A stretch of 64,000 bases of DNA from Verrucomicrobiota bacterium. GTDB lineage: Bacteria > Verrucomicrobiota > Verrucomicrobiia > Opitutales > Puniceicoccaceae. A model generated the notes under the pieces. That model was given only the letters and a program-made list of their open reading frames with translations, had not been told where the DNA came from and did not search any database. The stretch covers positions 1 to 64,000 of the forward strand of contig JBCDMB010000013.1 of NCBI GenBank assembly GCA_038744685.1, read 5' to 3'. Positions 1-64,000 of this stretch are shown here, piece after piece; the first letter of the stretch is position 1; every line of letters starts with the position of its first letter. The translations under genes were made by a program, and so were the position numbers.

Positions 1-47
1 ATCGAAATCGGGTCTCGAACACCCTCGATAGCGATTCCGATTTCGAT
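1..47. repeat. Inverted repeat at left edge
   Basis: Bases 1-11 (ATCGAAATCGG) are the reverse complement of bases 37-47 (CCGATTTCGAT), so the segment can fold into an 11-bp stem. It continues into further TTTCGA-rich low-complexity sequence. It may be the truncated end of a dispersed intergenic repeat; nothing to its left is visible. Confidence 0.5.
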
Positions 48-141
48 TTCGACCCCGGAAAACTATAACCTATTTGATTGGCGGAGTAGTAAGACTCAGC
101 AGAACCAGAAACCAAGGGCAACGCCCGGAAAACTCTAAAAA

Positions 142-1293
142 ATGAAACAGCACACCATCGGAATCATCATGAACGGCGTCACGGGACGCATGGGAACCAA
201 TCAGCATCTCTTGCGTTCGGTAGACGCAATCATCAAGCAAGGAGGTGTAAAGGTCAGTCCGACAGAGACAATCATGCCCGACCCTATCCTCGTAGGTCGG
301 AACGAGATAAAACTAAAGAAGCTCGTTGAGTCGACCAGTGTGGAAAAGTGGACCACCGACCTCGACTCCGTCATGAACGATCCCTCTTACTCGGTCTACT
401 TTGATGCTCAGAGCACTCTGCGGAGATTCGATGCCGTCAAAAAGGCAGCAGCAGCAGGAAAGCATGTCTATTGCGAGAAACCAACGGCTATCGAAACCAA
501 GGACGCTTATGAACTCTACAAAGTCTGCCGGGATGCGGGCGTAAAGAACGGCGTGGTTCAGGACAAACTTTGGCTGCCCGGTCTCCTCAAATGCAAGCGC
601 CTCATGGAAAACGGATTCTTTGGTGAGATCCTTTCCGTTCGCGGCGAATTTGGATACTGGGTATTCGAAGGGCACACCATCCCGGCACAACGCCCTTCGT
701 GGAACTACCGCAAGGAAGATGGTGGAGGAATCATTGTCGACATGCTCTGCCATTGGCGTTACGTCATCGACAACCTTTTCGGTAAGGTAAAAAGCGTTTC
801 CTGTTTGGCAGCCACCCACATACCGGAGCGGATTGACGAGGAAGGTAAACCTTATTCCTGCACAGCGGATGATTCTGCCTACTCAACCTTCGAGTTGGAG
901 AACGGTGTAGTCTGTCATTTCAACTCGTCGTGGAACGTCCGGGTGCGTCGTGACGATCTTCTCACCCTCCAAGTGGACGGAACGAAGGGCAGTGCAGTAG
1001 TCGGTCTACGGGACGTTTGGACCCAGCACTACGGCAATACTCCAAGACCCGTGTGGAATCCCGATATCCCGCAGCCAATTCCGTTCTTCGACACCTGGCA
1101 GAAGGTTCCCGAGCAGGAGGATCACGACAATGCATTCAAAGCCCAATGGGAACTGTTCCTGAGGCACGTGGCTCTCGACGAACCTTTCCCATGGGATCTT
1201 CTCGAAGGAGCAAAAGGCGTGCAACTGGCTGAGCTCGGGCTGCAAAGTTCTCAGGAACGGAAATGGATCGAAGTACCTGGACTCGACGCCTAG
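142..1293 (+). CDS. Gfo/Idh/MocA family NAD(P)-dependent oxidoreductase
   Basis: The 383-residue protein has an N-terminal Rossmann fold with a glycine-rich loop at residues 6-18 (GVTGRMG) and the family signature EKP at residues 112-114, whose lysine normally takes part in catalysis. A Gfo/Idh/MocA C-terminal domain follows, with the D-x3-H pattern (D200, H204) that usually shapes the sugar-binding site. There is no signal peptide, so it should act in the cytoplasm on a sugar, inositol or sugar acid using NAD(P). It lies 96 bp before an SDR gene on the same strand, which suggests two consecutive oxidation steps on one carbohydrate. The substrate cannot be read from the sequence. A second, shorter family member lies at 50850. 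Confidence 0.88.
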
Positions 1294-1389
1294 TGACTCA
1301 TCTTGCTAGGCTATCCGAGTCCGGTGATTGCAACTCTGCCGATCAAACAACTGCGAGAACAAGCAAAACGGTAGCAATACCTCACGAAA

Positions 1390-2178
1390 ATGACTAACCA
1401 AGAACCAAGGCGACCGGTCGCGCTAGTAACTGGAGGATCCCGAGGCATCGGATTTGGCTGTGCCAAAGCACTCGCTGATCTCGGCTTCGACATTGCGATC
1501 AATGGTATGCGAGATGAAGCAGCGGTAAGGGATACGATCGGCGAACTGAAAGCACTCGGCATTAGCGTTCTCTACTGCCAAGGCGACATCGGCTCAGCCG
1601 AAGCGCGATCTGAAATGATTCAGAAAATCCGCAATCACTTTGGTAGACTCAATGTCCTTGTGAACAACGCTGGAGTGGCTCCGAAAGAGCGAAAAGACAT
1701 TCTCGAGGCTTCGGAAGAGAGTTTTGAATATGTCGTAAGCACCAACTTGAAGGGCCCTTACTTCCTCACTCAAGCGGTGGCCAATTGGATGGTGGAGCAG
1801 AAATCAGAGTATCCAGAAGATTTCTTTTCCATCATAAACGTCGGATCGATTTCCGCTACCGTGGCCTCCGTGAATCGAGGCGAGTACTGTGTAGCTAAAG
1901 CCGGTATCGCAATGATGACTGCCTTATTTGCCGCCCGCCTCGGCGAATACTACATTCCTGTCTACGAAGTTCGTCCCGGCGTTACCAAAACCGATATGAC
2001 CAGCGGGGTTACGGAAAAATACGATAAACTCATAGAAGACGGTCTCTGCGTCACTCCCCGTTGGGGTTTTCCTGAAGATGTTGGGAAAGCAGTCGCCAGT
2101 CTAGCCACTGCTCAGTTTCCCTATTCGACCGGCCAGGCGATCCATATCGACGGAGGCTTAACGCTTCCAAGACTCTAG
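1390..2178 (+). CDS. SDR family oxidoreductase, 3-ketoacyl-ACP reductase type
   Basis: A classical short-chain dehydrogenase of 262 residues, the usual length. The cofactor loop TGGSRGIG is at residues 14-21, NNAG at 92-95, the catalytic serine region near residues 152-154, and the Y-x3-K pair at Y166 and K170. The C-terminus ends in the common GGxxxP-type tail. It is cytoplasmic. Automated pipelines often name such proteins FabG, but the pairing with a Gfo/Idh/MocA gene and the surrounding carbohydrate island favour a sugar or sugar-acid dehydrogenase. Its stop is 46 bp from the stop of the converging regulator gene, with no obvious terminator between them. Confidence 0.88.
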   Translation: MTNQEPRRPVALVTGGSRGIGFGCAKALADLGFDIAINGMRDEAAVRDTIGELKALGISVLYCQGDIGSAEARSEMIQKIRNHFGRLNVLVNNAGVAPKERKDILEASEESFEYVVSTNLKGPYFLTQAVANWMVEQKSEYPEDFFSIINVGSISATVASVNRGEYCVAKAGIAMMTALFAARLGEYYIPVYEVRPGVTKTDMTSGVTEKYDKLIEDGLCVTPRWGFPEDVGKAVASLATAQFPYSTGQAIHIDGGLTLPRL

Positions 2179-2224
2179 ACCAAGCCCTTCTCGAAACACG
2201 AAAGACTAAACCCGGAATCGAAAC

Positions 2225-3379
2225 TCAGAAATTATCCCCATCTGTCCTCTTCTTGAGGTAGTCTTCAACTGAATGCCCCTCAGCCTTGAGGAAGACACTC
2301 TGAAGATGTCGAAGCGAGGAAAACCCGGCCTTAACCGCTAGGTCGAAGGTGTCGCCATATAAATTATTGTCGACCAGGTATTTTACGTTACGCAGCTTTT
2401 CGTTGATGAGGAACTGCCTCAGGGTACAACCAAGCTCACTCTTTATTGCATTCTCGAGGGTCCGACGCGAGCAACCAACAGCGTCTGCGATTTCGTCAAT
2501 AGAATGCAATTCTCGAGAGTTCTCTTTGATCTGCCGCACCGCTGAAGACAGCCGTGGATCTCTACAGTGAAGAATATTGGTGGAGTCTCTTTCAAACAGC
2601 TTCACACCTTGGATAGAGAAATCGATATCGTCCTCTCCCGCCCTATTTTCCAGTAAAGCGTGAAGGGTCTTCATGGTCACCATACCATGCTTGCTATTAT
2701 TGTATTGGTAACTGCTTAACGATACATCGTGAAACTGAGCTGCTCTGCTGTTTCTCACACTGATGATAGCAATGTCCTGCGGGATTCGAAATCCAACCCG
2801 GTCACATGCCTGGTAAACAAACGGGTAGAAATCATCATTATCGATGAGTAGCCCTAGTGGAGCTGTATGGGATTTTAGCCACTTACAAAACTCTTTGGTT
2901 AAATTCTCCTCTTCCGAAAGATTCGGATGCTGCTCCATGAAGAAACTGGAGGCTCGTTTACAAAGCTCCAGTGAGCGCTTTTGTATCACCGACCACTTGA
3001 TCTCAGCGAAATAGGCATTGGCCGAACCAAGATAAGCAATTTCCTCCACCCCCAAACTCGCAAGGTAATTCGTGGCATGGATGCCAATCTCGGCATGATC
3101 GCGGTAAACCCTCGGGACCGAGGAATCATCACACTCACTGGAAATATTCACCAATGCCATCTTAAGCTTCTTCGCCATCGCAACAGCTTTGGGAGTCGTC
3201 AGGGCAACAATCGCTCCGTCGCCATCCCATTTGGCCAATTCTCTTAGTCCCCGCTCATCAGATTCGGCAAAGAAACGAAAGTCGAAAACAGGATTCTCGC
3301 GCGCATAGGCAAGGATACCCTTGGTGATGTGGGTATTTACCGAGTCTATGTAAGGGAATGCCAGTGCGATTCGGAACAT
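2225..3379 (-). CDS. XylR-like AraC family transcriptional regulator
   Basis: The 384-residue protein has two parts. Residues 1 to about 260 resemble the LacI/periplasmic-binding-protein sensor fold, with stretches such as WDGDGAIVAL and LGLLIDNDDF. Residues about 275-375 form an AraC-type double helix-turn-helix, seen as IDEIADAVGCSRRTLE and a second FDLAVKAGFSSLRHL. This layout is that of the E. coli xylose activator XylR: the sensor binds a sugar and the DNA domain activates catabolic genes. It lies downstream of, and on the same strand as, the large secreted protein at 3689-6529, with a 309-bp gap, so it probably has its own promoter. The ligand is unknown. Confidence 0.85.
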   Translation of the reverse strand: MFRIALAFPYIDSVNTHITKGILAYARENPVFDFRFFAESDERGLRELAKWDGDGAIVALTTPKAVAMAKKLKMALVNISSECDDSSVPRVYRDHAEIGIHATNYLASLGVEEIAYLGSANAYFAEIKWSVIQKRSLELCKRASSFFMEQHPNLSEEENLTKEFCKWLKSHTAPLGLLIDNDDFYPFVYQACDRVGFRIPQDIAIISVRNSRAAQFHDVSLSSYQYNNSKHGMVTMKTLHALLENRAGEDDIDFSIQGVKLFERDSTNILHCRDPRLSSAVRQIKENSRELHSIDEIADAVGCSRRTLENAIKSELGCTLRQFLINEKLRNVKYLVDNNLYGDTFDLAVKAGFSSLRHLQSVFLKAEGHSVEDYLKKRTDGDNF

Positions 3380-3688
3380 AAGCGGAGTGAGAGAAAAGTG
3401 ACAAGAAAGCTAGGATTCCAAAAGGTTCTTTAGTTAACACCAATTCCTACCCAACCTACAAGAGGTTTATCTCAGCATACTCGTCAGTGCTACTTTGACT
3501 GGCCTTCCATTTTTAAACAGAACTAGACTTATCAGGACATACCGAAGCGGGAATAAATCACAATTGATTTCACTCAAAAACAACCTCGCTAGCATCGATT
3601 TAGAAACAGCTGCTCTGGCGGCTGAAAAATACACCTATGCCTCCACGACAGACTAATGCGCCCCGAAATTCCGTATAGTTTTGTGCTT
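3380..3688. other. Intergenic region upstream of regulator, 309 bp
   Basis: This stretch separates two minus-strand genes and must hold the promoter of the regulator at 2225-3379. I see no coding sequence, no REP unit and no convincing terminator. It contains AT-rich sequence with a CAATTG core near 3562, but no operator can be assigned. Confidence 0.4.
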
Positions 3689-6529
3689 TCACCGATGAAC
3701 AGACATCTCTTGAAAGTGAGCCCATCCCGCCTCAGTAGCCCGGTCTTCCGAGACACCTCTCAAAACAACCCGGTGTTGTCCCGCTGGGATTGAAATACTA
3801 TCCATTCCATCGACTAGTACAGGTACTTTCTCCCCGCCCCAAGGATAGTGAAGTGATGCATCTTCTCCAAGACTAGAAAGACTAAGCTCTACAGGCTCAC
3901 TACCAGTATTGACAATAAGGGTATAGCACTCCTCTCCGAGACATACCGTTAGTCCCGTGAGGGATTTCCCTACGAAACGACTTACGTTTGCTCCAATATC
4001 CGAACTCCCAACGGCTACTTCCAAAATCGCGTAGTAAGGGTCCGCAGGCTCGAACTGAAGCAGCTCGGAGTTCGAGGCATTGGTTTTCCCCCGCTCGCTT
4101 ATCGGTTCGTCCGAAGGCCTTGTCGAGTAAATGATCTCGAGCTGCGGAGCATTGAAAGACTCCGACTCCACCGTGCGAACAGAATTGAAGTTGTTTTCCA
4201 GAATCTCGATTTCGAGAGAACCGAACGACCATGCGTTCAGAGATAGCTCCTCGTAAGGAACGTAGTGACGAATCTTTGCTGATAGTCCCACTTCAAACGC
4301 ATCCTGCTTTCCGTCGGGAGCAATCTCGACCAAACCGAAGACACGGTCCCGGATGGCAATCCAAATCTGCAGACCCTCCCAAGGTGCTTTCGGACCCTTA
4401 CGCGAAGAACCATAAGCGTGCATCTGATACCGTGTCTGGACCGCACTCCAGTCCTTGCCCATCGAAACACTGCTCTCATCGTCGGTTGTCAGATAAACCC
4501 AATTCGGCCGCTTGTGGCGATCCTCCGGAGTTGTCTCAACAAAGGCCCGCGGCATGACATGCCACCACATTGCCTCCAGAGGAAAATCAGTAGTCTCAAA
4601 ATCCTCTCGAATGGTCATCGCTCCCATGATGGTGGCCTTTCCTGGCTCAGTATCGGAGGGCTCCCTTAAAGTCGCAGCGTAACTAAAACGATCAAAGCGA
4701 CCTCGCGGCCCCTGAATGTTGCGGTCATAAATCGAGTAGTCGTTCGGCGGGTTCTCCGCTACAACGGTAGAGTCATACCACATAGCATCCCGTGGGTAGA
4801 GCGAAGCGCCGTCCAGCGCAATTTCGCGGTCCAAAATACTGCGTTCATAGGGGTTTTCAGTCAGCGCAACCACTGATTCTCCCCCATATCCCTTTCCGAT
4901 CCAATCCTGCTTCCACGAAGGATGAGTCCATATATCTGAAACGTTTCCCGGCTCAGTTGTTAAGGCCGCGTACCACTCTGTGCCTTTCAGCAAATCCAAA
5001 ACACTTTCATCCCCGGTCAGATGGTAATAATCGGTCAAAAATTTCGTATCTGCGACATGGTAACCAGCACTTTCGTTTTGGCCACCGATGTAAGAAAACC
5101 CTCCGTCCGGGTAAAGGTTCTCCCGCTGCGCATAAACAAGGAACTGGGCCGTATCGAGTGACTCCTGATCGTCGAGGTAGAGCCCACTGGAGAGAAGGAT
5201 GTTAGCCACCCCCAAATCCCGGTTGGCGTAACGGCCCATGCGAAAGTGCCCTTCCTGTCGTTTTCCAAATTCGTCGAGCCAAAAAGACCGGACTTGCTCG
5301 GCCATTTGATCCCATTTGGCCTCGTCTTCCGGAAGTAGGAGGTCGGGAAAGGTTTCTTTGGTTTTGTACATGGCCTCGACCATTGGACCAATGGCGAAGA
5401 AGTCGTTGGTGACCGATTGGTATTGATGCCCATGCGTTGAGTGGGCGTCGACATAAGCGTGGATGCGCCGGAAGAGCCGCTTCAGCAACTCCGGATCGCC
5501 TTGGTATTGGCTTTGCGGATGCGTCAACAACCAATAATAAAGGTTCATGTTGGCCGCTTCCTTCCGGGACATCGTCCGGTCAAACGGTTTGAAGTCCGGC
5601 GTGCTCTTTTGAAAGTATTTGTCCGGCTTCCCCATTTGCTCTTCCACCCACTCGTAGATCGCGTCGAGGTAAGGGTTGTTCTCCGGAGTTTTGAGCGGCA
5701 TCAGTAGGGTATCGCTGAGCTCGGGTTCGGAACGGGGATAAATCCGCTGGTCTAATGCTGTGTCGATTTCATCGAGTAAAATTTCGTATTCCTCCTGAAG
5801 AAAGGCTTGGCCCGCTTGCTTTGCCCTCTCCAAATCCAACTCCAGAACCGCTTTCTTTTGCCGCTCCCTTTCGTTGTTCTCCGGAAGCCGTTCCACCTCC
5901 GTCGAAAGCTTTTCGAACTTCTCGTTCAGCACCACAAGCTCGGGCGTGATCGTCTTGATCCTCACTCCGTCAAGCCGTATGTCACCCGAACCCGTAACTT
6001 CAAAACTGACTTTCAACGGCAGACCTTCCTCTCTCATACTAGACTCAAAGCTTAGCTCCCGCGTCTGCCATTCACGGAAGGGAAAGTCGGCCCCGTGAAA
6101 GGTTTCCGAAGCCAAAACCCGATCCCCCGTCTTAAGCTCGGCCGTAATCGTTGCCGGACTGTTGGCGTAACGGTAATAACCAAAACGCAACACGTAAGTC
6201 ATGTCATCGGCCATTTCGCCTTGAAGCTCCTGTTCGACGATTGCCCCGGCGGGATCGATCAAATAAAGGGAACGACCTCCCGCCAGATTCCCCGGCGACT
6301 GGTGCCATCGGTGATTCAGTCCGATCGAACCAGGCGAGTTTTTGGCTCCTTCGCCAATCACCACCTCGTGATTCTCGACGACCCAGCCATCGGGAACCCC
6401 GCCGCCCTGCATCCAAGTATCGCCGGGTAACTCAAAATCACCATTTTTCAAATGAAGAGGTTCAGCTGCTTGGCAGAAGTGAAAGATGAACAGGAGGGTC
6501 ACACATGAGAAGGAACGACGACAGATCAT
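3689..6529 (-). CDS. Secreted protein, unrecognised alpha/alpha-toroid lyase-like family, with N-terminal CBM-like domain
   Basis: The 946-residue protein begins with a signal peptide (cleavage near residue 21, after FHFCQA). Residues about 22-195 look like a jelly-roll carbohydrate-binding domain (NGDFELPGD at its start, SGDIRLDGVRI at its end). A charged helical linker follows, then a long alpha-helical region (about 290-590) and a beta-rich C-terminal half. This is the overall plan of many polysaccharide lyases. A striking shared signature, YDRNIQGPRGRF, lies near residue 600. Close relatives lie at 51840 and 54293, and a fossil copy near 56700. I cannot place it in a named PL family. Candidate catalytic residues are the N, H and Y of the segment with GGQNESAGYH. 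A XylR-like regulator follows it. Confidence 0.6.
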   Translation of the reverse strand: MICRRSFSCVTLLFIFHFCQAAEPLHLKNGDFELPGDTWMQGGGVPDGWVVENHEVVIGEGAKNSPGSIGLNHRWHQSPGNLAGGRSLYLIDPAGAIVEQELQGEMADDMTYVLRFGYYRYANSPATITAELKTGDRVLASETFHGADFPFREWQTRELSFESSMREEGLPLKVSFEVTGSGDIRLDGVRIKTITPELVVLNEKFEKLSTEVERLPENNERERQKKAVLELDLERAKQAGQAFLQEEYEILLDEIDTALDQRIYPRSEPELSDTLLMPLKTPENNPYLDAIYEWVEEQMGKPDKYFQKSTPDFKPFDRTMSRKEAANMNLYYWLLTHPQSQYQGDPELLKRLFRRIHAYVDAHSTHGHQYQSVTNDFFAIGPMVEAMYKTKETFPDLLLPEDEAKWDQMAEQVRSFWLDEFGKRQEGHFRMGRYANRDLGVANILLSSGLYLDDQESLDTAQFLVYAQRENLYPDGGFSYIGGQNESAGYHVADTKFLTDYYHLTGDESVLDLLKGTEWYAALTTEPGNVSDIWTHPSWKQDWIGKGYGGESVVALTENPYERSILDREIALDGASLYPRDAMWYDSTVVAENPPNDYSIYDRNIQGPRGRFDRFSYAATLREPSDTEPGKATIMGAMTIREDFETTDFPLEAMWWHVMPRAFVETTPEDRHKRPNWVYLTTDDESSVSMGKDWSAVQTRYQMHAYGSSRKGPKAPWEGLQIWIAIRDRVFGLVEIAPDGKQDAFEVGLSAKIRHYVPYEELSLNAWSFGSLEIEILENNFNSVRTVESESFNAPQLEIIYSTRPSDEPISERGKTNASNSELLQFEPADPYYAILEVAVGSSDIGANVSRFVGKSLTGLTVCLGEECYTLIVNTGSEPVELSLSSLGEDASLHYPWGGEKVPVLVDGMDSISIPAGQHRVVLRGVSEDRATEAGWAHFQEMSVHR

Positions 6530-6883
6530 TTTACTGAATATAAGGGGGATCGGAGGATGAACTGATCATCTCCCCAGCGGATCAGGAACTCTTGGCTAGT
6601 CAGTATGGAACCTTAGAGGCATGGTTCAAACAAAGTAGAACCGTCGCTGGAATACGGAGGAAAAGCACTCACACATTTACGAAAACGACATCCAAACCGC
6701 GAAATCGAGAAATTCGCATCTAAGTCTGACTTTTCGTATTTATGAGGTTTTCTTCACCGGAAAGAGAATGCGTTTTCATTCCAGTAGTCAAAACGAAGAG
6801 ACCAACATAACTCTTGTGTCCAGGATGTCTAGAGGTCCCGGCGTTTAGATCTCAAATTGGTATTGAGCCCTAGAATCCCCAAA
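6530..6883. promoter_or_regulatory. Divergent promoter region with conserved upstream motif
   Basis: The 354-bp gap separates the minus-strand lyase-like gene from the plus-strand PEP-CTERM gene, so it should hold two promoters. Bases 6710-6744 contain AAATTC, a 15-bp spacer and TTTTCGTATTTATG. The same arrangement with the same spacing occurs at 8171-8205, and its right half recurs at 50456-50469 on the other strand. In all three cases the motif lies about 120-140 bp before the start codon. A second CATTTACG-type element lies at about 6674. Function as an operator or promoter is inferred. Confidence 0.4.
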
Positions 6884-7669
6884 ATGAAAAAAAGTATATC
6901 CAAACCCAAAAAAATGAAAATGGCTTCCGCAGCATTGGCATCCATAGCGACTCTGACCGCAGCTACAACGGCGACAGCCGCCGTTTTCGTTTCGCCGTTT
7001 TCTACTCCACCCACTCCGCCTGATCGCAATGACATATTCGCTGCCGAGTTTATAGAAATTGACGGCTCCACAGACGCCAACCCAGAGTGGTCATTCTGGA
7101 ACGACCCGACAGGGAGCACGCAGGGAAATCGCTTCCTTCGGATAGCGATGGACCTTCGCACCACGGGCACTGCTCAATTTGATGTCAATGGTATCGGCCC
7201 TTCGCCAGGAGCCTACAACGTTTTAGGTTCGAACTCAACGTCGAACGGAGTCTTGACCCTTGATTCAGATGGTTGGGAAAACACTCTTACTGGTAGCAAC
7301 CAAGTGAATATTGGGAATGGAAACACGCGAACTCCTGAAAATGGATTTACGTCTGGCGGAATCGTAAATTGGGTTATGCTCCTCCCGGACAGCTCGTCCA
7401 TAGCAGCACCTGTTCAACCAGATAACGCAACGAACGAACGTGCTGTGGCTTTCGGTTTTTCATGGGAGGATAATAACAACAACAACATTGTTGATGGAGG
7501 TGATATTGTATCTGGACTCTACACGGTGACGGCCGACACATTTGCAGAAATGGATACCGTGGGTGAACTCAATGCGGCTGTAGCAGCAATCCCTGAACCA
7601 AACTTCGGATTCGCCGCAGTTCTTTTCTTCGCTTGCACTCTTGCGGTTCGTAGGCGCAGAAGTTTTTAA
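6884..7669 (+). CDS. PEP-CTERM sorting domain protein
   Basis: An exported protein of 261 residues. ATG at 6884 is preferred over an upstream TTG at 6857, because it gives a standard signal peptide: lysine-rich n-region (KKSISKPKK), hydrophobic core and an Ala-x-Ala cut near residue 31. The C-terminus carries the PEP-CTERM tail, made of the PEP motif (IPEPN), about 16 hydrophobic residues and a terminal RRRR cluster. Known biology: such tails are cut by an exosortase and tether proteins to the cell surface or matrix. No exosortase gene is in the window. The body is rich in Asn, Thr and Gly and has no recognisable catalytic domain. A strong terminator follows directly. Confidence 0.85.
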   Translation: MKKSISKPKKMKMASAALASIATLTAATTATAAVFVSPFSTPPTPPDRNDIFAAEFIEIDGSTDANPEWSFWNDPTGSTQGNRFLRIAMDLRTTGTAQFDVNGIGPSPGAYNVLGSNSTSNGVLTLDSDGWENTLTGSNQVNIGNGNTRTPENGFTSGGIVNWVMLLPDSSSIAAPVQPDNATNERAVAFGFSWEDNNNNNIVDGGDIVSGLYTVTADTFAEMDTVGELNAAVAAIPEPNFGFAAVLFFACTLAVRRRRSF

Positions 7670-7697
7670 GGAAAGACTTAGAAACCGTACTTTTGAT

Positions 7698-7730
7698 ACC
7701 GCATCCGGGTTTTCCCGGATGCGGTTTTTT
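7698..7730 (+). terminator. Strong rho-independent terminator
   Basis: A perfect 12-bp stem (ACCGCATCCGGG and its complement) with a TTTT loop is followed by a run of Ts (7725-7730). It begins 28 bases after the stop of the PEP-CTERM gene and closes that single-gene unit. Confidence 0.93.
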
Positions 7731-7983
7731 ACATGAAAAAAACGGGATGAGAGCTACCCATTGGATTAATCACTCTTTCCTGTATTCAAAACAAAACCTG
7801 CTGATCACTCTTTTCTACTTCTATCTTCAGTAGATGCCCAACCGCATACTCTCTTGTCTAAACGGATAACATCATCTCGATAGCGATGGATTTCTTGCCT
7901 TTTATTGTCTCCGCATCTTCTCAGCTACCTTCACACCCCATCAAGTGGAACAGTTTTCCGCACCCCGGCAATACACAACGTTA

Positions 7984-8158
7984 ACGGGCTTGGGACACGC
8001 CTAGTGCCCATTCGGGCGACTCCATGCCCTGTGGAGGACACGATATCTGCACGAACGTTTGGGTTAAGAATGGTGAGCTGCTTTTCTACGTTGATTGATC
8101 GGGCAGTTTCGACGAAAACCACCCATTGCCGAAGATGGGGTTCACTTCAGTAAAGGTT
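7984..8158 (+). pseudogene. Decayed fragment of a DUF5703-like glycoside hydrolase
   Basis: Read in the frame starting at 7984, the DNA encodes pieces such as WDTPSAHSGDSMPCGGHD, NVWVKNGELLFYVD and ENHPLPKMG, with an in-frame TGA after LLFYVD and a TAA just before the start. These pieces match, in order and spacing, the N-terminal pattern I know from DUF5703 proteins (W-x-S/TPS, SMPLGNGD, NVWV, GDLLFY, LLKLGR). DUF5703 proteins are putative glycoside hydrolases found in Bacteroidota and Verrucomicrobiota loci. Only about 58 codons remain and there is no start codon. The rest of the 657-bp gap (7670-8326) holds the terminator at 7698 and a conserved motif at 8171. The family match is from memory. 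Confidence 0.5.
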
Positions 8159-8170
8159 GAAGATCAGACC

Positions 8171-8205
8171 AAATTCATATTTGAGATCAGTTTTTCGCAT
8201 TTATG
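8171..8205 (+). promoter_or_regulatory. Conserved motif upstream of lyase operon
   Basis: The 35-bp element (AAATTC, 15-bp spacer, TTTTCGCATTTATG) copies the arrangement at 6710-6744; 24 of 35 positions agree and most differences are transitions. It lies 122 bp before the start of the heparinase-like gene. It probably is part of the promoter or a regulator site of this operon. Confidence 0.4.
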
Positions 8206-8326
8206 TCGTTCATGTCGTTTTAGTTACCCACCATCCTCTGCAGGGTCTATTGAGATTCTTACAGACTGGTTGCCGTTCGAAGACTTGGGCGGACACAACA
8301 AAAACCCTAAAAATTGAGACAGGAGC

Positions 8327-10825
8327 ATGCGTGAGATAATATTCCTGACCGGCCTGATCGCTGGAACGGTTTTAGCCCAACAGAACGAGTTACAAAAACC
8401 TGAATACAAGGTACCGGCGGCGGAATCGGCCTTTCTGCCGGGCGAAAAGGTTCTCAACAACGAAATGAATTGGAAGCCTTCGCCGGTAATCGAGTATGAG
8501 ATCGATGATTCCGGTTTTGCCTATGATCGCTTGTCTCCGGTTCCGCCTCCAGGAGTCCATCCACGGATCCTGATGAGTCCTGAGGATATTCCTGCGGTGA
8601 GAGAACGGCTTGAGAATACGCTCGTGGGAGCCCGCCTACTGCAGACCGCGAAAGATCAGCTCAACCGCACGATCTATAAAGCAGGAAGCAAATACCAGAG
8701 GGCCTATCAAGCATTGGTTGAAGGTGACTTTGCCCTATTTCAAGAAATCGACTCAGAAGAGGGTCTTGGCAGCACTGGCCATTACCAGAATGCGGTTACG
8801 TATGAGATCATGCTCCAGGCCTTTATCGCGATGCTTTATGGAGATGAGAGCAAAGGAAAGGAATCCGCCGCGGCGATCACCACGTGGGCCGCAGGCATGC
8901 TCCCTACTTTCATAGAGTGGCGTGAAACCGACGACAACGCGAGTCGGTTTACTTCCTTTCACGCCTTGGGGAGCTACCGTGCCTTCGATATGCAACGAAT
9001 GGGCTATACGTACGATTTCGCCTACAATTTCATGGATGAAGCGCAGCGATCAATCGTTCGCGAAGCAATCGCAACAGTAACGAACGGTGCCTACTTTTTC
9101 GGGATGGAGCTACCGGATCATTTTCGGATGTGGAACTGGATCAACGTGGGCAACTGCTTCACGTTGCTCGCTCTGGCGATCGAAGGCGAAGAAGGCTACG
9201 ACGAGCGGATTTACCCAAAGGCCGTTGAGACCTTTACTGACTACATTGTTCGCAACTATTCCGAGATGGGGAGTAGCACGGAAGCCGCTGGTTACACGAC
9301 CTTTGGCTGGAACTGGGGCTCTCCGATGCTGGTCGCTATGGCACGACGTGGCGACAACCTCATGGCGATCGACCGGTTTCGCGAGATCCCGAAGTGGCAT
9401 GCCGCCGCAACGCTTCCCGACGGGTCCAATGTGATGACTCATGGAGATGGGGGTGAAAGAGCTCCGGGCATCCCCGAGATGCAGGTGATGAAGTACTTCT
9501 ACCCGGACGATCCGGTGATTGACTACAACTGGCAGAATTTTGTTTTGCCGAGATTGGAGAGTGATCGGCGGATTGATGCCCACATGATCGCTCCCATGAT
9601 CTGCGCAGAGGACGGAAGCGACTTTGACTACGAATATGGTAAAAAGTTGGATCTTCCCGATACCTTCTACGATCCGGAACGCGGATCGCTGATCACCCGC
9701 ACAGACTGGGATAGGGATGCGGTGATGTTCCAAATTGAAGCGAGACCGGATTCCTTCTATGCCGGACATGAGCACGCGGATCGTGGCAACTTCAACCTGA
9801 TTGCCCATGGAAAGAACTGGTCCCGCGACGGTTTCCGGTCGGTCGAGAGCCGCTACCACAACATGGTCTTGATCGATGGCAAAGGCCAAGGCATGTGGGC
9901 GCCTCCGGCAGATTGGATGCGAGTCGAAGAAAATGACTTTTCGGTTTTTGGAGTGGCTAACACCAAATACGCCTACGACTGGTTCTGGCCGAAAGGAATC
10001 GTCTGGAGTGACCCGGCAGACCCGAAGTTCGAACTTGAGCGTTTCGAGTCTTACAAGACAGTCATCGATTTCTTCCAGGAGAACTACGAGTGGGAATACG
10101 AAACCCATCCGAACGTGGTGAATCATTTTGAGGGTTACGAGCATCCCAACGCCCTGATGTGGGACGAGGACGTTTGGACCGGACGTATCGTTCACAATCC
10201 CGTCCAACGCGCCTTCCGGACCGCCGGTCTCGTGAGAGGGAAACACCCTTACGTGCTGGTTATCGATGATATCCAAAAGGACGATCAGGTTCGGTTATAT
10301 GAATGGATCCTCATGCTCGACATGGACACCATCGCTCTGGACATCACCGAAAAATACCTCGTCGAGGGTTTCCATTCCCATCCACTCAAGTTCGGATACG
10401 AGCAGCAGTATACCGACATCCTGCTCGGCGACTCGGGCACCCGCCGCTCTGGTAATCGCTACCATCCCGAGAAAGGAGATCCCCTGCTCTTGGTCCGAGT
10501 CCTCTACAAGGCAGAGCCTGGACTTGTGCCGGGATACGACTCCCGTCCGAACATTCGGGTCGAGACTTTTGAGAAGAAAGATGCCCTCGAGAAGCCAGCA
10601 GCGCGAAGCTTCGGGCTGGATCGTCGTTTGATTGTCGCCAGTCGCAGCGTCGCACCCGATTTCCGCATCCTTCTCTATCCGCACCGTTATGGAGATCCGC
10701 TACCGGAGACGGAGTTCGCCCTCGACGGGACTACCCTTTCGGTGAATTGGGAGGACCAGCAAGATCTCTACACCTTTCAGAAGAACGACGAGGGCCTGAC
10801 TGAATTCACACTGAATCGGGAGTAG
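8327..10825 (+). CDS. Secreted heparinase II/III-like polysaccharide lyase
   Basis: The 832-residue protein has a short signal peptide (cut near residue 17). A shared N-terminal element (VLNNEMNWKPSP) and the boundary motif SPVPPPGVHPRIL (about 70-82) precede an alpha/alpha-toroid. The beta-sandwich of the heparinase II/III superfamily follows, with the loop GHEHADRGN at residues 480-488. In PL12/15/17/21-type lyases this region carries a metal or catalytic histidine, while a toroid Tyr/His/Asn set abstracts the proton. Near the end are DDIQKDDQ and LLYPHRYGDPLP, shared with its five paralogues in this window. It should cleave uronic-acid-containing polysaccharide by beta-elimination in the periplasm or outside the cell. 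It opens an operon with an SGNH hydrolase (25-bp gap) and a DUF1961 protein. Confidence 0.82.
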   Translation: MREIIFLTGLIAGTVLAQQNELQKPEYKVPAAESAFLPGEKVLNNEMNWKPSPVIEYEIDDSGFAYDRLSPVPPPGVHPRILMSPEDIPAVRERLENTLVGARLLQTAKDQLNRTIYKAGSKYQRAYQALVEGDFALFQEIDSEEGLGSTGHYQNAVTYEIMLQAFIAMLYGDESKGKESAAAITTWAAGMLPTFIEWRETDDNASRFTSFHALGSYRAFDMQRMGYTYDFAYNFMDEAQRSIVREAIATVTNGAYFFGMELPDHFRMWNWINVGNCFTLLALAIEGEEGYDERIYPKAVETFTDYIVRNYSEMGSSTEAAGYTTFGWNWGSPMLVAMARRGDNLMAIDRFREIPKWHAAATLPDGSNVMTHGDGGERAPGIPEMQVMKYFYPDDPVIDYNWQNFVLPRLESDRRIDAHMIAPMICAEDGSDFDYEYGKKLDLPDTFYDPERGSLITRTDWDRDAVMFQIEARPDSFYAGHEHADRGNFNLIAHGKNWSRDGFRSVESRYHNMVLIDGKGQGMWAPPADWMRVEENDFSVFGVANTKYAYDWFWPKGIVWSDPADPKFELERFESYKTVIDFFQENYEWEYETHPNVVNHFEGYEHPNALMWDEDVWTGRIVHNPVQRAFRTAGLVRGKHPYVLVIDDIQKDDQVRLYEWILMLDMDTIALDITEKYLVEGFHSHPLKFGYEQQYTDILLGDSGTRRSGNRYHPEKGDPLLLVRVLYKAEPGLVPGYDSRPNIRVETFEKKDALEKPAARSFGLDRRLIVASRSVAPDFRILLYPHRYGDPLPETEFALDGTTLSVNWEDQQDLYTFQKNDEGLTEFTLNRE

Positions 10826-10850
10826 AGAACCCCTAAATCGAAAAACCCCT

Positions 10851-12290
10851 ATGCTTGCTTCGAAGAAACGGCAAACGCTTGCGTCTCTTGGCGGAATCGC
10901 GAACCCCCTATTCCTCAGTCTTTGGCTCTTCGCTTTCCCCGCAGTTGGCGCAAAGGAGCAGCCTTACATCTCGCATCAGGAAAAAGACTACATCCGAGAC
11001 CACATTGCGGCTGAGGAACTGGGATTGAAGCAGCAGAAGATTCCCGCTCAGGAATTGGTCATGCGTGGTGGCTTGCCACACTTTTTTGCAAAAGCTCAAG
11101 CGGGAGAACCTCTGGCGGTTGCTTATTTTGGCGGGAGTATTACAGCTCATAACGGGTGGCGGCCTCTTTCTTTTCAGGGTCTACAGGAGATGTTTCCGGA
11201 GTCTGAAATGACCATGGTCAATGCGGCAGTTGGTGGGACAGGATCGATCGTCGGCGTATTTCGAGCCGATGATGATTTACTCCCGAGCGATCCGGATCTC
11301 GTGTTCATCGAGTTTGCGGTCAACGACGGAGGGGATGCTTTGCGGCGCACTCAAGATGTCGTCCGTGCTCTCGAGGGAATCATCCTAAAACTGCGTCAAC
11401 AAAACCCAAATGTCGGTATTTGCTTCGTTTACACGATGACGGCAAATAACGAAGAGGTGATCCGCGAAGGCTTCGCACAACCGGCGGTCTCCGTCCACGA
11501 ACAAGTCGCCTCCTGGTATGACCTGCCCTCGATTTACGTGGGCCCAGCGGTGGTCGAGGCGATTGATTCCGGAGATGCCATCTTCACTGCGGAAGTGGTG
11601 GACAAAAATAGCGGGCGTGACGCCGAAGGACGCCTCGTGATCACCGAGGATCGGACGCATCCCGTGATCCCAACCGGTCACGCATTTTACGCAGGCATTG
11701 TGGAGCGCTCACTCGAGAAATTGGCAAAAATACCCGCCGTGGATAGACGACCGGATCCAGATCCGATTTTTGGCGAGAGTTGGGAGAAGGCCAGGACCGT
11801 ACCCGCCGAGGGAAATGCTTTGTTTGAAGGAGATTGGCAGAAGCTCACCGCAGACGATGGGCCGAGAGGTTTCCGATTCGGCGCGAGAATTTACGACTGG
11901 TTTCCATACCTCTATCAAACCGAAGAGCCGGGAGCATCGGTTACCGTTCGGTTCGTGGGCACGATGGTAGGAATCAAAGGATCATTCGGTCCGGACTCAG
12001 GAATCGTGAAAATACAGGTCGATGAAGAGTCAGAGACTGAGAAGAACGGCTTTAGCGTTTACAACACGAGGACATTTTACGGGGGAAGTGCTTTACCCGA
12101 ACTGGAAGGTGGAGAACATACCGTCACCTGGACGCTTTCTGAAGAAAGTCCGGATAAAGGGAAGATACTTGCCTCCTACTACAAGCCCGACAACGACCGC
12201 GATTTTCGCGAGAATCCGGAAAAATATGAGTCCAATCGGTTTTCCGTCGGACAGATAATTCTCATTGGGGAGATCATCCCCCCCAGGTAA
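10851..12290 (+). CDS. Secreted SGNH/GDSL-type hydrolase
   Basis: The 479-residue exported protein has a signal peptide ending near residue 34. The hydrolase core shows all four SGNH blocks: block I GGSIT with the likely nucleophile Ser96, a glycine block GGTGS at 128-132, block III FAVND with N158, and the closing D-x-x-H as D267 and H270. A C-terminal beta-rich domain of about 180 residues, absent from minimal family members, may bind carbohydrate. SGNH enzymes remove acyl groups; in this operon, between a lyase and a DUF1961 protein with 25-bp gaps on each side, a carbohydrate esterase that strips acetyl groups before lyase action is the most natural role. Substrate specificity is inferred. 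Confidence 0.82.
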   Translation: MLASKKRQTLASLGGIANPLFLSLWLFAFPAVGAKEQPYISHQEKDYIRDHIAAEELGLKQQKIPAQELVMRGGLPHFFAKAQAGEPLAVAYFGGSITAHNGWRPLSFQGLQEMFPESEMTMVNAAVGGTGSIVGVFRADDDLLPSDPDLVFIEFAVNDGGDALRRTQDVVRALEGIILKLRQQNPNVGICFVYTMTANNEEVIREGFAQPAVSVHEQVASWYDLPSIYVGPAVVEAIDSGDAIFTAEVVDKNSGRDAEGRLVITEDRTHPVIPTGHAFYAGIVERSLEKLAKIPAVDRRPDPDPIFGESWEKARTVPAEGNALFEGDWQKLTADDGPRGFRFGARIYDWFPYLYQTEEPGASVTVRFVGTMVGIKGSFGPDSGIVKIQVDEESETEKNGFSVYNTRTFYGGSALPELEGGEHTVTWTLSEESPDKGKILASYYKPDNDRDFRENPEKYESNRFSVGQIILIGEIIPPR

Positions 12291-12315
12291 CATCGAATGA
12301 TAGAGGATAAAGACA

Positions 12316-13125
12316 ATGAAACAGTGGTTTGGAATACTAACGTGCATGGCGTTCTCGTTCGCTCATGCTGAAACCGAAAGTGAACCCATGACGAAAGAGG
12401 AAAAAGCCTTCGAAGAGGCATTGGATCAAAATTGGAAGGTTGTGTTCAGCGATACCGGGACCGGAAACTGGCAAGACAGCTGGGTTCTCGATGGTGAAGT
12501 AGGCACAGTCACCAACAGCCCGGAAGGAATGATCTTAGCCGCTGGTCCAGAGTTTCGCAACGATGCACACCATATGGTGCTTTGGACGAAAGATACCTTT
12601 GAAGGGGACGTAAAGATCGATTATCTATATACTCGGCTTGATGACGAAGTCCGCTGTGTCAATATTCTCTACATCCAGGCAACGGGGAGCGGAGCCGGTG
12701 AGTTCGATGAAGACATCATGAAGTGGAAGGAGCTGCGAAGCGTTCCAGCGATGCGGATGTATTTCGATCACATGAATCTCTACCACATCAGTTATGCGGC
12801 CTATCAGTCCGAAGGGGAACCTCAATACATCAGAGCGCGGCGTTACATGCCGGAGAAGGATGGTTTAAAAGGAACTGGTTTGGAGCCGGACTACTACCCG
12901 GAAGGCTTGTTTGAAAAAGGCGTGCCTCACAAGATTACAGTGATCAAAAAGGACCGTGATCTCCTCATGAGAGTCGAGAACGCCGACCAGGTCGGCTACT
13001 TTCATATGACCAACCCCGACCTCCCCGTCATCGAGGATGGGCATATTGGTTTGCGCCACATGTTTACCCGCTCCGCGCAGTATCAGGATTTCTCTGTCAG
13101 TGTCCTTCCGGAGTCAGGATCGTGA
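12316..13125 (+). CDS. Secreted DUF1961 family protein
   Basis: The 269-residue protein carries a signal peptide (cut after AHA, residue 18). The remainder resembles DUF1961 proteins, which have a concanavalin-A-like beta-sandwich fold; typical stretches are HMVLWTKDTFEGDVKIDYLYTR and the closing GHIGLRHMFTRSAQYQDF. The biochemical role of the family is not established; location with lyases and an esterase suggests binding or cleavage of the same glycan. It is the third gene of the operon starting at 8327. Its last 43 bp overlap the end of the converging regulator gene at 13083, which is unusual. Confidence 0.75.
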   Translation: MKQWFGILTCMAFSFAHAETESEPMTKEEKAFEEALDQNWKVVFSDTGTGNWQDSWVLDGEVGTVTNSPEGMILAAGPEFRNDAHHMVLWTKDTFEGDVKIDYLYTRLDDEVRCVNILYIQATGSGAGEFDEDIMKWKELRSVPAMRMYFDHMNLYHISYAAYQSEGEPQYIRARRYMPEKDGLKGTGLEPDYYPEGLFEKGVPHKITVIKKDRDLLMRVENADQVGYFHMTNPDLPVIEDGHIGLRHMFTRSAQYQDFSVSVLPESGS

Positions 13126-14282
13126 CAGACTCGGCGATACCGACCTGGAGTCACACCGGTCTCTTTTTTAAAGACCGTTCCCAGGTAGGTGTAACTAGCG
13201 TATCCACAGCTTTCGGCGACTTCGTCCAACGATAGATTGGTCCGAGCAAGAAGACTACGGGCTTCGTTGATTCGGATCCGCCGGATCTCCTGCGCCGGTG
13301 ATCGTCCCAGGTATTCGATGAATCTCCTTTCCAACGAGCGTCGTGACATCCCGACCTCATCCAGGACATCCTTGACCTCGATTCCTTCGCAGGCATGCGC
13401 TCGCAGAAAAGAAATCGCCCGTTTCATTTTGCGATCGGAAATGGCCAGTGTGTCGGTGGAAAGACGCGATTTGATTTCCTCTGGTAGAACAAACGTGTTT
13501 TCTCGTTCCAAAGCTTTTCCCTCCATCAAGAGAGACAGGTTCTTAGCTGCCAGATAGCCAACTCTTCCTGTCGGCACAACGATACCGGAAAGAGCCGGAT
13601 GACAGGACTCGTAGAAGAGATCATCATAATCACTACCGAGAATGGCTATGTCATGAGGAATCGGAATGCCCGAATCGATACAAGCACTGGCTACGATACG
13701 ACCGACCTGGACTCCCCAAGTATAAACGCCAACTGGTTTTGGGAGCCACTCCAGCCACGAAACCAATTCTTCCGTGTAGTCTGTTAGGACTCCGTTCGGA
13801 CCCGTAGTCTCTTTAAGGGCAAAGATCCGGAATCCGGAATCCCCCTTCGAGAAAACGCTCTCTGAGACGTCTCCTTTCCTGTCCACGTGAGCTGAGCGAG
13901 TGGGGCCAACATAGGCAAAGTTCTCAATCCCACGGTCCCGGAAGTGGTCCAGCACCAGATCGATACTGGCATCCCAACTCGTCGTCACCCGCGGAAAACC
14001 GTCTCCCCCGATCAACAACCCGGAAACGTTGATCACCGGCACCTTGTGTTGCTTGAGCTCGGCTGCCATGGATTCGCTCGATACCCGGGCAATGATTCCA
14101 TCGAGATGCGGCTCATTCCTAAGTTCGGACGCCGCTTTCTCTTCTTCGGTTCGAATCAAAATATCCCATGGGCCGTGCCGCTGGGTATATTTGAAAATCC
14201 CTCGGATAAGACGTCGACCCCAGCCGGAGGACGTTCCAACAATCACCGCAATTCTTCGGCGCCGTTTCGTTGTGAAAGTCAT
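13083..14282 (-). CDS. XylR-like AraC family transcriptional regulator
   Basis: The 399-residue protein has a LacI/periplasmic-binding sensor domain (residues 1 to about 280, beginning with RRRRIAVIVGTSSGWGRRL). An AraC double helix-turn-helix follows at about 290-390, seen as EVKDVLDEVGMSRRSLERRF and DEVAESCGYASYTYLGTVF. The R-x-R-I-x-x-A box between the two helices is well kept. It is divergent from the Kelch-SSS gene across 164 bp that contain a perfect 20-bp palindrome (14347-14366). It is therefore a good candidate regulator of the large plus-strand catabolic run. Its 3' end overlaps the DUF1961 gene on the opposite strand by 43 bp. Confidence 0.88.
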   Translation of the reverse strand: MTFTTKRRRRIAVIVGTSSGWGRRLIRGIFKYTQRHGPWDILIRTEEEKAASELRNEPHLDGIIARVSSESMAAELKQHKVPVINVSGLLIGGDGFPRVTTSWDASIDLVLDHFRDRGIENFAYVGPTRSAHVDRKGDVSESVFSKGDSGFRIFALKETTGPNGVLTDYTEELVSWLEWLPKPVGVYTWGVQVGRIVASACIDSGIPIPHDIAILGSDYDDLFYESCHPALSGIVVPTGRVGYLAAKNLSLLMEGKALERENTFVLPEEIKSRLSTDTLAISDRKMKRAISFLRAHACEGIEVKDVLDEVGMSRRSLERRFIEYLGRSPAQEIRRIRINEARSLLARTNLSLDEVAESCGYASYTYLGTVFKKETGVTPGRYRRVCHDPDSGRTLTEKS

Positions 14283-14346
14283 CTGTAAGAGACCCTAGTA
14301 GATTTACCCAAAAGCACCACTTCTTTTTGGCGTAAATTTTAATAAT

Positions 14347-14366
14347 ATATACGCTAATGCGTATAT
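14347..14366. promoter_or_regulatory. Perfect 20-bp palindrome, candidate operator
   Basis: ATATACGCTAATGCGTATAT is an 8-bp inverted repeat around a TAAT spacer. It lies midway between the divergent starts of a XylR-like regulator (14282) and the Kelch-SSS transporter (14447). The half-site core GCGTAT resembles the motifs at 6731, 39325 and 50456. Confidence 0.55.
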
Positions 14367-14446
14367 CTAAGGGATGTCAGCAGTGCTAGTATCAGGTTGG
14401 TAAACGACTGAATACCCCCGATGACCGCCACCCTTCTGAACGCATA

Positions 14447-16735
14447 ATGCGTGCTCTAGCTTCATTGAGCTTTGCCGTCTGCTACATGGCCGGGGGAGGT
14501 AGTTTATTCGCGGAAGAACAGCTATCAGCAATCAGCGCCAAAGTGTTAGAGCAACTCCCAGAGGGAAGTGCGTTTTCATCGGCAGAGCAGGTGTTAACGA
14601 ACGGTTCATCCGCTACTGCCATGACTCCTGAAGGCCTTGTTTTGATTGGTGGCACTAGCGATGGTATGGCGACAGCCGAAGTTTCACTTCTTGTCGAGGG
14701 CGAGGAGACAAGACTGCCGGATTTCCCTCATCCAGTCCGTGATGCGGGAGCAGCCTTTATGGAAGGCTCCGTATTCGTTCTTTCCGGAAATGAACTCTAC
14801 TCCTTGGATCTCGAAGATCCATCCATAGGGTGGGTGAAGCATCCAAGTTTGCCATCACTCGCAAGGTCGTCTCCGGCAATGCATGCTGTTGACGGTGAAC
14901 TCTTCGTCTTCGGGGGCGAAACGGAGGGAGATGTATCCTCAGAAGTATGGGGGTTTCGAATCAGGCCCTTGGATGGAATGACGAAAACTGGATGGCGGCG
15001 TCTCGGTGACATGCCCTACCCAATAACCAACGCTCAAACTCACCAGACAGGGCAGTCACATCTCGCCTTGCTTGGCGGCGAACCAGCGAGTGATCGTATC
15101 CATATTTTTCATACTTTAACCGACACGTGGATTGATGGCGGAAACCTGCCCATCCCTATCGGAAAGGCAGCAATAGCTGCTCAAGACGGCATTTCCTATT
15201 TGCTCGCTGACGGCGCTGTCATGGAGCTAAGCCTCAACCGGGAAGTTAAGAAACTCGGATCGTGGGACTATGGCGTTATCTTACTCTATTTTGGATTGAT
15301 GGCGGGAATCGGGTTCTATTTTGCCCGAAAACAGAACAGTTCCGATGCATTCTCACTAGGAGGTCGAAACGTGAAGTGGTGGGCGGCCGGCGTCAGCATG
15401 TTTGCTACAGGTGCCAGCTCTATCAGTTTTATGGCCATCCCTGCTTCGGCTTTCCGGAGCAATCTAATTTGGTTCGGTCCCGCTCTCTTTATCATACCAA
15501 TGGCTATTCTTCAGGCCTACTATGTTTATCCCGTTATAAGGCGGCTGAACCTGACCTCGACCTTCGAGTTTCTGGACCGTCGTTTTCATCCGGCCCTCCG
15601 CTACTTGGCAAGCGGTCAAATGATCCTTTGGCAGGTACTCTGCCGTATGAGTGTGGTGATGTTGCTGCCCGCGTTGGCGATCACAGCCGTAACAGGTATG
15701 CCCGTGCTGACCAGTGTTCTCGTGATGGGCATACTGACAACGATCTACACGGCATTGGGGGGCTTCGAAGCAGTAGTTTGGACAGACTTCACCCAGGGTG
15801 CCCTGATGTTGTTTGGCGGTATTCTGATGATCGTTTTGGCCATTGTTGGACTGCCTGGAGGATTTGGGGAGTTTGTCGAAGTAAGCAGGAATTTTGAGAA
15901 ATTTGATCTGTTTATCTGGGATTTCGACTTAACTCTACCCGTGATCTGGGCTTTTGGGATTCACTTGGTGATCTATAATCTGGCATTTGCGGCCGACCAA
16001 CCCGTTATCCAGCGAGTCTACGCCACACCTCTCAAGGATATGCGAAAGCTGGCTGGAATGTATGCCTTTTGTAGTATCGCAATTTCATTGATCGCGTGTC
16101 TTTTGGGCATCGCTATCTTTGCCTACTTTCACGCCTATCCGATGCAGTTGGACCCCGGGATGAAAAATGATCAGATCATGCCACTCTACGTCGTCCAGCG
16201 TCTGCCTACAGGTGTGGCGGGACTTATTATCGCCGCAGTATTTGCTGCCTCCATGTCGACGCTTTCAAGCAGCATGAACAGCGTCGCTACGGTCACCTGC
16301 GAGGACTTTTATCGAAAGCTCTTCCCGCTTCATGGAGATAAAGCACGATTACGATTCATGCAGGTTACCTCGCTGCTCGTCGGGGTCTTTGGCACCGCGA
16401 TGGCCGCCAATATGGCGACGATGAATCTCACATCCATGTTCGAAGTATGGAATGTTATCGGCGCGCTGATTGGTGGCGGATTCTACGGCATCTACGTGTT
16501 GGGTATGTTTACCCGGAGGGCGAACTCAACCGGAGTATTCGTTGGAGCAATAGCCAGCGTAGCGATTACGATATTCGTCAGGGAGTTCACGCAGATTCAC
16601 TGGTTGTTCTATAACCCGGTTGCGATGGTTAGCTGTATTGCCATCGGCTATGGGACGAGTATCGCCACAGGAGGAAACCGAAAAGATCTTACTGGTTTGA
16701 CTGTCTTTGGTGTGCGCAAAGGCCTTGCGGAATGA
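14447..16735 (+). CDS. Kelch-domain/sodium:solute symporter fusion
   Basis: The 762-residue protein is a two-part fusion. After a signal peptide (cut near residue 24), residues about 40-270 form a Kelch-type beta-propeller (repeats such as SPAMHAVDGELFVFGGE and KAAIAAQDGISYLL) that should face the periplasm. From about residue 273 a sodium:solute symporter (SSS/SLC5) domain follows with about 13 membrane segments and the family signature GGFEAVVWTDFTQG. In known systems the propeller resembles the sugar mutarotase NanM, which supplies the anomer that an SSS importer takes up. The fusion is known from Planctomycetota and Verrucomicrobiota. It heads a run with GH29, lyase, GHL6 and sulfatase genes, so it probably imports a product of that set. 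Confidence 0.87.
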   Translation: MRALASLSFAVCYMAGGGSLFAEEQLSAISAKVLEQLPEGSAFSSAEQVLTNGSSATAMTPEGLVLIGGTSDGMATAEVSLLVEGEETRLPDFPHPVRDAGAAFMEGSVFVLSGNELYSLDLEDPSIGWVKHPSLPSLARSSPAMHAVDGELFVFGGETEGDVSSEVWGFRIRPLDGMTKTGWRRLGDMPYPITNAQTHQTGQSHLALLGGEPASDRIHIFHTLTDTWIDGGNLPIPIGKAAIAAQDGISYLLADGAVMELSLNREVKKLGSWDYGVILLYFGLMAGIGFYFARKQNSSDAFSLGGRNVKWWAAGVSMFATGASSISFMAIPASAFRSNLIWFGPALFIIPMAILQAYYVYPVIRRLNLTSTFEFLDRRFHPALRYLASGQMILWQVLCRMSVVMLLPALAITAVTGMPVLTSVLVMGILTTIYTALGGFEAVVWTDFTQGALMLFGGILMIVLAIVGLPGGFGEFVEVSRNFEKFDLFIWDFDLTLPVIWAFGIHLVIYNLAFAADQPVIQRVYATPLKDMRKLAGMYAFCSIAISLIACLLGIAIFAYFHAYPMQLDPGMKNDQIMPLYVVQRLPTGVAGLIIAAVFAASMSTLSSSMNSVATVTCEDFYRKLFPLHGDKARLRFMQVTSLLVGVFGTAMAANMATMNLTSMFEVWNVIGALIGGGFYGIYVLGMFTRRANSTGVFVGAIASVAITIFVREFTQIHWLFYNPVAMVSCIAIGYGTSIATGGNRKDLTGLTVFGVRKGLAE

Positions 16736-16770
16736 TCAGACGATCTTGGAATATGGAAAGAGAGGTCTAA

Positions 16771-18063
16771 ATGTCTGATTACGAGGTAGATGTTACGATT
16801 CAGGATGGAGACCTGAGTGAATCGGCCCTTGGTGGATTGACAAACAATCCGGAGCGTGAGGAGTGGTTCAGGGATCTTGGTTTGGGTTTATTCATCCACT
16901 GGAGTCTCGATACGCCGCTCGGTTCCGTGATCAGCCACTGGATGTGCGGTGCGGATAATTCGATCCGGGAGAATTTCGTAGAGAATTTTCCAGCTCTGTT
17001 TAACCCCCGAAAGTTTGATGCCGACGACTGGGCCCGGACGGCAAAGCTGAACGGCTTCCGATACATGGTCTTTACGACAAAGCACCATGCCGGCTTTTGC
17101 ATGTATGACACAGGAACCACTTCTTTCAATGTCATGAATACCGCCTTTGGCCGGGACATTCACAAGGAATTGGTCGAGAGCTTTCGTAAAATGGACATCG
17201 CTACCGGTATCTATTTTTCTCCCTTCGATTTCAAGTGGCTCATAGACAACGGAAAGGAACTCCATTTTGCCACCCCGGAGGTGCTTCCGGAAAACAATCC
17301 CGGACTAATGACCTACAACCAAACACAGTTGCGGGAACTCCTGACGAACTACGGCAAGACAGATTTCGTTTTCTTCGATGGCCCACCCGTTGGATTGAAG
17401 AATCTCGTTTGGCAAGCCGATCCACAAACACTGGTAACGCGCGGGGAAATGAAAACCCCGGAACAGGAGTTACCGAACGAACCAATCGAAGGCGTTTGGG
17501 AGGCGAACTACACCCTGGGAACCCAGTGGAACTACAAAGCGACGAATGAGGTATACAAGAGCGGAACCGAGATCATTGAGTTGCTGATTGCCACTCGGGC
17601 GCGCGGTGGCAACTTGCTGCTGAACATCACCTCGGATCCTCACGGGTTTATCCCGTTTGAACAAGAAAGGCTGCTTGGCGAACTGGGCCTGTTTCTGTTC
17701 TTCAACGGTGAGGCGATTTATGACGTTCGACCGTGGGTGGTGACGAATGATGGACCCATCTACTACACCAAAGCCAAAGAGAGCCAGACGGTCTATGCCT
17801 TTCTCACCGGAGAGCCCTGGGAGTATGCCCAACGCAAGGAAGTTACCCTTCGAAGCATTCGTGCCACGGAGAACACGGAAGTAAGCATGGTGGGACAGAA
17901 CGGAAAGGTGCTGGAGCACTCTCCACATGCCGATATCGAAACCCGCGGGGTGCAGAAGAATGATGGCCTACACATCAGCACCGTGCGTGCCTACAGACCG
18001 TATAACAACCGGAAGTGGCCCAACCCTGCCGTTCTCCGAATAACTAATGCGGCCCCAATTTGA
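16771..18063 (+). CDS. GH29 alpha-L-fucosidase-like enzyme, cytoplasmic
   Basis: The 430-residue protein has the GH29 TIM barrel: opening motif GLGLFIHWS, substrate-binding TTKHHAGFCMYDT, and the strand with DFVFFDGPP whose Asp203 matches the family nucleophile. RGGNLLLNITSDPHG closes the barrel before a short beta domain. GH29 enzymes are retaining exo-alpha-L-fucosidases, and some act on related sugars. There is no signal peptide, so it should act on imported material. A good ribosome site, AGAGAGG at 16759-16765, supports the start. It lies 35 bp after the symporter gene and its stop is 14 bp before the next start. It is shorter than the GH29 proteins at 32752 and 62036. Confidence 0.85.
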   Translation: MSDYEVDVTIQDGDLSESALGGLTNNPEREEWFRDLGLGLFIHWSLDTPLGSVISHWMCGADNSIRENFVENFPALFNPRKFDADDWARTAKLNGFRYMVFTTKHHAGFCMYDTGTTSFNVMNTAFGRDIHKELVESFRKMDIATGIYFSPFDFKWLIDNGKELHFATPEVLPENNPGLMTYNQTQLRELLTNYGKTDFVFFDGPPVGLKNLVWQADPQTLVTRGEMKTPEQELPNEPIEGVWEANYTLGTQWNYKATNEVYKSGTEIIELLIATRARGGNLLLNITSDPHGFIPFEQERLLGELGLFLFFNGEAIYDVRPWVVTNDGPIYYTKAKESQTVYAFLTGEPWEYAQRKEVTLRSIRATENTEVSMVGQNGKVLEHSPHADIETRGVQKNDGLHISTVRAYRPYNNRKWPNPAVLRITNAAPI

Positions 18064-18077
18064 AGCGATCCAAAGAT

Positions 18078-20522
18078 ATGAAAAATACCCCTCAAAAAAT
18101 GAATGAAGCCATAGCACTACTCGGCATGGTCGCTTTGGCGTTGGGAAACGCCATCGCTGACGATCTTCACCCGGACACACCCCGCTTTACAGCCGAACAG
18201 GTCTTGAATGGTGAGTTTCCGGGACGAAAAGCATCACCCACGGTAGAGGCCATCCATGACGCGACTGGGTTTGCCTTTGATCGCCTCTACAGTGTTCCGG
18301 CTCCAGGAGTCCATCCGCGTATCTTGTTTGGTCCGGATGACTTACCGCGGATACGCAGCCAAATTGAAAGAAGCAAACATGCTTCCAAAGTGCTGTCCGA
18401 CATGCGTATCCGCACGGACAAAACACTGTCCGAAGGTTGGGTTGCCGAGGTGTATCGGGACTTGGCGGCCGGTGGGACCGATGGATTTGTCAAGCTGGCC
18501 GAAGGGTCGCAAAAACAGATTGATCAGTTAAGTGATACTCTGGAAGACGTGGCCTTTTTGGCCTTGTTCGATGACGACCTAGTAACCGGAGAGCGTAATG
18601 CAGCCGCCATTACCTCCTACGCTCGGTGGCTACAACCTCAGGTGGATGAAGCTTCCCTGCAGCCTCAGGCAGGCAATCATTCCGTGCTGATCCGCTACAT
18701 CACGGGCAGGGATGGCGGGCTCGGTTTTATGTATGATTTTTCACAGCCGTTCATGAACGAGGAACAAACCGAAACGGTTCGACACCTCATCGCCTCGGTC
18801 ACTCATGGACGTTACGGGCTGGGCATGGATTTACCGCCTCATTGGGTGAACTGGAATTTTATCGGATTCGGCCTCTATTTCCCACTCACCGCACTGGCGA
18901 TCGAGGGAGAAGAAGGCTATGACCCACGCATTTACCAGCGGGGAGCCGAGCTGGCGGAGAACTATATCTTATACGGAACCTCGGAAAACGGAGTCGGAAC
19001 CGAGGCAATGGGTTACCATACGGGTGGCTTGAAGGCGACCGCACTCATGATGATCGCGATGGCCAATCGAGGGGACAATATCTTCACTCTGGAACGCTGG
19101 CGGCGCGTGCTCGACACCTGGGCGATCCATGCCATGCAACCCTATGGTCAAGAATGGGTCAGCAGTGGCGACCTGGGCTCCTTTCCGCCTGCTGAACGAT
19201 TGGTTGAAGTCGCTCGGTTCTTCTTTCCGGAAGACGAGCGAATCGCGTTTGTGGAACAAAACCTAGAGGATAAACGCTCTCTGGATCACTACATGTCGCT
19301 GCGGTGGTTACAACTGGTTTGCCCACCCGACCTCGACGATGAGATGGAGGGCTTGAGCATGGCCCAATTCGGTTTGCCGGAGACCTTGTTTGATGAGCAG
19401 CGTGGGAAATTATTCACTCGAACCGGCTGGGGCGAAGAGGATCTATATCTTCAGGTAGTTTGCCGAAGCGACACGATCTTTGCCTCTCACGACCATGCGG
19501 ACCGAGGAGCCTTCTACCTAACCTCCCATGGGCAACCTTGGGCGGTGAGTTCCATGCGCTCGATCGAGTCGCAATACCTGAATGTCGTTACGATCAATGG
19601 GCGAGGACAGAGCCATTATGCGCCACCGGGCAAGTGGATTGAGGTGTCTGATACACCCGAGGCTACCTTTGCCGTGGTGGATACCAAATACTGCTATGAC
19701 TGGCGGTGGATGAAAACCAGTTTTCTCATAACCGATGAACAACTGGAAAACGAACCGTGGTTGGAGTGGACCCGTGAGCATCGGGATCGACTGCTTTCGC
19801 ACACGCCCCGCGAACTATGGGAACGCGACCCTTTGCCCGTTGTGACGGAGTTTTACGAAGGTTACATGGCGGGAAACCCACGGTTTTGGACTTCGGAGGA
19901 TTCCTGGGTAATCCGTGCACCCCACTACCCCGTCGAAAAGTCCTTCCGCACGATCGGACTGATCAAGGGCGAGCGTCCGTATGTCCTGATTGCGGATGAC
20001 ATCCGCAAGGACGATGCCGAGAATTCCTATCAATGGCGTATGCGTATGCCGAACTGGATTGAAGCTTACGATATTTCTGCGGATGAGGCTTTGTTGGGAC
20101 GCATCTCCGAAAGGCGTGACACTTCCTATCGCCCCCAAGTGGCTCACAATAGAAGTGGACGTCCCCTACCTCAGAAAGGTCAGCCGATGTTGTTGGTTCG
20201 AGTGCTGCAGGCAAACCAGCCGGATATTCCCACCTATCAGGATAGCATGGCACTAGAGACCGTTGGCTTCGTGCGGCATGACGACACATTCCAATTCCAT
20301 GGGCGAAAGATGGGAATGGGCAAACGCCTCATGGTTCCCAGCCGATCCGTCGAGCCGGGATACAAGATTCTGCTTTTTCCGCATCGCCATGGCGATCCAT
20401 TGCCAACGACCGAGCTAACCGATGATGGGACGAAGTTAACGGTCGCTTGGGAAGACCAAAAGGATGTCTTCGCGCTGTCCGTGAATGAAAAAGGTCGCAC
20501 CGTATTTGAGCTGGAAAAATAG
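18078..20522 (+). CDS. Secreted heparinase II/III-like polysaccharide lyase
   Basis: ATG at 18078 is chosen over a TTG that would overlap the previous stop. The 814-residue protein has a signal peptide ending near residue 27 (after GNAIA). It shows the shared leader element RFTAEQVLNGEFPGR, the boundary motif SVPAPGVHPRILFGP, the toroid and the sandwich loop HDHADRG at residues 471-477. The end has DDIRKDDAE and LLFPHRHGDPLP. It is very close along its full length to the protein at 59549, so the two are recent paralogues. It should cut a uronate-containing polysaccharide by beta-elimination outside the cytoplasm. It sits in the tight run from the symporter to the sulfatase. Confidence 0.83.
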   Translation: MKNTPQKMNEAIALLGMVALALGNAIADDLHPDTPRFTAEQVLNGEFPGRKASPTVEAIHDATGFAFDRLYSVPAPGVHPRILFGPDDLPRIRSQIERSKHASKVLSDMRIRTDKTLSEGWVAEVYRDLAAGGTDGFVKLAEGSQKQIDQLSDTLEDVAFLALFDDDLVTGERNAAAITSYARWLQPQVDEASLQPQAGNHSVLIRYITGRDGGLGFMYDFSQPFMNEEQTETVRHLIASVTHGRYGLGMDLPPHWVNWNFIGFGLYFPLTALAIEGEEGYDPRIYQRGAELAENYILYGTSENGVGTEAMGYHTGGLKATALMMIAMANRGDNIFTLERWRRVLDTWAIHAMQPYGQEWVSSGDLGSFPPAERLVEVARFFFPEDERIAFVEQNLEDKRSLDHYMSLRWLQLVCPPDLDDEMEGLSMAQFGLPETLFDEQRGKLFTRTGWGEEDLYLQVVCRSDTIFASHDHADRGAFYLTSHGQPWAVSSMRSIESQYLNVVTINGRGQSHYAPPGKWIEVSDTPEATFAVVDTKYCYDWRWMKTSFLITDEQLENEPWLEWTREHRDRLLSHTPRELWERDPLPVVTEFYEGYMAGNPRFWTSEDSWVIRAPHYPVEKSFRTIGLIKGERPYVLIADDIRKDDAENSYQWRMRMPNWIEAYDISADEALLGRISERRDTSYRPQVAHNRSGRPLPQKGQPMLLVRVLQANQPDIPTYQDSMALETVGFVRHDDTFQFHGRKMGMGKRLMVPSRSVEPGYKILLFPHRHGDPLPTTELTDDGTKLTVAWEDQKDVFALSVNEKGRTVFELEK

Positions 20523-20528
20523 ACGAAA

Positions 20529-20536
20529 AAGGAGAG
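20529..20536 (+). promoter_or_regulatory. Ribosome binding site deciding a GTG start
   Basis: AAGGAGAG lies 7 bases before the GTG at 20544. It is one of the clearest Shine-Dalgarno sites in the window and fixes the unusual start of the GHL6-type gene. Confidence 0.75.
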
Positions 20537-20543
20537 ACCTACG

Positions 20544-22619
20544 GTGAGAATCAAGTGGATGGATGATGAGCTGGTGAAGCTCTCGATCAACTTTCACTGG
20601 CATAGCTTCATGGAGGTGAGCAGCCAGTATGATGCGGATAAATTCATCGCGAATCTTAAGCAAACCGGCGTCAAGACGGTGACCATCGAAGCGAAATGCG
20701 GGATCGGATATACCTACTATCCCTCGAAATACGGTCTCCCTCATCCGCAGTTGAAATCTGACTACTTCGGAGAGCGTCTGAAGGTTCTCAAGGAAAACGG
20801 ATTTCGTGTCATCGCTTACTTCAGCCTGGGCATGGACGGAGTCAATTGTATCGGGCACGATGACTACGTGAAGTCATGGTGCACGAAGAAGAAACACGAA
20901 TTGGACAGCATCGTGATGCTGAACCTCAACTCTGGGATCTACGACAAAGTCATTCTTCCGCAGATGAAGGAAATCCTGGAAGGATACGACATCGATGCTT
21001 TCTGGATGGATATATTCTCCAACGACCCCTACTGGGGCACCAACGAAGACGGCTATACCAAGAGGTTGTATTACGAATGGCTCAAAAACTTCTCACACGA
21101 GAAGGGCAAAGACACGAGCTTTGCTCAGTTTCAGATCCGTCATACCGAATTGTTACGAAAAAAGATTGCAGACGACCTCGCCGAATACCGGAAGACCGTT
21201 CCCTTTGCCCTTAACTCATCCTATCGTTATGCCAGACAGGAGGGAATCGTAACGGATTACCTGAGTCGGGATGCGGTCGAAACCCATTGTGGCAACCCCC
21301 TCGAAGGCAGCTATGTAAGCCGGTTCTTTGCGTCGACCAACTACTCCTCGTATATCGACATTCCCGTCTGCAATGATTGGGGAAAGTGGAACTACAAAAA
21401 CTCCGACGTCCTGTTGCGGGAAGCTCTTTGTATCCTCACGGGAGGATCCACCGTCAACATTTATGATCCCCTGTGCTCGACCGGGATGTATGATGATGAT
21501 CGGTGTAAACGGATATCCGGGGTTCTGTCTGAGATAAGAGAACGTGAGCCATGGTTCAAGAATGCAAGCCACGAACCGGAGGTCTACCTGTTGTCCTGCT
21601 CCGAGAGTGATGAAGTCAACAGCATGAACTTTCTCTCCGATTCGGACGGATCACAAACGGATATGGTGGATCAGCTTAACTTGTCCTTTGTCGTCCAAGC
21701 ACATCAGGTCGCTGCCAATATATTGGCCACCGAAAGCTATAACTATGGAGCGTGCAGCGAGATTGGTTTGTCCAAAGTTTGCGCTAAAGATACCACCAAA
21801 GTCATCATCTGCCCATTTTCTCCTGTAATCAATGATCAGCTCCACCGGGAGTTAGAGGCATTCGTGAAACGGGGAGGAATTCTCGTTCTTGCCGGCGAGA
21901 TCGATCCGATACTGATGGAGCTTTGTGGCATCGACTCTTTAGCCAAATCGAGCGGGAAGATGTGTTATCTGCGGGTCGAAGAGCCTCTGCTCGAGGGAGA
22001 GGTGATCGACCAGCTCCCCGTTCCAGTGATGACTAAACGCATGACCTTTGACGTGGATCAAGGAACTGTGCTGGCGAGAACCGGTCCGGTCAGACATGAG
22101 GAACACCATGACGAAAACTATATCTGGGGTTATCCGGAACCGAGCTATGAATATGATAGTGTTGGCATTCTAAAAACAAAGAAGGGCAAAGGAAGCATCC
22201 TCTATTTTGGTTTCCATCTCTTTGAAGCCTACGGCAAATCGCCCTCCCATGACCTAAGCTCTATCCTAAAGGAGTCCTTGAAGACCTGCGGTTTCCGCCA
22301 AGAGTTCTACAACAAGGAAAACCAGCACCTCGAAATCTCAAAATGGGGCGACGGAGAGAAGCAATGGCTTCACATCGTCAACATGACGAACCTCTACGAA
22401 AAACTGGACAATCCATCGAGCAATAAGATGAATCCCGCCCGCCGTGTTTCCAAGCTACGGTCCATTCGCGTCCATTCAAAATCGCAGAGACCGCAGAGAG
22501 CAACATTGCAACCAGCAGGTCTAATCTGCAAGATTCTTGAAGGTGATGAGCATAGAGAGTGGTATGTGGAGATTCCCGAGCTCCATGTTCATCAGATTCT
22601 GGAACTGCAGACCCAATGA
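20544..22619 (+). CDS. GHL6-type putative glycoside hydrolase with glutamine-amidotransferase-like domain
   Basis: The 691-residue protein starts with GTG. Its first 350 residues resemble hypothetical glycosyl hydrolase 6 (GHL6), a GH29/GH42-related TIM barrel: INFHWHSFMEVSSQYDADKF, GVKTVTIEAKCGIGYTYYPS, and YDIDAFWMDIFSND with a candidate acidic catalytic residue. The middle (about 410-480) is like the beta-galactosidase trimerisation or class-I amidotransferase fold (VIICPFSPVIN, AFVKRGGILVLAGEID). No signal peptide is present, so it acts inside the cell. Its substrate is unknown; the neighbours suggest a fucose- or galactose-type linkage. Its stop overlaps the sulfatase start by 4 bp (ATGA), which indicates translational coupling. 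Confidence 0.72.
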   Translation: MRIKWMDDELVKLSINFHWHSFMEVSSQYDADKFIANLKQTGVKTVTIEAKCGIGYTYYPSKYGLPHPQLKSDYFGERLKVLKENGFRVIAYFSLGMDGVNCIGHDDYVKSWCTKKKHELDSIVMLNLNSGIYDKVILPQMKEILEGYDIDAFWMDIFSNDPYWGTNEDGYTKRLYYEWLKNFSHEKGKDTSFAQFQIRHTELLRKKIADDLAEYRKTVPFALNSSYRYARQEGIVTDYLSRDAVETHCGNPLEGSYVSRFFASTNYSSYIDIPVCNDWGKWNYKNSDVLLREALCILTGGSTVNIYDPLCSTGMYDDDRCKRISGVLSEIREREPWFKNASHEPEVYLLSCSESDEVNSMNFLSDSDGSQTDMVDQLNLSFVVQAHQVAANILATESYNYGACSEIGLSKVCAKDTTKVIICPFSPVINDQLHRELEAFVKRGGILVLAGEIDPILMELCGIDSLAKSSGKMCYLRVEEPLLEGEVIDQLPVPVMTKRMTFDVDQGTVLARTGPVRHEEHHDENYIWGYPEPSYEYDSVGILKTKKGKGSILYFGFHLFEAYGKSPSHDLSSILKESLKTCGFRQEFYNKENQHLEISKWGDGEKQWLHIVNMTNLYEKLDNPSSNKMNPARRVSKLRSIRVHSKSQRPQRATLQPAGLICKILEGDEHREWYVEIPELHVHQILELQTQ

Positions 22620-24085
22620 AATCTCCGAATACCCTTCTTGCTTCGATCAGTTTTTTACTGATGGGCCTCATTGGTCCACAGAATTTAGAAGCCTCTGCCT
22701 CCTCTCCGACGGATCATACCAACTTTGTTATCATCCTCGCGGATGATCTCGGCTATGGTGATTTGGGCTGTTACGGCGGAGCACGAGGGTATCAAACTCC
22801 AGAGATCGACCGGATGGCCGCTGAGGGGGTGCTATTAACGGATTTCTATGCGCCGGACTCCATCTGCACCCCATCGCGCGCCGGACTGCTGACAGGTAGG
22901 TTGGCCGAGCGAATGGCCACCGACATGAAGGTATTTTTTCCCTGGAGTCTGACTGGGATGCCGGAGGAGGAGGTAACGATTGCGGAAATGCTCAAAACAA
23001 AAGGATATGCCACCGCAATGATCGGCAAGTGGCACCTGGGACATCTGCCTCAGTTTCTACCGACAGAGCAGGGATTTGATCTGTTCTGGGGAATCCCCTA
23101 CAGCAACGACATGTCACAGGATGGCGGTGTACCCGCAGCGGATGATGTCAGGTTTTTCGAGGGTATGACACTGGAGGATTATCAATCCTACCGGCCCAGC
23201 GCAAAAATGGAGGAAGACCCTGATTATAGAGGTTTTAGAGATCCTAAATACAGAGTCTTTCGCAACAAGGTGCCACTCATGTCTGGCACGGAAGTGACCG
23301 AGTGGCCCGTCGATCAGGCTGAATTGACGAGGAGATACACGGAGAAAGCCGTCGAGTTCATCGAAGCGAATGCGGACCGACCGTTCTTTTTTGTTCTGGC
23401 CCATACGATGCCTCACATCCCCTTGTTTGTTTCCGAGAAATTCAGTGGCGAATCGGAAAGAGGACTCTACGGGGATGTGATCGAAGAGATGGACTGGTCA
23501 GTCGGTCGGGTTTTAGAAACCCTTCGATCTTACGGTTTGGACGAGAATACCCTCGTCGTTTTCACCTCCGATAACGGACCGTGGAAAAGTATGGGAGAGA
23601 ACGGCGGTTCCGCGGGGCCGTTTCGCGATGGGAAAGGCAGTAGTTACGAAGGCGGATTTCGCGTTCCGGGTATTTTCTGGTTGCCGGGTAGCATTCCCGC
23701 CGGGAAAACGTCTGCCTTTATCTCTTCCCAGCTGGATCTTTTGCCAACATTCGCCGCAATCTCCGGCGCAGAGATTCCGGATCGCCCACTCGACGGCGTG
23801 AACATTAGCCAAGCGCTGGCCGGTAACAAAAATGATCTGCCTGAGGTCTTTGTCTACAACAACCGGAATGTGATTCGGATGGGAAACTGGAAGTATCGGA
23901 AAGGCCTCACCCATGGCATCTGGTCAGGGTATCCACGGGACTTCGAGAACCCCGAGGTGGAGCAGCTTTTCAACCTGGAAGACGATCCAGGAGAGCAGGT
24001 CAACCTCATCGAGCAATACCCTGAGAAAACTGACGCGTTGAAGAGCTACTTGAATCAGTTCCGAACGCAGGCTTTTGATCAGTAA
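22616..24085 (+). CDS. Secreted type I sulfatase (S1 family)
   Basis: ATG at 22616 overlaps the previous stop by 4 bp and gives a 489-residue protein with a signal peptide cut near residue 27 (after LEASA). Type I sulfatase features are complete: metal-binding DD at 43-44 (LADDLGYGD), the sulfatase signature CTPSR with Cys84 as the residue oxidised to formylglycine, GKWHLG, and TSDNGPW further on. Catalysis hydrolyses sulfate esters on the glycan. Maturation needs a formylglycine-generating enzyme or anSME, neither of which is encoded here. It is the only sulfatase in the window, few for such a large island. It closes the tight run starting at 14447; a weak hairpin follows at 24124. Confidence 0.93.
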   Translation: MKSPNTLLASISFLLMGLIGPQNLEASASSPTDHTNFVIILADDLGYGDLGCYGGARGYQTPEIDRMAAEGVLLTDFYAPDSICTPSRAGLLTGRLAERMATDMKVFFPWSLTGMPEEEVTIAEMLKTKGYATAMIGKWHLGHLPQFLPTEQGFDLFWGIPYSNDMSQDGGVPAADDVRFFEGMTLEDYQSYRPSAKMEEDPDYRGFRDPKYRVFRNKVPLMSGTEVTEWPVDQAELTRRYTEKAVEFIEANADRPFFFVLAHTMPHIPLFVSEKFSGESERGLYGDVIEEMDWSVGRVLETLRSYGLDENTLVVFTSDNGPWKSMGENGGSAGPFRDGKGSSYEGGFRVPGIFWLPGSIPAGKTSAFISSQLDLLPTFAAISGAEIPDRPLDGVNISQALAGNKNDLPEVFVYNNRNVIRMGNWKYRKGLTHGIWSGYPRDFENPEVEQLFNLEDDPGEQVNLIEQYPEKTDALKSYLNQFRTQAFDQ

Positions 24086-24123
24086 GAGGATCGACTTGCA
24101 TGAGTTGGAAATGTCCCAGAAAG

Positions 24124-24150
24124 AGAGCTGACGGTATTTTCCGTCGCTCT
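24124..24150 (+). terminator. Possible weak terminator hairpin
   Basis: AGAGC and GACGG pair with CCGTC and GCTCT around a TATTTT loop, giving a 10-bp stem with one bulged T. The tail (TTCGTCGATTTT) is only partly T-rich. It lies 38 bp after the sulfatase stop, inside a 246-bp gap. Confidence 0.45.
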
Positions 24151-24331
24151 TTCGTCGATTTTAACAGGCACTCTGTTCGTTTGAACCCGACTCTTGTGAT
24201 TGAGAAACTGGGAGGAAACACGACAGGATGGTATGAAGTACCGTCAATGAAATTTGATCCGCCTGATGGTTTTTGATACTGATCTACCTTGCCGAAGCCA
24301 ACTCATAAAACCCCTCCATCAGTCCAAGTTC

Positions 24332-25000
24332 ATGCAGCTCCCAAGCAACGACACCACCCGGTTCGAAAAAATTAAGAACCAGCTGTATACTCCTGTCGTG
24401 GGTGATATCCTCGACCAACTGGGCTGTTACCACCAATTTCTGCCTAGAGAGGTACAGCCGCTGCGAGAAGAGATGGTAGTTGTCGGACGGGCAATGCCCG
24501 CGCTGATCATTGACGTTCACGGGGAGCAGGAAAGGCCCTTCGGACTGCTCACTGACTCACTCGACCAACTGGAACGCGGCGAAGTTTACGTTGCCGGTGG
24601 TGGCACGGGGCGTTGTGCCTACTGGGGAGAGATCCTCACCGCGACCGCCAAAAGCCGCGGTGCTGTTGGTGCTGTTGTGCATGGACCCCATCGAGACACC
24701 CCAAAAGTATTGGAGCAAAACTGGCCCGTCTTTAGCACGGGCCGCTACGCGCAGGATTCGGGTGTGCGGACCCAAGTGGCCGCCTACCGTTGCCCAATTG
24801 AAATCGGCGGGGTTTGGATTGAACCGGGCGACCTTGTTTTTGGAGATCTGGACGGCGTGCTGATCGTTCCTCGCAAACACGAAGAAGAGGTTCTTACCCG
24901 CGCATTCGAGAAGGCCTCGGCCGAGAATCTTGTTCGGAAACAGATTGAAGAAAACGGGATGAGCAGCACAGAGGCCTTCAAGAAATATGGCGTGCTTTAA
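24332..25000 (+). CDS. RraA family protein, putative 4-hydroxy-2-oxo-acid aldolase/demethylmenaquinone methyltransferase-like
   Basis: From the ATG at 24332 the protein has 222 residues, normal for the RraA fold. An upstream TTG would add 26 residues with no family match. Motifs are VVVGRAMP at 50-56, [12 protein letters not shown] at 89-100, and GPHRD with R121 and D122, the arginine and metal-binding aspartate conserved in HMG/CHA-type aldolases. VEPGDLV-like and DLDGVLIVP segments follow. Family members cleave 4-hydroxy-2-oxo acids, or act as RNase E inhibitors in E. coli. The neighbouring UxaA-type dehydratase and SDR make an aldolase or lyase step in sugar-acid breakdown more likely. It is cytoplasmic; 33 bp separate it from the next gene. 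Confidence 0.83.
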
Positions 25001-25033
25001 ATCCAGAGGCGCACTCAAAATCGGTAAGAGACC

Positions 25034-25384
25034 ATGACATCTGAGGCAGAAACACCGGTAAAGGCATTCGTAATCGATCGACGAGACAATACTGCAACAG
25101 CATTGGAATCTATCCGTAAAGGCGAAAGAATTTTATTTGTTGGGGATTCGAACATGAAGTGCCTGATCGCCATTGAAGACATTCGAGCGGAACACAAATT
25201 GGCTTTGAGACCGATATCGAAGGATTCAGCCGTAGTAAAATACGGCATGCCGATAGGTCATGCCACCCGACCTATTGCTGCGGGAGAATGGATACACCTG
25301 CATAACTGTGGGAGCAACTATGACGAGCGCTCCAACCACTTGGATACCGAATCAGGTGCTCCTTCTGATATCGATTATGTCTAA
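25034..25384 (+). CDS. UxaA-type dehydratase, small (SAF domain) subunit
   Basis: The 116-residue protein corresponds to the N-terminal SAF domain of altronate/galactarate dehydratases. The diagnostic end segment [18 protein letters not shown] is followed by HLHN, a metal-binding histidine pair. In E. coli UxaA this domain is fused to the large domain. Here it is a separate gene whose stop overlaps the large-subunit start by 8 bp, so the two are surely made together. Split versions are known, for example sulfolactate sulfo-lyase SuyA/SuyB and various sugar-acid dehydratases. The substrate is therefore open: altronate, fuconate or another aldonate would fit the island. Confidence 0.85.
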
Positions 25385-26594
25385 GAGTTTTCCAGATCTT
25401 CAGTGGACGGGCTACCGGCGTCTCGACGGACGCAAGGGCGTCCGTAACATCACCCTCGTCATCTACACCGTCGAGTGTGCTAAATTCGTTGCCGAAGGGA
25501 TCGCCCACGGGGAAGACAGCGCGCACGTAATCGGATTTTCCGGATGCTATGATAACGCCTATGCCATCCGCATGCTCCTGGCGCTGGCTCGTCATCCAAA
25601 CGTCGGCGCGGTCCTCTCTGTTGGGCTTGGGTGCGAATACACACAGCCAGCCAGAATCGCCCGAATCGTTGAAAAATCGGGAAGGCCCTCCGACCATTTT
25701 TTCATCCAGGATCACGGCGGCACCCGGTCTAGCATCTTGAAAGGCAAGGAGGATTTGCACCGACTACAGCAGGAATCTGAGGCTCAATTAGAAAAGGTGC
25801 CGATGGGACTCGGAGATCTCTTGATCGGCTGCGAGTGTGGTGGTTCAGATGCGACTTCGGGTTTGGCCGGAAATCCAGTCGTCGGGCGTATGTTTGACCG
25901 ACTCATCGAAACAGGAGGCCAGGCGCTTTTTGAGGAAATTGTCGAGCAAATCGGCCTGAAGGATATCTTGCTTTCTCGAGCAAAGAACCCTGAAGTGCGC
26001 AAACAACTCGCTCACACCTATGCGAAGGCTGAGAGGTATTGTCGGGATGTCCGCCAATACTCCGCATCGCCGGGGAACTTTGCAGGGGGGTTGACGACGA
26101 TCGAGGAAAAGAGTCTCGGAGCCTTCGCTAAGAGCGGAAGCCACCCTATCGAGGGGATCATCAAAGTGTCACAGAGTCCTTCTCACGCAGGCCTCTGGCT
26201 CATGGATAGCGTGCCCGACGAGCATTTCATGCAGTTTGGCTACACCAACCCTAACGATTCTGAAGGTTTGATGGATTTGATCTCATCTGGAGCACAGATT
26301 GTCCTTTTCGTAACCGGGCGCGGCAGTGTAATCGGTAGTCCGATATCGCCGTTGGTCAAAATCACCGGAAACAGTCGAACCTACGCACGGATGAAGGAGG
26401 ATATGGACTTCGATGCTGGTCGCGTTCTCACTGGCGAAATCAGCTTGGACGATGCTGCAGAAGAACTTATTGAGCTGATCGTCTCGATTGCCGCCGGAGA
26501 GCCGAGTAAGCCAGAGGCTATCGGCCACCGCGAGTATTTCATTCCTTACAAACATCAGGACATCCCGAGCTTGGAAGCCGGTTGCCGAGAGTAA
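25377..26594 (+). CDS. UxaA-type dehydratase, large subunit
   Basis: ATG at 25377 starts a 405-residue protein with all large-domain hallmarks of the altronate/galactarate dehydratase family: [14 protein letters not shown] near the start, [14 protein letters not shown] in the middle, [18 protein letters not shown], and [11 protein letters not shown] near the end. The cysteines of the central motifs probably bind the iron cofactor. The enzyme should dehydrate a sugar acid to a 2-keto-3-deoxy acid with the small subunit encoded just upstream (8-bp overlap). An RraA-like gene before it and an SDR after it suggest a short catabolic pathway. Alternative identities are galactarate dehydratase or sulfolactate sulfo-lyase. 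Confidence 0.87.
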
Positions 26595-26622
26595 GAGGAA
26601 ATAGATTTGAAGATGAAGCGAA

Positions 26623-26679
26623 CGTTAAACGTTGAACTTCGAACGTCCTATTTCAGCGTTGGATGTTCAACGTTCAATG
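26623..26679. repeat. Imperfect inverted repeat, CGTTGAAC type
   Basis: CGTTAAACGTTGAAC (26623-26637) matches the reverse complement of GTTCAACGTTCAATG (26665-26679) at 13 of 15 positions, with a 27-bp loop. It lies in the 133-bp gap between the dehydratase and SDR genes. It is unlike the REP units elsewhere and looks like a separate dispersed hairpin element. Confidence 0.6.
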
Positions 26680-26727
26680 TTGGACGAACGCCATCCCTTT
26701 TTTTTTAAAAATGGCCTAAGAACAACC

Positions 26728-27480
26728 ATGAATCCACCTAACCCATTTACACTCGAAGGCGAAACGGCCCTCATTACCGGTGGCGGTAGTGGCTTGGGCT
26801 ATGGGATGGCTGAGTGCTTCGTTCATTCGGGTGCAAAGGTCGTTATTGTCGGACGGAACGAAACGACTCTGTCTGAAGCCGTTGACGGTCTCGGAAACCG
26901 AGCGAGTTATCTCGTTCATGACGTGACTGACTTGGGCAGGGCCGATACTCTCATACAAGAAGCCGGGGACGTCAGCATCCTGATTAACAATGCGGGCGTG
27001 CACTTGAAAAAACCGGCCCATGAAACCACTCCCGAGAAATTTGCTGCAGTCATGCAGACGCACGTTAGTGCCGCCCAAGCTCTCACTCGCGCTGCCCTAC
27101 CCGCCATGTTGGAACGCCACCACGGCAACATTCTCTTTACGGCCTCAATGAGTGCGATTATAGGCATGCCTTCGGTTACCGCTTACTCAGCTGCCAAGAG
27201 TGCTCTGGTCGGAATGACCCGGTCCCTCACCGCAGAGGTCGCCAAAGACGGAATCCGAGTCAACGCCATCGCCCCTGGCTGGATCGAGACTCCAATGCTA
27301 CGTAAGGCCATTGGCGGCGATACTGAACGCACGAATAAGATTCTGAGTCGTACTCCGATGGAGCGTTTTGGCGACCCTTCCGATATCGGTTGGGCCGCCG
27401 TTTATCTCTGCAGCCCGGCCGCGCGTTTTGTATCAGGCGTGTTGTTACCAGTTGATGGCGGAGCAGCGATCGGGTTCTAG
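26728..27480 (+). CDS. SDR family oxidoreductase, sugar-acid dehydrogenase type
   Basis: A 250-residue classical SDR from the ATG at 26728; upstream codons run through a hairpin repeat and a poly-T tract and are not coding. Motifs are TGGGSGLG at 17-24, NNAG at 87-90, catalytic S140, and Y153/K157 of YSAAK, followed by APGWIETPM. This pattern is typical of gluconate 5-dehydrogenase and 2-keto-3-deoxy-sugar-acid dehydrogenases. It is cytoplasmic and follows the UxaA-type subunits by 133 bp. A role in oxidising the dehydratase product, for example in a fuconate-like pathway, is plausible but unproven. REP units begin 22 bp after its stop. Confidence 0.86.
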
Positions 27481-27501
27481 GGGAGAAGTCTCCTTTGCCA
27501 T

Positions 27502-27730
27502 CGTAGGGCCTCTTGCGTCTATCCTAGAAACGCGCGGCGTCGACACGAGGTCGAGCCCTACAGAGACGCGTATCGATGCCACCGTAGTGCCTCTGCTTGC
27601 AAATGGCGTTCTGCGTCGTCCAAAGTTAACGTTTACCAGAAGACTGCGCGGCATCGCGCGAGCACGAGCCCTACAAGCCGTGAACGATTTCCAATGTAGG
27701 GCCTTTGCTTGCAAAGTGCCGCCTGCGACA
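27502..27730. repeat. REP cluster upstream of RAYT (about five units)
   Basis: Alternating inverted units lie here: GTAG-headed units at about 27503, 27583 and 27696, and opposite units ending in GCCCTAC at about 27533-27562 and 27646-27675. The best unit has core TTTGCTTGCAAA between GGC and GCC, a hairpin next to GTAG. This is the classic REP layout recognised by RAYT proteins, and the cluster ends 16 bp before the RAYT start. Confidence 0.85.
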
Positions 27731-27745
27731 CCCATTCTTCCTTCC

Positions 27746-28333
27746 ATGGAACGACTTCCCGAAGAAGGACCTTCTTTTCCGAGTCGAAAGACCAAAAGAC
27801 TTCGAAAGGGCCGTCTGTCCACCGCTGGATCACGCTATTTCCTGACCCTCGTTGCCCATCATCGAAAGAGCGGACTCGACCATCCTCAAATTCTCTCACG
27901 GATTCGGGAAGTTCTGTTTCTGATGCAGAAGGAAGGTGACTTCGATCTGCTTTGTGGAACGGTCATGCCGGATCACCTTCATCTCTTGGTCCTTCTTCAA
28001 GATCGGCTTTCTCTGTCTCAATGTGTCCAAAAACTGAAGACAAAAACGCGAAGAGTGCTCCTCGCAGCTAACCTTCGATGGCAGGCAAACTACTTTGACC
28101 ATCGACTTCGTGCTGAGCAGACAAATGAACCCTTCGCTTTCTATATTTTTCTGAATCCCTACCGAAAGAAACTCATTGATCCAGAAAGCGTTTGGGCGGG
28201 TTGGATTGGTTCCGAAAGTTATCGGCCTCACTTCCAGCAAAGTCTGATTGATGGACTCTTTCCTCCTAGCAGCTGGGTTGAAAGTGAATCCAACTTTCAG
28301 GATCTGATTGAAGTCCAGGGTAGGAAGAAGTGA
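27746..28333 (+). CDS. REP-associated tyrosine transposase (RAYT, Y1/HUH)
   Basis: From the ATG at 27746 the protein has 195 residues. A longer reading through the REP cluster upstream is rejected. It belongs to the IS200/Y1 transposase superfamily: the HUH motif is H77-L78-H79 in TVMPDHLHLL, and the likely catalytic tyrosine is Y133 in FYIFLNPYRKK. The N-terminus is basic. RAYTs cut single-stranded DNA at REP hairpins carrying a GTAG-type tetranucleotide, and the flanking sequences here carry exactly that. The gene looks intact. It interrupts the catabolic run between the SDR and the GH95 gene. A frameshifted sister copy lies at 41944. Confidence 0.9.
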   Translation: MERLPEEGPSFPSRKTKRLRKGRLSTAGSRYFLTLVAHHRKSGLDHPQILSRIREVLFLMQKEGDFDLLCGTVMPDHLHLLVLLQDRLSLSQCVQKLKTKTRRVLLAANLRWQANYFDHRLRAEQTNEPFAFYIFLNPYRKKLIDPESVWAGWIGSESYRPHFQQSLIDGLFPPSSWVESESNFQDLIEVQGRKK

Positions 28334-28410
28334 AGAGATCGTGTCGCGAAGGAAATGACTGTTCGACCGTACGGCCGTTCGCGTTATCAAGAAACGGGTG
28401 CCAGAAATTC

Positions 28411-28537
28411 GCGCGGCATCGTGCAAGCACGAGCCCTACACGTTTTTCTAACGTAGGGCCTCTGCTTGTAGAGTGCCTCTTGTGTTGGCGGCTACGTCTA
28501 CCCTGAATCTGCAAGGCGTCGTGCACGAGTCCGACAG
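28411..28537. repeat. REP cluster downstream of RAYT
   Basis: One well-kept unit (28411-28440) with hairpin core CGTGCAAGCACG and a CCCTAC end is followed by an opposite unit with GTAGGGCC (28452-28477). A worn unit lies at about 28511-28537. With the upstream cluster they bracket the RAYT gene. The remaining 28334-28410 and 28538-28623 show no gene. Confidence 0.85.
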
Positions 28538-28623
28538 AAATGCATCATAATCTAGAACAAGTTCCTCTGGTTTTTCGCTTTTGCGCACTTCTCCATTTCT
28601 CCCATGACATCTAGGCTTCTTTG

Positions 28624-30843
28624 GTGAAAGTTGACATAGACTGGCCCGCGTTCCTTTCCAGACATGATATGTTTTGGACTCGCCCTCCCCAAAACGAGTT
28701 TGAAGGAGCTTGGTTGGGAAACGGGATGGTGGGTTGCATGCTTTGGACCGAAGAGGGAGAACTCCGTTTGCAAGTCTTTCGTGGCGATATCGAAGATCAT
28801 CGCGACTTTGAGTACGGCTACGTCGGGTATACGCGTTCGCGCCTTCAGGTCGGCTCGTTTTACTTTCCGCTCAAGGGAGATCCGAACGCCTGCAATCTTC
28901 GTCTTGATCTCTACAGGGCAACACTTGTGGGAAAAATCGGCGACTATGAGATTAAGCTCTTCGTCCATACCCATGATCCGATAATCTCTTGTGAGGTAAA
29001 GGGAGCCGATGCGAGCGCGTGGCGATGGGCTCCGGCGAAGGCCGAACCGACCCGTCCCGACCCTCCAACGACGGAGGAATTAGTGGATGCTTACATGGAG
29101 AACTACCGAGTCTCTCGCCGGATCAAGAGATGGACTCCGAATCCGTCAGCTAGCATCACGCGTTCCGGTCCAGTCACTACCTCTGTTCAGGATTTGCTCG
29201 GTGGAGGGCAACACGCAGTTGCCTGGAAAACAGAAGACGAGCGACTGCTCATTAGCGTGTGTAAGTCGTTTCCCAAAAACAGTGTCTGGCACAAGGCAGA
29301 GTTGGGCGCGGCCGAGACACAGGCGAGAAATTGGTTGGAAAAGGAGTTTACGGAAGACTGGGAACGATCTCACTTAGAATGGTGGGCCAACTACTACCCA
29401 AAGAGTTTCGTCAGTCTGCCGGACGAACAGGTCGAGACCGTTTACTGGACACAGGTCTACAAGATGGCCTCGGCGACCCGCGGTCACTATCCGATGGCCG
29501 ACACCGCTGGAATTTGGCAGACGCCATCCGCCTGGCCCTACATCACTTGGAATCTCAACGTCCAACTGACCTACCTCCCCTACTACGTTTCCAACCGGTT
29601 TGAACTAGCGGAGTCTTTGATCCATTCGCTTTGGACCTGCCGGGAAAACCTTCGAAAGAATATCCGTCCGGTTGAGTGGCAGGAGGGCGCCTACTGGGTC
29701 GGGTTGGCGACGGGTAGTGATCTCGACAACCCGTGGGATATGGATCAGCGCGATTTGCACAAAGGATCCTGTGGAAATCTGATTTGGGCACTGCATTGCG
29801 TGTGGCTGCACGGTCGTCACTCGATGGATGCCGAGTTAATGAACGAGCGACTCGTTCCACTTTTGCGCGGTGCGGTCACCTACGTTTGCCACCTTTTACA
29901 GGAAGAGGACGATGGCCTCCTTCACCTCATGGAGACCTTTAGTCCCGAATTCGGCGCAACCACCGATGCGACCTACGATCTGGCGCTTCTCAAATGGGGC
30001 CTGAAGACTCTGCTCGAGTTGGCGCCGACCGATGATGCAAAACGCCCATACTGGAAAGACGTGTTGGATCGTTTGCCCGGCTACGCGGTCGATAAAAACG
30101 GCTTTCGGATTGGGCGAGACGCTTCTTTCGACCGCGCCCATCGCCATTCCTCGCACCTCTTGCAGGTGTATCCCTTGTTCGAAGTTACCAGGGAGCAACC
30201 CGAATCACGGGCGCAGATCGAAAGATCGATTCAGCATTTTTACACCATCAACCAAGCTGAATACGACAGAACAGGACACTGGGACGGCTTCTCTGCTTAC
30301 ACCTGGACGGCGCTCGCTTCCCTCTCAGCCGCCATCGGAAATGGTGATGACGCTCTCCGCTATCTGAGAGGGTTTATCAGCTATGATCGGGTTCATGCCA
30401 ATAGTCTCTACGGCGAGTGGGGGCCCTGTCTGGAGTCGCCTCTCTCGGCGGCACAGTGTGTTCACGATATGCTCCTTCAAAGTTGGGGTGGCATCATTCG
30501 CCCCTTCCCAGCGATGCCCTCGGAGTGGACCAGTGCTGTCTTCCATAGACTTTCAGCGGAAGGCGGTTTCGACGTCAGTTCGGAGTGGAAACGTTCGAAG
30601 CTGCATTGGCTGGTTATAGCGAGCCGAGCAGGATCAACGTGCAAAGTCTTGGCCAGTAATTTTGAGGGGATGACTTTCACGGTAGACGGGAAGAACGAAC
30701 CGTTTCCAAGAACGGATAATGGCCTCCTTGTTTTCAATTTGCAGAAAGGGCAAACCGCCCAGTTTTGCCCGCCATCAGTCCAACCTTCAATCGAACCGCT
30801 TCCTTCGCGTGGGGACCGAAGAAACTGGTATGGCCTCCACTAG
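28624..30843 (+). CDS. GH95-like glycoside hydrolase, cytoplasmic
   Basis: GTG at 28624 is taken as start (a TTG lies one codon earlier; an in-frame stop at 28612 rules out anything further upstream), giving 739 residues. GH95 hallmarks are visible: an N-terminal beta domain (AWLGNGMVGCMLW), the N-x-N pair N310/N312 in WNLNVQLTY that positions catalytic water, SPE with E442 as likely general acid, and HRHSSH at 506-511 in the helical barrel. GH95 contains inverting alpha-1,2-L-fucosidases and alpha-L-galactosidases. There is no signal peptide. It opens a three-gene unit with GH2 (73-bp gap) and GH29, all leaderless, consistent with intracellular trimming of imported fuco- or galacto-oligosaccharides. 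No obvious SD precedes it. Confidence 0.78.
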   Translation: MKVDIDWPAFLSRHDMFWTRPPQNEFEGAWLGNGMVGCMLWTEEGELRLQVFRGDIEDHRDFEYGYVGYTRSRLQVGSFYFPLKGDPNACNLRLDLYRATLVGKIGDYEIKLFVHTHDPIISCEVKGADASAWRWAPAKAEPTRPDPPTTEELVDAYMENYRVSRRIKRWTPNPSASITRSGPVTTSVQDLLGGGQHAVAWKTEDERLLISVCKSFPKNSVWHKAELGAAETQARNWLEKEFTEDWERSHLEWWANYYPKSFVSLPDEQVETVYWTQVYKMASATRGHYPMADTAGIWQTPSAWPYITWNLNVQLTYLPYYVSNRFELAESLIHSLWTCRENLRKNIRPVEWQEGAYWVGLATGSDLDNPWDMDQRDLHKGSCGNLIWALHCVWLHGRHSMDAELMNERLVPLLRGAVTYVCHLLQEEDDGLLHLMETFSPEFGATTDATYDLALLKWGLKTLLELAPTDDAKRPYWKDVLDRLPGYAVDKNGFRIGRDASFDRAHRHSSHLLQVYPLFEVTREQPESRAQIERSIQHFYTINQAEYDRTGHWDGFSAYTWTALASLSAAIGNGDDALRYLRGFISYDRVHANSLYGEWGPCLESPLSAAQCVHDMLLQSWGGIIRPFPAMPSEWTSAVFHRLSAEGGFDVSSEWKRSKLHWLVIASRAGSTCKVLASNFEGMTFTVDGKNEPFPRTDNGLLVFNLQKGQTAQFCPPSVQPSIEPLPSRGDRRNWYGLH

Positions 30844-30916
30844 TTCTTGCGGATTTCGTGATCATTTTTCCCAAAACCGTTCTTTTAGTCACACCTAACT
30901 AGTGTGAAATAGCTCG

Positions 30917-32755
30917 ATGTTCACCCACAACCGAGACACCTTCGATTTAAACGGTGTCTGGAAGTTCAATCCGGACCCTTACCAGCGCTGCCGCCAGCAA
31001 AAATGGTGGCTCAAAGAGGGGGATAACACGAGCTTCTTCCCCTGTTTCAATATTGAAGGATTATGGGACACAAATGTCCCAAGCACTTGGAAGAAGGAGT
31101 TTGAAGAGCTGAAGTGGTATGACGGCCACGCCAACTACGTGAAAGACTTTGAACTGGATAAGGTCCCGGAGGACATGGAGGCCTTTTTGTGTTTCGATGG
31201 GGTTACGTATCGCTCCGAGATTTATCTCAACGGCAAACATGTTGGGGACCATGATTGGGGTTACAGCCCCTTCCAAATGAGAGTCACCAATCTCCTTTCG
31301 AAAAAGAATCGGCTTTTCGTTCTCGTGGACAATTTTATGAGGGAGGATCGAGTGCCCGGCATCCGCTGTGACTGGAACAATGATGGTGGCATTACCGGCA
31401 AAGTGTCTCTGATATTCGTTCCTAAAATTCATATCCATAACTTTCGCACGAGCACAAAACTGCTTGGCGATTCTGTATCCATTGAGGTAGAGGTCGATGC
31501 CCGGTCCTACGCCGATCCAAATGAAGGAGCGACCCTTCCGATAACGATGGCCATACCCGAGCTCAATCTGGAGGCTCTCATCGAAGTGCCGGTGAACGGC
31601 AAAGCTACCCATACCTTCGAATTGGATCGGGAGAAGACTCGTTTGTGGTCCCCTGAAGACCCCAAGCTCTACCGAACGAAACTGAGCACTCCCTTCGAGA
31701 ACCTCGAAGACGAGATCGGCTATCGCGAGATTCGCAGAGACGGACGACAGGTCTTCCTCAACGGAAAGGAATTGCACCTTTACGGAGTGGCGGTTCATTC
31801 CGAATTTCCTGAAACAGGACGTGCGGCAACCCCTGAAGGAATCCAGTTGATGTTGGAGCGGGCACGCAACTTGGGATGCAACTTCCTGCGCTGTGCCCAC
31901 TACCCTTACGCCGATGATTTTGCCCGAGCCATGGACAAGGCCGGGATGCTTTGGTGGGAAGAGGTTCCCGTCTACTGGCTGACCCACGTACACGAAGAGC
32001 CCCAACTCGGGTATGCTCTCGGTATGCTACGGGAGATGATTGTCCGCGACTGGAACCGCGCTTCGTTGATTATCTGGTCAGTCTCCAACGAATGTGCAGG
32101 CGATGGCTCGCCAATGGGATCGCACAGTGACTTAGCAGGCGGAAACTATCCCTACTGGGTCGAAGCGACGAAACTGGTGCGAGAACTCGATCCGAGCCGA
32201 TTGATCAGCTCCGCCGATTCCGGTTATCGCAAGACAACCAAAAGTAAATGGCAGCCGGATGCCGGAGATGCTTTTGATACCGCCATCAAAGGAGAGGACT
32301 GGCATCCAGGTCACCCCGACGCATTCTACGAACTACTCGATATTCTTGGAGCAAATCTCTACGTCAACAATCCTGGAGATAATCCGACGGCTACCGACAA
32401 GTTGGTCGAGATGCTCAAACCCTACAACAAGCCGCTCATGATCACCGAGTTCGGATCGATGTCTACAACAGAGGAATCTCCTGAAGGTAGAACCGCATCT
32501 GATTTGGGACATCCTGAAAGACATGCAACCATTCTCCGCGAGGCTTATGAAGCCATGGCAAGCTGTCCGGAAATCATCGGCTACGTCCCTTGGGCTCTCA
32601 TGGATGTCCGGGTGCCAATGCACTGGCGTTGGTACAACCGGGGCAGCGGCACTTTCGCCTACGGATTACTGGATAACCAATATGACGAAAAAGCGGTTTA
32701 TCAGGTCGTCAAGGAGTGCATCGCTGAAATCAAAGAAGCGACGGGCCAAACATGA
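30917..32755 (+). CDS. GH2 family glycoside hydrolase, cytoplasmic
   Basis: The 612-residue protein has the three-domain GH2 core: a sugar-binding jelly roll (FDLNGVWKFNPDP, CFDGVTYRSEIYLNG), an immunoglobulin-like domain, and a TIM barrel. The acid/base is E392 in SVSNE and the nucleophile is E511 in ITEFGS. The short length, without the extra C-terminal domains of LacZ, and the motif order are like beta-glucuronidases and beta-galactosidases of this family; which one cannot be decided. It has no signal peptide. The next gene starts inside its stop (4-bp overlap), so it is co-translated with a GH29 enzyme. Confidence 0.87.
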   Translation: MFTHNRDTFDLNGVWKFNPDPYQRCRQQKWWLKEGDNTSFFPCFNIEGLWDTNVPSTWKKEFEELKWYDGHANYVKDFELDKVPEDMEAFLCFDGVTYRSEIYLNGKHVGDHDWGYSPFQMRVTNLLSKKNRLFVLVDNFMREDRVPGIRCDWNNDGGITGKVSLIFVPKIHIHNFRTSTKLLGDSVSIEVEVDARSYADPNEGATLPITMAIPELNLEALIEVPVNGKATHTFELDREKTRLWSPEDPKLYRTKLSTPFENLEDEIGYREIRRDGRQVFLNGKELHLYGVAVHSEFPETGRAATPEGIQLMLERARNLGCNFLRCAHYPYADDFARAMDKAGMLWWEEVPVYWLTHVHEEPQLGYALGMLREMIVRDWNRASLIIWSVSNECAGDGSPMGSHSDLAGGNYPYWVEATKLVRELDPSRLISSADSGYRKTTKSKWQPDAGDAFDTAIKGEDWHPGHPDAFYELLDILGANLYVNNPGDNPTATDKLVEMLKPYNKPLMITEFGSMSTTEESPEGRTASDLGHPERHATILREAYEAMASCPEIIGYVPWALMDVRVPMHWRWYNRGSGTFAYGLLDNQYDEKAVYQVVKECIAEIKEATGQT

Positions 32756-34254
32756 ATACCCAATCTCCGCGAACTCCCGGCACTCCGCTGAAGTTTGACC
32801 CGACCCGGGAGTCTCTACAGCAATACAAATGTCCGGAGTGGTTCCGCGATGCGAAATTTGGTATCTGGGCTCATTGGGGGCCACAATCGGTTCCGATGAT
32901 TGGAGATTGGTATGCGCGAAACATGTATCTCCAGGGAAATCCCCAGAATCTGCATCACTGTCGCGTATATGGACATCCGTCGAAGTTCGGCTACAAGGAT
33001 CTGGTCAGGCTCTGGAAAGCCGAGAAATTCGATCCGGAGAACCTCGTAGATCTGTATTGCCGCGCAGGTGCGAAGTATGTCTATACCTGCGGAGCCCATC
33101 ACGACAACTTCGACTGCTGGGATTCAAAGCATCATGCGTGGAATTCAGTGAACGTCGGACCCGGAAAGGACATCGTGGGCCTTTTCGCAGAAGCCACTCG
33201 CTCCGTCGGCCTGAAGTTTGGAGTCACCGAACACCTCGAGAGGACCTGGAGTTGGTTCAACACGAACAAAGGCTCCGATACCTACGGCCCTTTCAAGGGT
33301 GTCCCGTATGACGGTAACGACCCTGCCTACCAAGACTTTTACCTGGAAAAACACGGCGACTCCTCCCCGTCCTATCCGCAGTCAGCGCCCGAAACTTGGA
33401 TGCGACATTGGCAGGATCGAATGATTGATCTGATCAAACAATATGAGCCGGATCTTTTCTACACCGATGGTGCGATTCCGTTTGGCAAGATCGGCCTCGA
33501 AGTGATGGCCGAGTTTTACAATCAGAACCTCGCCAGCAAAGGCCGCCTGGAGGCCGTCTATGCTTTGAAGGATCATAAACACCTGGAGCGAGTCGGATAC
33601 CACGGCGAATATCGCGAAGGGATTGGTGTCCTCGATGTCGAAAGAGGCGTAGTCGATGACATTCATCTCAATCCTTGGCAAACGGACACCTGCATCGGTG
33701 GCTGGTATTACAAATCCGAAATCGAATACAAGTCTCCGGGAGAGGTCATTTCCATGCTCGTCGATATCGTGAGCAAGAACGGAAATCTTCTTCTCAACTT
33801 CCCGCTCAAGCCCGATGGGACCCTCGACGACGAGGAGATTTGGATCGCCGAGGAAATAGGTCGTTGGATGGACGTGAACGGAGAGGGCATTTATGGCACG
33901 AGACCGTGGCACATTTACGGCGAGGGACCCACTCGATTGGAATCGGGCCTTTTTGCTGAGGATAAAAAGAAAAAGTTCACCGCTCGTGACATTCGATTCA
34001 CGCAAAAAGGCGATGCGCTCTATGCTTGTATCCTCGGTTGGCCGGATAACGGTCGAATCCAAATCGAATCACTCCGGCACCTCAATGATACCCGATTGCT
34101 CAAGTCCGTTGAGCTCTTGGGTCACGGTCCGGTGGAGTACATTCGACGCGGTGACGAGAACGTTTATGGTGAGAGAGGCTTGATAATTCTCCTTCCAGAA
34201 AAGAAACCATGCTCCCATGCTTGGATACTGAAGATCGAACTGTTACCGGAATAG
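32752..34254 (+). CDS. GH29 alpha-L-fucosidase-like enzyme, cytoplasmic
   Basis: The 500-residue protein shows the GH29 barrel: AKFGIWAHWGPQ, AKYVYTCGAHHDNFDCWDS, and LFYTDGAIP with Asp239 in the nucleophile position. The closing KNGNLLLNFPLKPDG and GTRPWHIYGEGP are typical of the family, and a C-terminal beta domain follows. No signal peptide is present. It shares a 4-bp overlap with the GH2 gene before it and forms a unit with GH95 and GH2. It resembles the exported GH29 fusion at 62036 more than the one at 16771. Exact specificity (fucose or another 6-deoxy or uronic sugar) is open. Confidence 0.88.
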   Translation: MNTQSPRTPGTPLKFDPTRESLQQYKCPEWFRDAKFGIWAHWGPQSVPMIGDWYARNMYLQGNPQNLHHCRVYGHPSKFGYKDLVRLWKAEKFDPENLVDLYCRAGAKYVYTCGAHHDNFDCWDSKHHAWNSVNVGPGKDIVGLFAEATRSVGLKFGVTEHLERTWSWFNTNKGSDTYGPFKGVPYDGNDPAYQDFYLEKHGDSSPSYPQSAPETWMRHWQDRMIDLIKQYEPDLFYTDGAIPFGKIGLEVMAEFYNQNLASKGRLEAVYALKDHKHLERVGYHGEYREGIGVLDVERGVVDDIHLNPWQTDTCIGGWYYKSEIEYKSPGEVISMLVDIVSKNGNLLLNFPLKPDGTLDDEEIWIAEEIGRWMDVNGEGIYGTRPWHIYGEGPTRLESGLFAEDKKKKFTARDIRFTQKGDALYACILGWPDNGRIQIESLRHLNDTRLLKSVELLGHGPVEYIRRGDENVYGERGLIILLPEKKPCSHAWILKIELLPE

Positions 34255-34260
34255 GACATG

Positions 34261-34437
34261 GTGTCGTGCCCTTCGGCTTCACTCCGGGCCTTGAGGTCGT
34301 AGAAACGGCAAACGGGAAGCCCTACTGGGAGAAATCGATATCAGCGTAGGGCCTTTGCTTGCAAAGCGCCGCCAGCATCACCATGAGGAAGCGTCTGCTA
34401 GAAACCCTGACGGCATCGTGCAAGCACGAGCCCTACG
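34261..34437. repeat. REP pair plus longer repeat between converging genes
   Basis: A GTAG-headed unit at 34345-34373 (core TTTGCTTGCAAA) and an opposite unit at 34411-34437 (core CGTGCAAGCACG) form a REP pair. Before them, 34261-34323 carries a longer sequence (GTCGTGCCCTTCGGCTTC and following) that recurs at 47319-47385. The pair sits between the converging ends of a GH29 gene and a heparinase-like gene. Confidence 0.85.
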
Positions 34438-34510
34438 TGGACACCGCGGATCATCTTCAAAGTAATTAACTTTCTCCGCTTCCTCCGAAAATGCCTAGTC
34501 ACTGGAGAAC

Positions 34511-37174
34511 TCACAAAGATTCCTCGCTCTGCTTTACCCCGTCGATTACACGTTCGACAGTGACTCTCGTTCGGTTGTTTTCTTTCGTGAAAATCAACCG
34601 ATCGGTTTGCCGGTTCCATTGGAGAATCGCCTCTCCAGTTTCTTCGGAATAGGTAATGGTAGGTAGTTCATCACCCGCGCGATGGGGGATCAGGAGGACT
34701 TTGGAATTCATTTCCTTTCCGTCCCTGCCGATCGAGAGAGCCTTCGTGCTTTTGAGCTGACCTCTTCGGTTGTGATACATCTCCTGATTCACGGAAATCT
34801 CGACCGCCTGATTGATTGTATCTTCTTCATACTTGGTAGGGTCGTAAGCCGCGATTACCTTGCCCCCGAGTGGAACGACCAAAAGTAACGGAGCACCCTT
34901 CACTGGTCGATCAAGGTTATAGTCGCGCCCCCGTTGATCAAAGGGTCGAATGGTCTCGGCGGTCTCCTGCATCAAAACAACGCCTTCAGCGCCCTTACGA
35001 TCTATTGCACGGACCGATAGAGGTAGTTGCATGATCCAGTCATACCGCCGGACTTCGTCATCCATCTTCAAGTCATCCATCACTAACACGTAAGGATAGT
35101 CGCCGTGAACGACTCCGGCACTCCGATAAGCGTACTCAACCGGGCGACCTTTTATCCGCATGGTGGGGCCCCAGTTCATCTGATAGTAACTGTGGTCCCA
35201 CAAGCGCGATTTCCAGTTTTGGGTGCCTTTAAAGAACTTCACAATCTCGGGATCGGTATCCACCGATAACTCCCATTTCTCAGCGTAGGGATAGTTCCAA
35301 GTGAAATGAAAAGGCGCGGTCCATTCATAGTCCCAGGCGTTCTTCACGTCTGCGGTTGCCATGGTTAGGATCTTACCGTCGACGGCACCGAGAAAATCCA
35401 CTTTGACCGCCCCGGAGTACTGCTCGTTACCATAACCTTCGCCATCGATACGGGGTATGCTATCGAGGCTTGACTGTTTTTGCTGAGGGTCACCCGTCAT
35501 CCCCCACATCACACCATCCGCCGCGAGATAGAAGCCTCCTTGATTGAATTGATTGTGGCCAAGATGAACCAGGTCCTGCCGTGCCTCGAAGAAGAGAAAG
35601 AGAGCATCTCTATCCCCAGATGTTCGGACCACCATAGTCCCGCGATCCTCATCGATAAAAGTGGTGGATAGGTCCAAGTGCTCTCGATCCCACTTCGGCT
35701 TCTCATTCCCTTTCGAATCGGTTTCGGGCTGAGCGTCCGTAAAGAAATAGAGGTTATCCATCGAGAGGAAGTTGCTCGCTTCCGATCCTCTGCGGTAGTT
35801 GCGCTTCCCAGCTAGCATTTCCGACCGATAGGTTTCAAACGGGACAATGTCTCTTTCGGAAGCGAATTGAACCCCCAGCCAGTGGTAGGACTCATCCTCG
35901 GGGTAGAAAGCCAGCATGAAGTGGGGGTCATCAAAACGATAGTGAGCCCAGGTGCCGTTACTGACAGCGAATCCTCCTTGGGGCACCACGATCTGAGCCT
36001 GGGCGTCGCTCAACTTTCTGAGGTGCGGGTGGCCGAATAGATTGGGGCCCATCTCCCTTCTGGCGAGAGCCACCATGGTTAGAATCTGATGCTGTAAGCC
36101 AGCACCAATCTTTCCGTTCGGCTCGAAGATATTGCCCTGGTCGTTGATGCCCCAAGTCAAAAACGCTTCTACATAGGGCACGGCATTTTCAACGACCTCC
36201 GGATCGTAACCTTCTTCCCCTTCAATGGAAAGGGTGGTCAAAACGTGGGCCAAGTCCCAAGTGTGCCAGTTCGTATCGAACCATCGGGTCGGCCCGTTCG
36301 TCCCATAACCCCTTCGTCCGCTGGTCGCCTTACCGATGACTCGGCGCATGATCTCCTTCTCGTCCTCGGTCATCCAGGGAGCGAGAAGGTCATAGTTCTG
36401 AGCCAGTGTGAAGTTACCGACCAGAGAATGCATGCCCCGCCACTCGTCCGGACCCCGATACCCGTACACCACCGAATTCTCGATGTAATCATCGATCAAG
36501 GGCTCCCGCAACTTCCAGTAATTCGCCGTCGCTTTCGCTAGGTCGCGCCCCAGTTCGTCATCTCCGTTGAAGTGGGCAAGCAAAGCCGCTCCATTGAAGA
36601 GACGAGTCAGGTAACCTTTGTGAATGGTGAAACTCCAAGAAGGCTTGTAGCCTTTAAAAATGTGCTTTGGTGAGAAAAATGAATCCTCCGTTACATATTC
36701 TTCTTCGCTCCATTCCAGCCCATCGAGATCGCCGGACACGAGCTTGGCATACTGCTTTCCGTCGTCGGACTCAGGATCAAAGAGCGTTCGGTCCAGAACA
36801 TACTGGGTATACCAAAGCGCGATCTTCCCCATCTCGTTTTCCTCGAGCCGCTCCTTGAGCATCGGTATATCTTCCGGACTAAACAGAATACGGGGATGGA
36901 TGCCAGGGGGCGGCACGGGTGAGCCGAGAATGGACTCATCAAAGCCTTCGTAGTCGTAGTCCTCCAGAGGAACTGTCGGCCACTCGTGCTCCGGTCCCTC
37001 AAAGAGAGCAATCTCCTCTTCCGTCGCAAACTCCTTCCAGTCCCGCTGCTCACTGAGCTGCGGCATACTCTGAGCAAAAGCGTCGGGATCCGATAGTCTC
37101 TCCGGCGTATCGGCTGCGGTGAGGACCGCAAAAACGCACGCGGACGAAATCTGAAGAATACGAGAAAAAGACAT
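34511..37174 (-). CDS. Secreted heparinase II/III-like protein with altered active-site loop
   Basis: The 887-residue protein has a signal peptide cut near residue 21 (VLTAA). The boundary motif SPVPPPGIHPRILFSPEDIP, a long toroid (with YGTNGPTRWFDTNWHTWDL) and the beta-sandwich mark it as a heparinase II/III-like family member. Near the end come DDLKMDDEVRRYDWIMQLP and LLIPHRAGDELP. The sandwich loop is GHNQFNQGGF (about residue 536) in place of the H-x-H-x-D-R-G of its relatives: the first histidine is kept, the second histidine and the Asp-Arg are gone. It may cut a different substrate or have lost metal binding. The beta-helix gene lies 216 bp upstream on the same strand. Confidence 0.78.
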   Translation of the reverse strand: MSFSRILQISSACVFAVLTAADTPERLSDPDAFAQSMPQLSEQRDWKEFATEEEIALFEGPEHEWPTVPLEDYDYEGFDESILGSPVPPPGIHPRILFSPEDIPMLKERLEENEMGKIALWYTQYVLDRTLFDPESDDGKQYAKLVSGDLDGLEWSEEEYVTEDSFFSPKHIFKGYKPSWSFTIHKGYLTRLFNGAALLAHFNGDDELGRDLAKATANYWKLREPLIDDYIENSVVYGYRGPDEWRGMHSLVGNFTLAQNYDLLAPWMTEDEKEIMRRVIGKATSGRRGYGTNGPTRWFDTNWHTWDLAHVLTTLSIEGEEGYDPEVVENAVPYVEAFLTWGINDQGNIFEPNGKIGAGLQHQILTMVALARREMGPNLFGHPHLRKLSDAQAQIVVPQGGFAVSNGTWAHYRFDDPHFMLAFYPEDESYHWLGVQFASERDIVPFETYRSEMLAGKRNYRRGSEASNFLSMDNLYFFTDAQPETDSKGNEKPKWDREHLDLSTTFIDEDRGTMVVRTSGDRDALFLFFEARQDLVHLGHNQFNQGGFYLAADGVMWGMTGDPQQKQSSLDSIPRIDGEGYGNEQYSGAVKVDFLGAVDGKILTMATADVKNAWDYEWTAPFHFTWNYPYAEKWELSVDTDPEIVKFFKGTQNWKSRLWDHSYYQMNWGPTMRIKGRPVEYAYRSAGVVHGDYPYVLVMDDLKMDDEVRRYDWIMQLPLSVRAIDRKGAEGVVLMQETAETIRPFDQRGRDYNLDRPVKGAPLLLVVPLGGKVIAAYDPTKYEEDTINQAVEISVNQEMYHNRRGQLKSTKALSIGRDGKEMNSKVLLIPHRAGDELPTITYSEETGEAILQWNRQTDRLIFTKENNRTRVTVERVIDGVKQSEESL

Positions 37175-37308
37175 GGCGGGATTTTTGGGGTTATTGTTCG
37201 GAAACGGCGGAAGGACGCCTAAATGGCTGATTTCAACAAGGAGACACCCGAACGAAATTCATAATCACGATCGAAATGATGATCGGAATTGCTTAGTGCT
37301 TAAGGTGT

Positions 37309-37338
37309 CGATTACGATTAGGAGCACGATTACGATTA
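37309..37338. repeat. Direct repeat CGATTACGATTA
   Basis: CGATTACGATTA occurs at 37309-37320 and again at 37327-37338 in the 216-bp gap between two minus-strand genes. Related GATCGAAATGATGATCGG sequence lies just before it. It looks like low-complexity dispersed repeat; no gene is seen in the gap. Confidence 0.55.
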
Positions 37339-37390
37339 AGCGGCGTCGAGACCCAGAAATTGAAGACCTACCTGAGCATTTACGACGGTT

Positions 37391-39160
37391 TTAAGCACGT
37401 ATTTCGGCAACATTGAAGCCGGGAACAGAGACCCGTTTATTAGCTGTGGGTAAGGACTCAAAAGGACCAGCCACTGGAGAGGTAAAGGAAAACGGTTTCC
37501 CGTCTACGTTGACATAGGGTAGCCCGGTAATTTTGGACAGGCCTAACCTATCAGAATCAATGCCGCTCACGAAGTCGGTGGTCTCAGTGATCCCGGCGTC
37601 GTCGAATTCCAGGAAAAACCCTTCATCAGACTCTACCAATCCCGGGCTGCTCGCCAGGAAAGCGTTGCCACCTGCGTAAGAGGGGAAGGTTTCCGATTCA
37701 TTCACCCCATTCCATCCCTGATCGTCACCGCAAGGGCGGATCTTCGTAAGGTGTTTTTCCATCCCTTTCCGGTCCACAAGGAGATTGTTGTAGAATCGCT
37801 CGTCACCACCGACGATGTTGATCGAACCAGCTAAAGCCGTGGAGTGCTCCTCATGGTAGGGCGTAAACCGCTTGAGAACAGACTCCCCGATGATCCGCCC
37901 GCCAAAGAGATTGTGCACAAAGGCGGTCCCTTCCGACCAATTCATGATCGACCAATCCGATAGAAAGACATTGTGGTCGACCATGAAAGGTCCGTGATCG
38001 ACCTCGATAAAAAGGTCCTGTTCGTAACTATCGTAACACAGGTTCCCAGTGATTCGGGTGCCTTGGGTCATCCAATCCATCCACATCGCTCGGAAGGTGC
38101 GAAAGATACGATTCCCAGCGATCAGAGTATCAATCGGTGCGTGAAACTTGATACCCGCCTGCTCATCGCCGGTGAAAAGCCGCTGCACATGGATGTCGTG
38201 AATGGTGTTTCCGGTCACCTCACAGAAGACCGCTCCAAGACTGCCGACAATCCCCGCTTGCTCACAGAAGGAAATGTGGTTGTTGCGCACAACGTGGCTT
38301 CCGATCTGGCTGCGATCCCATCCGTTTTCAAGAGCCCGCGCGATCGTAACGTCGTACCCCTCAGCGGTGTTCGCGGAGGTGTTGTCAAACTCATCACCGT
38401 ATTTCCCAAGGGTAACCCCCGTAGATCTTGAGTGGGAGATCACATTGTCTTCGATGATCCATCCCTTGCTCCAGTTCGTTCCGATGGCCCCGACTTGCTC
38501 AGCAGTAGGTGGTGCCCAATTCGTCGCCGCATGCCGCAAACCCAGACCGCGAACTGTCAAATAGTTGATGCCAGTCTTACGCGGGTAAAACACCGCCTGG
38601 CGCACATTGATTTCAGTCAATCCTTGGTTCGGGTCTTCCCCGTTGAAGTGCGCCCAAAATGTCGTGTAATCGCCGTCAACGGAAGCAATCCAGTGACCCG
38701 CGGTTTCCGCAGATTCAGTCAAAGAGTCCTTATTGGCAGCTTCAGTCAGCCACTGTCCGTCAAAATACACAGCACCCGTGTGATGCTCTCTATTGCCCGG
38801 TCGAAACCAATCCCCGCGAATCAAATCTGCGTACGGGTTGAAATCCCCAAAGAGCGAATTGGGAACCCGCGTCGTCCAGACCTCGTCCGAGACATACTCC
38901 CAACCTTCTATCACTTCCGACCCACGGATTTCTACCTCTTCCCCGTCCGCCGCTGCGTAGGTAATTCGCTCACTATCAGAAGTCCCGCCGCGCGGTGGGT
39001 CGATCTCCTCCCGGTAGATACCCGAATGGATGAGGACCGTATCTCCAGGCTGGGCCTTTTGGGCAGCAGCGGAAATCGTTCTCAGTGGTGCATCAGAAGA
39101 TCCGACCGATGAGTCATCGCCGTGGATCGATACGTGTATTGTAGAGGTTTCAGTCGTCAT
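37391..39160 (-). CDS. Right-handed parallel beta-helix protein
   Basis: The 589-residue protein opens with a short sequence typical of pectate-lyase-like proteins (SIHGDDSSVGSSDAPLRTISAAAQKAQPG and VLIHSGIYRE). Many repeated coils follow with patterns such as VRNNHISFCEQAGIVG and VTGNTIHDIH, the signature of a right-handed parallel beta-helix. Such proteins include polysaccharide lyases and epimerases. The start at 39160 (MTTETSTIH) is preferred; a start at 39259 would add 33 residues with a poor leader. If 39160 is right there is no signal peptide. It is followed 216 bp later by the variant heparinase-like gene and is divergent from the gene at 39383. The reaction cannot be named. Confidence 0.75.
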   Translation of the reverse strand: MTTETSTIHVSIHGDDSSVGSSDAPLRTISAAAQKAQPGDTVLIHSGIYREEIDPPRGGTSDSERITYAAADGEEVEIRGSEVIEGWEYVSDEVWTTRVPNSLFGDFNPYADLIRGDWFRPGNREHHTGAVYFDGQWLTEAANKDSLTESAETAGHWIASVDGDYTTFWAHFNGEDPNQGLTEINVRQAVFYPRKTGINYLTVRGLGLRHAATNWAPPTAEQVGAIGTNWSKGWIIEDNVISHSRSTGVTLGKYGDEFDNTSANTAEGYDVTIARALENGWDRSQIGSHVVRNNHISFCEQAGIVGSLGAVFCEVTGNTIHDIHVQRLFTGDEQAGIKFHAPIDTLIAGNRIFRTFRAMWMDWMTQGTRITGNLCYDSYEQDLFIEVDHGPFMVDHNVFLSDWSIMNWSEGTAFVHNLFGGRIIGESVLKRFTPYHEEHSTALAGSINIVGGDERFYNNLLVDRKGMEKHLTKIRPCGDDQGWNGVNESETFPSYAGGNAFLASSPGLVESDEGFFLEFDDAGITETTDFVSGIDSDRLGLSKITGLPYVNVDGKPFSFTSPVAGPFESLPTANKRVSVPGFNVAEIRA

Positions 39161-39227
39161 TAAAAAGGGGAGAGACACAATAAAACCGCTTACTTTAATC
39201 GAGTACACGAATGGATTACCGAAAAAC

Positions 39228-39309
39228 TGCGCAAAAACCCGCAAAACATAAAGGCGCATCGAAGCCTCTGATTCCTAAATCCGCCGGAAGCTACTCTCGT
39301 AGATCTACG
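39228..39309. promoter_or_regulatory. Divergent control region with palindrome
   Basis: Between the divergent starts at 39160 and 39383 lie a TTTTTGCGCA element read on the minus strand (39228-39237) and a perfect 12-bp palindrome CGTAGATCTACG at 39298-39309. A TTGCGTATT sequence follows at about 39325. The TTTTGCGCA core also opens the conserved elements at 50690 and 59421. Operator function is inferred. Confidence 0.4.
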
Positions 39310-39382
39310 TAAAAACGATCAGTCTTGCGTATTCAATGTCTTGAATTCTCGGAAGTGAGGCCGCAGACCCTATTTCCCCAAC

Positions 39383-41815
39383 ATGAAGTTTTTAGTTACC
39401 AAAACCAAGCGTCAGACACTTCTCGAAAGTTTCGCGGAAGAAGAACTGCAGAATTATCTCCAAGTGATCCTTCAATCCGTTTTTGAAGAACCGAATGACC
39501 TTCCTCAGACTACCCTGAAGATTCAGCTTCTGGTAAAGGACCGAACGGCTGAATCCCGAGAGGGCTACACGATTTCCTCTCATTCCGAAGATTCGATCGA
39601 ATGTCATGAAATCTTAGGGAACAGCCCTGTCGGACTCCTATATGGAGTCTATCGTTACCTCGAAGAGTGGGGTCTTCGGTTCAGTCTTCATGGAGATGTT
39701 TTGCCTACCGGTGAAACCCTTCGCGTGCCGAAGAATCCAGCAATTGAGGATTATCCTGTTTTCGAAAAGCGCGGCCTGAATACCTGGGGGGCTCATTCCT
39801 TCGGGCTGGATGCGTGGAGCAAGGCAGATTTTCGTCGCTTCTTCGCCCAGATGGCGAAACTGCAAATGAACTTCTTCACCCTGCACTGCTACCCGGAAGG
39901 TCTTCATTACTCGAATACAAAGCGAACTCCTGAAGGAAGAGCATTCGATGCCGAGCCGTGGGTCTGGATCGGAGAAGAGTCGATGATCGAAGAAAACGGG
40001 ACGGTAAACCGAGCCTATCCAGCCTCTCTCTACAACACCGGACTTCACCGCATTTGGGGAAGTATTGAACCAGCAGATACAAAGAAATTTCCCTTCGGTG
40101 CCAACGCCCTCTTTCCGGAGAGCCTATGGAGTTCCGAAGTGATGCAGGATTTTGCCCCCAGTCCTAAATCCAACAAAGACTGCTGCGCCTTGTTCAACCG
40201 GATGGGATCTTTTCTGGCAGAGGCTTTCGAGTGGGCCCATGCACTGGGAATTGAAGTCGGCCTTGGCATCGAAGTCCCTCTTCGAGTGCCAGAACGAATC
40301 CTCGGCCGGGTCGGACCCCTGACCAAAGAAGAAAAGGGCAAGTATTACCGCGGCATCTTTGAGCGTATTCGAAGAACTCATCCTCTCGATTACTTCTGGC
40401 TCTGGACACCCGAGTCCTGGACATGGGACGGCAACTCGGAAGAAGAGTACCAGATGGTGGTCGAGGAAATCCTCATTGCCGATCAAGTGCTGGACGAATT
40501 GGGAAGACCGTTTCAACTAGCGGTCTCTGGATGGGTCATGGGGCCAGCAGGAAACCGGGCGCGGTTGCATCAGGATATACCCAAGCACATTCCTATGAGT
40601 TCCCTTTTCCGTCAGATGGGTTTCACTCCGATTGACCCGTCCTACCCGGATTTCAAAGGACGTGAAATATGGGCAATCCCTTGGCTTGAGTCCGATGCCT
40701 ACAAGGGCATGCAAGCGATTCAACTGGAGGCCGGACGAATGCTGCATGATGTCAAAGATGCGAAAGATGCAGGCTGCAGAGGCTTGCTGGGGCTCCATTG
40801 GAGAACGCATGAAGTCGATCCAGTTGTTCGGTCGATGGCTAGGGCTACGTGGGGTAATGGGCTGGATGAGCCTGTAATTGAGTCAACCCCGGAGGCCCGC
40901 GACGAGTATAGCATGCATCCCCGGGAGATCAGCACACGCTCGTTTTACCAAGACTTTGCCCTCCACGAATTTGGCCCCGAAGCCGCAGAGTCAATAGGGA
41001 CCATTTTCTCCGAATGGGACAGCAACCAGATCGAACTCCTTGAAAACGGCTGCCCGACAAACCTTCTTCACGACAGTCTGACGACAGAGACAAACGTCTT
41101 TCGTGCTTTCCGTTCGCTCAGAAAGCTGGTTGGAGAACTCCCTACCATCGAGCATCCTGTCCACGCTGCACGGCTGGACTACTGGCTGGGTATGTTTGCG
41201 CAGGAACAGCACTTGGCCGAAACCTGTTTTCATCTCTTCACGTTAAAGACGAAGATGGAGGCGTTAGAGGATCACGGGTCGGTTGAAAGTGCAGTTGAAG
41301 CCTACGCGAAGTGTCTGAACTCTTTCACCCAAGCAGCCACCAGACTCATTGAATCGGCCGATTCAACGGGGGCGCTTGGAATGATCACGAACCTGATGAC
41401 GAATCCGAGGATGCTCCCTTACGTTTTGAGTAAAGGAGACGAGCTCATGGCTTTGATGAATAAGACCGGATTGAACGGAACCGATCTCCCCTCTCCTATC
41501 CAGGAATACCTTGGGAAACCAAAAATCAAAGTCTGTAGTCCACCCACCTACTGGCCTGCGGATCGAGAGGTAAGCATCGATGTCTCTGTCCTCTCAGAGA
41601 AAAGGATCTCTGAGGTCCGCTGTATTTGGTATGAGCTAAATGGGTCCGCTTTGGAGAGGACTCAAAGATTGAATCAACAATCGGAGACACAGTGGAGAAT
41701 CACTTTCCCCGCGTCTAAAGAAACGATTGCCTATCGCTTTGAAGCAGATTCAGAGGGCAGCTCGAAATTGATTTGGCCTCAGGATAACCCGGTAGGGATT
41801 CTTCACCGAGCCTAA
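39383..41815 (+). CDS. GH67/GH20-like carbohydrate hydrolase (alpha-glucuronidase-like)
   Basis: The 810-residue protein begins with an alpha/beta domain like that preceding GH67 and GH20 barrels: EEELQNYLQVIL, then GYTISS and SPVGLLYGVYRYLEEWGLRFSLHGD. The following part looks like a TIM barrel (FRRFFAQMAKLQMNFFTLHCYPEG, HPLDYFWLWTPESWTWDG) with several acidic candidates, then a helical region and a C-terminal beta domain (SPPTYWPADREVSIDVSV). GH67 enzymes remove glucuronic acid, which would fit the uronate theme, but I cannot fix the family. No signal peptide is present. It is divergent from the beta-helix gene and is followed by a REP unit and a broken RAYT. Confidence 0.55.
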   Translation: MKFLVTKTKRQTLLESFAEEELQNYLQVILQSVFEEPNDLPQTTLKIQLLVKDRTAESREGYTISSHSEDSIECHEILGNSPVGLLYGVYRYLEEWGLRFSLHGDVLPTGETLRVPKNPAIEDYPVFEKRGLNTWGAHSFGLDAWSKADFRRFFAQMAKLQMNFFTLHCYPEGLHYSNTKRTPEGRAFDAEPWVWIGEESMIEENGTVNRAYPASLYNTGLHRIWGSIEPADTKKFPFGANALFPESLWSSEVMQDFAPSPKSNKDCCALFNRMGSFLAEAFEWAHALGIEVGLGIEVPLRVPERILGRVGPLTKEEKGKYYRGIFERIRRTHPLDYFWLWTPESWTWDGNSEEEYQMVVEEILIADQVLDELGRPFQLAVSGWVMGPAGNRARLHQDIPKHIPMSSLFRQMGFTPIDPSYPDFKGREIWAIPWLESDAYKGMQAIQLEAGRMLHDVKDAKDAGCRGLLGLHWRTHEVDPVVRSMARATWGNGLDEPVIESTPEARDEYSMHPREISTRSFYQDFALHEFGPEAAESIGTIFSEWDSNQIELLENGCPTNLLHDSLTTETNVFRAFRSLRKLVGELPTIEHPVHAARLDYWLGMFAQEQHLAETCFHLFTLKTKMEALEDHGSVESAVEAYAKCLNSFTQAATRLIESADSTGALGMITNLMTNPRMLPYVLSKGDELMALMNKTGLNGTDLPSPIQEYLGKPKIKVCSPPTYWPADREVSIDVSVLSEKRISEVRCIWYELNGSALERTQRLNQQSETQWRITFPASKETIAYRFEADSEGSSKLIWPQDNPVGILHRA

Positions 41816-41841
41816 CCAGAACAGCGAAAGGCTCACCAGCA

Positions 41842-41920
41842 GCCGCGGCATCGTGTCGAGCACGAGCCCTACAGGGCGGAGACAATCTTCAACGTAGGGC
41901 CTTTACTTGCAAAGCGCCGC
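41842..41920. repeat. REP pair upstream of broken RAYT
   Basis: A unit ending in GAGCCCTACA (41842-41873) and an opposite GTAG-headed unit with AAAGCGCCGC (41893-41920) form a REP pair 23 bp before the start of the broken RAYT gene. This matches the layout at the intact copy. Confidence 0.85.
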
Positions 41921-41943
41921 GTGCGTCGCCGATCCTTCCTTCC

Positions 41944-42532
41944 GTGGAACGACCTCCCGAAGAAGAATCTTCTTTTCCGAGACGAAAGACCAAAAAACTT
42001 CGAAAGGGCCGTCTGTCCACTGCTGGATCACGCTATTTCCTGACCCTGGTTACCCATCATCGAAAGAATGGGCTTAACCAACCTCAGGTTTTCTCGCGGA
42101 TTCACGGGGTTCTTTTGTTGATGCAAAAGGACTGTTACTTCAATCTCCTTTGTGGAACGGTTCTTCCAGATCACCTTCATCTTCTAGTCCTTCTTCAGGA
42201 TCGCCTTTCTCTGTCTCAATGTGTCCAAAAACTGAAGACGAAAACGCGGGGGGGTACTCCTAGCAGCGAATCTAAGATGGCAGGCAAACTACTTTGATCA
42301 CCGGCTTCGTGCCGAGCAGACAACGGAACCCTTCGCTTTCTACATATTTCTGAATCCCTACCGACAGGGGCTTGTTGATCCAGAAAGGGTTTGGCCGGGT
42401 TGGATCGTTTCCGAGACCTACAATCCTCAATTCCAGCAAAGTCTTATTGACGGACGCTTTCCTCCCAGCAGATGGATTGAAACTGAATACAACCTTCAGG
42501 ATCTGATTGAAGTTCCGCGTTGGGAGGAGTGA
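41944..42532 (+). pseudogene. Frameshifted RAYT transposase, second copy
   Basis: This copy follows the intact RAYT at 27746 over its whole length. The start codon is GTG where the intact copy has ATG. The HUH motif HLHLL is kept. In the sequence after AAAACGC a run of seven Gs (42248-42254) holds one base more than the intact copy, which shifts the frame; the first frame then stops near 42297. The remaining coding sequence, including the FYIFLNPYRQ tyrosine segment, continues in the next frame to the TGA at 42530-42532. The gene is probably inactive unless slippage on the G run restores the frame. REP units flank both sides. Confidence 0.88.
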
Positions 42533-42570
42533 AGAGATCGCGTCGCGAAAAATATCACGCTGTTCAACCC

Positions 42571-42663
42571 TAAGGTCTTTGCTTGCAAATGGCAGTTCGC
42601 GTTATCCAAAAGAAACGTTACTTAAAAAATGGGAGGCGGCATCGTGACAAGCACGAGCCCTAC
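42571..42663. repeat. REP units downstream of broken RAYT
   Basis: A worn unit (GTCTTTGCTTGCAAATGGC region, 42571-42594) and a well-kept opposite unit (GCGGCATCGTG to CCCTAC, 42636-42663) lie between the broken RAYT and the converging end of the 1518-residue lyase gene. Confidence 0.8.
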
Positions 42664-42675
42664 CCGAGATGGCTT

Positions 42676-45600
42676 CTATTCCTCGAAAAGCAACAGCACT
42701 TCTTCTTGGGACAGAGGACGATCATAGACTTTTAAATCATCCACATAGATATCATCGTCGCCACTGAATCCAAACAGGTCTTTGTAAGTCGAGTTGGTGT
42801 CTTCTGCGATGCCGATGAACTCCCCATTCAGATACCATCGATTGATGCCACCTTCATAAACGAGAACGAGATGGTTCCATTCCCCAAACTTGATGTCCGA
42901 TGTCAAATTCGGAGTATTCCCAGGAGAGGCGTGCATTCCCATCTTACCACGATCCAATGCGACCCGATTGAAGTGCACGTGGCGCAAGTGTCTGCCCCGG
43001 AGCAGCGTGTATCGACCTCTTTCGTTCATCGGTTTAAACCAGAAAGAAATACTGCGATCATGACGATTGCGGGGAATGTCGGCGATATGCAGGTCGTAGG
43101 TTTTCGCGTATTCCCCATAATTCAGGTAGCCCGGCTGGTAGACCTTTCCTCGCTCCGGATCATCAAAGATTCGACCGTTGTAGCCCAACGCAGTTGCACC
43201 CTCCCCAACAGCGAGTGGAAGAATCTCGCCGTTCAGTTCGTCAAACGGTTGATGAATAATCAAACCGTAGTGTAAGTCTTCGGGAACGTCGACTTCCTCC
43301 GGATTGTGCCAGAAGAAACTTGCCGGAATGCTCTCGGCTCCGCTGCGAGTCGGCGTGATGATTTCAATCTCCGAGGTGCCACTCATCACCGTCAGGGTGA
43401 TGGGGTGAGTACCGGCATCCAACTCGATACTCCCTTCATCGACGGTGCTACCCGGTTCCACCTTACAGACGATCTCGTCGCCGATCCTCAGTTCGTTTTC
43501 GCCGCCTCCATCGGTCATAAAAGTATAAAGGCCGGATTCACGGAGCTTCAGATAGCCACTGAATCGGACACTTTTGCCTTCAATGGGATCGTCAATCGGA
43601 ACTGAAGCCAGCGATACTAAGGACGGCTCGGTTGCCCCCTCGGGAAACCATTCCGCGAACAAGCCAGGTTCGATCCGGCCAACAGTCACAGCCGAGGAAG
43701 ACGGCACCTCAGCCACTTCGACTTCGCTCACATGGGCCGTTTTGAGCGTAGCAAAGAAATCGGCTTCGATCGGATGGTATTGAGAATCACCCGGAGTCAT
43801 CATTCCTAAGGTAGTTTCGTAAGGCTCCGCGTCACCCGCTTTCCAGAAGATGGGATCGGAGACCACCATCTCAAAGGGATGCCATCCTCCCTCAAGAGAC
43901 ACTTGTCCAAAACGGTCTTTTTGCGAAAGACCGTAGGGAAGCGTGACGCCGATCAATTGCTTCTTACCAATCGAAAGCTGAACAGGACCACACGAGTTCA
44001 GCTTGAAGGCGTAGTCACCCGTTTCGGGCGCGAAGAGAAACCCGCTGAAAAAAAAGTATCCGGTGGCCATTTCCGTTCGGGGAAGGTCTCGTTCTATGAC
44101 TAGGGGGATCTCTGCACCGTCGGTATGAAAGGTAGCCAGCGGTTGATGCTCCGCCAGCGGGGGCAGCATGTTCTTCTTCCCGGTAAAGATGCCATTTTTC
44201 TCATCGAAGATAGTACGATGGATCTCGAAAACCTCGCAGGTCAGTCCTGGAACAGTGCCCGGTGGAAGTAGAAGAGCTTTTTCCGGGGTTTCTTTGCTAA
44301 ATTGAACGGTCAGCGTCTCCGAGGCATTCGAGTCAGCGAAGGGCCAGGTGTCGGCAAACGCCTTGGCTTTGAACACACGGCTTTCGTCGATCTTGACCGG
44401 CTCCGTGTAGAGAGGAGAGTCTTCGCTCGGCTCGCTACCGTCCAGCGTATAGCGGTAGGCTTGAGTCAATGGCGGAAGGTCCAGCGCGGCATGCGCAGCT
44501 TGACTGAAAGAGATCTCGCGGATCTCATCTTCCTCGTTCCAATCAGCCTGCCAGCCCAAGCTACTGACCAACTTCGGAGTCTCGGGACCTGCGGACACGA
44601 TCTGCTGGAGGTCGCCTCTGCGGGTCACCGCCAGAGTGGACCGCTCACGATCGGTCTTCCCGAAATCGTAGAAGTCGACCTGTCGATCAATCATCACCTT
44701 CAGCTCGCTGCGATCTTCATTCCACACCGTGATGGGAATGGGATCTCCGTGGCGATGAGGATAAAGCAGGATTCGGAACTCCGGTTCGACCGCGGTCGCT
44801 GGCACCTTGATCCGCGGATGGCTGTAATTCGCCTCGTAGGCGGGCTGAGGGAAGGAGAAGGTGCTATTGCGGTGGAGCACCCGAACCAATAGAAGGGGGT
44901 CTCCTGTTCTCACTTGGCGATTGACCACGGGTAAGCCTCTCCGCTTTTCCGCGATCGGTACCTCTGCCGAGCAAAGGTAAAGATCAGTCTGGCTAATCTC
45001 ACCTTTTTCAATGCCTGTATCGCGGGTTCCCACGCCCGACTCACCCTTCCAGAGGACAATGTCGTCCGCGAGCTGCATCACCCAGTCGTATTGGCGCTGT
45101 TGATCATCCTTGCGAATGTCATCAATGACCAGCAGGTAGGGATAACCTTTACCCTCGTTTACAGCAGGGTCGCCTTTGGCAAGATGGAGTGTGCGAAAGG
45201 CATGGTCGATATCGTTCCAGCGACCATACATCTCAGTGCCCCTCGTTTCCCCATGCCAATTCCCCCAATCCAGACTGGCAAAGCCTTCAATGTACTCACG
45301 CATGTGCGGCTGAAACGGGATCTCCCAATCGCGGTCCTGGAATTCGCTGGTATATCCATCGTAGAGATAACCATCCAGAGCTTCTGAGATCTTGCCAGCC
45401 CAAAGGTGCATGTTCTTTTCCCACTTTCGCCAATTGTACTGGTCCGTGTTGTCCGAAACCATGGTCACGCCATGCGGGGTATCGGTTACCTCCATTAGCT
45501 TCGCGGCGGTGGGAGAATAAATACCAGCCTTCCCATCGATCAATACCGCGTTGCGGAAATAGGAGTCCAAGTACCATTTCCGCCAACCGCTCCACTCCAT

Positions 45601-47232
45601 ACCGTTGGCGTAAAGGCTGAAGTCTCCCGCTTCTGGACCTTCATGCCCGGCGGCGTAGATGTCGCTCCGAGCTTCGTAATGGACCATCAGGGCATCCTTG
45701 TCCCAGGAGGCCCGCGCCTGAACCACACCGCGTTGCATATCCACCCAGGGAGCGGTGCGCTCTGTCAGCTCCTCCGGCAAGCCGGTTTTATCGTAATTGA
45801 CGACCTCACCGTCACTGTTTTTGAAACCTGAGACTGCGGTCAGGAGGCTGATCTCTGGAAAGCTGTAACGGATGCGCGGCGCCGGAAGAGGACCCGTTGC
45901 ATCCGGCGGTCCCAAACCCTGGGTTTGCATGCGGCTTTTGTAGTAGTAGTCGACGATGGGATCGTCGGGGTAGACAAACTTCATGATGAAGGCCACGTTA
46001 AAGAAGGAGTCCATCCAGGGACCACTGGCGAAGCCCATATACCAGATTCTCGGCTCCTCAAAGCCTTTGCCAAAGTCAGCAATCTCCTGGTGATTGCGCA
46101 GCTCATTGTAGCGCCAGTAGACATTCACGGAATCCATGGCCTTTGCCAGGACCATATTGTAAAGGTGGTTGTGACTGAGGAGAGGATACTCGAGCCGTCT
46201 GGTGATCGCCAGAAGAGGCCGCTCAGGCACAAACCCTTTCTTTTTCTCGTAAAGGAGGCCATCGCTGGAGATGTAGTAGGTGAGCTGGTTGCGCAAGGCC
46301 TTGGATGCCTCGCGGACCACCCGCTCGTCGAACCCCTCCTGCCCTTCGAGACACAAGGCCGCCAGCACAAGATCGTAGCTCATGCTCATGTGGTTGTTGA
46401 TGAACCAATGACCGGGCATATCCATTCCGGAGGTATAGCGACCGTAGGTGATCTTGCGCAGGATGCTTTTAATGTATTCACGCTCCTCCTCGGTCATGAA
46501 GCCATGCAGATAGTCGTAAGCGTAGTAGTCGTTCGCTTTTACGTGGCCCGACGTGTCTGGTAGCACCTGGAAGTGATGCTCCGCGTTGGTCTCGATGCTG
46601 ATCTCGGCCAGTTCACGGATGCGATCCGCCCCACCCTCGCGGTAGGCACGCTTGTAAGGGACTCCGCCGACGCTGACGATCTCTGAGCGACACCAGTAGT
46701 AGTAATTGTCCCGGATTCCGGCAAAAACCGGATGGTTGTTGAGTAAATCAATCATCGGTTCCTGCTCCTTCGCCAACGCGATCAACTCATCCACACACGC
46801 GCGACCCGCCTCTTCATCCTCCATGACCAGCGCCATGAAGGACCGGCTGACTAAATCAGGCCGTTGGTTCTGTGCCCAGTTGAGGAGAATTTGAAAGTAG
46901 CGCGGAGCGTCCTCCCCGAGCCTGATTTTCTCACGGATTCTTTCGATATCCTCCATCCCCATTAGCACCCGGGGATGGACACCCGGCGGCGGCACTGGAG
47001 ACATCACGCCCTGACGATAACCCTCTTCGTAGGTGCGATAATACCACGGAGAATCCGGCAACGGACCCATGTCTTCGTAAAACTGTCCGCTGAGGACATA
47101 CTCTGCCGGAGGCGTAAAACGGCCCCGGTAGGCACCATCGACCTTATACTTGTCGTCGACTTGGTAATTCGACTCCCGGCCCTCAACGAGACCGCAGAAC
47201 GCGACGCTAATCGTTAGGATAACTCGCAACAT
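42676..47232 (-). CDS. Giant multidomain secreted heparinase II/III-like protein
   Basis: ATG at 47232 gives 1518 residues with a signal peptide (MLRVILTISVAFCGLVEG); the open frame runs 80 codons further upstream through REP DNA, which is not coding. Domains: heparinase-like toroid and sandwich (1 to about 880, boundary motif SPVPPPGVHPRVLMG); a chitobiase-type C-terminal domain (about 905-985, YTLDGSEPSEDSPLY); PA14-like domains near 1000-1160 and 1190-1290; and a LamG/concanavalin-like domain (about 1320-1515, with SISFWFKPMNERGRYTLLRG). The sandwich loop is GHEGPEAGDF (about residue 527), lacking the second His and the Arg. The added domains should bind glycan. It is the largest protein here and lies downstream of the nucleoside-hydrolase-like gene. 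Confidence 0.82.
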   Translation of the reverse strand: MLRVILTISVAFCGLVEGRESNYQVDDKYKVDGAYRGRFTPPAEYVLSGQFYEDMGPLPDSPWYYRTYEEGYRQGVMSPVPPPGVHPRVLMGMEDIERIREKIRLGEDAPRYFQILLNWAQNQRPDLVSRSFMALVMEDEEAGRACVDELIALAKEQEPMIDLLNNHPVFAGIRDNYYYWCRSEIVSVGGVPYKRAYREGGADRIRELAEISIETNAEHHFQVLPDTSGHVKANDYYAYDYLHGFMTEEEREYIKSILRKITYGRYTSGMDMPGHWFINNHMSMSYDLVLAALCLEGQEGFDERVVREASKALRNQLTYYISSDGLLYEKKKGFVPERPLLAITRRLEYPLLSHNHLYNMVLAKAMDSVNVYWRYNELRNHQEIADFGKGFEEPRIWYMGFASGPWMDSFFNVAFIMKFVYPDDPIVDYYYKSRMQTQGLGPPDATGPLPAPRIRYSFPEISLLTAVSGFKNSDGEVVNYDKTGLPEELTERTAPWVDMQRGVVQARASWDKDALMVHYEARSDIYAAGHEGPEAGDFSLYANGMEWSGWRKWYLDSYFRNAVLIDGKAGIYSPTAAKLMEVTDTPHGVTMVSDNTDQYNWRKWEKNMHLWAGKISEALDGYLYDGYTSEFQDRDWEIPFQPHMREYIEGFASLDWGNWHGETRGTEMYGRWNDIDHAFRTLHLAKGDPAVNEGKGYPYLLVIDDIRKDDQQRQYDWVMQLADDIVLWKGESGVGTRDTGIEKGEISQTDLYLCSAEVPIAEKRRGLPVVNRQVRTGDPLLLVRVLHRNSTFSFPQPAYEANYSHPRIKVPATAVEPEFRILLYPHRHGDPIPITVWNEDRSELKVMIDRQVDFYDFGKTDRERSTLAVTRRGDLQQIVSAGPETPKLVSSLGWQADWNEEDEIREISFSQAAHAALDLPPLTQAYRYTLDGSEPSEDSPLYTEPVKIDESRVFKAKAFADTWPFADSNASETLTVQFSKETPEKALLLPPGTVPGLTCEVFEIHRTIFDEKNGIFTGKKNMLPPLAEHQPLATFHTDGAEIPLVIERDLPRTEMATGYFFFSGFLFAPETGDYAFKLNSCGPVQLSIGKKQLIGVTLPYGLSQKDRFGQVSLEGGWHPFEMVVSDPIFWKAGDAEPYETTLGMMTPGDSQYHPIEADFFATLKTAHVSEVEVAEVPSSSAVTVGRIEPGLFAEWFPEGATEPSLVSLASVPIDDPIEGKSVRFSGYLKLRESGLYTFMTDGGGENELRIGDEIVCKVEPGSTVDEGSIELDAGTHPITLTVMSGTSEIEIITPTRSGAESIPASFFWHNPEEVDVPEDLHYGLIIHQPFDELNGEILPLAVGEGATALGYNGRIFDDPERGKVYQPGYLNYGEYAKTYDLHIADIPRNRHDRSISFWFKPMNERGRYTLLRGRHLRHVHFNRVALDRGKMGMHASPGNTPNLTSDIKFGEWNHLVLVYEGGINRWYLNGEFIGIAEDTNSTYKDLFGFSGDDDIYVDDLKVYDRPLSQEEVLLLFEE

Positions 47233-47318
47233 AAGATGAACTTTGGTGAAGGGTTGAAGCCTGACTTGTTTCTGACCGATGGAGGGACATCGTCCTCGAT
47301 GTCCGCCAGCAGTCCGCA

Positions 47319-47438
47319 CGGCGTCGTACCCTTCGGCTCTGCTCAGGGCCGTGAGCTCGTCGAAACGGCAAGCACGAGCCCTACAAAAACAAATCCTGAA
47401 CGGACCAAACGTAGGGCCTTTGCTCGCAAAGCGCCGCC
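47319..47438. repeat. REP pair plus longer repeat, second copy
   Basis: A longer sequence (CGTCGTACCCTTCGGCTCTG and following) at 47319-47366 runs into a unit with GCAAGCACGAGCCCTACA (to about 47385), and a GTAG-headed unit follows at 47410-47438. The first part recurs at 34261-34323. It lies between two minus-strand genes, so it may separate the large lyase gene from the genes before it. Confidence 0.8.
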
Positions 47439-47474
47439 AACATCGGAGTGGCGTATTTCCACGCCCGCTCACAC

Positions 47475-48344
47475 CTACTTTACTCCCCCTTCAGAAGAAA
47501 ACTCCTCAAAGAACGCGTGGACATCCTCCAGATCGTCGAACCCGAAGATCCACGCCGTTTCCACCACATCGGAAAAATCTAGACCTCCGCTCTCGACGTA
47601 GGTATTCAGGAATCGCCCCTCCACACCATTGAAGCGATTTGCAGTCGCGATCGCCATTTCCCAGATTTCCTGCAAACGGGCATCCTTCACCTGCTCCTTC
47701 CATTCCACTACTTCTCCCGTGCGGAAGTTCGGGCTTCCGTTGTCACCCCGATTCCCGTCCGGGATCTTCACGTAGTTGGCATACTCCCGGAGCGACTCGA
47801 GATCTGCTGGTGTCGTGGTGTTCTCGTTCCAACGACTGTGCTGGACCACATGGAACTGAACTCTTGGATCGAAATTGGGTAAAACCTCCCGCAACTCCCG
47901 AAAGAGCTCGGCCGAAAAGTCCGACTGCCCTCCCTCTGCGATCCAGACGCTGCCTCCGGACTCTAGGGTAGTCCGGGACAGATCGGTTACCTCTCGCAGA
48001 GCCGTCTCAGGATCTCCATGACGATCTGACCAATTTGCTCCAAAGGCCTCTACGAAAAGTTCGTCAGCCGGGACATAGAGACCCTCCTGAAACCCATAAG
48101 CCCCTGCGACCGTGTGATAGGAAACGTCGGAGAAACGAGGGTCTGCGAGCATAGTTGCCACTGCCGCCACCGAATGCACATCATCCACATCCGTCCGCAG
48201 ATCGAAATGCGCGAGGTAAAGGTCCCGTTCCGGATCAAATCGTCCCAAGTTCTCGGATGAAACGGCAAAGGAAGCGGATATCAAAAAAACGAGCATAAAC
48301 CAGAGAGAATGCCTGCTTGGGCAAATTCGTTTTCGAATCGTCAT
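47475..48344 (-). CDS. Secreted nucleoside-hydrolase-like (DUF1593-like) protein
   Basis: The 289-residue protein has a signal peptide (hydrophobic SLWFMLVFLISASFAVSS). The mature start contains FDLRTDVDDVHSVAAVA, which resembles the calcium-binding aspartate cluster of inosine-uridine nucleoside hydrolases and DUF1593 proteins. WIAEGGQSDFSAELFREL further on fits the same fold. Such folds in carbohydrate loci may split N- or O-glycosidic bonds; the real substrate is unknown. Its start overlaps the stop of the PEP-CTERM gene before it by 4 bp, so the two are translationally coupled. This is an assignment by short motifs only. Confidence 0.55.
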   Translation of the reverse strand: MTIRKRICPSRHSLWFMLVFLISASFAVSSENLGRFDPERDLYLAHFDLRTDVDDVHSVAAVATMLADPRFSDVSYHTVAGAYGFQEGLYVPADELFVEAFGANWSDRHGDPETALREVTDLSRTTLESGGSVWIAEGGQSDFSAELFRELREVLPNFDPRVQFHVVQHSRWNENTTTPADLESLREYANYVKIPDGNRGDNGSPNFRTGEVVEWKEQVKDARLQEIWEMAIATANRFNGVEGRFLNTYVESGGLDFSDVVETAWIFGFDDLEDVHAFFEEFSSEGGVK

Positions 48345-49171
48345 CGACCTCTCTCAGGTCGGCGGACGAAGGTAGTAGCACCAATAAACGCAAGAAGGGA
48401 CATCAATAGCCCAGCACTGGATGGCTCAGGAATTACGCTAATCACAGAGTCGTCAAACGTGTAGGTGTTACCAATTGCTGTGAGGAGCGGAGTGTTTGTT
48501 AGCACATAGGCACTATTCCAAGAATTTGAATTACGGGTAAATGTTGTGGAGGTTGTGTTAAGAAACCCATCCCAATTGATGAATGCTTCGTAGTCGAAGA
48601 GGTCAGGATCCCCTTCATTTACACCAACAAGCGTCAGCCCTACAGAGATAACCGCCGGATCTGTCTCGTCCGTAGCTAGAAAGTTGGCTCCTGTAAGAAG
48701 GGTCGTGTCGAACGTAGTCCCAATAGCAAACGGGTTAGATAAGAAAGAGTTTCCGGCGAAACGAGAAGAGTTGTTCCAAGTTCCAGCCTCTCCACCCATA
48801 GAGAACAAAAAGTGGAAAGTCGCATCAAAGTCGAAAGTTTCAGGATCATCACTCTCAAAACCAATTCGAAATCCTACGTTGACCGGGTTGTTTGTGTCCA
48901 TAATCACATCCCTGACGGTTAGGTCGAACTGAAGTGTTTGGCCGGGGACGAGAGTAACTGGCGTGTCAAAGATAGACTGAGAACCTGCCGCAGAGGAAAA
49001 ATCCATATCAGCAACAAAGGACATTGTGCCACCATTTACGCCATTTCCGACGAATGTAGCATCGTTCACATCACTACCAAAAAACGACCAATCAGAGCGC
49101 GAGACTAGATGGCCCAGAGCCAAATTTGCGGAAACTAAGCAGCTGAGACTAAGCAAGAGTAGGTTTTTCAT
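48341..49171 (-). CDS. PEP-CTERM sorting domain protein
   Basis: ATG at 49171 gives 276 residues with a signal peptide (MKNLLLLSLSCLVSANLALG). The body is beta-rich with no known catalytic motif. The C-terminus has SVIPEPSSAGL, a hydrophobic stretch and a basic end (RRPERGR), the PEP-CTERM sorting tail. It is a paralogue of the protein at 49533: both share DATFVGNG, GFRIGFE/GFRVGFE, LFDYEAFINWDG/LFDYEASILWDG and NSAYVLTN/NSVYVLTN. Its stop overlaps the nucleoside-hydrolase-like start by 4 bp. This ties a surface-sorted protein to an enzyme in one transcript. Confidence 0.85.
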   Translation of the reverse strand: MKNLLLLSLSCLVSANLALGHLVSRSDWSFFGSDVNDATFVGNGVNGGTMSFVADMDFSSAAGSQSIFDTPVTLVPGQTLQFDLTVRDVIMDTNNPVNVGFRIGFESDDPETFDFDATFHFLFSMGGEAGTWNNSSRFAGNSFLSNPFAIGTTFDTTLLTGANFLATDETDPAVISVGLTLVGVNEGDPDLFDYEAFINWDGFLNTTSTTFTRNSNSWNSAYVLTNTPLLTAIGNTYTFDDSVISVIPEPSSAGLLMSLLAFIGATTFVRRPERGR

Positions 49172-49472
49172 TTTGTGACAGTGTGGGATGGAAATTCTCG
49201 GCAAACCCGTAGGGAAAATGACTGGTAGATCTTTCGGGAGCTAAGAAACCAGCTCGAGTCATTACGGGACTCCAAACTGATTCAAGCTACCTCTGCGGAA
49301 GATCGTAATTTGAGTTTTCTAGAAACCGAAAATACCGAACAGGGGATGGACTTAACAGGGCTCAAATCTCGACTAAAGCCCATGCAATTGAGAACAATCA
49401 CCAATCTAGAGCAAAGGTGTAGGGTGACCTTTTTCAGAGGCAGACGACGATGGTCTCTCTTCAAAGGAAAGT
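49172..49472. other. Intergenic region between two PEP-CTERM genes
   Basis: This 301-bp stretch should hold the promoter of the PEP-CTERM gene at 48341. I see no gene and no REP unit in it. The motif with TTTCGTATTTATG found before the other two PEP-CTERM genes is absent here. Confidence 0.4.
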
Positions 49473-49502
49473 AAAAACGAGCACGCGCCGTAGCGCGTGC
49501 TC
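49473..49502 (-). terminator. Strong rho-independent terminator
   Basis: A perfect 10-bp stem (GAGCACGCGC and its complement, 49479-49502) with a 4-base loop is followed, reading the minus strand, by GTTTTT. It lies 31 bp beyond the stop of the PEP-CTERM gene at 49533 and separates it from the next minus-strand gene. Confidence 0.93.
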
Positions 49503-49532
49503 ATTTGAAAACAAATGGAATTGCTGATGTCT

Positions 49533-50336
49533 TTAGCTCATTCGCCGCCTGCGAATGGCTGCAAGAACGCCGATCATCGCTAAAGCTGACATCACAAGAG
49601 GGGCACTAGAGGGCTCAGGGATCACAGAGACTGCCGCTCCTCCGATCGTGTAAGTATCACCGGCAAGACCAAAGGCAGCATTGTTATTGGTCAATACGTA
49701 CACGCTGTTCCATGTGTCAGTGTTTCGAGTGAACACTGTAGATGGACCGTTGGTCACTCCATCCCATAGAATAGATGCTTCATAGTCAAAAAGAGAGGGG
49801 TCGCTCCCATTTACCCCTAGTAGGGTTAGGGATACAGAAATGTCGATAGGCCCAGGTCCTGTTGCAATGCTGGTGGCACCAGTGTAATTAGTGCTATCAA
49901 ATAAAGTCCCTTGCGAATAAGGGTTAGCACTTCCGGAAGCTCCTCCGAAACGACCAATCACACCTCCCCCAGACGAAAAGACAAAATGGATTGTGGCATC
50001 AAGGGCAGAATCTGCGCTGATGTTTTCGAATCCTACGCGGAAACCGACATTATTTTGGGCCTGTTGGATCACGATGTCGGTCATCGTGAAATCAAATTGA
50101 AGCGATTCGCCTACACCGAGGGTCACGTCAGAGTCAAAACTTGACTCGGCTCCAGTGGCTGCACTTCCAGTCGAGTTGACGGCCATCCCACGAACAAATC
50201 CATCGTTGCCGTTACCAACAAACGTTGCGTCAGTGTTCGTGCTGAAATCAGTCCAATTGGAAAGGACTACGGCTTGGCTAGATGCTATGCTCGAAAAACC
50301 GAGAAAGCCAACGAGTGAGAGGTAAGATTTAATCAT
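49533..50336 (-). CDS. PEP-CTERM sorting domain protein
   Basis: The 267-residue protein starts with a signal peptide (MIKSYLSLVGFLGFSSIASS). It ends with the sorting tail SVIPEPSSAPL, about 17 hydrophobic residues and RRRRMS. The body matches its neighbour at 48341 along the whole length, so the two arose by tandem duplication. It probably is exported and processed by an exosortase encoded elsewhere. It forms its own transcription unit: a strong terminator follows, and a TTTGCGTATTTATG element lies 120 bp before the start on the same strand. Confidence 0.86.
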   Translation of the reverse strand: MIKSYLSLVGFLGFSSIASSQAVVLSNWTDFSTNTDATFVGNGNDGFVRGMAVNSTGSAATGAESSFDSDVTLGVGESLQFDFTMTDIVIQQAQNNVGFRVGFENISADSALDATIHFVFSSGGGVIGRFGGASGSANPYSQGTLFDSTNYTGATSIATGPGPIDISVSLTLLGVNGSDPSLFDYEASILWDGVTNGPSTVFTRNTDTWNSVYVLTNNNAAFGLAGDTYTIGGAAVSVIPEPSSAPLVMSALAMIGVLAAIRRRRMS

Positions 50337-50455
50337 GGGTGATTTTGGTAAGTAGGGTTACGAGTGATCGCCTAGTTTAAGAGGGGCGGGATTACGTCAG
50401 TCATTGAAGGACCAATGCATTGCCAGCTGCGAGAACAATAAAGCGAAATAGCATG

Positions 50456-50469
50456 CATAAATACGCAAA
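50456..50469 (-). promoter_or_regulatory. TTTGCGTATTTATG element before PEP-CTERM gene
   Basis: Read on the minus strand this is the same core as at 6731-6744 and 8192-8205, again about 120 bp before the start codon. The left part of the longer motif is only weakly kept here. The surrounding 513-bp gap (50337-50849) has no gene; a second conserved element lies at 50690. Confidence 0.4.
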
Positions 50470-50689
50470 GCGTTGTAGCTCAATTGCAACCTAGCTTCTC
50501 CGAAAGGGTCTTAATCCCGTCTCTTAGGTATAGAGAGCTCGGTCTCGGTGCATAGTAGATATTTCGATTAAAACCCCAAGTGCCTGATGCACAGTAACCC
50601 TGCAAATCACAACAAAGCTAAATATTTTATTCGTTATACCCTGAGCCGAATACCCGAAGTCTCGTCCATAGATTTCGAAATCGAACATC

Positions 50690-50725
50690 TTTTTGCGCAA
50701 AGAAGTATTTGTTCAACCCAAAGTG
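50690..50725 (+). promoter_or_regulatory. Conserved TTTTGCGCAAAGA element
   Basis: The 35-bp stretch from 50691 opens with the near-palindrome TTTTGCGCAAAGA, continues with GTA, TTGTT and ends with GTG. It agrees at 28 of 35 positions with 59421-59455. It lies 125 bp before the Gfo/Idh/MocA start; the other copy lies 94 bp before a heparinase-like gene. It is a candidate binding site of a shared regulator. Confidence 0.5.
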
Positions 50726-50849
50726 GGGGGCGAGGCTGACTACAACATACCGCTGAGAATTCGCTCTAAGAGCAACAGTGGAATGATTGCGCCACATTAT
50801 TTTCCCTTATCCCTATGAATCCAATCCCGCCTTCGGTTACACCGTTCCA

Positions 50850-51830
50850 ATGACCCGAATCAAGGTTGGACTGCACGGTTCAGTGGGGCATCAAATCGGA
50901 GCCACACTAATTGACCATCCAAAAGGTGAAGTAGCGGCTCTCTGCGATTTTGATCCGAAAGAGTTTGGCCCCCATTTTGCCTCGGCCCGCGTCTTCCAAA
51001 ATCTCCAAGAAATACTCGACGACGAGAGTATTCAGCTCATTTCGTTTTGCTCACGACGCAAGGACATCCAGGGAGAACAGATCATCGCCGCCCTAAACGC
51101 GGGAAAGCATGTGTATGCAGAAAAGCCGTGTTGCCTCTCCGAAGATATCTTGGACCAGATCATCGAGACCGCCCGAAAGACCGGAATGCGTTTCCACGAA
51201 ATGAACGCTAGTTCCTTTTCGCCTCCGTATGCTGCTATGCGGGAAGTCGTGCAGTCCGGTGTAATCGGTGAGGTGGTTCAGATTCTCAGCCAAAAGTCTT
51301 ATCCGTGGACGGACTGGCGCCCGAAGGACGAACGCGTGGACGGGGGCCTCACTTGCCAGGCCGGAATCTACAATGTCAGATTCGCCGAGCATGTGGCCCG
51401 CTTAAAAGTGCGCTCTTTGAAAATTGAGGAAACCCTTCTGGGAAACGAACACGAAGACAGCGACTGTCGACGGGCCGTTTCAATGCTCATGACTTTCGAG
51501 AATGGAGCCGTAGGAAGTTCAGTTGCCAACTACTGCTGCCCTGAGCCTCCCGGTTGGAGTCAGTGGGGATACGAAACCCTCCGTATTTTTGGAACGAAGG
51601 GTTTTGTCGAATCGATCGATGGAGGACGGATAGGGACTCTTGCTATCAGTGGCAAGACTCCCCAGACGCTTGACCTATCCTCACCGGGAGAAGACCTCCT
51701 CGATCTGTTTCTCGAGGAAATCCTGACTGGCGAGGACAAGGTTCCCTTATCCCTCGAAGAAGAATTGAGCCCCACTCGCTGGGTTTTGCGAGCGAAGGCT
51801 GGTAACACACCCATTGAAACCCGTCTTTAA
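50850..51830 (+). CDS. Gfo/Idh/MocA family oxidoreductase
   Basis: ATG at 50850 gives 326 residues; the 21 codons before it show no family match. The Rossmann loop is unusual (GLHGSVGHQIG at 8-17), while EKP at 91-93 is standard. The C-terminal domain has DGGLTCQAGIYNVRFAEH in the position of the substrate-binding histidine. The protein is cytoplasmic and should oxidise or reduce a sugar with NAD(P). It differs clearly from the family member at 142. It starts a plus-strand unit with two members of the unrecognised lyase-like family (9-bp gap to the first) and has a conserved element 125 bp upstream. Confidence 0.85.
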   Translation: MTRIKVGLHGSVGHQIGATLIDHPKGEVAALCDFDPKEFGPHFASARVFQNLQEILDDESIQLISFCSRRKDIQGEQIIAALNAGKHVYAEKPCCLSEDILDQIIETARKTGMRFHEMNASSFSPPYAAMREVVQSGVIGEVVQILSQKSYPWTDWRPKDERVDGGLTCQAGIYNVRFAEHVARLKVRSLKIEETLLGNEHEDSDCRRAVSMLMTFENGAVGSSVANYCCPEPPGWSQWGYETLRIFGTKGFVESIDGGRIGTLAISGKTPQTLDLSSPGEDLLDLFLEEILTGEDKVPLSLEEELSPTRWVLRAKAGNTPIETRL

Positions 51831-51839
51831 CTTTAAATC

Positions 51840-54236
51840 ATGATGAAACTAGATACCCCCTTCGTCACCGGTAAGTCTACGCTGCTCTGCCTTCTGCTCT
51901 GCATTTCTTCGCAAGCGAGCCTGGAAGCAGATTGGGAAAGCCCTGAAATCTCTAGCACGGCACTCGTCTCTGCCGTTGCCGACCTTCCAGAAACGACAGT
52001 GAACGAAAAGCTTCAAAAGGCAGTCCTTGAACTCGCTCTCGAAAATGCAACAAAGCTTTCTCAGGAAGGAGACGCGATACGGTCTCGGGAACTCCTCGCA
52101 GATATTGAGAAAGCACTCCAGAGCGATCCCGCATCCTTAACAGAAGTGCCCTCGGGTATCCTTCCTTCTGTTCCGGAATGGGAGGGCAATCCCTACATCA
52201 CCGCTGAACTCAATCGTTTTGAAAAAGAACTGAGCCGACCCGACCGCATAGTCTACCTTGGCGAGCGTGGCGCCGAACAGTTTCTCGCCTCAAACCGACG
52301 GAATAAGGATGGCCACAACAGTCGGGTTTTCGCCGCCGAAATCCGGAACTACGCTTGGGCCGCCCTCCATCCTCAAAGTCCATACTTTGCAGATCCATTA
52401 GTCATCCAGAGAGCTTTGCGACGAGCCCACGCCTACGTGGACGCTTTCAACCGAACAGATATTTCGTTAAAAGACATGACCATCAATGACTTCTTCGCCT
52501 GTTACTCATTTCTGGACGGGTTGCTGACGTTGAAGGAGGGTGCTTGGGATTTCGTCTTACCGTCGCAGAGAGAAGCTTGGCTAAAGGCCGCCGAAAAAGC
52601 ACGAGACGCCTGGCTTTCTTACATCGACAAGATGGGGGGCTGGTGGGACGGCGAGTCCTTGAGTGGTTTCGGAGTTTTCTGCAATCACGACATCACCAAA
52701 GGCATGAATATCCAGTTCGCCAACATGATCCTGGAAGATGGAAAGCATGCGGATGTAGCCAAACGAGTCATTGCTCTTCAAAAAAAAGCTCTCCTACCCG
52801 ATGGAGCCGTTCGCTACATCAAAAAGCAAAACCAGATTTACGGCTACCATATGGTGAACATTGAGAAGTTCGTCCGCCATTGGGAACTCACGGGGGATGA
52901 GAACGCCTATGATCTTTTGATCGAAAGCAGGAACTACTATCCGCTCTCGACCGAGCCGGGAAACGTCGCTGAATACTGGACTGCACCCTACTGGAAGTAT
53001 CAGTGGCATGGGGGTGCATTCGGGAATGGAGCCGAGGTCATTGCCGGGCTTCTCGACTGCGGTTATAACCGCGCCATTGCCCAGCAAAATCTCGACTACG
53101 GCAATCCACCTAGCGACAACCATTTGAGCAAAGACATCATTGCCGCCCCCTACTTTCGTTCGGAATTGGAAGCCGAGGAACGGCTGGATAACTTCGTCGT
53201 TTACGATCGAAACCTGATGTCACCGCGTGGGCGTTTCGGGAATTTTTCGTTTGTCGGGTCTACGAGAGACTACGAGGAAGATCCGGGAAAAATGTCTTTC
53301 ATGGGTGCCATGGTGACTGATCCACCGAGCCGGGAACACCCATTGAATGCAGCCCTCAAAGCCGTTTACCCAAAAGTCCTCTTGGAAACCGATAAGCCCA
53401 ACTGGCAAGGAAGTGCCTATCTTTCGTATCAGGAGAAAAACGCGACCGCCGTCGGGCGTAACTTTGGGAGTCTGAGCACCTCCTACGATATGTTGAAAAC
53501 GACCTACGGTCACGCCATTACACCGGTCAATTGGTCGGCTGACCAGCAGTGGCTCTGCTTCCCCGACCGAATCATTGGGAGCATTGCAGTGTATCCAAAG
53601 ACCCCTGAAGAGAAGGCATACGGTGTATCCGGACATGTACGCCTCGGCTATGGGCTGGGGCGTGCTCACCAAAAGATCATGGAACGACTCGACGAGGATA
53701 CCTACGCGTATGGCGATCTACGGATCAAAGTCCATGCCCAGAACTATGCCGATACTTCGATGGAAGAGTCCGGTATCTTGCGAGACGATCGGCGGTGGGC
53801 GACTGAGATCGTTTTTAAGGACGAGAATCAGACCGAGGGTGAGGACAAGTTGCACACATACAGCCGGGAGAATCCTTATATTTTCACCATCGAAGTCTAT
53901 CCGGCATGGTCCCAACCGGCATCTGTTGTGAACCCATTTAGGGAAGAGGAGGTTTCCGGACTCGCGGTTCAGCTGGAAGACAAAACGATCCTAATGGTCC
54001 ACAATCGAACAGACCAAGAGACGGAGTTCCTCACCGAGCTTCCTTCCTGGGGGGTCGAGGGTGAGAGCGCATTATTCTCCTCGAGCGAAGGAGATCCGGT
54101 GGTTCCTGTTTTCGTCGAGGTGGATGATGTATTTGAATTCTCCCTACCCCCGCACGCGCACCAAGTGCTCATTTATAGTGCCGATCCTGACGATCTTAAA
54201 CCGGGACTCTACGATTTCGATGAGATGCTTCTGTAG
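51840..54236 (+). CDS. Secreted protein, unrecognised alpha/alpha-toroid lyase-like family
   Basis: The 798-residue protein has a signal peptide (hydrophobic STLLCLLLCISSQA). A helical segment with LPETTVNEKLQKAVLELALE follows; it recurs in the sister gene at 54293 and in altered form at 3689. The central helical region carries INDFFACY, DGAVRYIKKQNQIYGYH and LSTEPGNVAEYW. The signature VYDRNLMSPRGRFGNFSF introduces the beta-rich half, which ends with HQVLIYSADPDDL. The plan (toroid plus sandwich) and secretion fit a polysaccharide lyase. The N-terminal binding domain of the 946-residue relative is missing. It lies 9 bp after the Gfo/Idh/MocA gene and 56 bp before its sister. Confidence 0.6.
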   Translation: MMKLDTPFVTGKSTLLCLLLCISSQASLEADWESPEISSTALVSAVADLPETTVNEKLQKAVLELALENATKLSQEGDAIRSRELLADIEKALQSDPASLTEVPSGILPSVPEWEGNPYITAELNRFEKELSRPDRIVYLGERGAEQFLASNRRNKDGHNSRVFAAEIRNYAWAALHPQSPYFADPLVIQRALRRAHAYVDAFNRTDISLKDMTINDFFACYSFLDGLLTLKEGAWDFVLPSQREAWLKAAEKARDAWLSYIDKMGGWWDGESLSGFGVFCNHDITKGMNIQFANMILEDGKHADVAKRVIALQKKALLPDGAVRYIKKQNQIYGYHMVNIEKFVRHWELTGDENAYDLLIESRNYYPLSTEPGNVAEYWTAPYWKYQWHGGAFGNGAEVIAGLLDCGYNRAIAQQNLDYGNPPSDNHLSKDIIAAPYFRSELEAEERLDNFVVYDRNLMSPRGRFGNFSFVGSTRDYEEDPGKMSFMGAMVTDPPSREHPLNAALKAVYPKVLLETDKPNWQGSAYLSYQEKNATAVGRNFGSLSTSYDMLKTTYGHAITPVNWSADQQWLCFPDRIIGSIAVYPKTPEEKAYGVSGHVRLGYGLGRAHQKIMERLDEDTYAYGDLRIKVHAQNYADTSMEESGILRDDRRWATEIVFKDENQTEGEDKLHTYSRENPYIFTIEVYPAWSQPASVVNPFREEEVSGLAVQLEDKTILMVHNRTDQETEFLTELPSWGVEGESALFSSSEGDPVVPVFVEVDDVFEFSLPPHAHQVLIYSADPDDLKPGLYDFDEMLL

Positions 54237-54292
54237 ATAGAAAAGCCGTATTTTGTCGCAAAAACAGAACTCTCCACCTCCTAGACTCAACC

Positions 54293-56647
54293 ATGTTCAA
54301 AACAACTCCTATCATCATTGCCCTTATCGCTGCCCTGTCATCCAACTCAATGGGCAACGTTCAAAGGACTGTCGACAGGCTTCCCGAAACCACTCTTGCC
54401 CAAAAACTCAAGAAGCAGCTACTGCTCTGGGGAATCGAGGACGCCGCCGCCTATGAAGAGGCGGGTATGCAAGACTATGCTGAAGAGCACTACCGGGATA
54501 TCGCGGCCTTGGCTAGAAAGGACTTTCCGGAGCCGGATCCAAATACTCTGGCGGAACTCCTCATTCCCATGCAGGAACCCGACCCTGATCGTAACCCGGC
54601 CCTTGCTCGCATTTACCAGTCAGTAGAAAAAGCCATGAGGGAGGACGAGCGATTCCCGAAGGGACAATTCACGCCAAGGCTCAATAATGGATGGTATTAT
54701 ACACGACAGGCTGAAACCCTTCATCTACTGGCGTGGGCGTTCTGCCACCCTCAGAGCGAGTATTATCTGGATCCAGAGTTGTTTCCCATCGTCATGCGTC
54801 GTCTCTCCCAGAGCCTGGAGTTCTGGTATAACGATAGTGAGCAGAGGATCATAGTGGGTGAAAAGGATCTTGGCACCAGCAGTGGCCTCGACTCCGAACA
54901 GGATTTCAAGGAGACAGCCAGTGCGCTCCTCTACATGATGCTTACTGTCCCGGACTACTTCCTCCCAGCAGAGAAGGAACGCTGGCTGACCGGCGTGCGA
55001 CGTAAAACTGAAATTCCAATGCGTAGCCACGTTGTACAGGCCGACAACTTCATCAGGCAGACGCCAGAAGTATATTCATCCAAGGTCTTCCGCATTCCCA
55101 ACAAGAATTACAACTGGATGGTCGGTCTTGCGATTTCGTCCCTCCTGTTGGACGACGAGGAGTTGATGGAAGGTGCCCTGACGATCCTCGAAATGTTGAA
55201 CCTCTCCATTTACGAGGACGGCGGGATGCCCTATATCAACTACGAGAATGAATGTCCCTCCTATCATGGAATTCACGTGGTGGGTAACCTGTGGATGCAC
55301 AGGCTAACAGGCGAACCGCGTGCGATGGAAAATCTCGAGAAGCTGCGTCGGTTTTATCCGACCCATGTGGAGCCAAGTGGAGAATTGGAGTATTTCACCG
55401 ATACTTTCGCCAAGCATTACTTTTCAGGACCGGGAGTCGCCAAAACCGGCTCCACTATTCTTGCGCAGCTCTTCTCCTGCCCGCAGAATCAGCGAATCGC
55501 CGAGGTCAGCGGAGGGGCCGATTCTGTCAACACTCCAATGTTTGCCGAGATTTACCGTCCCGGTGTAGAGGCTGCGGCTGGGCAAGATCAGTTCGTCTTC
55601 TATGACCGCAATATACAGGGCCCACGCGGCCGTTTCGGTGACTGGTCCTTCGCGGGCACTGGCCGGATCTATGACCCCGATAGGAAACTGCGTCGCGGTA
55701 AGGACACCCTGGTTGGAGCCATGATCAGCGACGACCCCTCCGAACGAAGGGGACGACCGCTTAACGCGGCGATTGCCGCTGTGAATATCGGCGTTCTGAA
55801 GCCGGAGGAAGACCGGGTGGGCAAGCTGCGGGAGTTCAACTATTACATGCTCAGCACCCGCGAGCAGAATACGGATATTGTCGGTCCTAATTTTGCCAGT
55901 TTCTCGAGCCATTTCATTCCCAAGGGATCCAAGTCCAACTGGAGACATACCTTGTCAGAATACCGGACCAACCAACTCTTCCTAATGTTGCCCGACCGCC
56001 TCGTCGGCTTTGTCAGCCTCGACGCCAGTGAAGAAGAACCGAGTGGAGAAGTCTCCGGCGAGATCCGCCTCTACGATGGCCGCAACAGGCACAGGACAGA
56101 GGTCGGTAAAAGACACGACCTCGAGAAGAACGGTGAAGACAGTTTCATTTTTGGCAGGATGCAAATCCAGCTCGTCGAGCATAATTTCGAAGAAGTTGTT
56201 GTTGAGCCCACCTTTCTCACCCAGTACGGGGCGGATGACGCAGCCGAATCCGTCTTCCTGGAACATTCAGGCGATGGGCAGGAGCAATTCTACTTCGTTT
56301 TCGAGGGCTTTGATCACACCAGTTCTGAGCCTTCCGAAATCGCCGTGAAAGAGGACGGGCCTCTGCGCATGCTAGCCGTCAAAGCAGGCGAGACTCAATA
56401 CATGGTCCTTCAGAACACCAGTGATTCTACTGTTTCGGTCCCGGTCTTTGAAATAAAGAGAGGCCAAACCCGCCATCTTTACCGGGGCACCGGACTCGAA
56501 TCCAGCCGCGAGGAGATCGACCGCAGTGTCGACGAAGTCAGTGTAGAGCCATTCTCCCATATTGTTATGGTCGACGGCCCCGATCTAGGAGAGGCAGAAC
56601 CCTACAGGATCATGGTCGGAGCTGATTTGGTTGAGGATCCTAGTTGA
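54293..56647 (+). CDS. Secreted protein, unrecognised alpha/alpha-toroid lyase-like family
   Basis: The 784-residue protein has a signal peptide ending near residue 21. LPETTLAQKLKKQLLLWGIED matches the helical segment of the 51840 protein, and VFYDRNIQGPRGRFGDWSF matches the family signature of the 3689 protein. The segment with EDGGMPYINYENECPSYHG aligns with the candidate catalytic region of both relatives; the Asn/Glu and the Tyr-His pair are kept in all three. Function as a lyase is inferred. The three proteins have diverged widely, more than the two closest heparinase-like paralogues. A decayed fourth member begins just after its stop. Confidence 0.6.
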   Translation: MFKTTPIIIALIAALSSNSMGNVQRTVDRLPETTLAQKLKKQLLLWGIEDAAAYEEAGMQDYAEEHYRDIAALARKDFPEPDPNTLAELLIPMQEPDPDRNPALARIYQSVEKAMREDERFPKGQFTPRLNNGWYYTRQAETLHLLAWAFCHPQSEYYLDPELFPIVMRRLSQSLEFWYNDSEQRIIVGEKDLGTSSGLDSEQDFKETASALLYMMLTVPDYFLPAEKERWLTGVRRKTEIPMRSHVVQADNFIRQTPEVYSSKVFRIPNKNYNWMVGLAISSLLLDDEELMEGALTILEMLNLSIYEDGGMPYINYENECPSYHGIHVVGNLWMHRLTGEPRAMENLEKLRRFYPTHVEPSGELEYFTDTFAKHYFSGPGVAKTGSTILAQLFSCPQNQRIAEVSGGADSVNTPMFAEIYRPGVEAAAGQDQFVFYDRNIQGPRGRFGDWSFAGTGRIYDPDRKLRRGKDTLVGAMISDDPSERRGRPLNAAIAAVNIGVLKPEEDRVGKLREFNYYMLSTREQNTDIVGPNFASFSSHFIPKGSKSNWRHTLSEYRTNQLFLMLPDRLVGFVSLDASEEEPSGEVSGEIRLYDGRNRHRTEVGKRHDLEKNGEDSFIFGRMQIQLVEHNFEEVVVEPTFLTQYGADDAAESVFLEHSGDGQEQFYFVFEGFDHTSSEPSEIAVKEDGPLRMLAVKAGETQYMVLQNTSDSTVSVPVFEIKRGQTRHLYRGTGLESSREEIDRSVDEVSVEPFSHIVMVDGPDLGEAEPYRIMVGADLVEDPS

Positions 56648-56660
56648 CTCAGTACTGGAT

Positions 56661-56866
56661 GCCGAGGGACTTACAGATGTTGAACATCCACAAAATCTAC
56701 CCAAAGACGAAAAAAACCTACACACCTACAGCCAGGAAAACCCATACATTTTTACCGTCGAAGTCTATCCCGCTTGGTTGCAGCCGGCCACCAGGTCCTG
56801 ATCCAAAACCCCGATCCTGATGATCTGGTGCCGGGTCAGTACAATTTTGACGAGTTGATGCGGTAG
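56661..56866 (+). pseudogene. Fossil of a fourth lyase-like family member
   Basis: In one frame the DNA reads KNLHTYSQENPYIFTVEVY and PAWLQPA, close to KLHTYSRENPYIFTIEVY in the 51840 protein. It then jumps to another frame reading HQVLIQNPDPDDL, GQYNFDELMR and a TAG at 56864, matching that protein's end (HQVLIYSADPDDL). About 240 bp between the two parts are missing relative to 51840, and the N-terminal two thirds are gone. The fragment sits directly behind the gene at 54293, so the island once held at least four members here. Confidence 0.85.
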
Positions 56867-56897
56867 GCGATCAAGAGAAATTCGATCAGAATCCCAC

Positions 56898-56983
56898 GCG
56901 GCATCGCGCAAGCGCGAGCCCTACAATTCACAGAAAACGCCGTAGTGCCTTTCTCCTGTAGGGCCTTTGCTTGCAAAGCGCCG
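56898..56983. repeat. REP pair between converging genes
   Basis: A unit with core CGCGCAAGCGCG and CCCTACA end (56898-56925) and an opposite GTAG-headed unit with TTTGCTTGCAAA (56957-56983) form a pair; a partial GTAGTGCC lies between them at 56941. It sits between the fossil gene and the converging heparinase-like gene. Confidence 0.85.
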
Positions 56984-57024
56984 TCTGCAGTGGATCAGAT
57001 CAACGCCCGACCTGGATGACAGAA

Positions 57025-59331
57025 TTAATCGATCCTGACCAACAACCCTTTCTCATCATCCTCGCGGAAACGGATGAGGGATTCCTGATCCGGCCAAACA
57101 GCTAGGATTTCTTCCTCTGACACGGTGGTCCGTGGCACCAAATCTCCTACCCGAAAAGGGAACAGCAGTATTCGAAAATGAGGAGCCGTTGATTCCACAG
57201 GAATGATCAGTCTTTTGCCCGTCGCGTCACGATGAGCGGTATAATCTTCGATTCGGAAATCGATGACCTCGGGAGTCTCACCGGACGTGTCATCCGCCCG
57301 TAAGACCCGCACGAGTAAACAAGGCTCACCCGGGGCCGGTTCGACGCCGATCTCTCCCAGAATCAAATCCCGACCGACCTGTTTCTTGATCTCCAGATCG
57401 GTCGGCAGTTGCAGATACCATTCATAAGTTCGTTCTTTTCGGTCTTTCTGGATATCATCAAACACCACCACAAAAGGGTTTTCTCCTCGGGCGGCTACGG
57501 TCCCGCGAATCGCTTTTTCCACCTCATTGTAGGGACGTTTGCGCAAACCGTTCGTGTGGGAGTAGCCTGTTTCACTGCCGTAAAGATGATCGGGTGCCCA
57601 AGCAGGAAGGTAGTCGACTGGCCAACCGAGATCGGCAGGTCCAGCCATCTCCTTTTCCCAGGAAAGATAGCGCGAATCGTTCACCGTTGGCCAGGGCGGC
57701 GTCCACTCCCAGTCGTAGGCATACTTGAGGTCGGCTACGGCGATGGAACCGTTCTCATCGTCACTCTGGCAAAGAAAACGAACCGAAGGTGCTTTGTAAG
57801 GCTGAGCCTTTCCATCAATGTGAACCAGCGAGTGCATCTTACTCGACGAAAAGAGACGGAAGTCACCCGCAAAGGCCCAGTTACGACCGAGCGCACTCAT
57901 CGTAATATTCCCCCGATCCACCCGATCGTGGCCGATCAAAAAGGCATCGGATCGCGCATCCAAGGTGAACTGGAGGGCGTCTTCCGACCAGTCGCTCCGA
58001 AAGACCTGCTTGCCCCGTTCGGGGTAAAAAACCGTTAGAGATAAACCAGACTCTTCCAGCACTTCCTCACGGCTTTCTGGTCCCTCCCATTGGTCCCCGT
58101 AGATCATCCAATCCAACCAACCCTGCCAACGGAACCGACGCTCAAAATCATCTCCGATGAGGTAGCGGTAAATATAATTGGCGGCGGGAGAATCCGGATA
58201 CATGTAGCGGGCGATCAGCGTCGAAGTCGGATACAGCTCTGCATAGGGCCCTCCGGAAGCACCTCCCATGAATTTACCGCCGGGCTGCGGTTCATACTCA
58301 CGGACCATGTAGTCGATGAAATTCCGAAACTTTTTAGTCTCAAAAATATTATAGCCGCGACGAGCGAGCACCATGAATCCCCGGCCTCCAGCGCGCAATC
58401 CCAAGTCAGGTCCGTAGCCATCTTCGTGGCACGCTCCGGCTTCGGTGAAGGACACGTCCCAGTAATCCCGCAAGACTTGGCTAATGTTCTCGAAAGTTTC
58501 CTCGTCGAATCCCGGCTCCCCTTCGATCGCTGCGAGGAGCACCGCGAGGTCACCGTGATAACCGTAATGATTACTCCCGGCAAACCCTAACGGCATATCC
58601 ATTCCATAGGCACGACGTCCTTGTGTCGAAACCGCAATAGCCTCACTCACGATCTCCCGCTGCTCCTCCGTCATATCGTTATACAAAACGTCGTAGCTAA
58701 GAGCGAAACCTGCAGCTCCAATCGTCCAACTGACTTGAACGTCAAATTCGTCCGTTTCCCAGATATTGAAACGTTCGTTCAGTTTAAGTCCGGTCCCGCC
58801 CCGGACGTCACCTCCGGCATTCATTTCTCTGGAGGCGATCAACAATTTCGCATGGTTCACAATTGTCCCGATCATGACCTCTTTCAGGTATTTGTCATCG
58901 AAGAGAACCGCGTAAAGGGAAGCCATTCCCCAGCGAACGTTACGTGCTTCGTCCGGTTTGATGTATTTCTCGAGCTCTTCCACGGTGGGGTTCGAGAAAT
59001 CAGCCTCAGCAAAACCCCCATAGTTGCGGATCATTTCGGAATTCACCCGCTGCATGATCGGCCAGAATGCCCGGCTGAAGTCGCTGTTAGAATCCAACCG
59101 GCTACGAATCTCTGGCAAATCATCTGCTGTAAAAAACACCCTCGGATGCTCTCCAACCGGTGGTAGAGGAGACAATTGCCTCGCCTCTTCTCCTCGTAAG
59201 GATAACGTATTTAAAATATCACTACATAAAAACACAGAGAGAACTGCGACTCTAAGAAACGGAGCTGCCCGGCTAAATAATTGCGCGCAGCACGACGTTA
59301 GGGGTAACCGTGCCGTAGTCATGATCCGCAT
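57025..59331 (-). CDS. Secreted heparinase II/III-like polysaccharide lyase
   Basis: The start is uncertain: ATG at 59331 or 59322 gives 768 or 765 residues with a hydrophobic leader (FLRVAVLSVFLC); an earlier ATG at 59430 would add 33 residues without a better leader and would cover the conserved upstream element. PLPPVGEHPRVFFTADDLPEIRSRL marks the family boundary motif. The sandwich loop is GHDRVDRGN (about residue 465): the second histidine of H-x-H is replaced by Arg, but D-R-G is kept. DDIQKDRKERTYEWYLQLP lies near the end. It is divergent from the lyase at 59549 and converges on the fossil gene across a REP pair. Confidence 0.8.
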   Translation of the reverse strand: MRIMTTARLPLTSCCAQLFSRAAPFLRVAVLSVFLCSDILNTLSLRGEEARQLSPLPPVGEHPRVFFTADDLPEIRSRLDSNSDFSRAFWPIMQRVNSEMIRNYGGFAEADFSNPTVEELEKYIKPDEARNVRWGMASLYAVLFDDKYLKEVMIGTIVNHAKLLIASREMNAGGDVRGGTGLKLNERFNIWETDEFDVQVSWTIGAAGFALSYDVLYNDMTEEQREIVSEAIAVSTQGRRAYGMDMPLGFAGSNHYGYHGDLAVLLAAIEGEPGFDEETFENISQVLRDYWDVSFTEAGACHEDGYGPDLGLRAGGRGFMVLARRGYNIFETKKFRNFIDYMVREYEPQPGGKFMGGASGGPYAELYPTSTLIARYMYPDSPAANYIYRYLIGDDFERRFRWQGWLDWMIYGDQWEGPESREEVLEESGLSLTVFYPERGKQVFRSDWSEDALQFTLDARSDAFLIGHDRVDRGNITMSALGRNWAFAGDFRLFSSSKMHSLVHIDGKAQPYKAPSVRFLCQSDDENGSIAVADLKYAYDWEWTPPWPTVNDSRYLSWEKEMAGPADLGWPVDYLPAWAPDHLYGSETGYSHTNGLRKRPYNEVEKAIRGTVAARGENPFVVVFDDIQKDRKERTYEWYLQLPTDLEIKKQVGRDLILGEIGVEPAPGEPCLLVRVLRADDTSGETPEVIDFRIEDYTAHRDATGKRLIIPVESTAPHFRILLFPFRVGDLVPRTTVSEEEILAVWPDQESLIRFREDDEKGLLVRID

Positions 59332-59420
59332 CGTCCAGCAGTCGATTACTATGTCAATACTTGATACGAAATGAAACATAAAAACCCAATTATTCTCACC
59401 TTTTTCGGTTTCACGAGTCG

Positions 59421-59455
59421 TTTTGCGCAAAGAGGTAGTTGTTTCACTCAGTGTG
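59421..59455 (+). promoter_or_regulatory. Conserved TTTTGCGCAAAGA element, second copy
   Basis: This 35-bp stretch agrees at 28 of 35 positions with that at 50691-50725. It lies 94 bp before the plus-strand lyase start and 90 bp before the minus-strand lyase start at 59331. TTTTGCGCAAAG is nearly self-complementary, so it could serve both directions. Confidence 0.5.
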
Positions 59456-59548
59456 CTTCAAGAGGTTGGTGAGGGTCGGAAGCTTAAGTCCTTTAGTTTT
59501 CTTAAGAGCGAATACAAAAGGCCGCGGGATTCGCCTTCAACAACCCCA

Positions 59549-62017
59549 ATGAAACAGTTTTACCTTCTAGTTCTTCCCCTCCTAGTTGTCAGCAGTTCTT
59601 TAATGGCAACAGACCTGCAACCCTCTTCGCCCCGTTTCTCCGCCGAGCAAATCTTGAATGGTGAATTTCCCGGCAGAGAGCCTTCTCCGGCGCGTCAAGT
59701 GACTCACAAAATCGAAGGTTTCGACTACAGTCGACTCTACTCAGTCCCTTCTCCGGGAATACACCCAAGAGTGCTTTTTGGTCCCGAAGACTTACCACGA
59801 ATCAGAAAGCAATTCCTCAACAACCAGTATGCGGCTGAGATGTTGGAACAACTGAGAGCGCGGACGGAGCGAAACTTATCGGGACCCGATGGATGGGGCA
59901 GCGAGCTATTTGCCGCGATGGCCAGCAGTGACTTGGATAAGGTCAACGAGGTATGGAAGGACCCTCGCAACCCAAGAAAAGAAGGACCACCCGGAAGCGG
60001 CGGAGATCCTTTTGCAGCAGCCCTCATGGACAAGGCCTTTCTCAACTTGATCGACGAAGACAGCGAAAGTGGAGCAGAGGTGGCAGGAGCAACCGCTACT
60101 TTGGCGAGGTTTCTCCAACCTCTTGTCGAAAAGGCAGCCAGAAGCCCGGGGAGCGAAAACTACTGGCTGTCGGTTCGCAGAGTCATGGGAGACAGTGCCA
60201 CCATCGGATTCCTTTATGACTTTGCTCAACCTTACATGACTTCCGAGCAAGCGGATGTAACCCGGAAGCTCATCGCGACCGCGGTTAGTGGACGCTATGG
60301 ACTCGGGATGGACCTACCGGCACACTGGGTCAACTGGAACTTCATCGGGATGGGTCTCTATTTTCCGTTGCTGGCACTTTCCATCGAAGGGGAGCCAGGG
60401 TACGATCCCCGAATCTACGAGCGCGGATGCGACGTGGCAAAAAATTATATTCTTTGGGGAAACTCTGCCAACGGCGTCGGAACAGAAGCGATTGGATACC
60501 ATACTGCGGGCATGTCTCACACGGCGATACTGATGTTGGCCATGGCGAACCGGGGGGAAAATCTCTTCACCTTAGAGCGGTGGCGGCGCATGTTCGACAC
60601 TTGGGGAATCTACACGATGCAGCCCTACGGAGCCGAATGGCAGAGTAGCGGCGACTTGGGGACATTTCCACCGAATCCGTCGCTGGTCAGTGTCGCCTGT
60701 TTCTTTTTTCCCGAAGACAAGAGAATAGCCTTCGTTGAACAAAACCTCGAGAAGCCAAGACTCGCAGGACGGATGGACAACCGTCTTCTTCAACTACTCT
60801 GCCCTCCAAATCCTAACGGTGATTTCGGAACGATCAAAGCCTCCTCTCTAGGACTGGCAGACACTCTCTTTGACGAAGAAAGAGGCATCCTATTCACGCG
60901 CACCGGTTGGGACGAAGAGGATACTTATCTCCAAGTAGTGTGTCGAGACGACACCACATTCGCTTCTCACGACCACCCTGATCGCGGCGCATTTTACTTT
61001 ACCTCCCACGGACAGGCTTGGGCAGTCAGTTCAATGCGGATGACTGAACCGCAATATCTCAACCAAATTACGATCAACGGTCGCGGACAAGGGGCCTTTG
61101 CTCCTCCTGGAGAGTGGGTCGAAGTGATCGATTCAGAGGAGGCCACTTTCGCAGTCATGGACACGAAATACTGTTACGATTGGCAATGGCAAAAGACCGC
61201 TTTCCTAACATCCGACAAACAGCTTGAAGACGAGCCTTGGCTAGAGTGGATCCGAGAACCGCGCGACCGTCTATTGAGCCGTTTCCCCCTCGACCTGTGG
61301 GAACGTGATCCGTTACCGGTCGTCCAAGAGTATTATGAGGGATATCTGGCTGGCAATCCTCGGATGTGGGGTGCCGAAGATTCCTGGGTGGTTCGAGCAC
61401 CACACAATCCGGTCAAAAAAGCGTTTCGGACTGTCGGTCTCGTTAGAGGAGAACACCCTTACCTACTCATCTTCGATGATATTCAAAAAGATGACGCGGA
61501 ACAGTTTTACCAATGGTTTATGCGGATCCCAAATCAGGTAGAACCGTATGAAATGGGAGTAGACGAGGTGATCCTCGGGCCCATTACTGATCGTAGGGAC
61601 AACTCCCACAGGGTCCACCTGCCACACAACATCAGTGGCAGGCCACTTCCTGAGAAAGGCGAACCAATGCTCTTGATCCGGGTTCTACAAGCGAACCAGC
61701 CCGACATCCCGTCGCGTCAGAATACTCTATCCGTCGAGACCCTTAATTTTGTGAAACACGACGATACCTTTCAATACTCCGGTCGTGAAATGGGGCTTGG
61801 CAAGAGACTGGTCATTCCCAGTCGGTCCGTAGAACCGGAATACAAGGTTCTCATGTATCCTTACTACCATGGCGATCCACTCCCGGAAACCGAATTGTCG
61901 AAAGACGGAAGCGTCCTCACCATTCAATGGGAGGATCAAGTCGATGAGTTTCGATTGGCTGAAGACGAAGAAGGCTTGACTCGCTTCGAGATGACACGTC
62001 TCGACCCAACACGATAA
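59549..62017 (+). CDS. Secreted heparinase II/III-like polysaccharide lyase
   Basis: ATG at 59549 gives 822 residues with a signal peptide (MKQFYLLVLPLLVVSSSLMA). It shares the leader element RFSAEQILNGEFPGREPSP, the boundary motif YSVPSPGIHPRVLFGP, toroid blocks such as YGLGMDLPAHWVNWNFIGMG, the sandwich loop HDHPDRGAF (His474 first) and the end block LMYPYYHGDPLPETEL with the lyase at 18078, often word for word. The two must be recent duplicates with the same or a close substrate. It should act outside the cytoplasm. A GH29 fusion gene follows after 18 bp, so the pair lyase plus fucosidase occurs here as it does near 16771-20522. Confidence 0.84.
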   Translation: MKQFYLLVLPLLVVSSSLMATDLQPSSPRFSAEQILNGEFPGREPSPARQVTHKIEGFDYSRLYSVPSPGIHPRVLFGPEDLPRIRKQFLNNQYAAEMLEQLRARTERNLSGPDGWGSELFAAMASSDLDKVNEVWKDPRNPRKEGPPGSGGDPFAAALMDKAFLNLIDEDSESGAEVAGATATLARFLQPLVEKAARSPGSENYWLSVRRVMGDSATIGFLYDFAQPYMTSEQADVTRKLIATAVSGRYGLGMDLPAHWVNWNFIGMGLYFPLLALSIEGEPGYDPRIYERGCDVAKNYILWGNSANGVGTEAIGYHTAGMSHTAILMLAMANRGENLFTLERWRRMFDTWGIYTMQPYGAEWQSSGDLGTFPPNPSLVSVACFFFPEDKRIAFVEQNLEKPRLAGRMDNRLLQLLCPPNPNGDFGTIKASSLGLADTLFDEERGILFTRTGWDEEDTYLQVVCRDDTTFASHDHPDRGAFYFTSHGQAWAVSSMRMTEPQYLNQITINGRGQGAFAPPGEWVEVIDSEEATFAVMDTKYCYDWQWQKTAFLTSDKQLEDEPWLEWIREPRDRLLSRFPLDLWERDPLPVVQEYYEGYLAGNPRMWGAEDSWVVRAPHNPVKKAFRTVGLVRGEHPYLLIFDDIQKDDAEQFYQWFMRIPNQVEPYEMGVDEVILGPITDRRDNSHRVHLPHNISGRPLPEKGEPMLLIRVLQANQPDIPSRQNTLSVETLNFVKHDDTFQYSGREMGLGKRLVIPSRSVEPEYKVLMYPYYHGDPLPETELSKDGSVLTIQWEDQVDEFRLAEDEEGLTRFEMTRLDPTR

Positions 62018-62035
62018 TTGAACCCTTCGTAAGGC

Positions 62036-64000
62036 ATGGTCCGTCTCCAATTAATGTCGATTTTCGTTGTGACGGTTATTCTGCAAGGGCTGCAAGGCCG
62101 TGAGCCCACATACCGACCCGATTGGCAATCCATCGCCACCCACCAGATTCCCGAGTGGCTCGCCGATGATAAATTTGGCATCTTTATTCACTGGATGCCC
62201 AACAGCGTTCCGGCCTTCCACGACGAATGGTATGCACGACTGATGTATATGGAGGGACATCCGGTTTTCGAACACCATCGAAACGAATGGGGAGATCAGT
62301 CGGAGTTCGGATACAAAGACTTCATTCCTCTGTTCACCGCAGACCAATGGGATCCCGATGAGTGGGTTGCCTTTCTCAAGGAGTCCGGGGCCCGGTTTAT
62401 CGTCCCCAATGCTGAGCATCATGATCACTTTGCTCTTTGGGACAGCGACTTAACCCGGTGGAATTCGGTCGAAATGGGGCCAAAGCGGGACATTGTCGGA
62501 GATCTGGCAAAGGCAACTCGGAAAGCCGGACTTCGCTTCGGTGTCTCCAACCATCGAGCCCGCGGCTGGAATTTCTACACCTACAAACCAGCATTCGATA
62601 CCACAGATCCCAAGTACGCAGATTTCTACTGGCCTCAGTACGGGAAAGAACCCGACCCCGAATGGCTCACCGACTGGCTAAATCGCCTCTACGAACTCGT
62701 CGACAAGTATAAGCCCGATCTCATTTGGTTCGACTTTGGTTGGGGACTCCGCAATCCGGTGTTCGAGCCCTACCAGAAGGAGTTTGCCGCTTACTATTAC
62801 AACCAGGCGGACGCTTGGGGAAAACAGGTGTGCATTATCTACAAGGGAGATGATCTTCCGAAGGGAGTTGGCTTGCTGGATGTCGAACGCGGCAAACTGG
62901 ATCGCCTCTGGCCCGTCCTGTGGATGACCGATACCACCGTGTTTGAAGATACCTGGGGTTATGTTGAAGGAGCGCCATTGAAAAGTGTCGATCTACTGCT
63001 CCACGACTTTATCGACATCGTCAGCAAGAACGGAACCCTCCTCCTGAACATTGGACCGAAAGCGGACGGAACCATTCCCAATGACCAACGAGAGGTCCTC
63101 CACCAAATCGGTGCGTGGCTCAAAGCCAATGGAGATGCCATCTACGGAACCAGACCGTTTTTGGCCTACAAGGACGGTGAGGCCATCCGCTACACCCGCA
63201 AAGCCAACAATGTCTATGCGATCTCTCTCCAGCGGCCCGAAGGTCCCATTTTGCTCCGGGAGATGACAGAATCCAAACTAGGTGGTCTACAGGTAGAAAG
63301 TGTACGACTTCTCAATGGCGGAGCAGAGGTCGAGTGGAGCACGGGACCCGAAGGCTTGACCATTATTCCTCCATCCGACCTACCCGGCATTCGGGCATGG
63401 GTGTTCGCGGTTAGGCTCAAGGGCCTGGGCTTCGACAAGCCTTCCGTGCGTTTAGAGCACCGAGTTGAGGGAATCGCGGTTTTCGCTCACGGAGATGTCC
63501 ACAACTTTACGGATGAGGTCCAGGTCGTGAACGCCCGCGTGTTTCTCAACGGCTCCCGACAGGGCTCCGTTAGTCGTGTAAAAATCCCACCCGGCGAATC
63601 CGCTAACGTTCTTTTCGAACACCGCGATCAAAATCACTACGGAGCGAAGCATTTGTTACTCACCGGAACAGAATCGAGCGTCAACACGGTGGCGATCGGA
63701 CGAGAGAAACCAGAATCCGATACCGCTGTCTTCGCGTTTCCCGCTATTCCCATGATCGGAACCTGGCAGTTTCATGAAGGAGACGACACACTCTGGCGGG
63801 AGACCAATTATGACGATTCCGAGTGGCAAAAAACGATCGTCCCCGGTAGGTGGCCATTGGGTAACAACACACAGGGAAAGACAGGCACCTTCCGACGAAC
63901 GGTAACCATTCCCAATAAATGGGAAGGGCGGAACCTTTACATGAATCTCGGCATAATCCGCGATGAAGACACTGTTTGGGTCAACGGTGAACAAGTGGGC
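62036..64000 (+). CDS. Exported GH29-like enzyme fused to a GH2-type jelly roll (partial)
   Basis: The frame is open from ATG 62036 to the window end (655 codons, no stop), so the C-terminus is missing. A signal peptide (SIFVVTVILQGLQG) leads into a GH29 barrel: DDKFGIFIHWMPN, ARFIVPNAEHHDHFALWDS, LIWFDFGWG with Asp233 in the nucleophile position, and KNGTLLLNIGPKADG. From about residue 470 a beta domain follows (VFAHGDVHNFTDEVQV), and from about 575 a GH2-type sugar-binding jelly roll (IGTWQFHEGDDTLWRE, EDTVWVNGEQVG). The nucleophile is followed by FGW instead of the usual G. It is the only GH29 protein here with a signal peptide. Confidence 0.83.
   Translation, partial: MVRLQLMSIFVVTVILQGLQGREPTYRPDWQSIATHQIPEWLADDKFGIFIHWMPNSVPAFHDEWYARLMYMEGHPVFEHHRNEWGDQSEFGYKDFIPLFTADQWDPDEWVAFLKESGARFIVPNAEHHDHFALWDSDLTRWNSVEMGPKRDIVGDLAKATRKAGLRFGVSNHRARGWNFYTYKPAFDTTDPKYADFYWPQYGKEPDPEWLTDWLNRLYELVDKYKPDLIWFDFGWGLRNPVFEPYQKEFAAYYYNQADAWGKQVCIIYKGDDLPKGVGLLDVERGKLDRLWPVLWMTDTTVFEDTWGYVEGAPLKSVDLLLHDFIDIVSKNGTLLLNIGPKADGTIPNDQREVLHQIGAWLKANGDAIYGTRPFLAYKDGEAIRYTRKANNVYAISLQRPEGPILLREMTESKLGGLQVESVRLLNGGAEVEWSTGPEGLTIIPPSDLPGIRAWVFAVRLKGLGFDKPSVRLEHRVEGIAVFAHGDVHNFTDEVQVVNARVFLNGSRQGSVSRVKIPPGESANVLFEHRDQNHYGAKHLLLTGTESSVNTVAIGREKPESDTAVFAFPAIPMIGTWQFHEGDDTLWRETNYDDSEWQKTIVPGRWPLGNNTQGKTGTFRRTVTIPNKWEGRNLYMNLGIIRDEDTVWVNGEQVG

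Follow-up and report, generated by a model that had tools for sequence, protein, structure and literature searches.

Three proteins encoded in the window, by which we mean the whole 64,000-nucleotide stretch of DNA that was analyzed, are probably secreted uronate-polysaccharide lyases of the superfamily that joins an (alpha/alpha)n toroid to an antiparallel beta-sandwich. We refer to these proteins as P1, P2 and P3. They and the neighboring features discussed below are located as follows.

P1, 51840-54236, plus strand: putative secreted uronate-polysaccharide lyase, intact ORF of 798 amino acids; key residues N282, Y336, K386, D456 and R463.
P2, 54293-56647, plus strand: intact ORF of 784 amino acids belonging to a divergent clade; key residues N270, Y324, K374, D438 and R445.
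P3, 3689-6529, minus strand: intact ORF of 946 amino acids with an extra N-terminal domain; key residues N436, Y490, K540, D602 and R609.
Fossil, 56688-56866, plus strand: 3′ remnant of a P1-type gene, with a frameshift and an internal deletion.
Gfo/Idh/MocA oxidoreductase, 50787-51830, plus strand: 9 bases upstream of P1.

The three proteins are homologous over their full lengths, with identities of 26% between P1 and P2 (788 columns, E 2e-58), 29% between P1 and P3 (781 columns, E 1e-85) and 24% between P2 and P3 (762 columns, E about 1e-39). All of them carry YDRN, PRGRF, a Q/E-N-Q/E segment and a Y-H pair, as a sequence-only reading of this DNA had proposed. The signal peptides assigned in that reading are likewise supported, wherein the N-terminal hydrophobic stretch of each protein tops every other stretch by a crude hydrophobicity comparison rather than by SignalP. 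The fossil is also real. Two blocks in different frames match P1, the first (56688-56792) corresponding to residues 661-695 with 66% protein identity and the second (56783-56860) to residues 772-797 with 62%, and about 76 codons have been lost between them ahead of a TAG stop at 56864-56866. Judged by its sequence, this remnant is of the P1 type and not of the P2 type.

The original observation that these proteins correspond to no named family holds for Pfam and NCBIfam, where no curated model covers them, and for solved structures searched by sequence. Neither P1 nor P2 matches anything in Pfam or NCBIfam, even with the threshold set at E 1, and the sole Pfam match of P3 is a weak, N-terminal, HpiC1-like one (PF22825) that falls below the cut-off. 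When 18 diverse members of the family were compared with Pfam, no catalytic family and no Lyase_8 or other PL domain appeared at E 1, and CBM-type matches occurred in one member each. Searches of PDB sequences with two family profiles yielded no lyase at E 10; the PDB sequence matches that were obtained, with single proteins and with the two profiles, were discarded as chance, nanobodies and designed helical proteins being examples. No strong match to a characterized family with a non-lyase function emerged. On this comparison, which covers Pfam, NCBIfam and the PDB and has CAZy outside it, the family appears new to all three resources while lying inside a known superfamily with altered conserved residues.

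Placement in that superfamily is supported by structure prediction. An AlphaFold model of P1 based on a 14-sequence alignment (pLDDT 76.2, pTM 0.76) is helical as far as residue 438 and turns to beta strands at residue 451. The best 39 PDB matches to its fold (E 2.6e-11 to 2.8e-6, identity 8-11%) are all toroid-plus-sandwich lyases, with PL8, PL12, PL15, PL17, PL21, PL33 and PL39 represented, or human dermatan sulfate epimerase 1 (DSE), followed in the ranking by an unrelated glycosidase; the TM-scores are modest, at 0.36-0.48 by query length. The model of the P3 core is weaker (pLDDT 68.3, pTM 0.64) and shows the same helix-then-strand plan, and the 50 PDB matches listed for it all have this fold, PL35 and PL40 among them. 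The two models and their PDB matches agree on the toroid-plus-sandwich plan put forward earlier, and neither model lacks the toroid or the sandwich. As modeled, the fold is that of the toroid and antiparallel beta-sandwich lyase superfamily. Prediction quality is poor for the active-site loops of both proteins, with pLDDT below 50 for P1 residues 266-279, 327-338 and 381-395, and side-chain geometry therefore lies beyond what these models resolve.

Profile comparisons with 19 PL8 sequences (PF08124) and 23 heparinase II/III sequences (PF07940) point to the same superfamily. The helical half matches the PL8 profile at 95.1% (E 3e-8), and the match to the heparinase II/III profile ranges from 83.9% for the whole family profile to 93.0% for the helical half alone. 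Control values were 0.1-1.0% for reversed alignments, no more than 0.3% for shuffled columns and 0.1% for sulfatases, and PL8 and heparinase II/III, profile against profile, match each other at only 2-5%. Taken alone, the P1/P3 clade (92.6%), the clade of tandem genes described below (70.5%) and the clade of groundwater and planctomycete members (only 13.5%) match PL8 less strongly than the family does, yet each scores well above its own controls; four distant sequences taken alone do not. No similarity to the PL8 or heparinase II/III profiles was detected in the beta domain (0.2%). At this value, a candidate D-R...R match between the beta domains of the family and PL8 is unsupported. We also rejected an equivalence of R463-x-R465 with the heparinase HxHxD motif, suggested by the spacing to the next Phe; profile comparison gives no alignment of the two beta domains, and the candidate motif begins 12 residues into its domain, versus about 42 in PL33.

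The high helical-half match to PL8 would fit a PL8 subfamily; alternatively, these proteins may already constitute one of the CAZy PL families for which both a Pfam model and a solved structure are lacking. We consider either reading unlikely. The 18 members searched carry no Pfam Lyase_8 or any PL domain, the PL8-invariant H253 is absent, the beta domain is unlike that of PL8, and the profile searches did not find the solved PL structures.

Lyases of the superfamily carry a catalytic Tyr and a charge-neutralizing Asn in the toroid, approximately 53-60 residues apart, and sequence alignment indicates that the family has this pair. In the profile alignment, the Asn and Tyr of PL8 line up with N282 and Y336, respectively, whose spacing is 54; the equivalent spacing is 54 in PL35 and PL12 (PMC12088678) and 53 in PL33 (PMC11848413). 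Among core members, N282 is present in 27/28, Y336 in 28/29, K386 in 28/29, and D456 and R463 in 29/29 each. All five residues are present in P1, P2 and P3 and in all four of the distant members (L028, L029, L034 and L035), a branch from which the DG, DR and second Arg motifs are missing.

No His is conserved throughout the family in the alignment of core members, the best-conserved being H774 (25/28), H337 (23/29) and H387 (23/29). The PL8 His aligns to I327, which is unconserved. In PL33, PL35 and PL12, a beta-domain His located 130-155 residues past the Tyr completes the active site, and the stretch from Y+130 to Y+155 in the family has a conserved Arg and no conserved His. K386 lies at Tyr +50, near the PL8 Arg at +54, a correspondence by spacing only. 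The claim that the Y-H His is a conserved residue did not survive the wider alignment, wherein this position is His in 23, Arg in 4 and Gln in 2 of 29 members. The Tyr and Asn are therefore the first residues for testing.

The missing conserved counterpart of the superfamily's catalytic His could signify a different chemistry. It would also fit a non-catalytic or differently acting protein that binds or hydrolyzes glycans on a lyase-derived scaffold, as would the extra domains of some members (PF22825-like in P3, and those behind the CBM-type matches). However, the retention of N282, Y336, K386, D456 and R463 in very distant members would not be expected of proteins freed from catalysis, and toroid glycosidases are far weaker fold matches (GH127 4qjy, E 9e-3), so we judge such a function very improbable.

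If these proteins are lyases, the glycan chain would sit in the interdomain cleft, where N282 would neutralize the uronate carboxylate at the +1 subsite. Y336 would take the C5 proton and return it to the glycosidic oxygen, resulting in syn beta-elimination. In known relatives, a His activates the Tyr or serves as the base; here, K386 and R463, with D456, may stand in for it. A Tyr-driven syn elimination has been proposed for PL33. We tentatively suggest that the proteins represent a new PL family that branched early between PL8 and the heparinase II/III-type families, and jointly that beta-elimination proceeds by Tyr, Asn and Lys/Arg only, with neither the catalytic His nor the His-bound metal site on which known members of this fold rely. 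We hold a truly His-free mechanism no more firmly than this because, in most members, the part could be played by H337 or H387.

The neighborhood of the three genes is rich in functions for glycan degradation. Two clear alpha-L-fucosidases, a GH95, a GH2, a sulfatase, a GDSL esterase, an altronate dehydratase and a sodium symporter are encoded in the window, together with SDR and RraA-like genes identified by eye and by mutual similarity. Six mutually homologous proteins resemble heparinase II/III, with a 98.5% profile match to PF07940 sequences.

8327-10825: heparinase II/III-like protein.
18060-20522: heparinase II/III-like protein.
34511-37174: heparinase II/III-like protein.
42676-47472: heparinase II/III-like protein.
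57025-59430: heparinase II/III-like protein.
59423-62017: heparinase II/III-like protein.

These six have no heparinase or lyase match in Pfam and at best a weak HepB match in NCBIfam, and they form a second lyase group that is without a curated model. One of them, at 8327, is marginally similar (E 0.0015) to GAGase VII, a lyase of PL35. Their match to the profile of the P1-P3 family is not significant (1.8%). Elsewhere in the window, a single ORF at 14447-16735 encodes a sodium:solute symporter with a kelch/NanM-like domain fused at the N terminus, an IS200-like transposase lies within the sugar-degradation region at 27368-28333, and the neighboring genes at 48341-49204 and 49533-50336 encode products that are 46-47% identical, the second with a weak PEP-CTERM signature.

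Comparable settings recur in other genomes. SDR, RraA-like and GH43-like genes lie beside members elsewhere, and a heparinase-like gene adjoins a member in genome G363 and lies within the same 20 kb as one in G273. On the contig that holds the window, a tandem set of four further members is preceded by three sulfatase-like genes and a heparinase-like gene. From these surroundings, the substrate is probably a glycan that is acidic, sulfated and rich in fucose. Because the gene settings of the groundwater and planctomycete members are different, substrates probably differ by clade.

Gene location also bears on the possibility that the proteins are C5-uronyl epimerases of the same fold, as in DSE, which would invert uronates before other lyases act. 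Among the PDB fold matches of P1, DSE (6hzn) ranks second, and it employs the same Tyr (PMC11848413). However, secreted proteins present in multiple copies among sulfatases, glycosidases and heparinase-like genes are better suited to depolymerization, and an epimerase role seems to us a distant prospect relative to lyase activity.

Three members, as originally counted, proved too few, since the genome carries eight intact copies in addition to the fossil: P1, P2, P3, one copy on contig 1 that is 48% identical to P1, and the tandem four at 75-87 kb on the contig of the window (G000:C13; L011, L012). The tandem genes constitute a sub-clade with YDRAIMGPRGRW-type motifs, and the middle two are extended by long additional regions at the C terminus. 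In a maximum-likelihood tree of 33 members, these eight fall into four places: P1 pairs with the contig-1 copy, P3 groups with a gene of G273, a genome from another family, P2 forms a long branch by itself, and the tandem genes group with those of G363. Local triplication as the source of P1, P2 and P3 was rejected on account of their separate clades.

A single-protein search found no member in two other genomes of the same genus or in 32 other close relatives. Members occur in 16 of 384 genomes at the class level and in 5 of 289 drawn phylum-wide, and two genomes (G266 and G108) carry five each. A contig scan made with a five-member alignment, the 18-member alignment being too diverse for this use, located members in Verrucomicrobia, Lentisphaerae, Pirellulales, Rhodopirellula and Anammoximicrobium assemblies; in the class of Anammoximicrobium, only 1 of 199 genomes has one. 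No relative was found in the plasmid records searched. This scattered distribution across Verrucomicrobiota, Lentisphaerota and Planctomycetota fits gain and loss by transfer.

If these assignments are correct, the family would add to the lyases that act on acidic, probably sulfated, fucose-containing glycans, a carbon pool for which few depolymerases are known. With eight copies here and five in both G266 and G108, it would also seem that the capability of PVC bacteria is understated because such lyases go unannotated. The family would also provide a case of the shared lyase/epimerase fold working without its usual histidine, and such a case bears on the relationship between PL8 and the heparinase-type families.

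Comparison with known systems places the family near several lyase groups. With PL8 (chondroitin AC, hyaluronate and xanthan lyases), it shares the helical-half profile, the aligned Asn and Tyr, and a D-G before the Tyr loop, whereas the PL8 His is invariant (19/19) nine residues before the Tyr, where the family has I327, and the beta domain is not alignable, with the Lyase_8 models unmatched. With the heparinase II/III-type families (PF07940; PL12, PL15, PL21 and relatives), it has in common an aligned N, E and Tyr-His segment. However, their own HxHxD motif (23/23, 22/23 and 22/23) has no counterpart in the family's beta domain, the first part of which has no conserved His, and PF07940 is not matched in Pfam. 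PL38 (8bdq, presumed to be among the sequences searched) gave no sequence match at E 10 in the PDB profile searches. The ulvan lyase Uly1040 of PL40 is not matched in sequence, and its strictly conserved His485, part of a His485/His487 metal-assisted base, is without a family counterpart, whereas its fold matches the P3 model at E 1.0e-7. In PL40, Asn245 and Tyr305 take the same roles (PMC12915356). Finally, the Tyr/His dyad lyases of PL33, PL35, PL39 and PL17 differ in their conserved beta-domain His, which the family is missing, and their solved structures are unmatched by sequence, but they resemble it in predicted fold, and their Asn-Tyr spacing of 53-57 is near the family's 54 (PMC11848413, PMC12088678).
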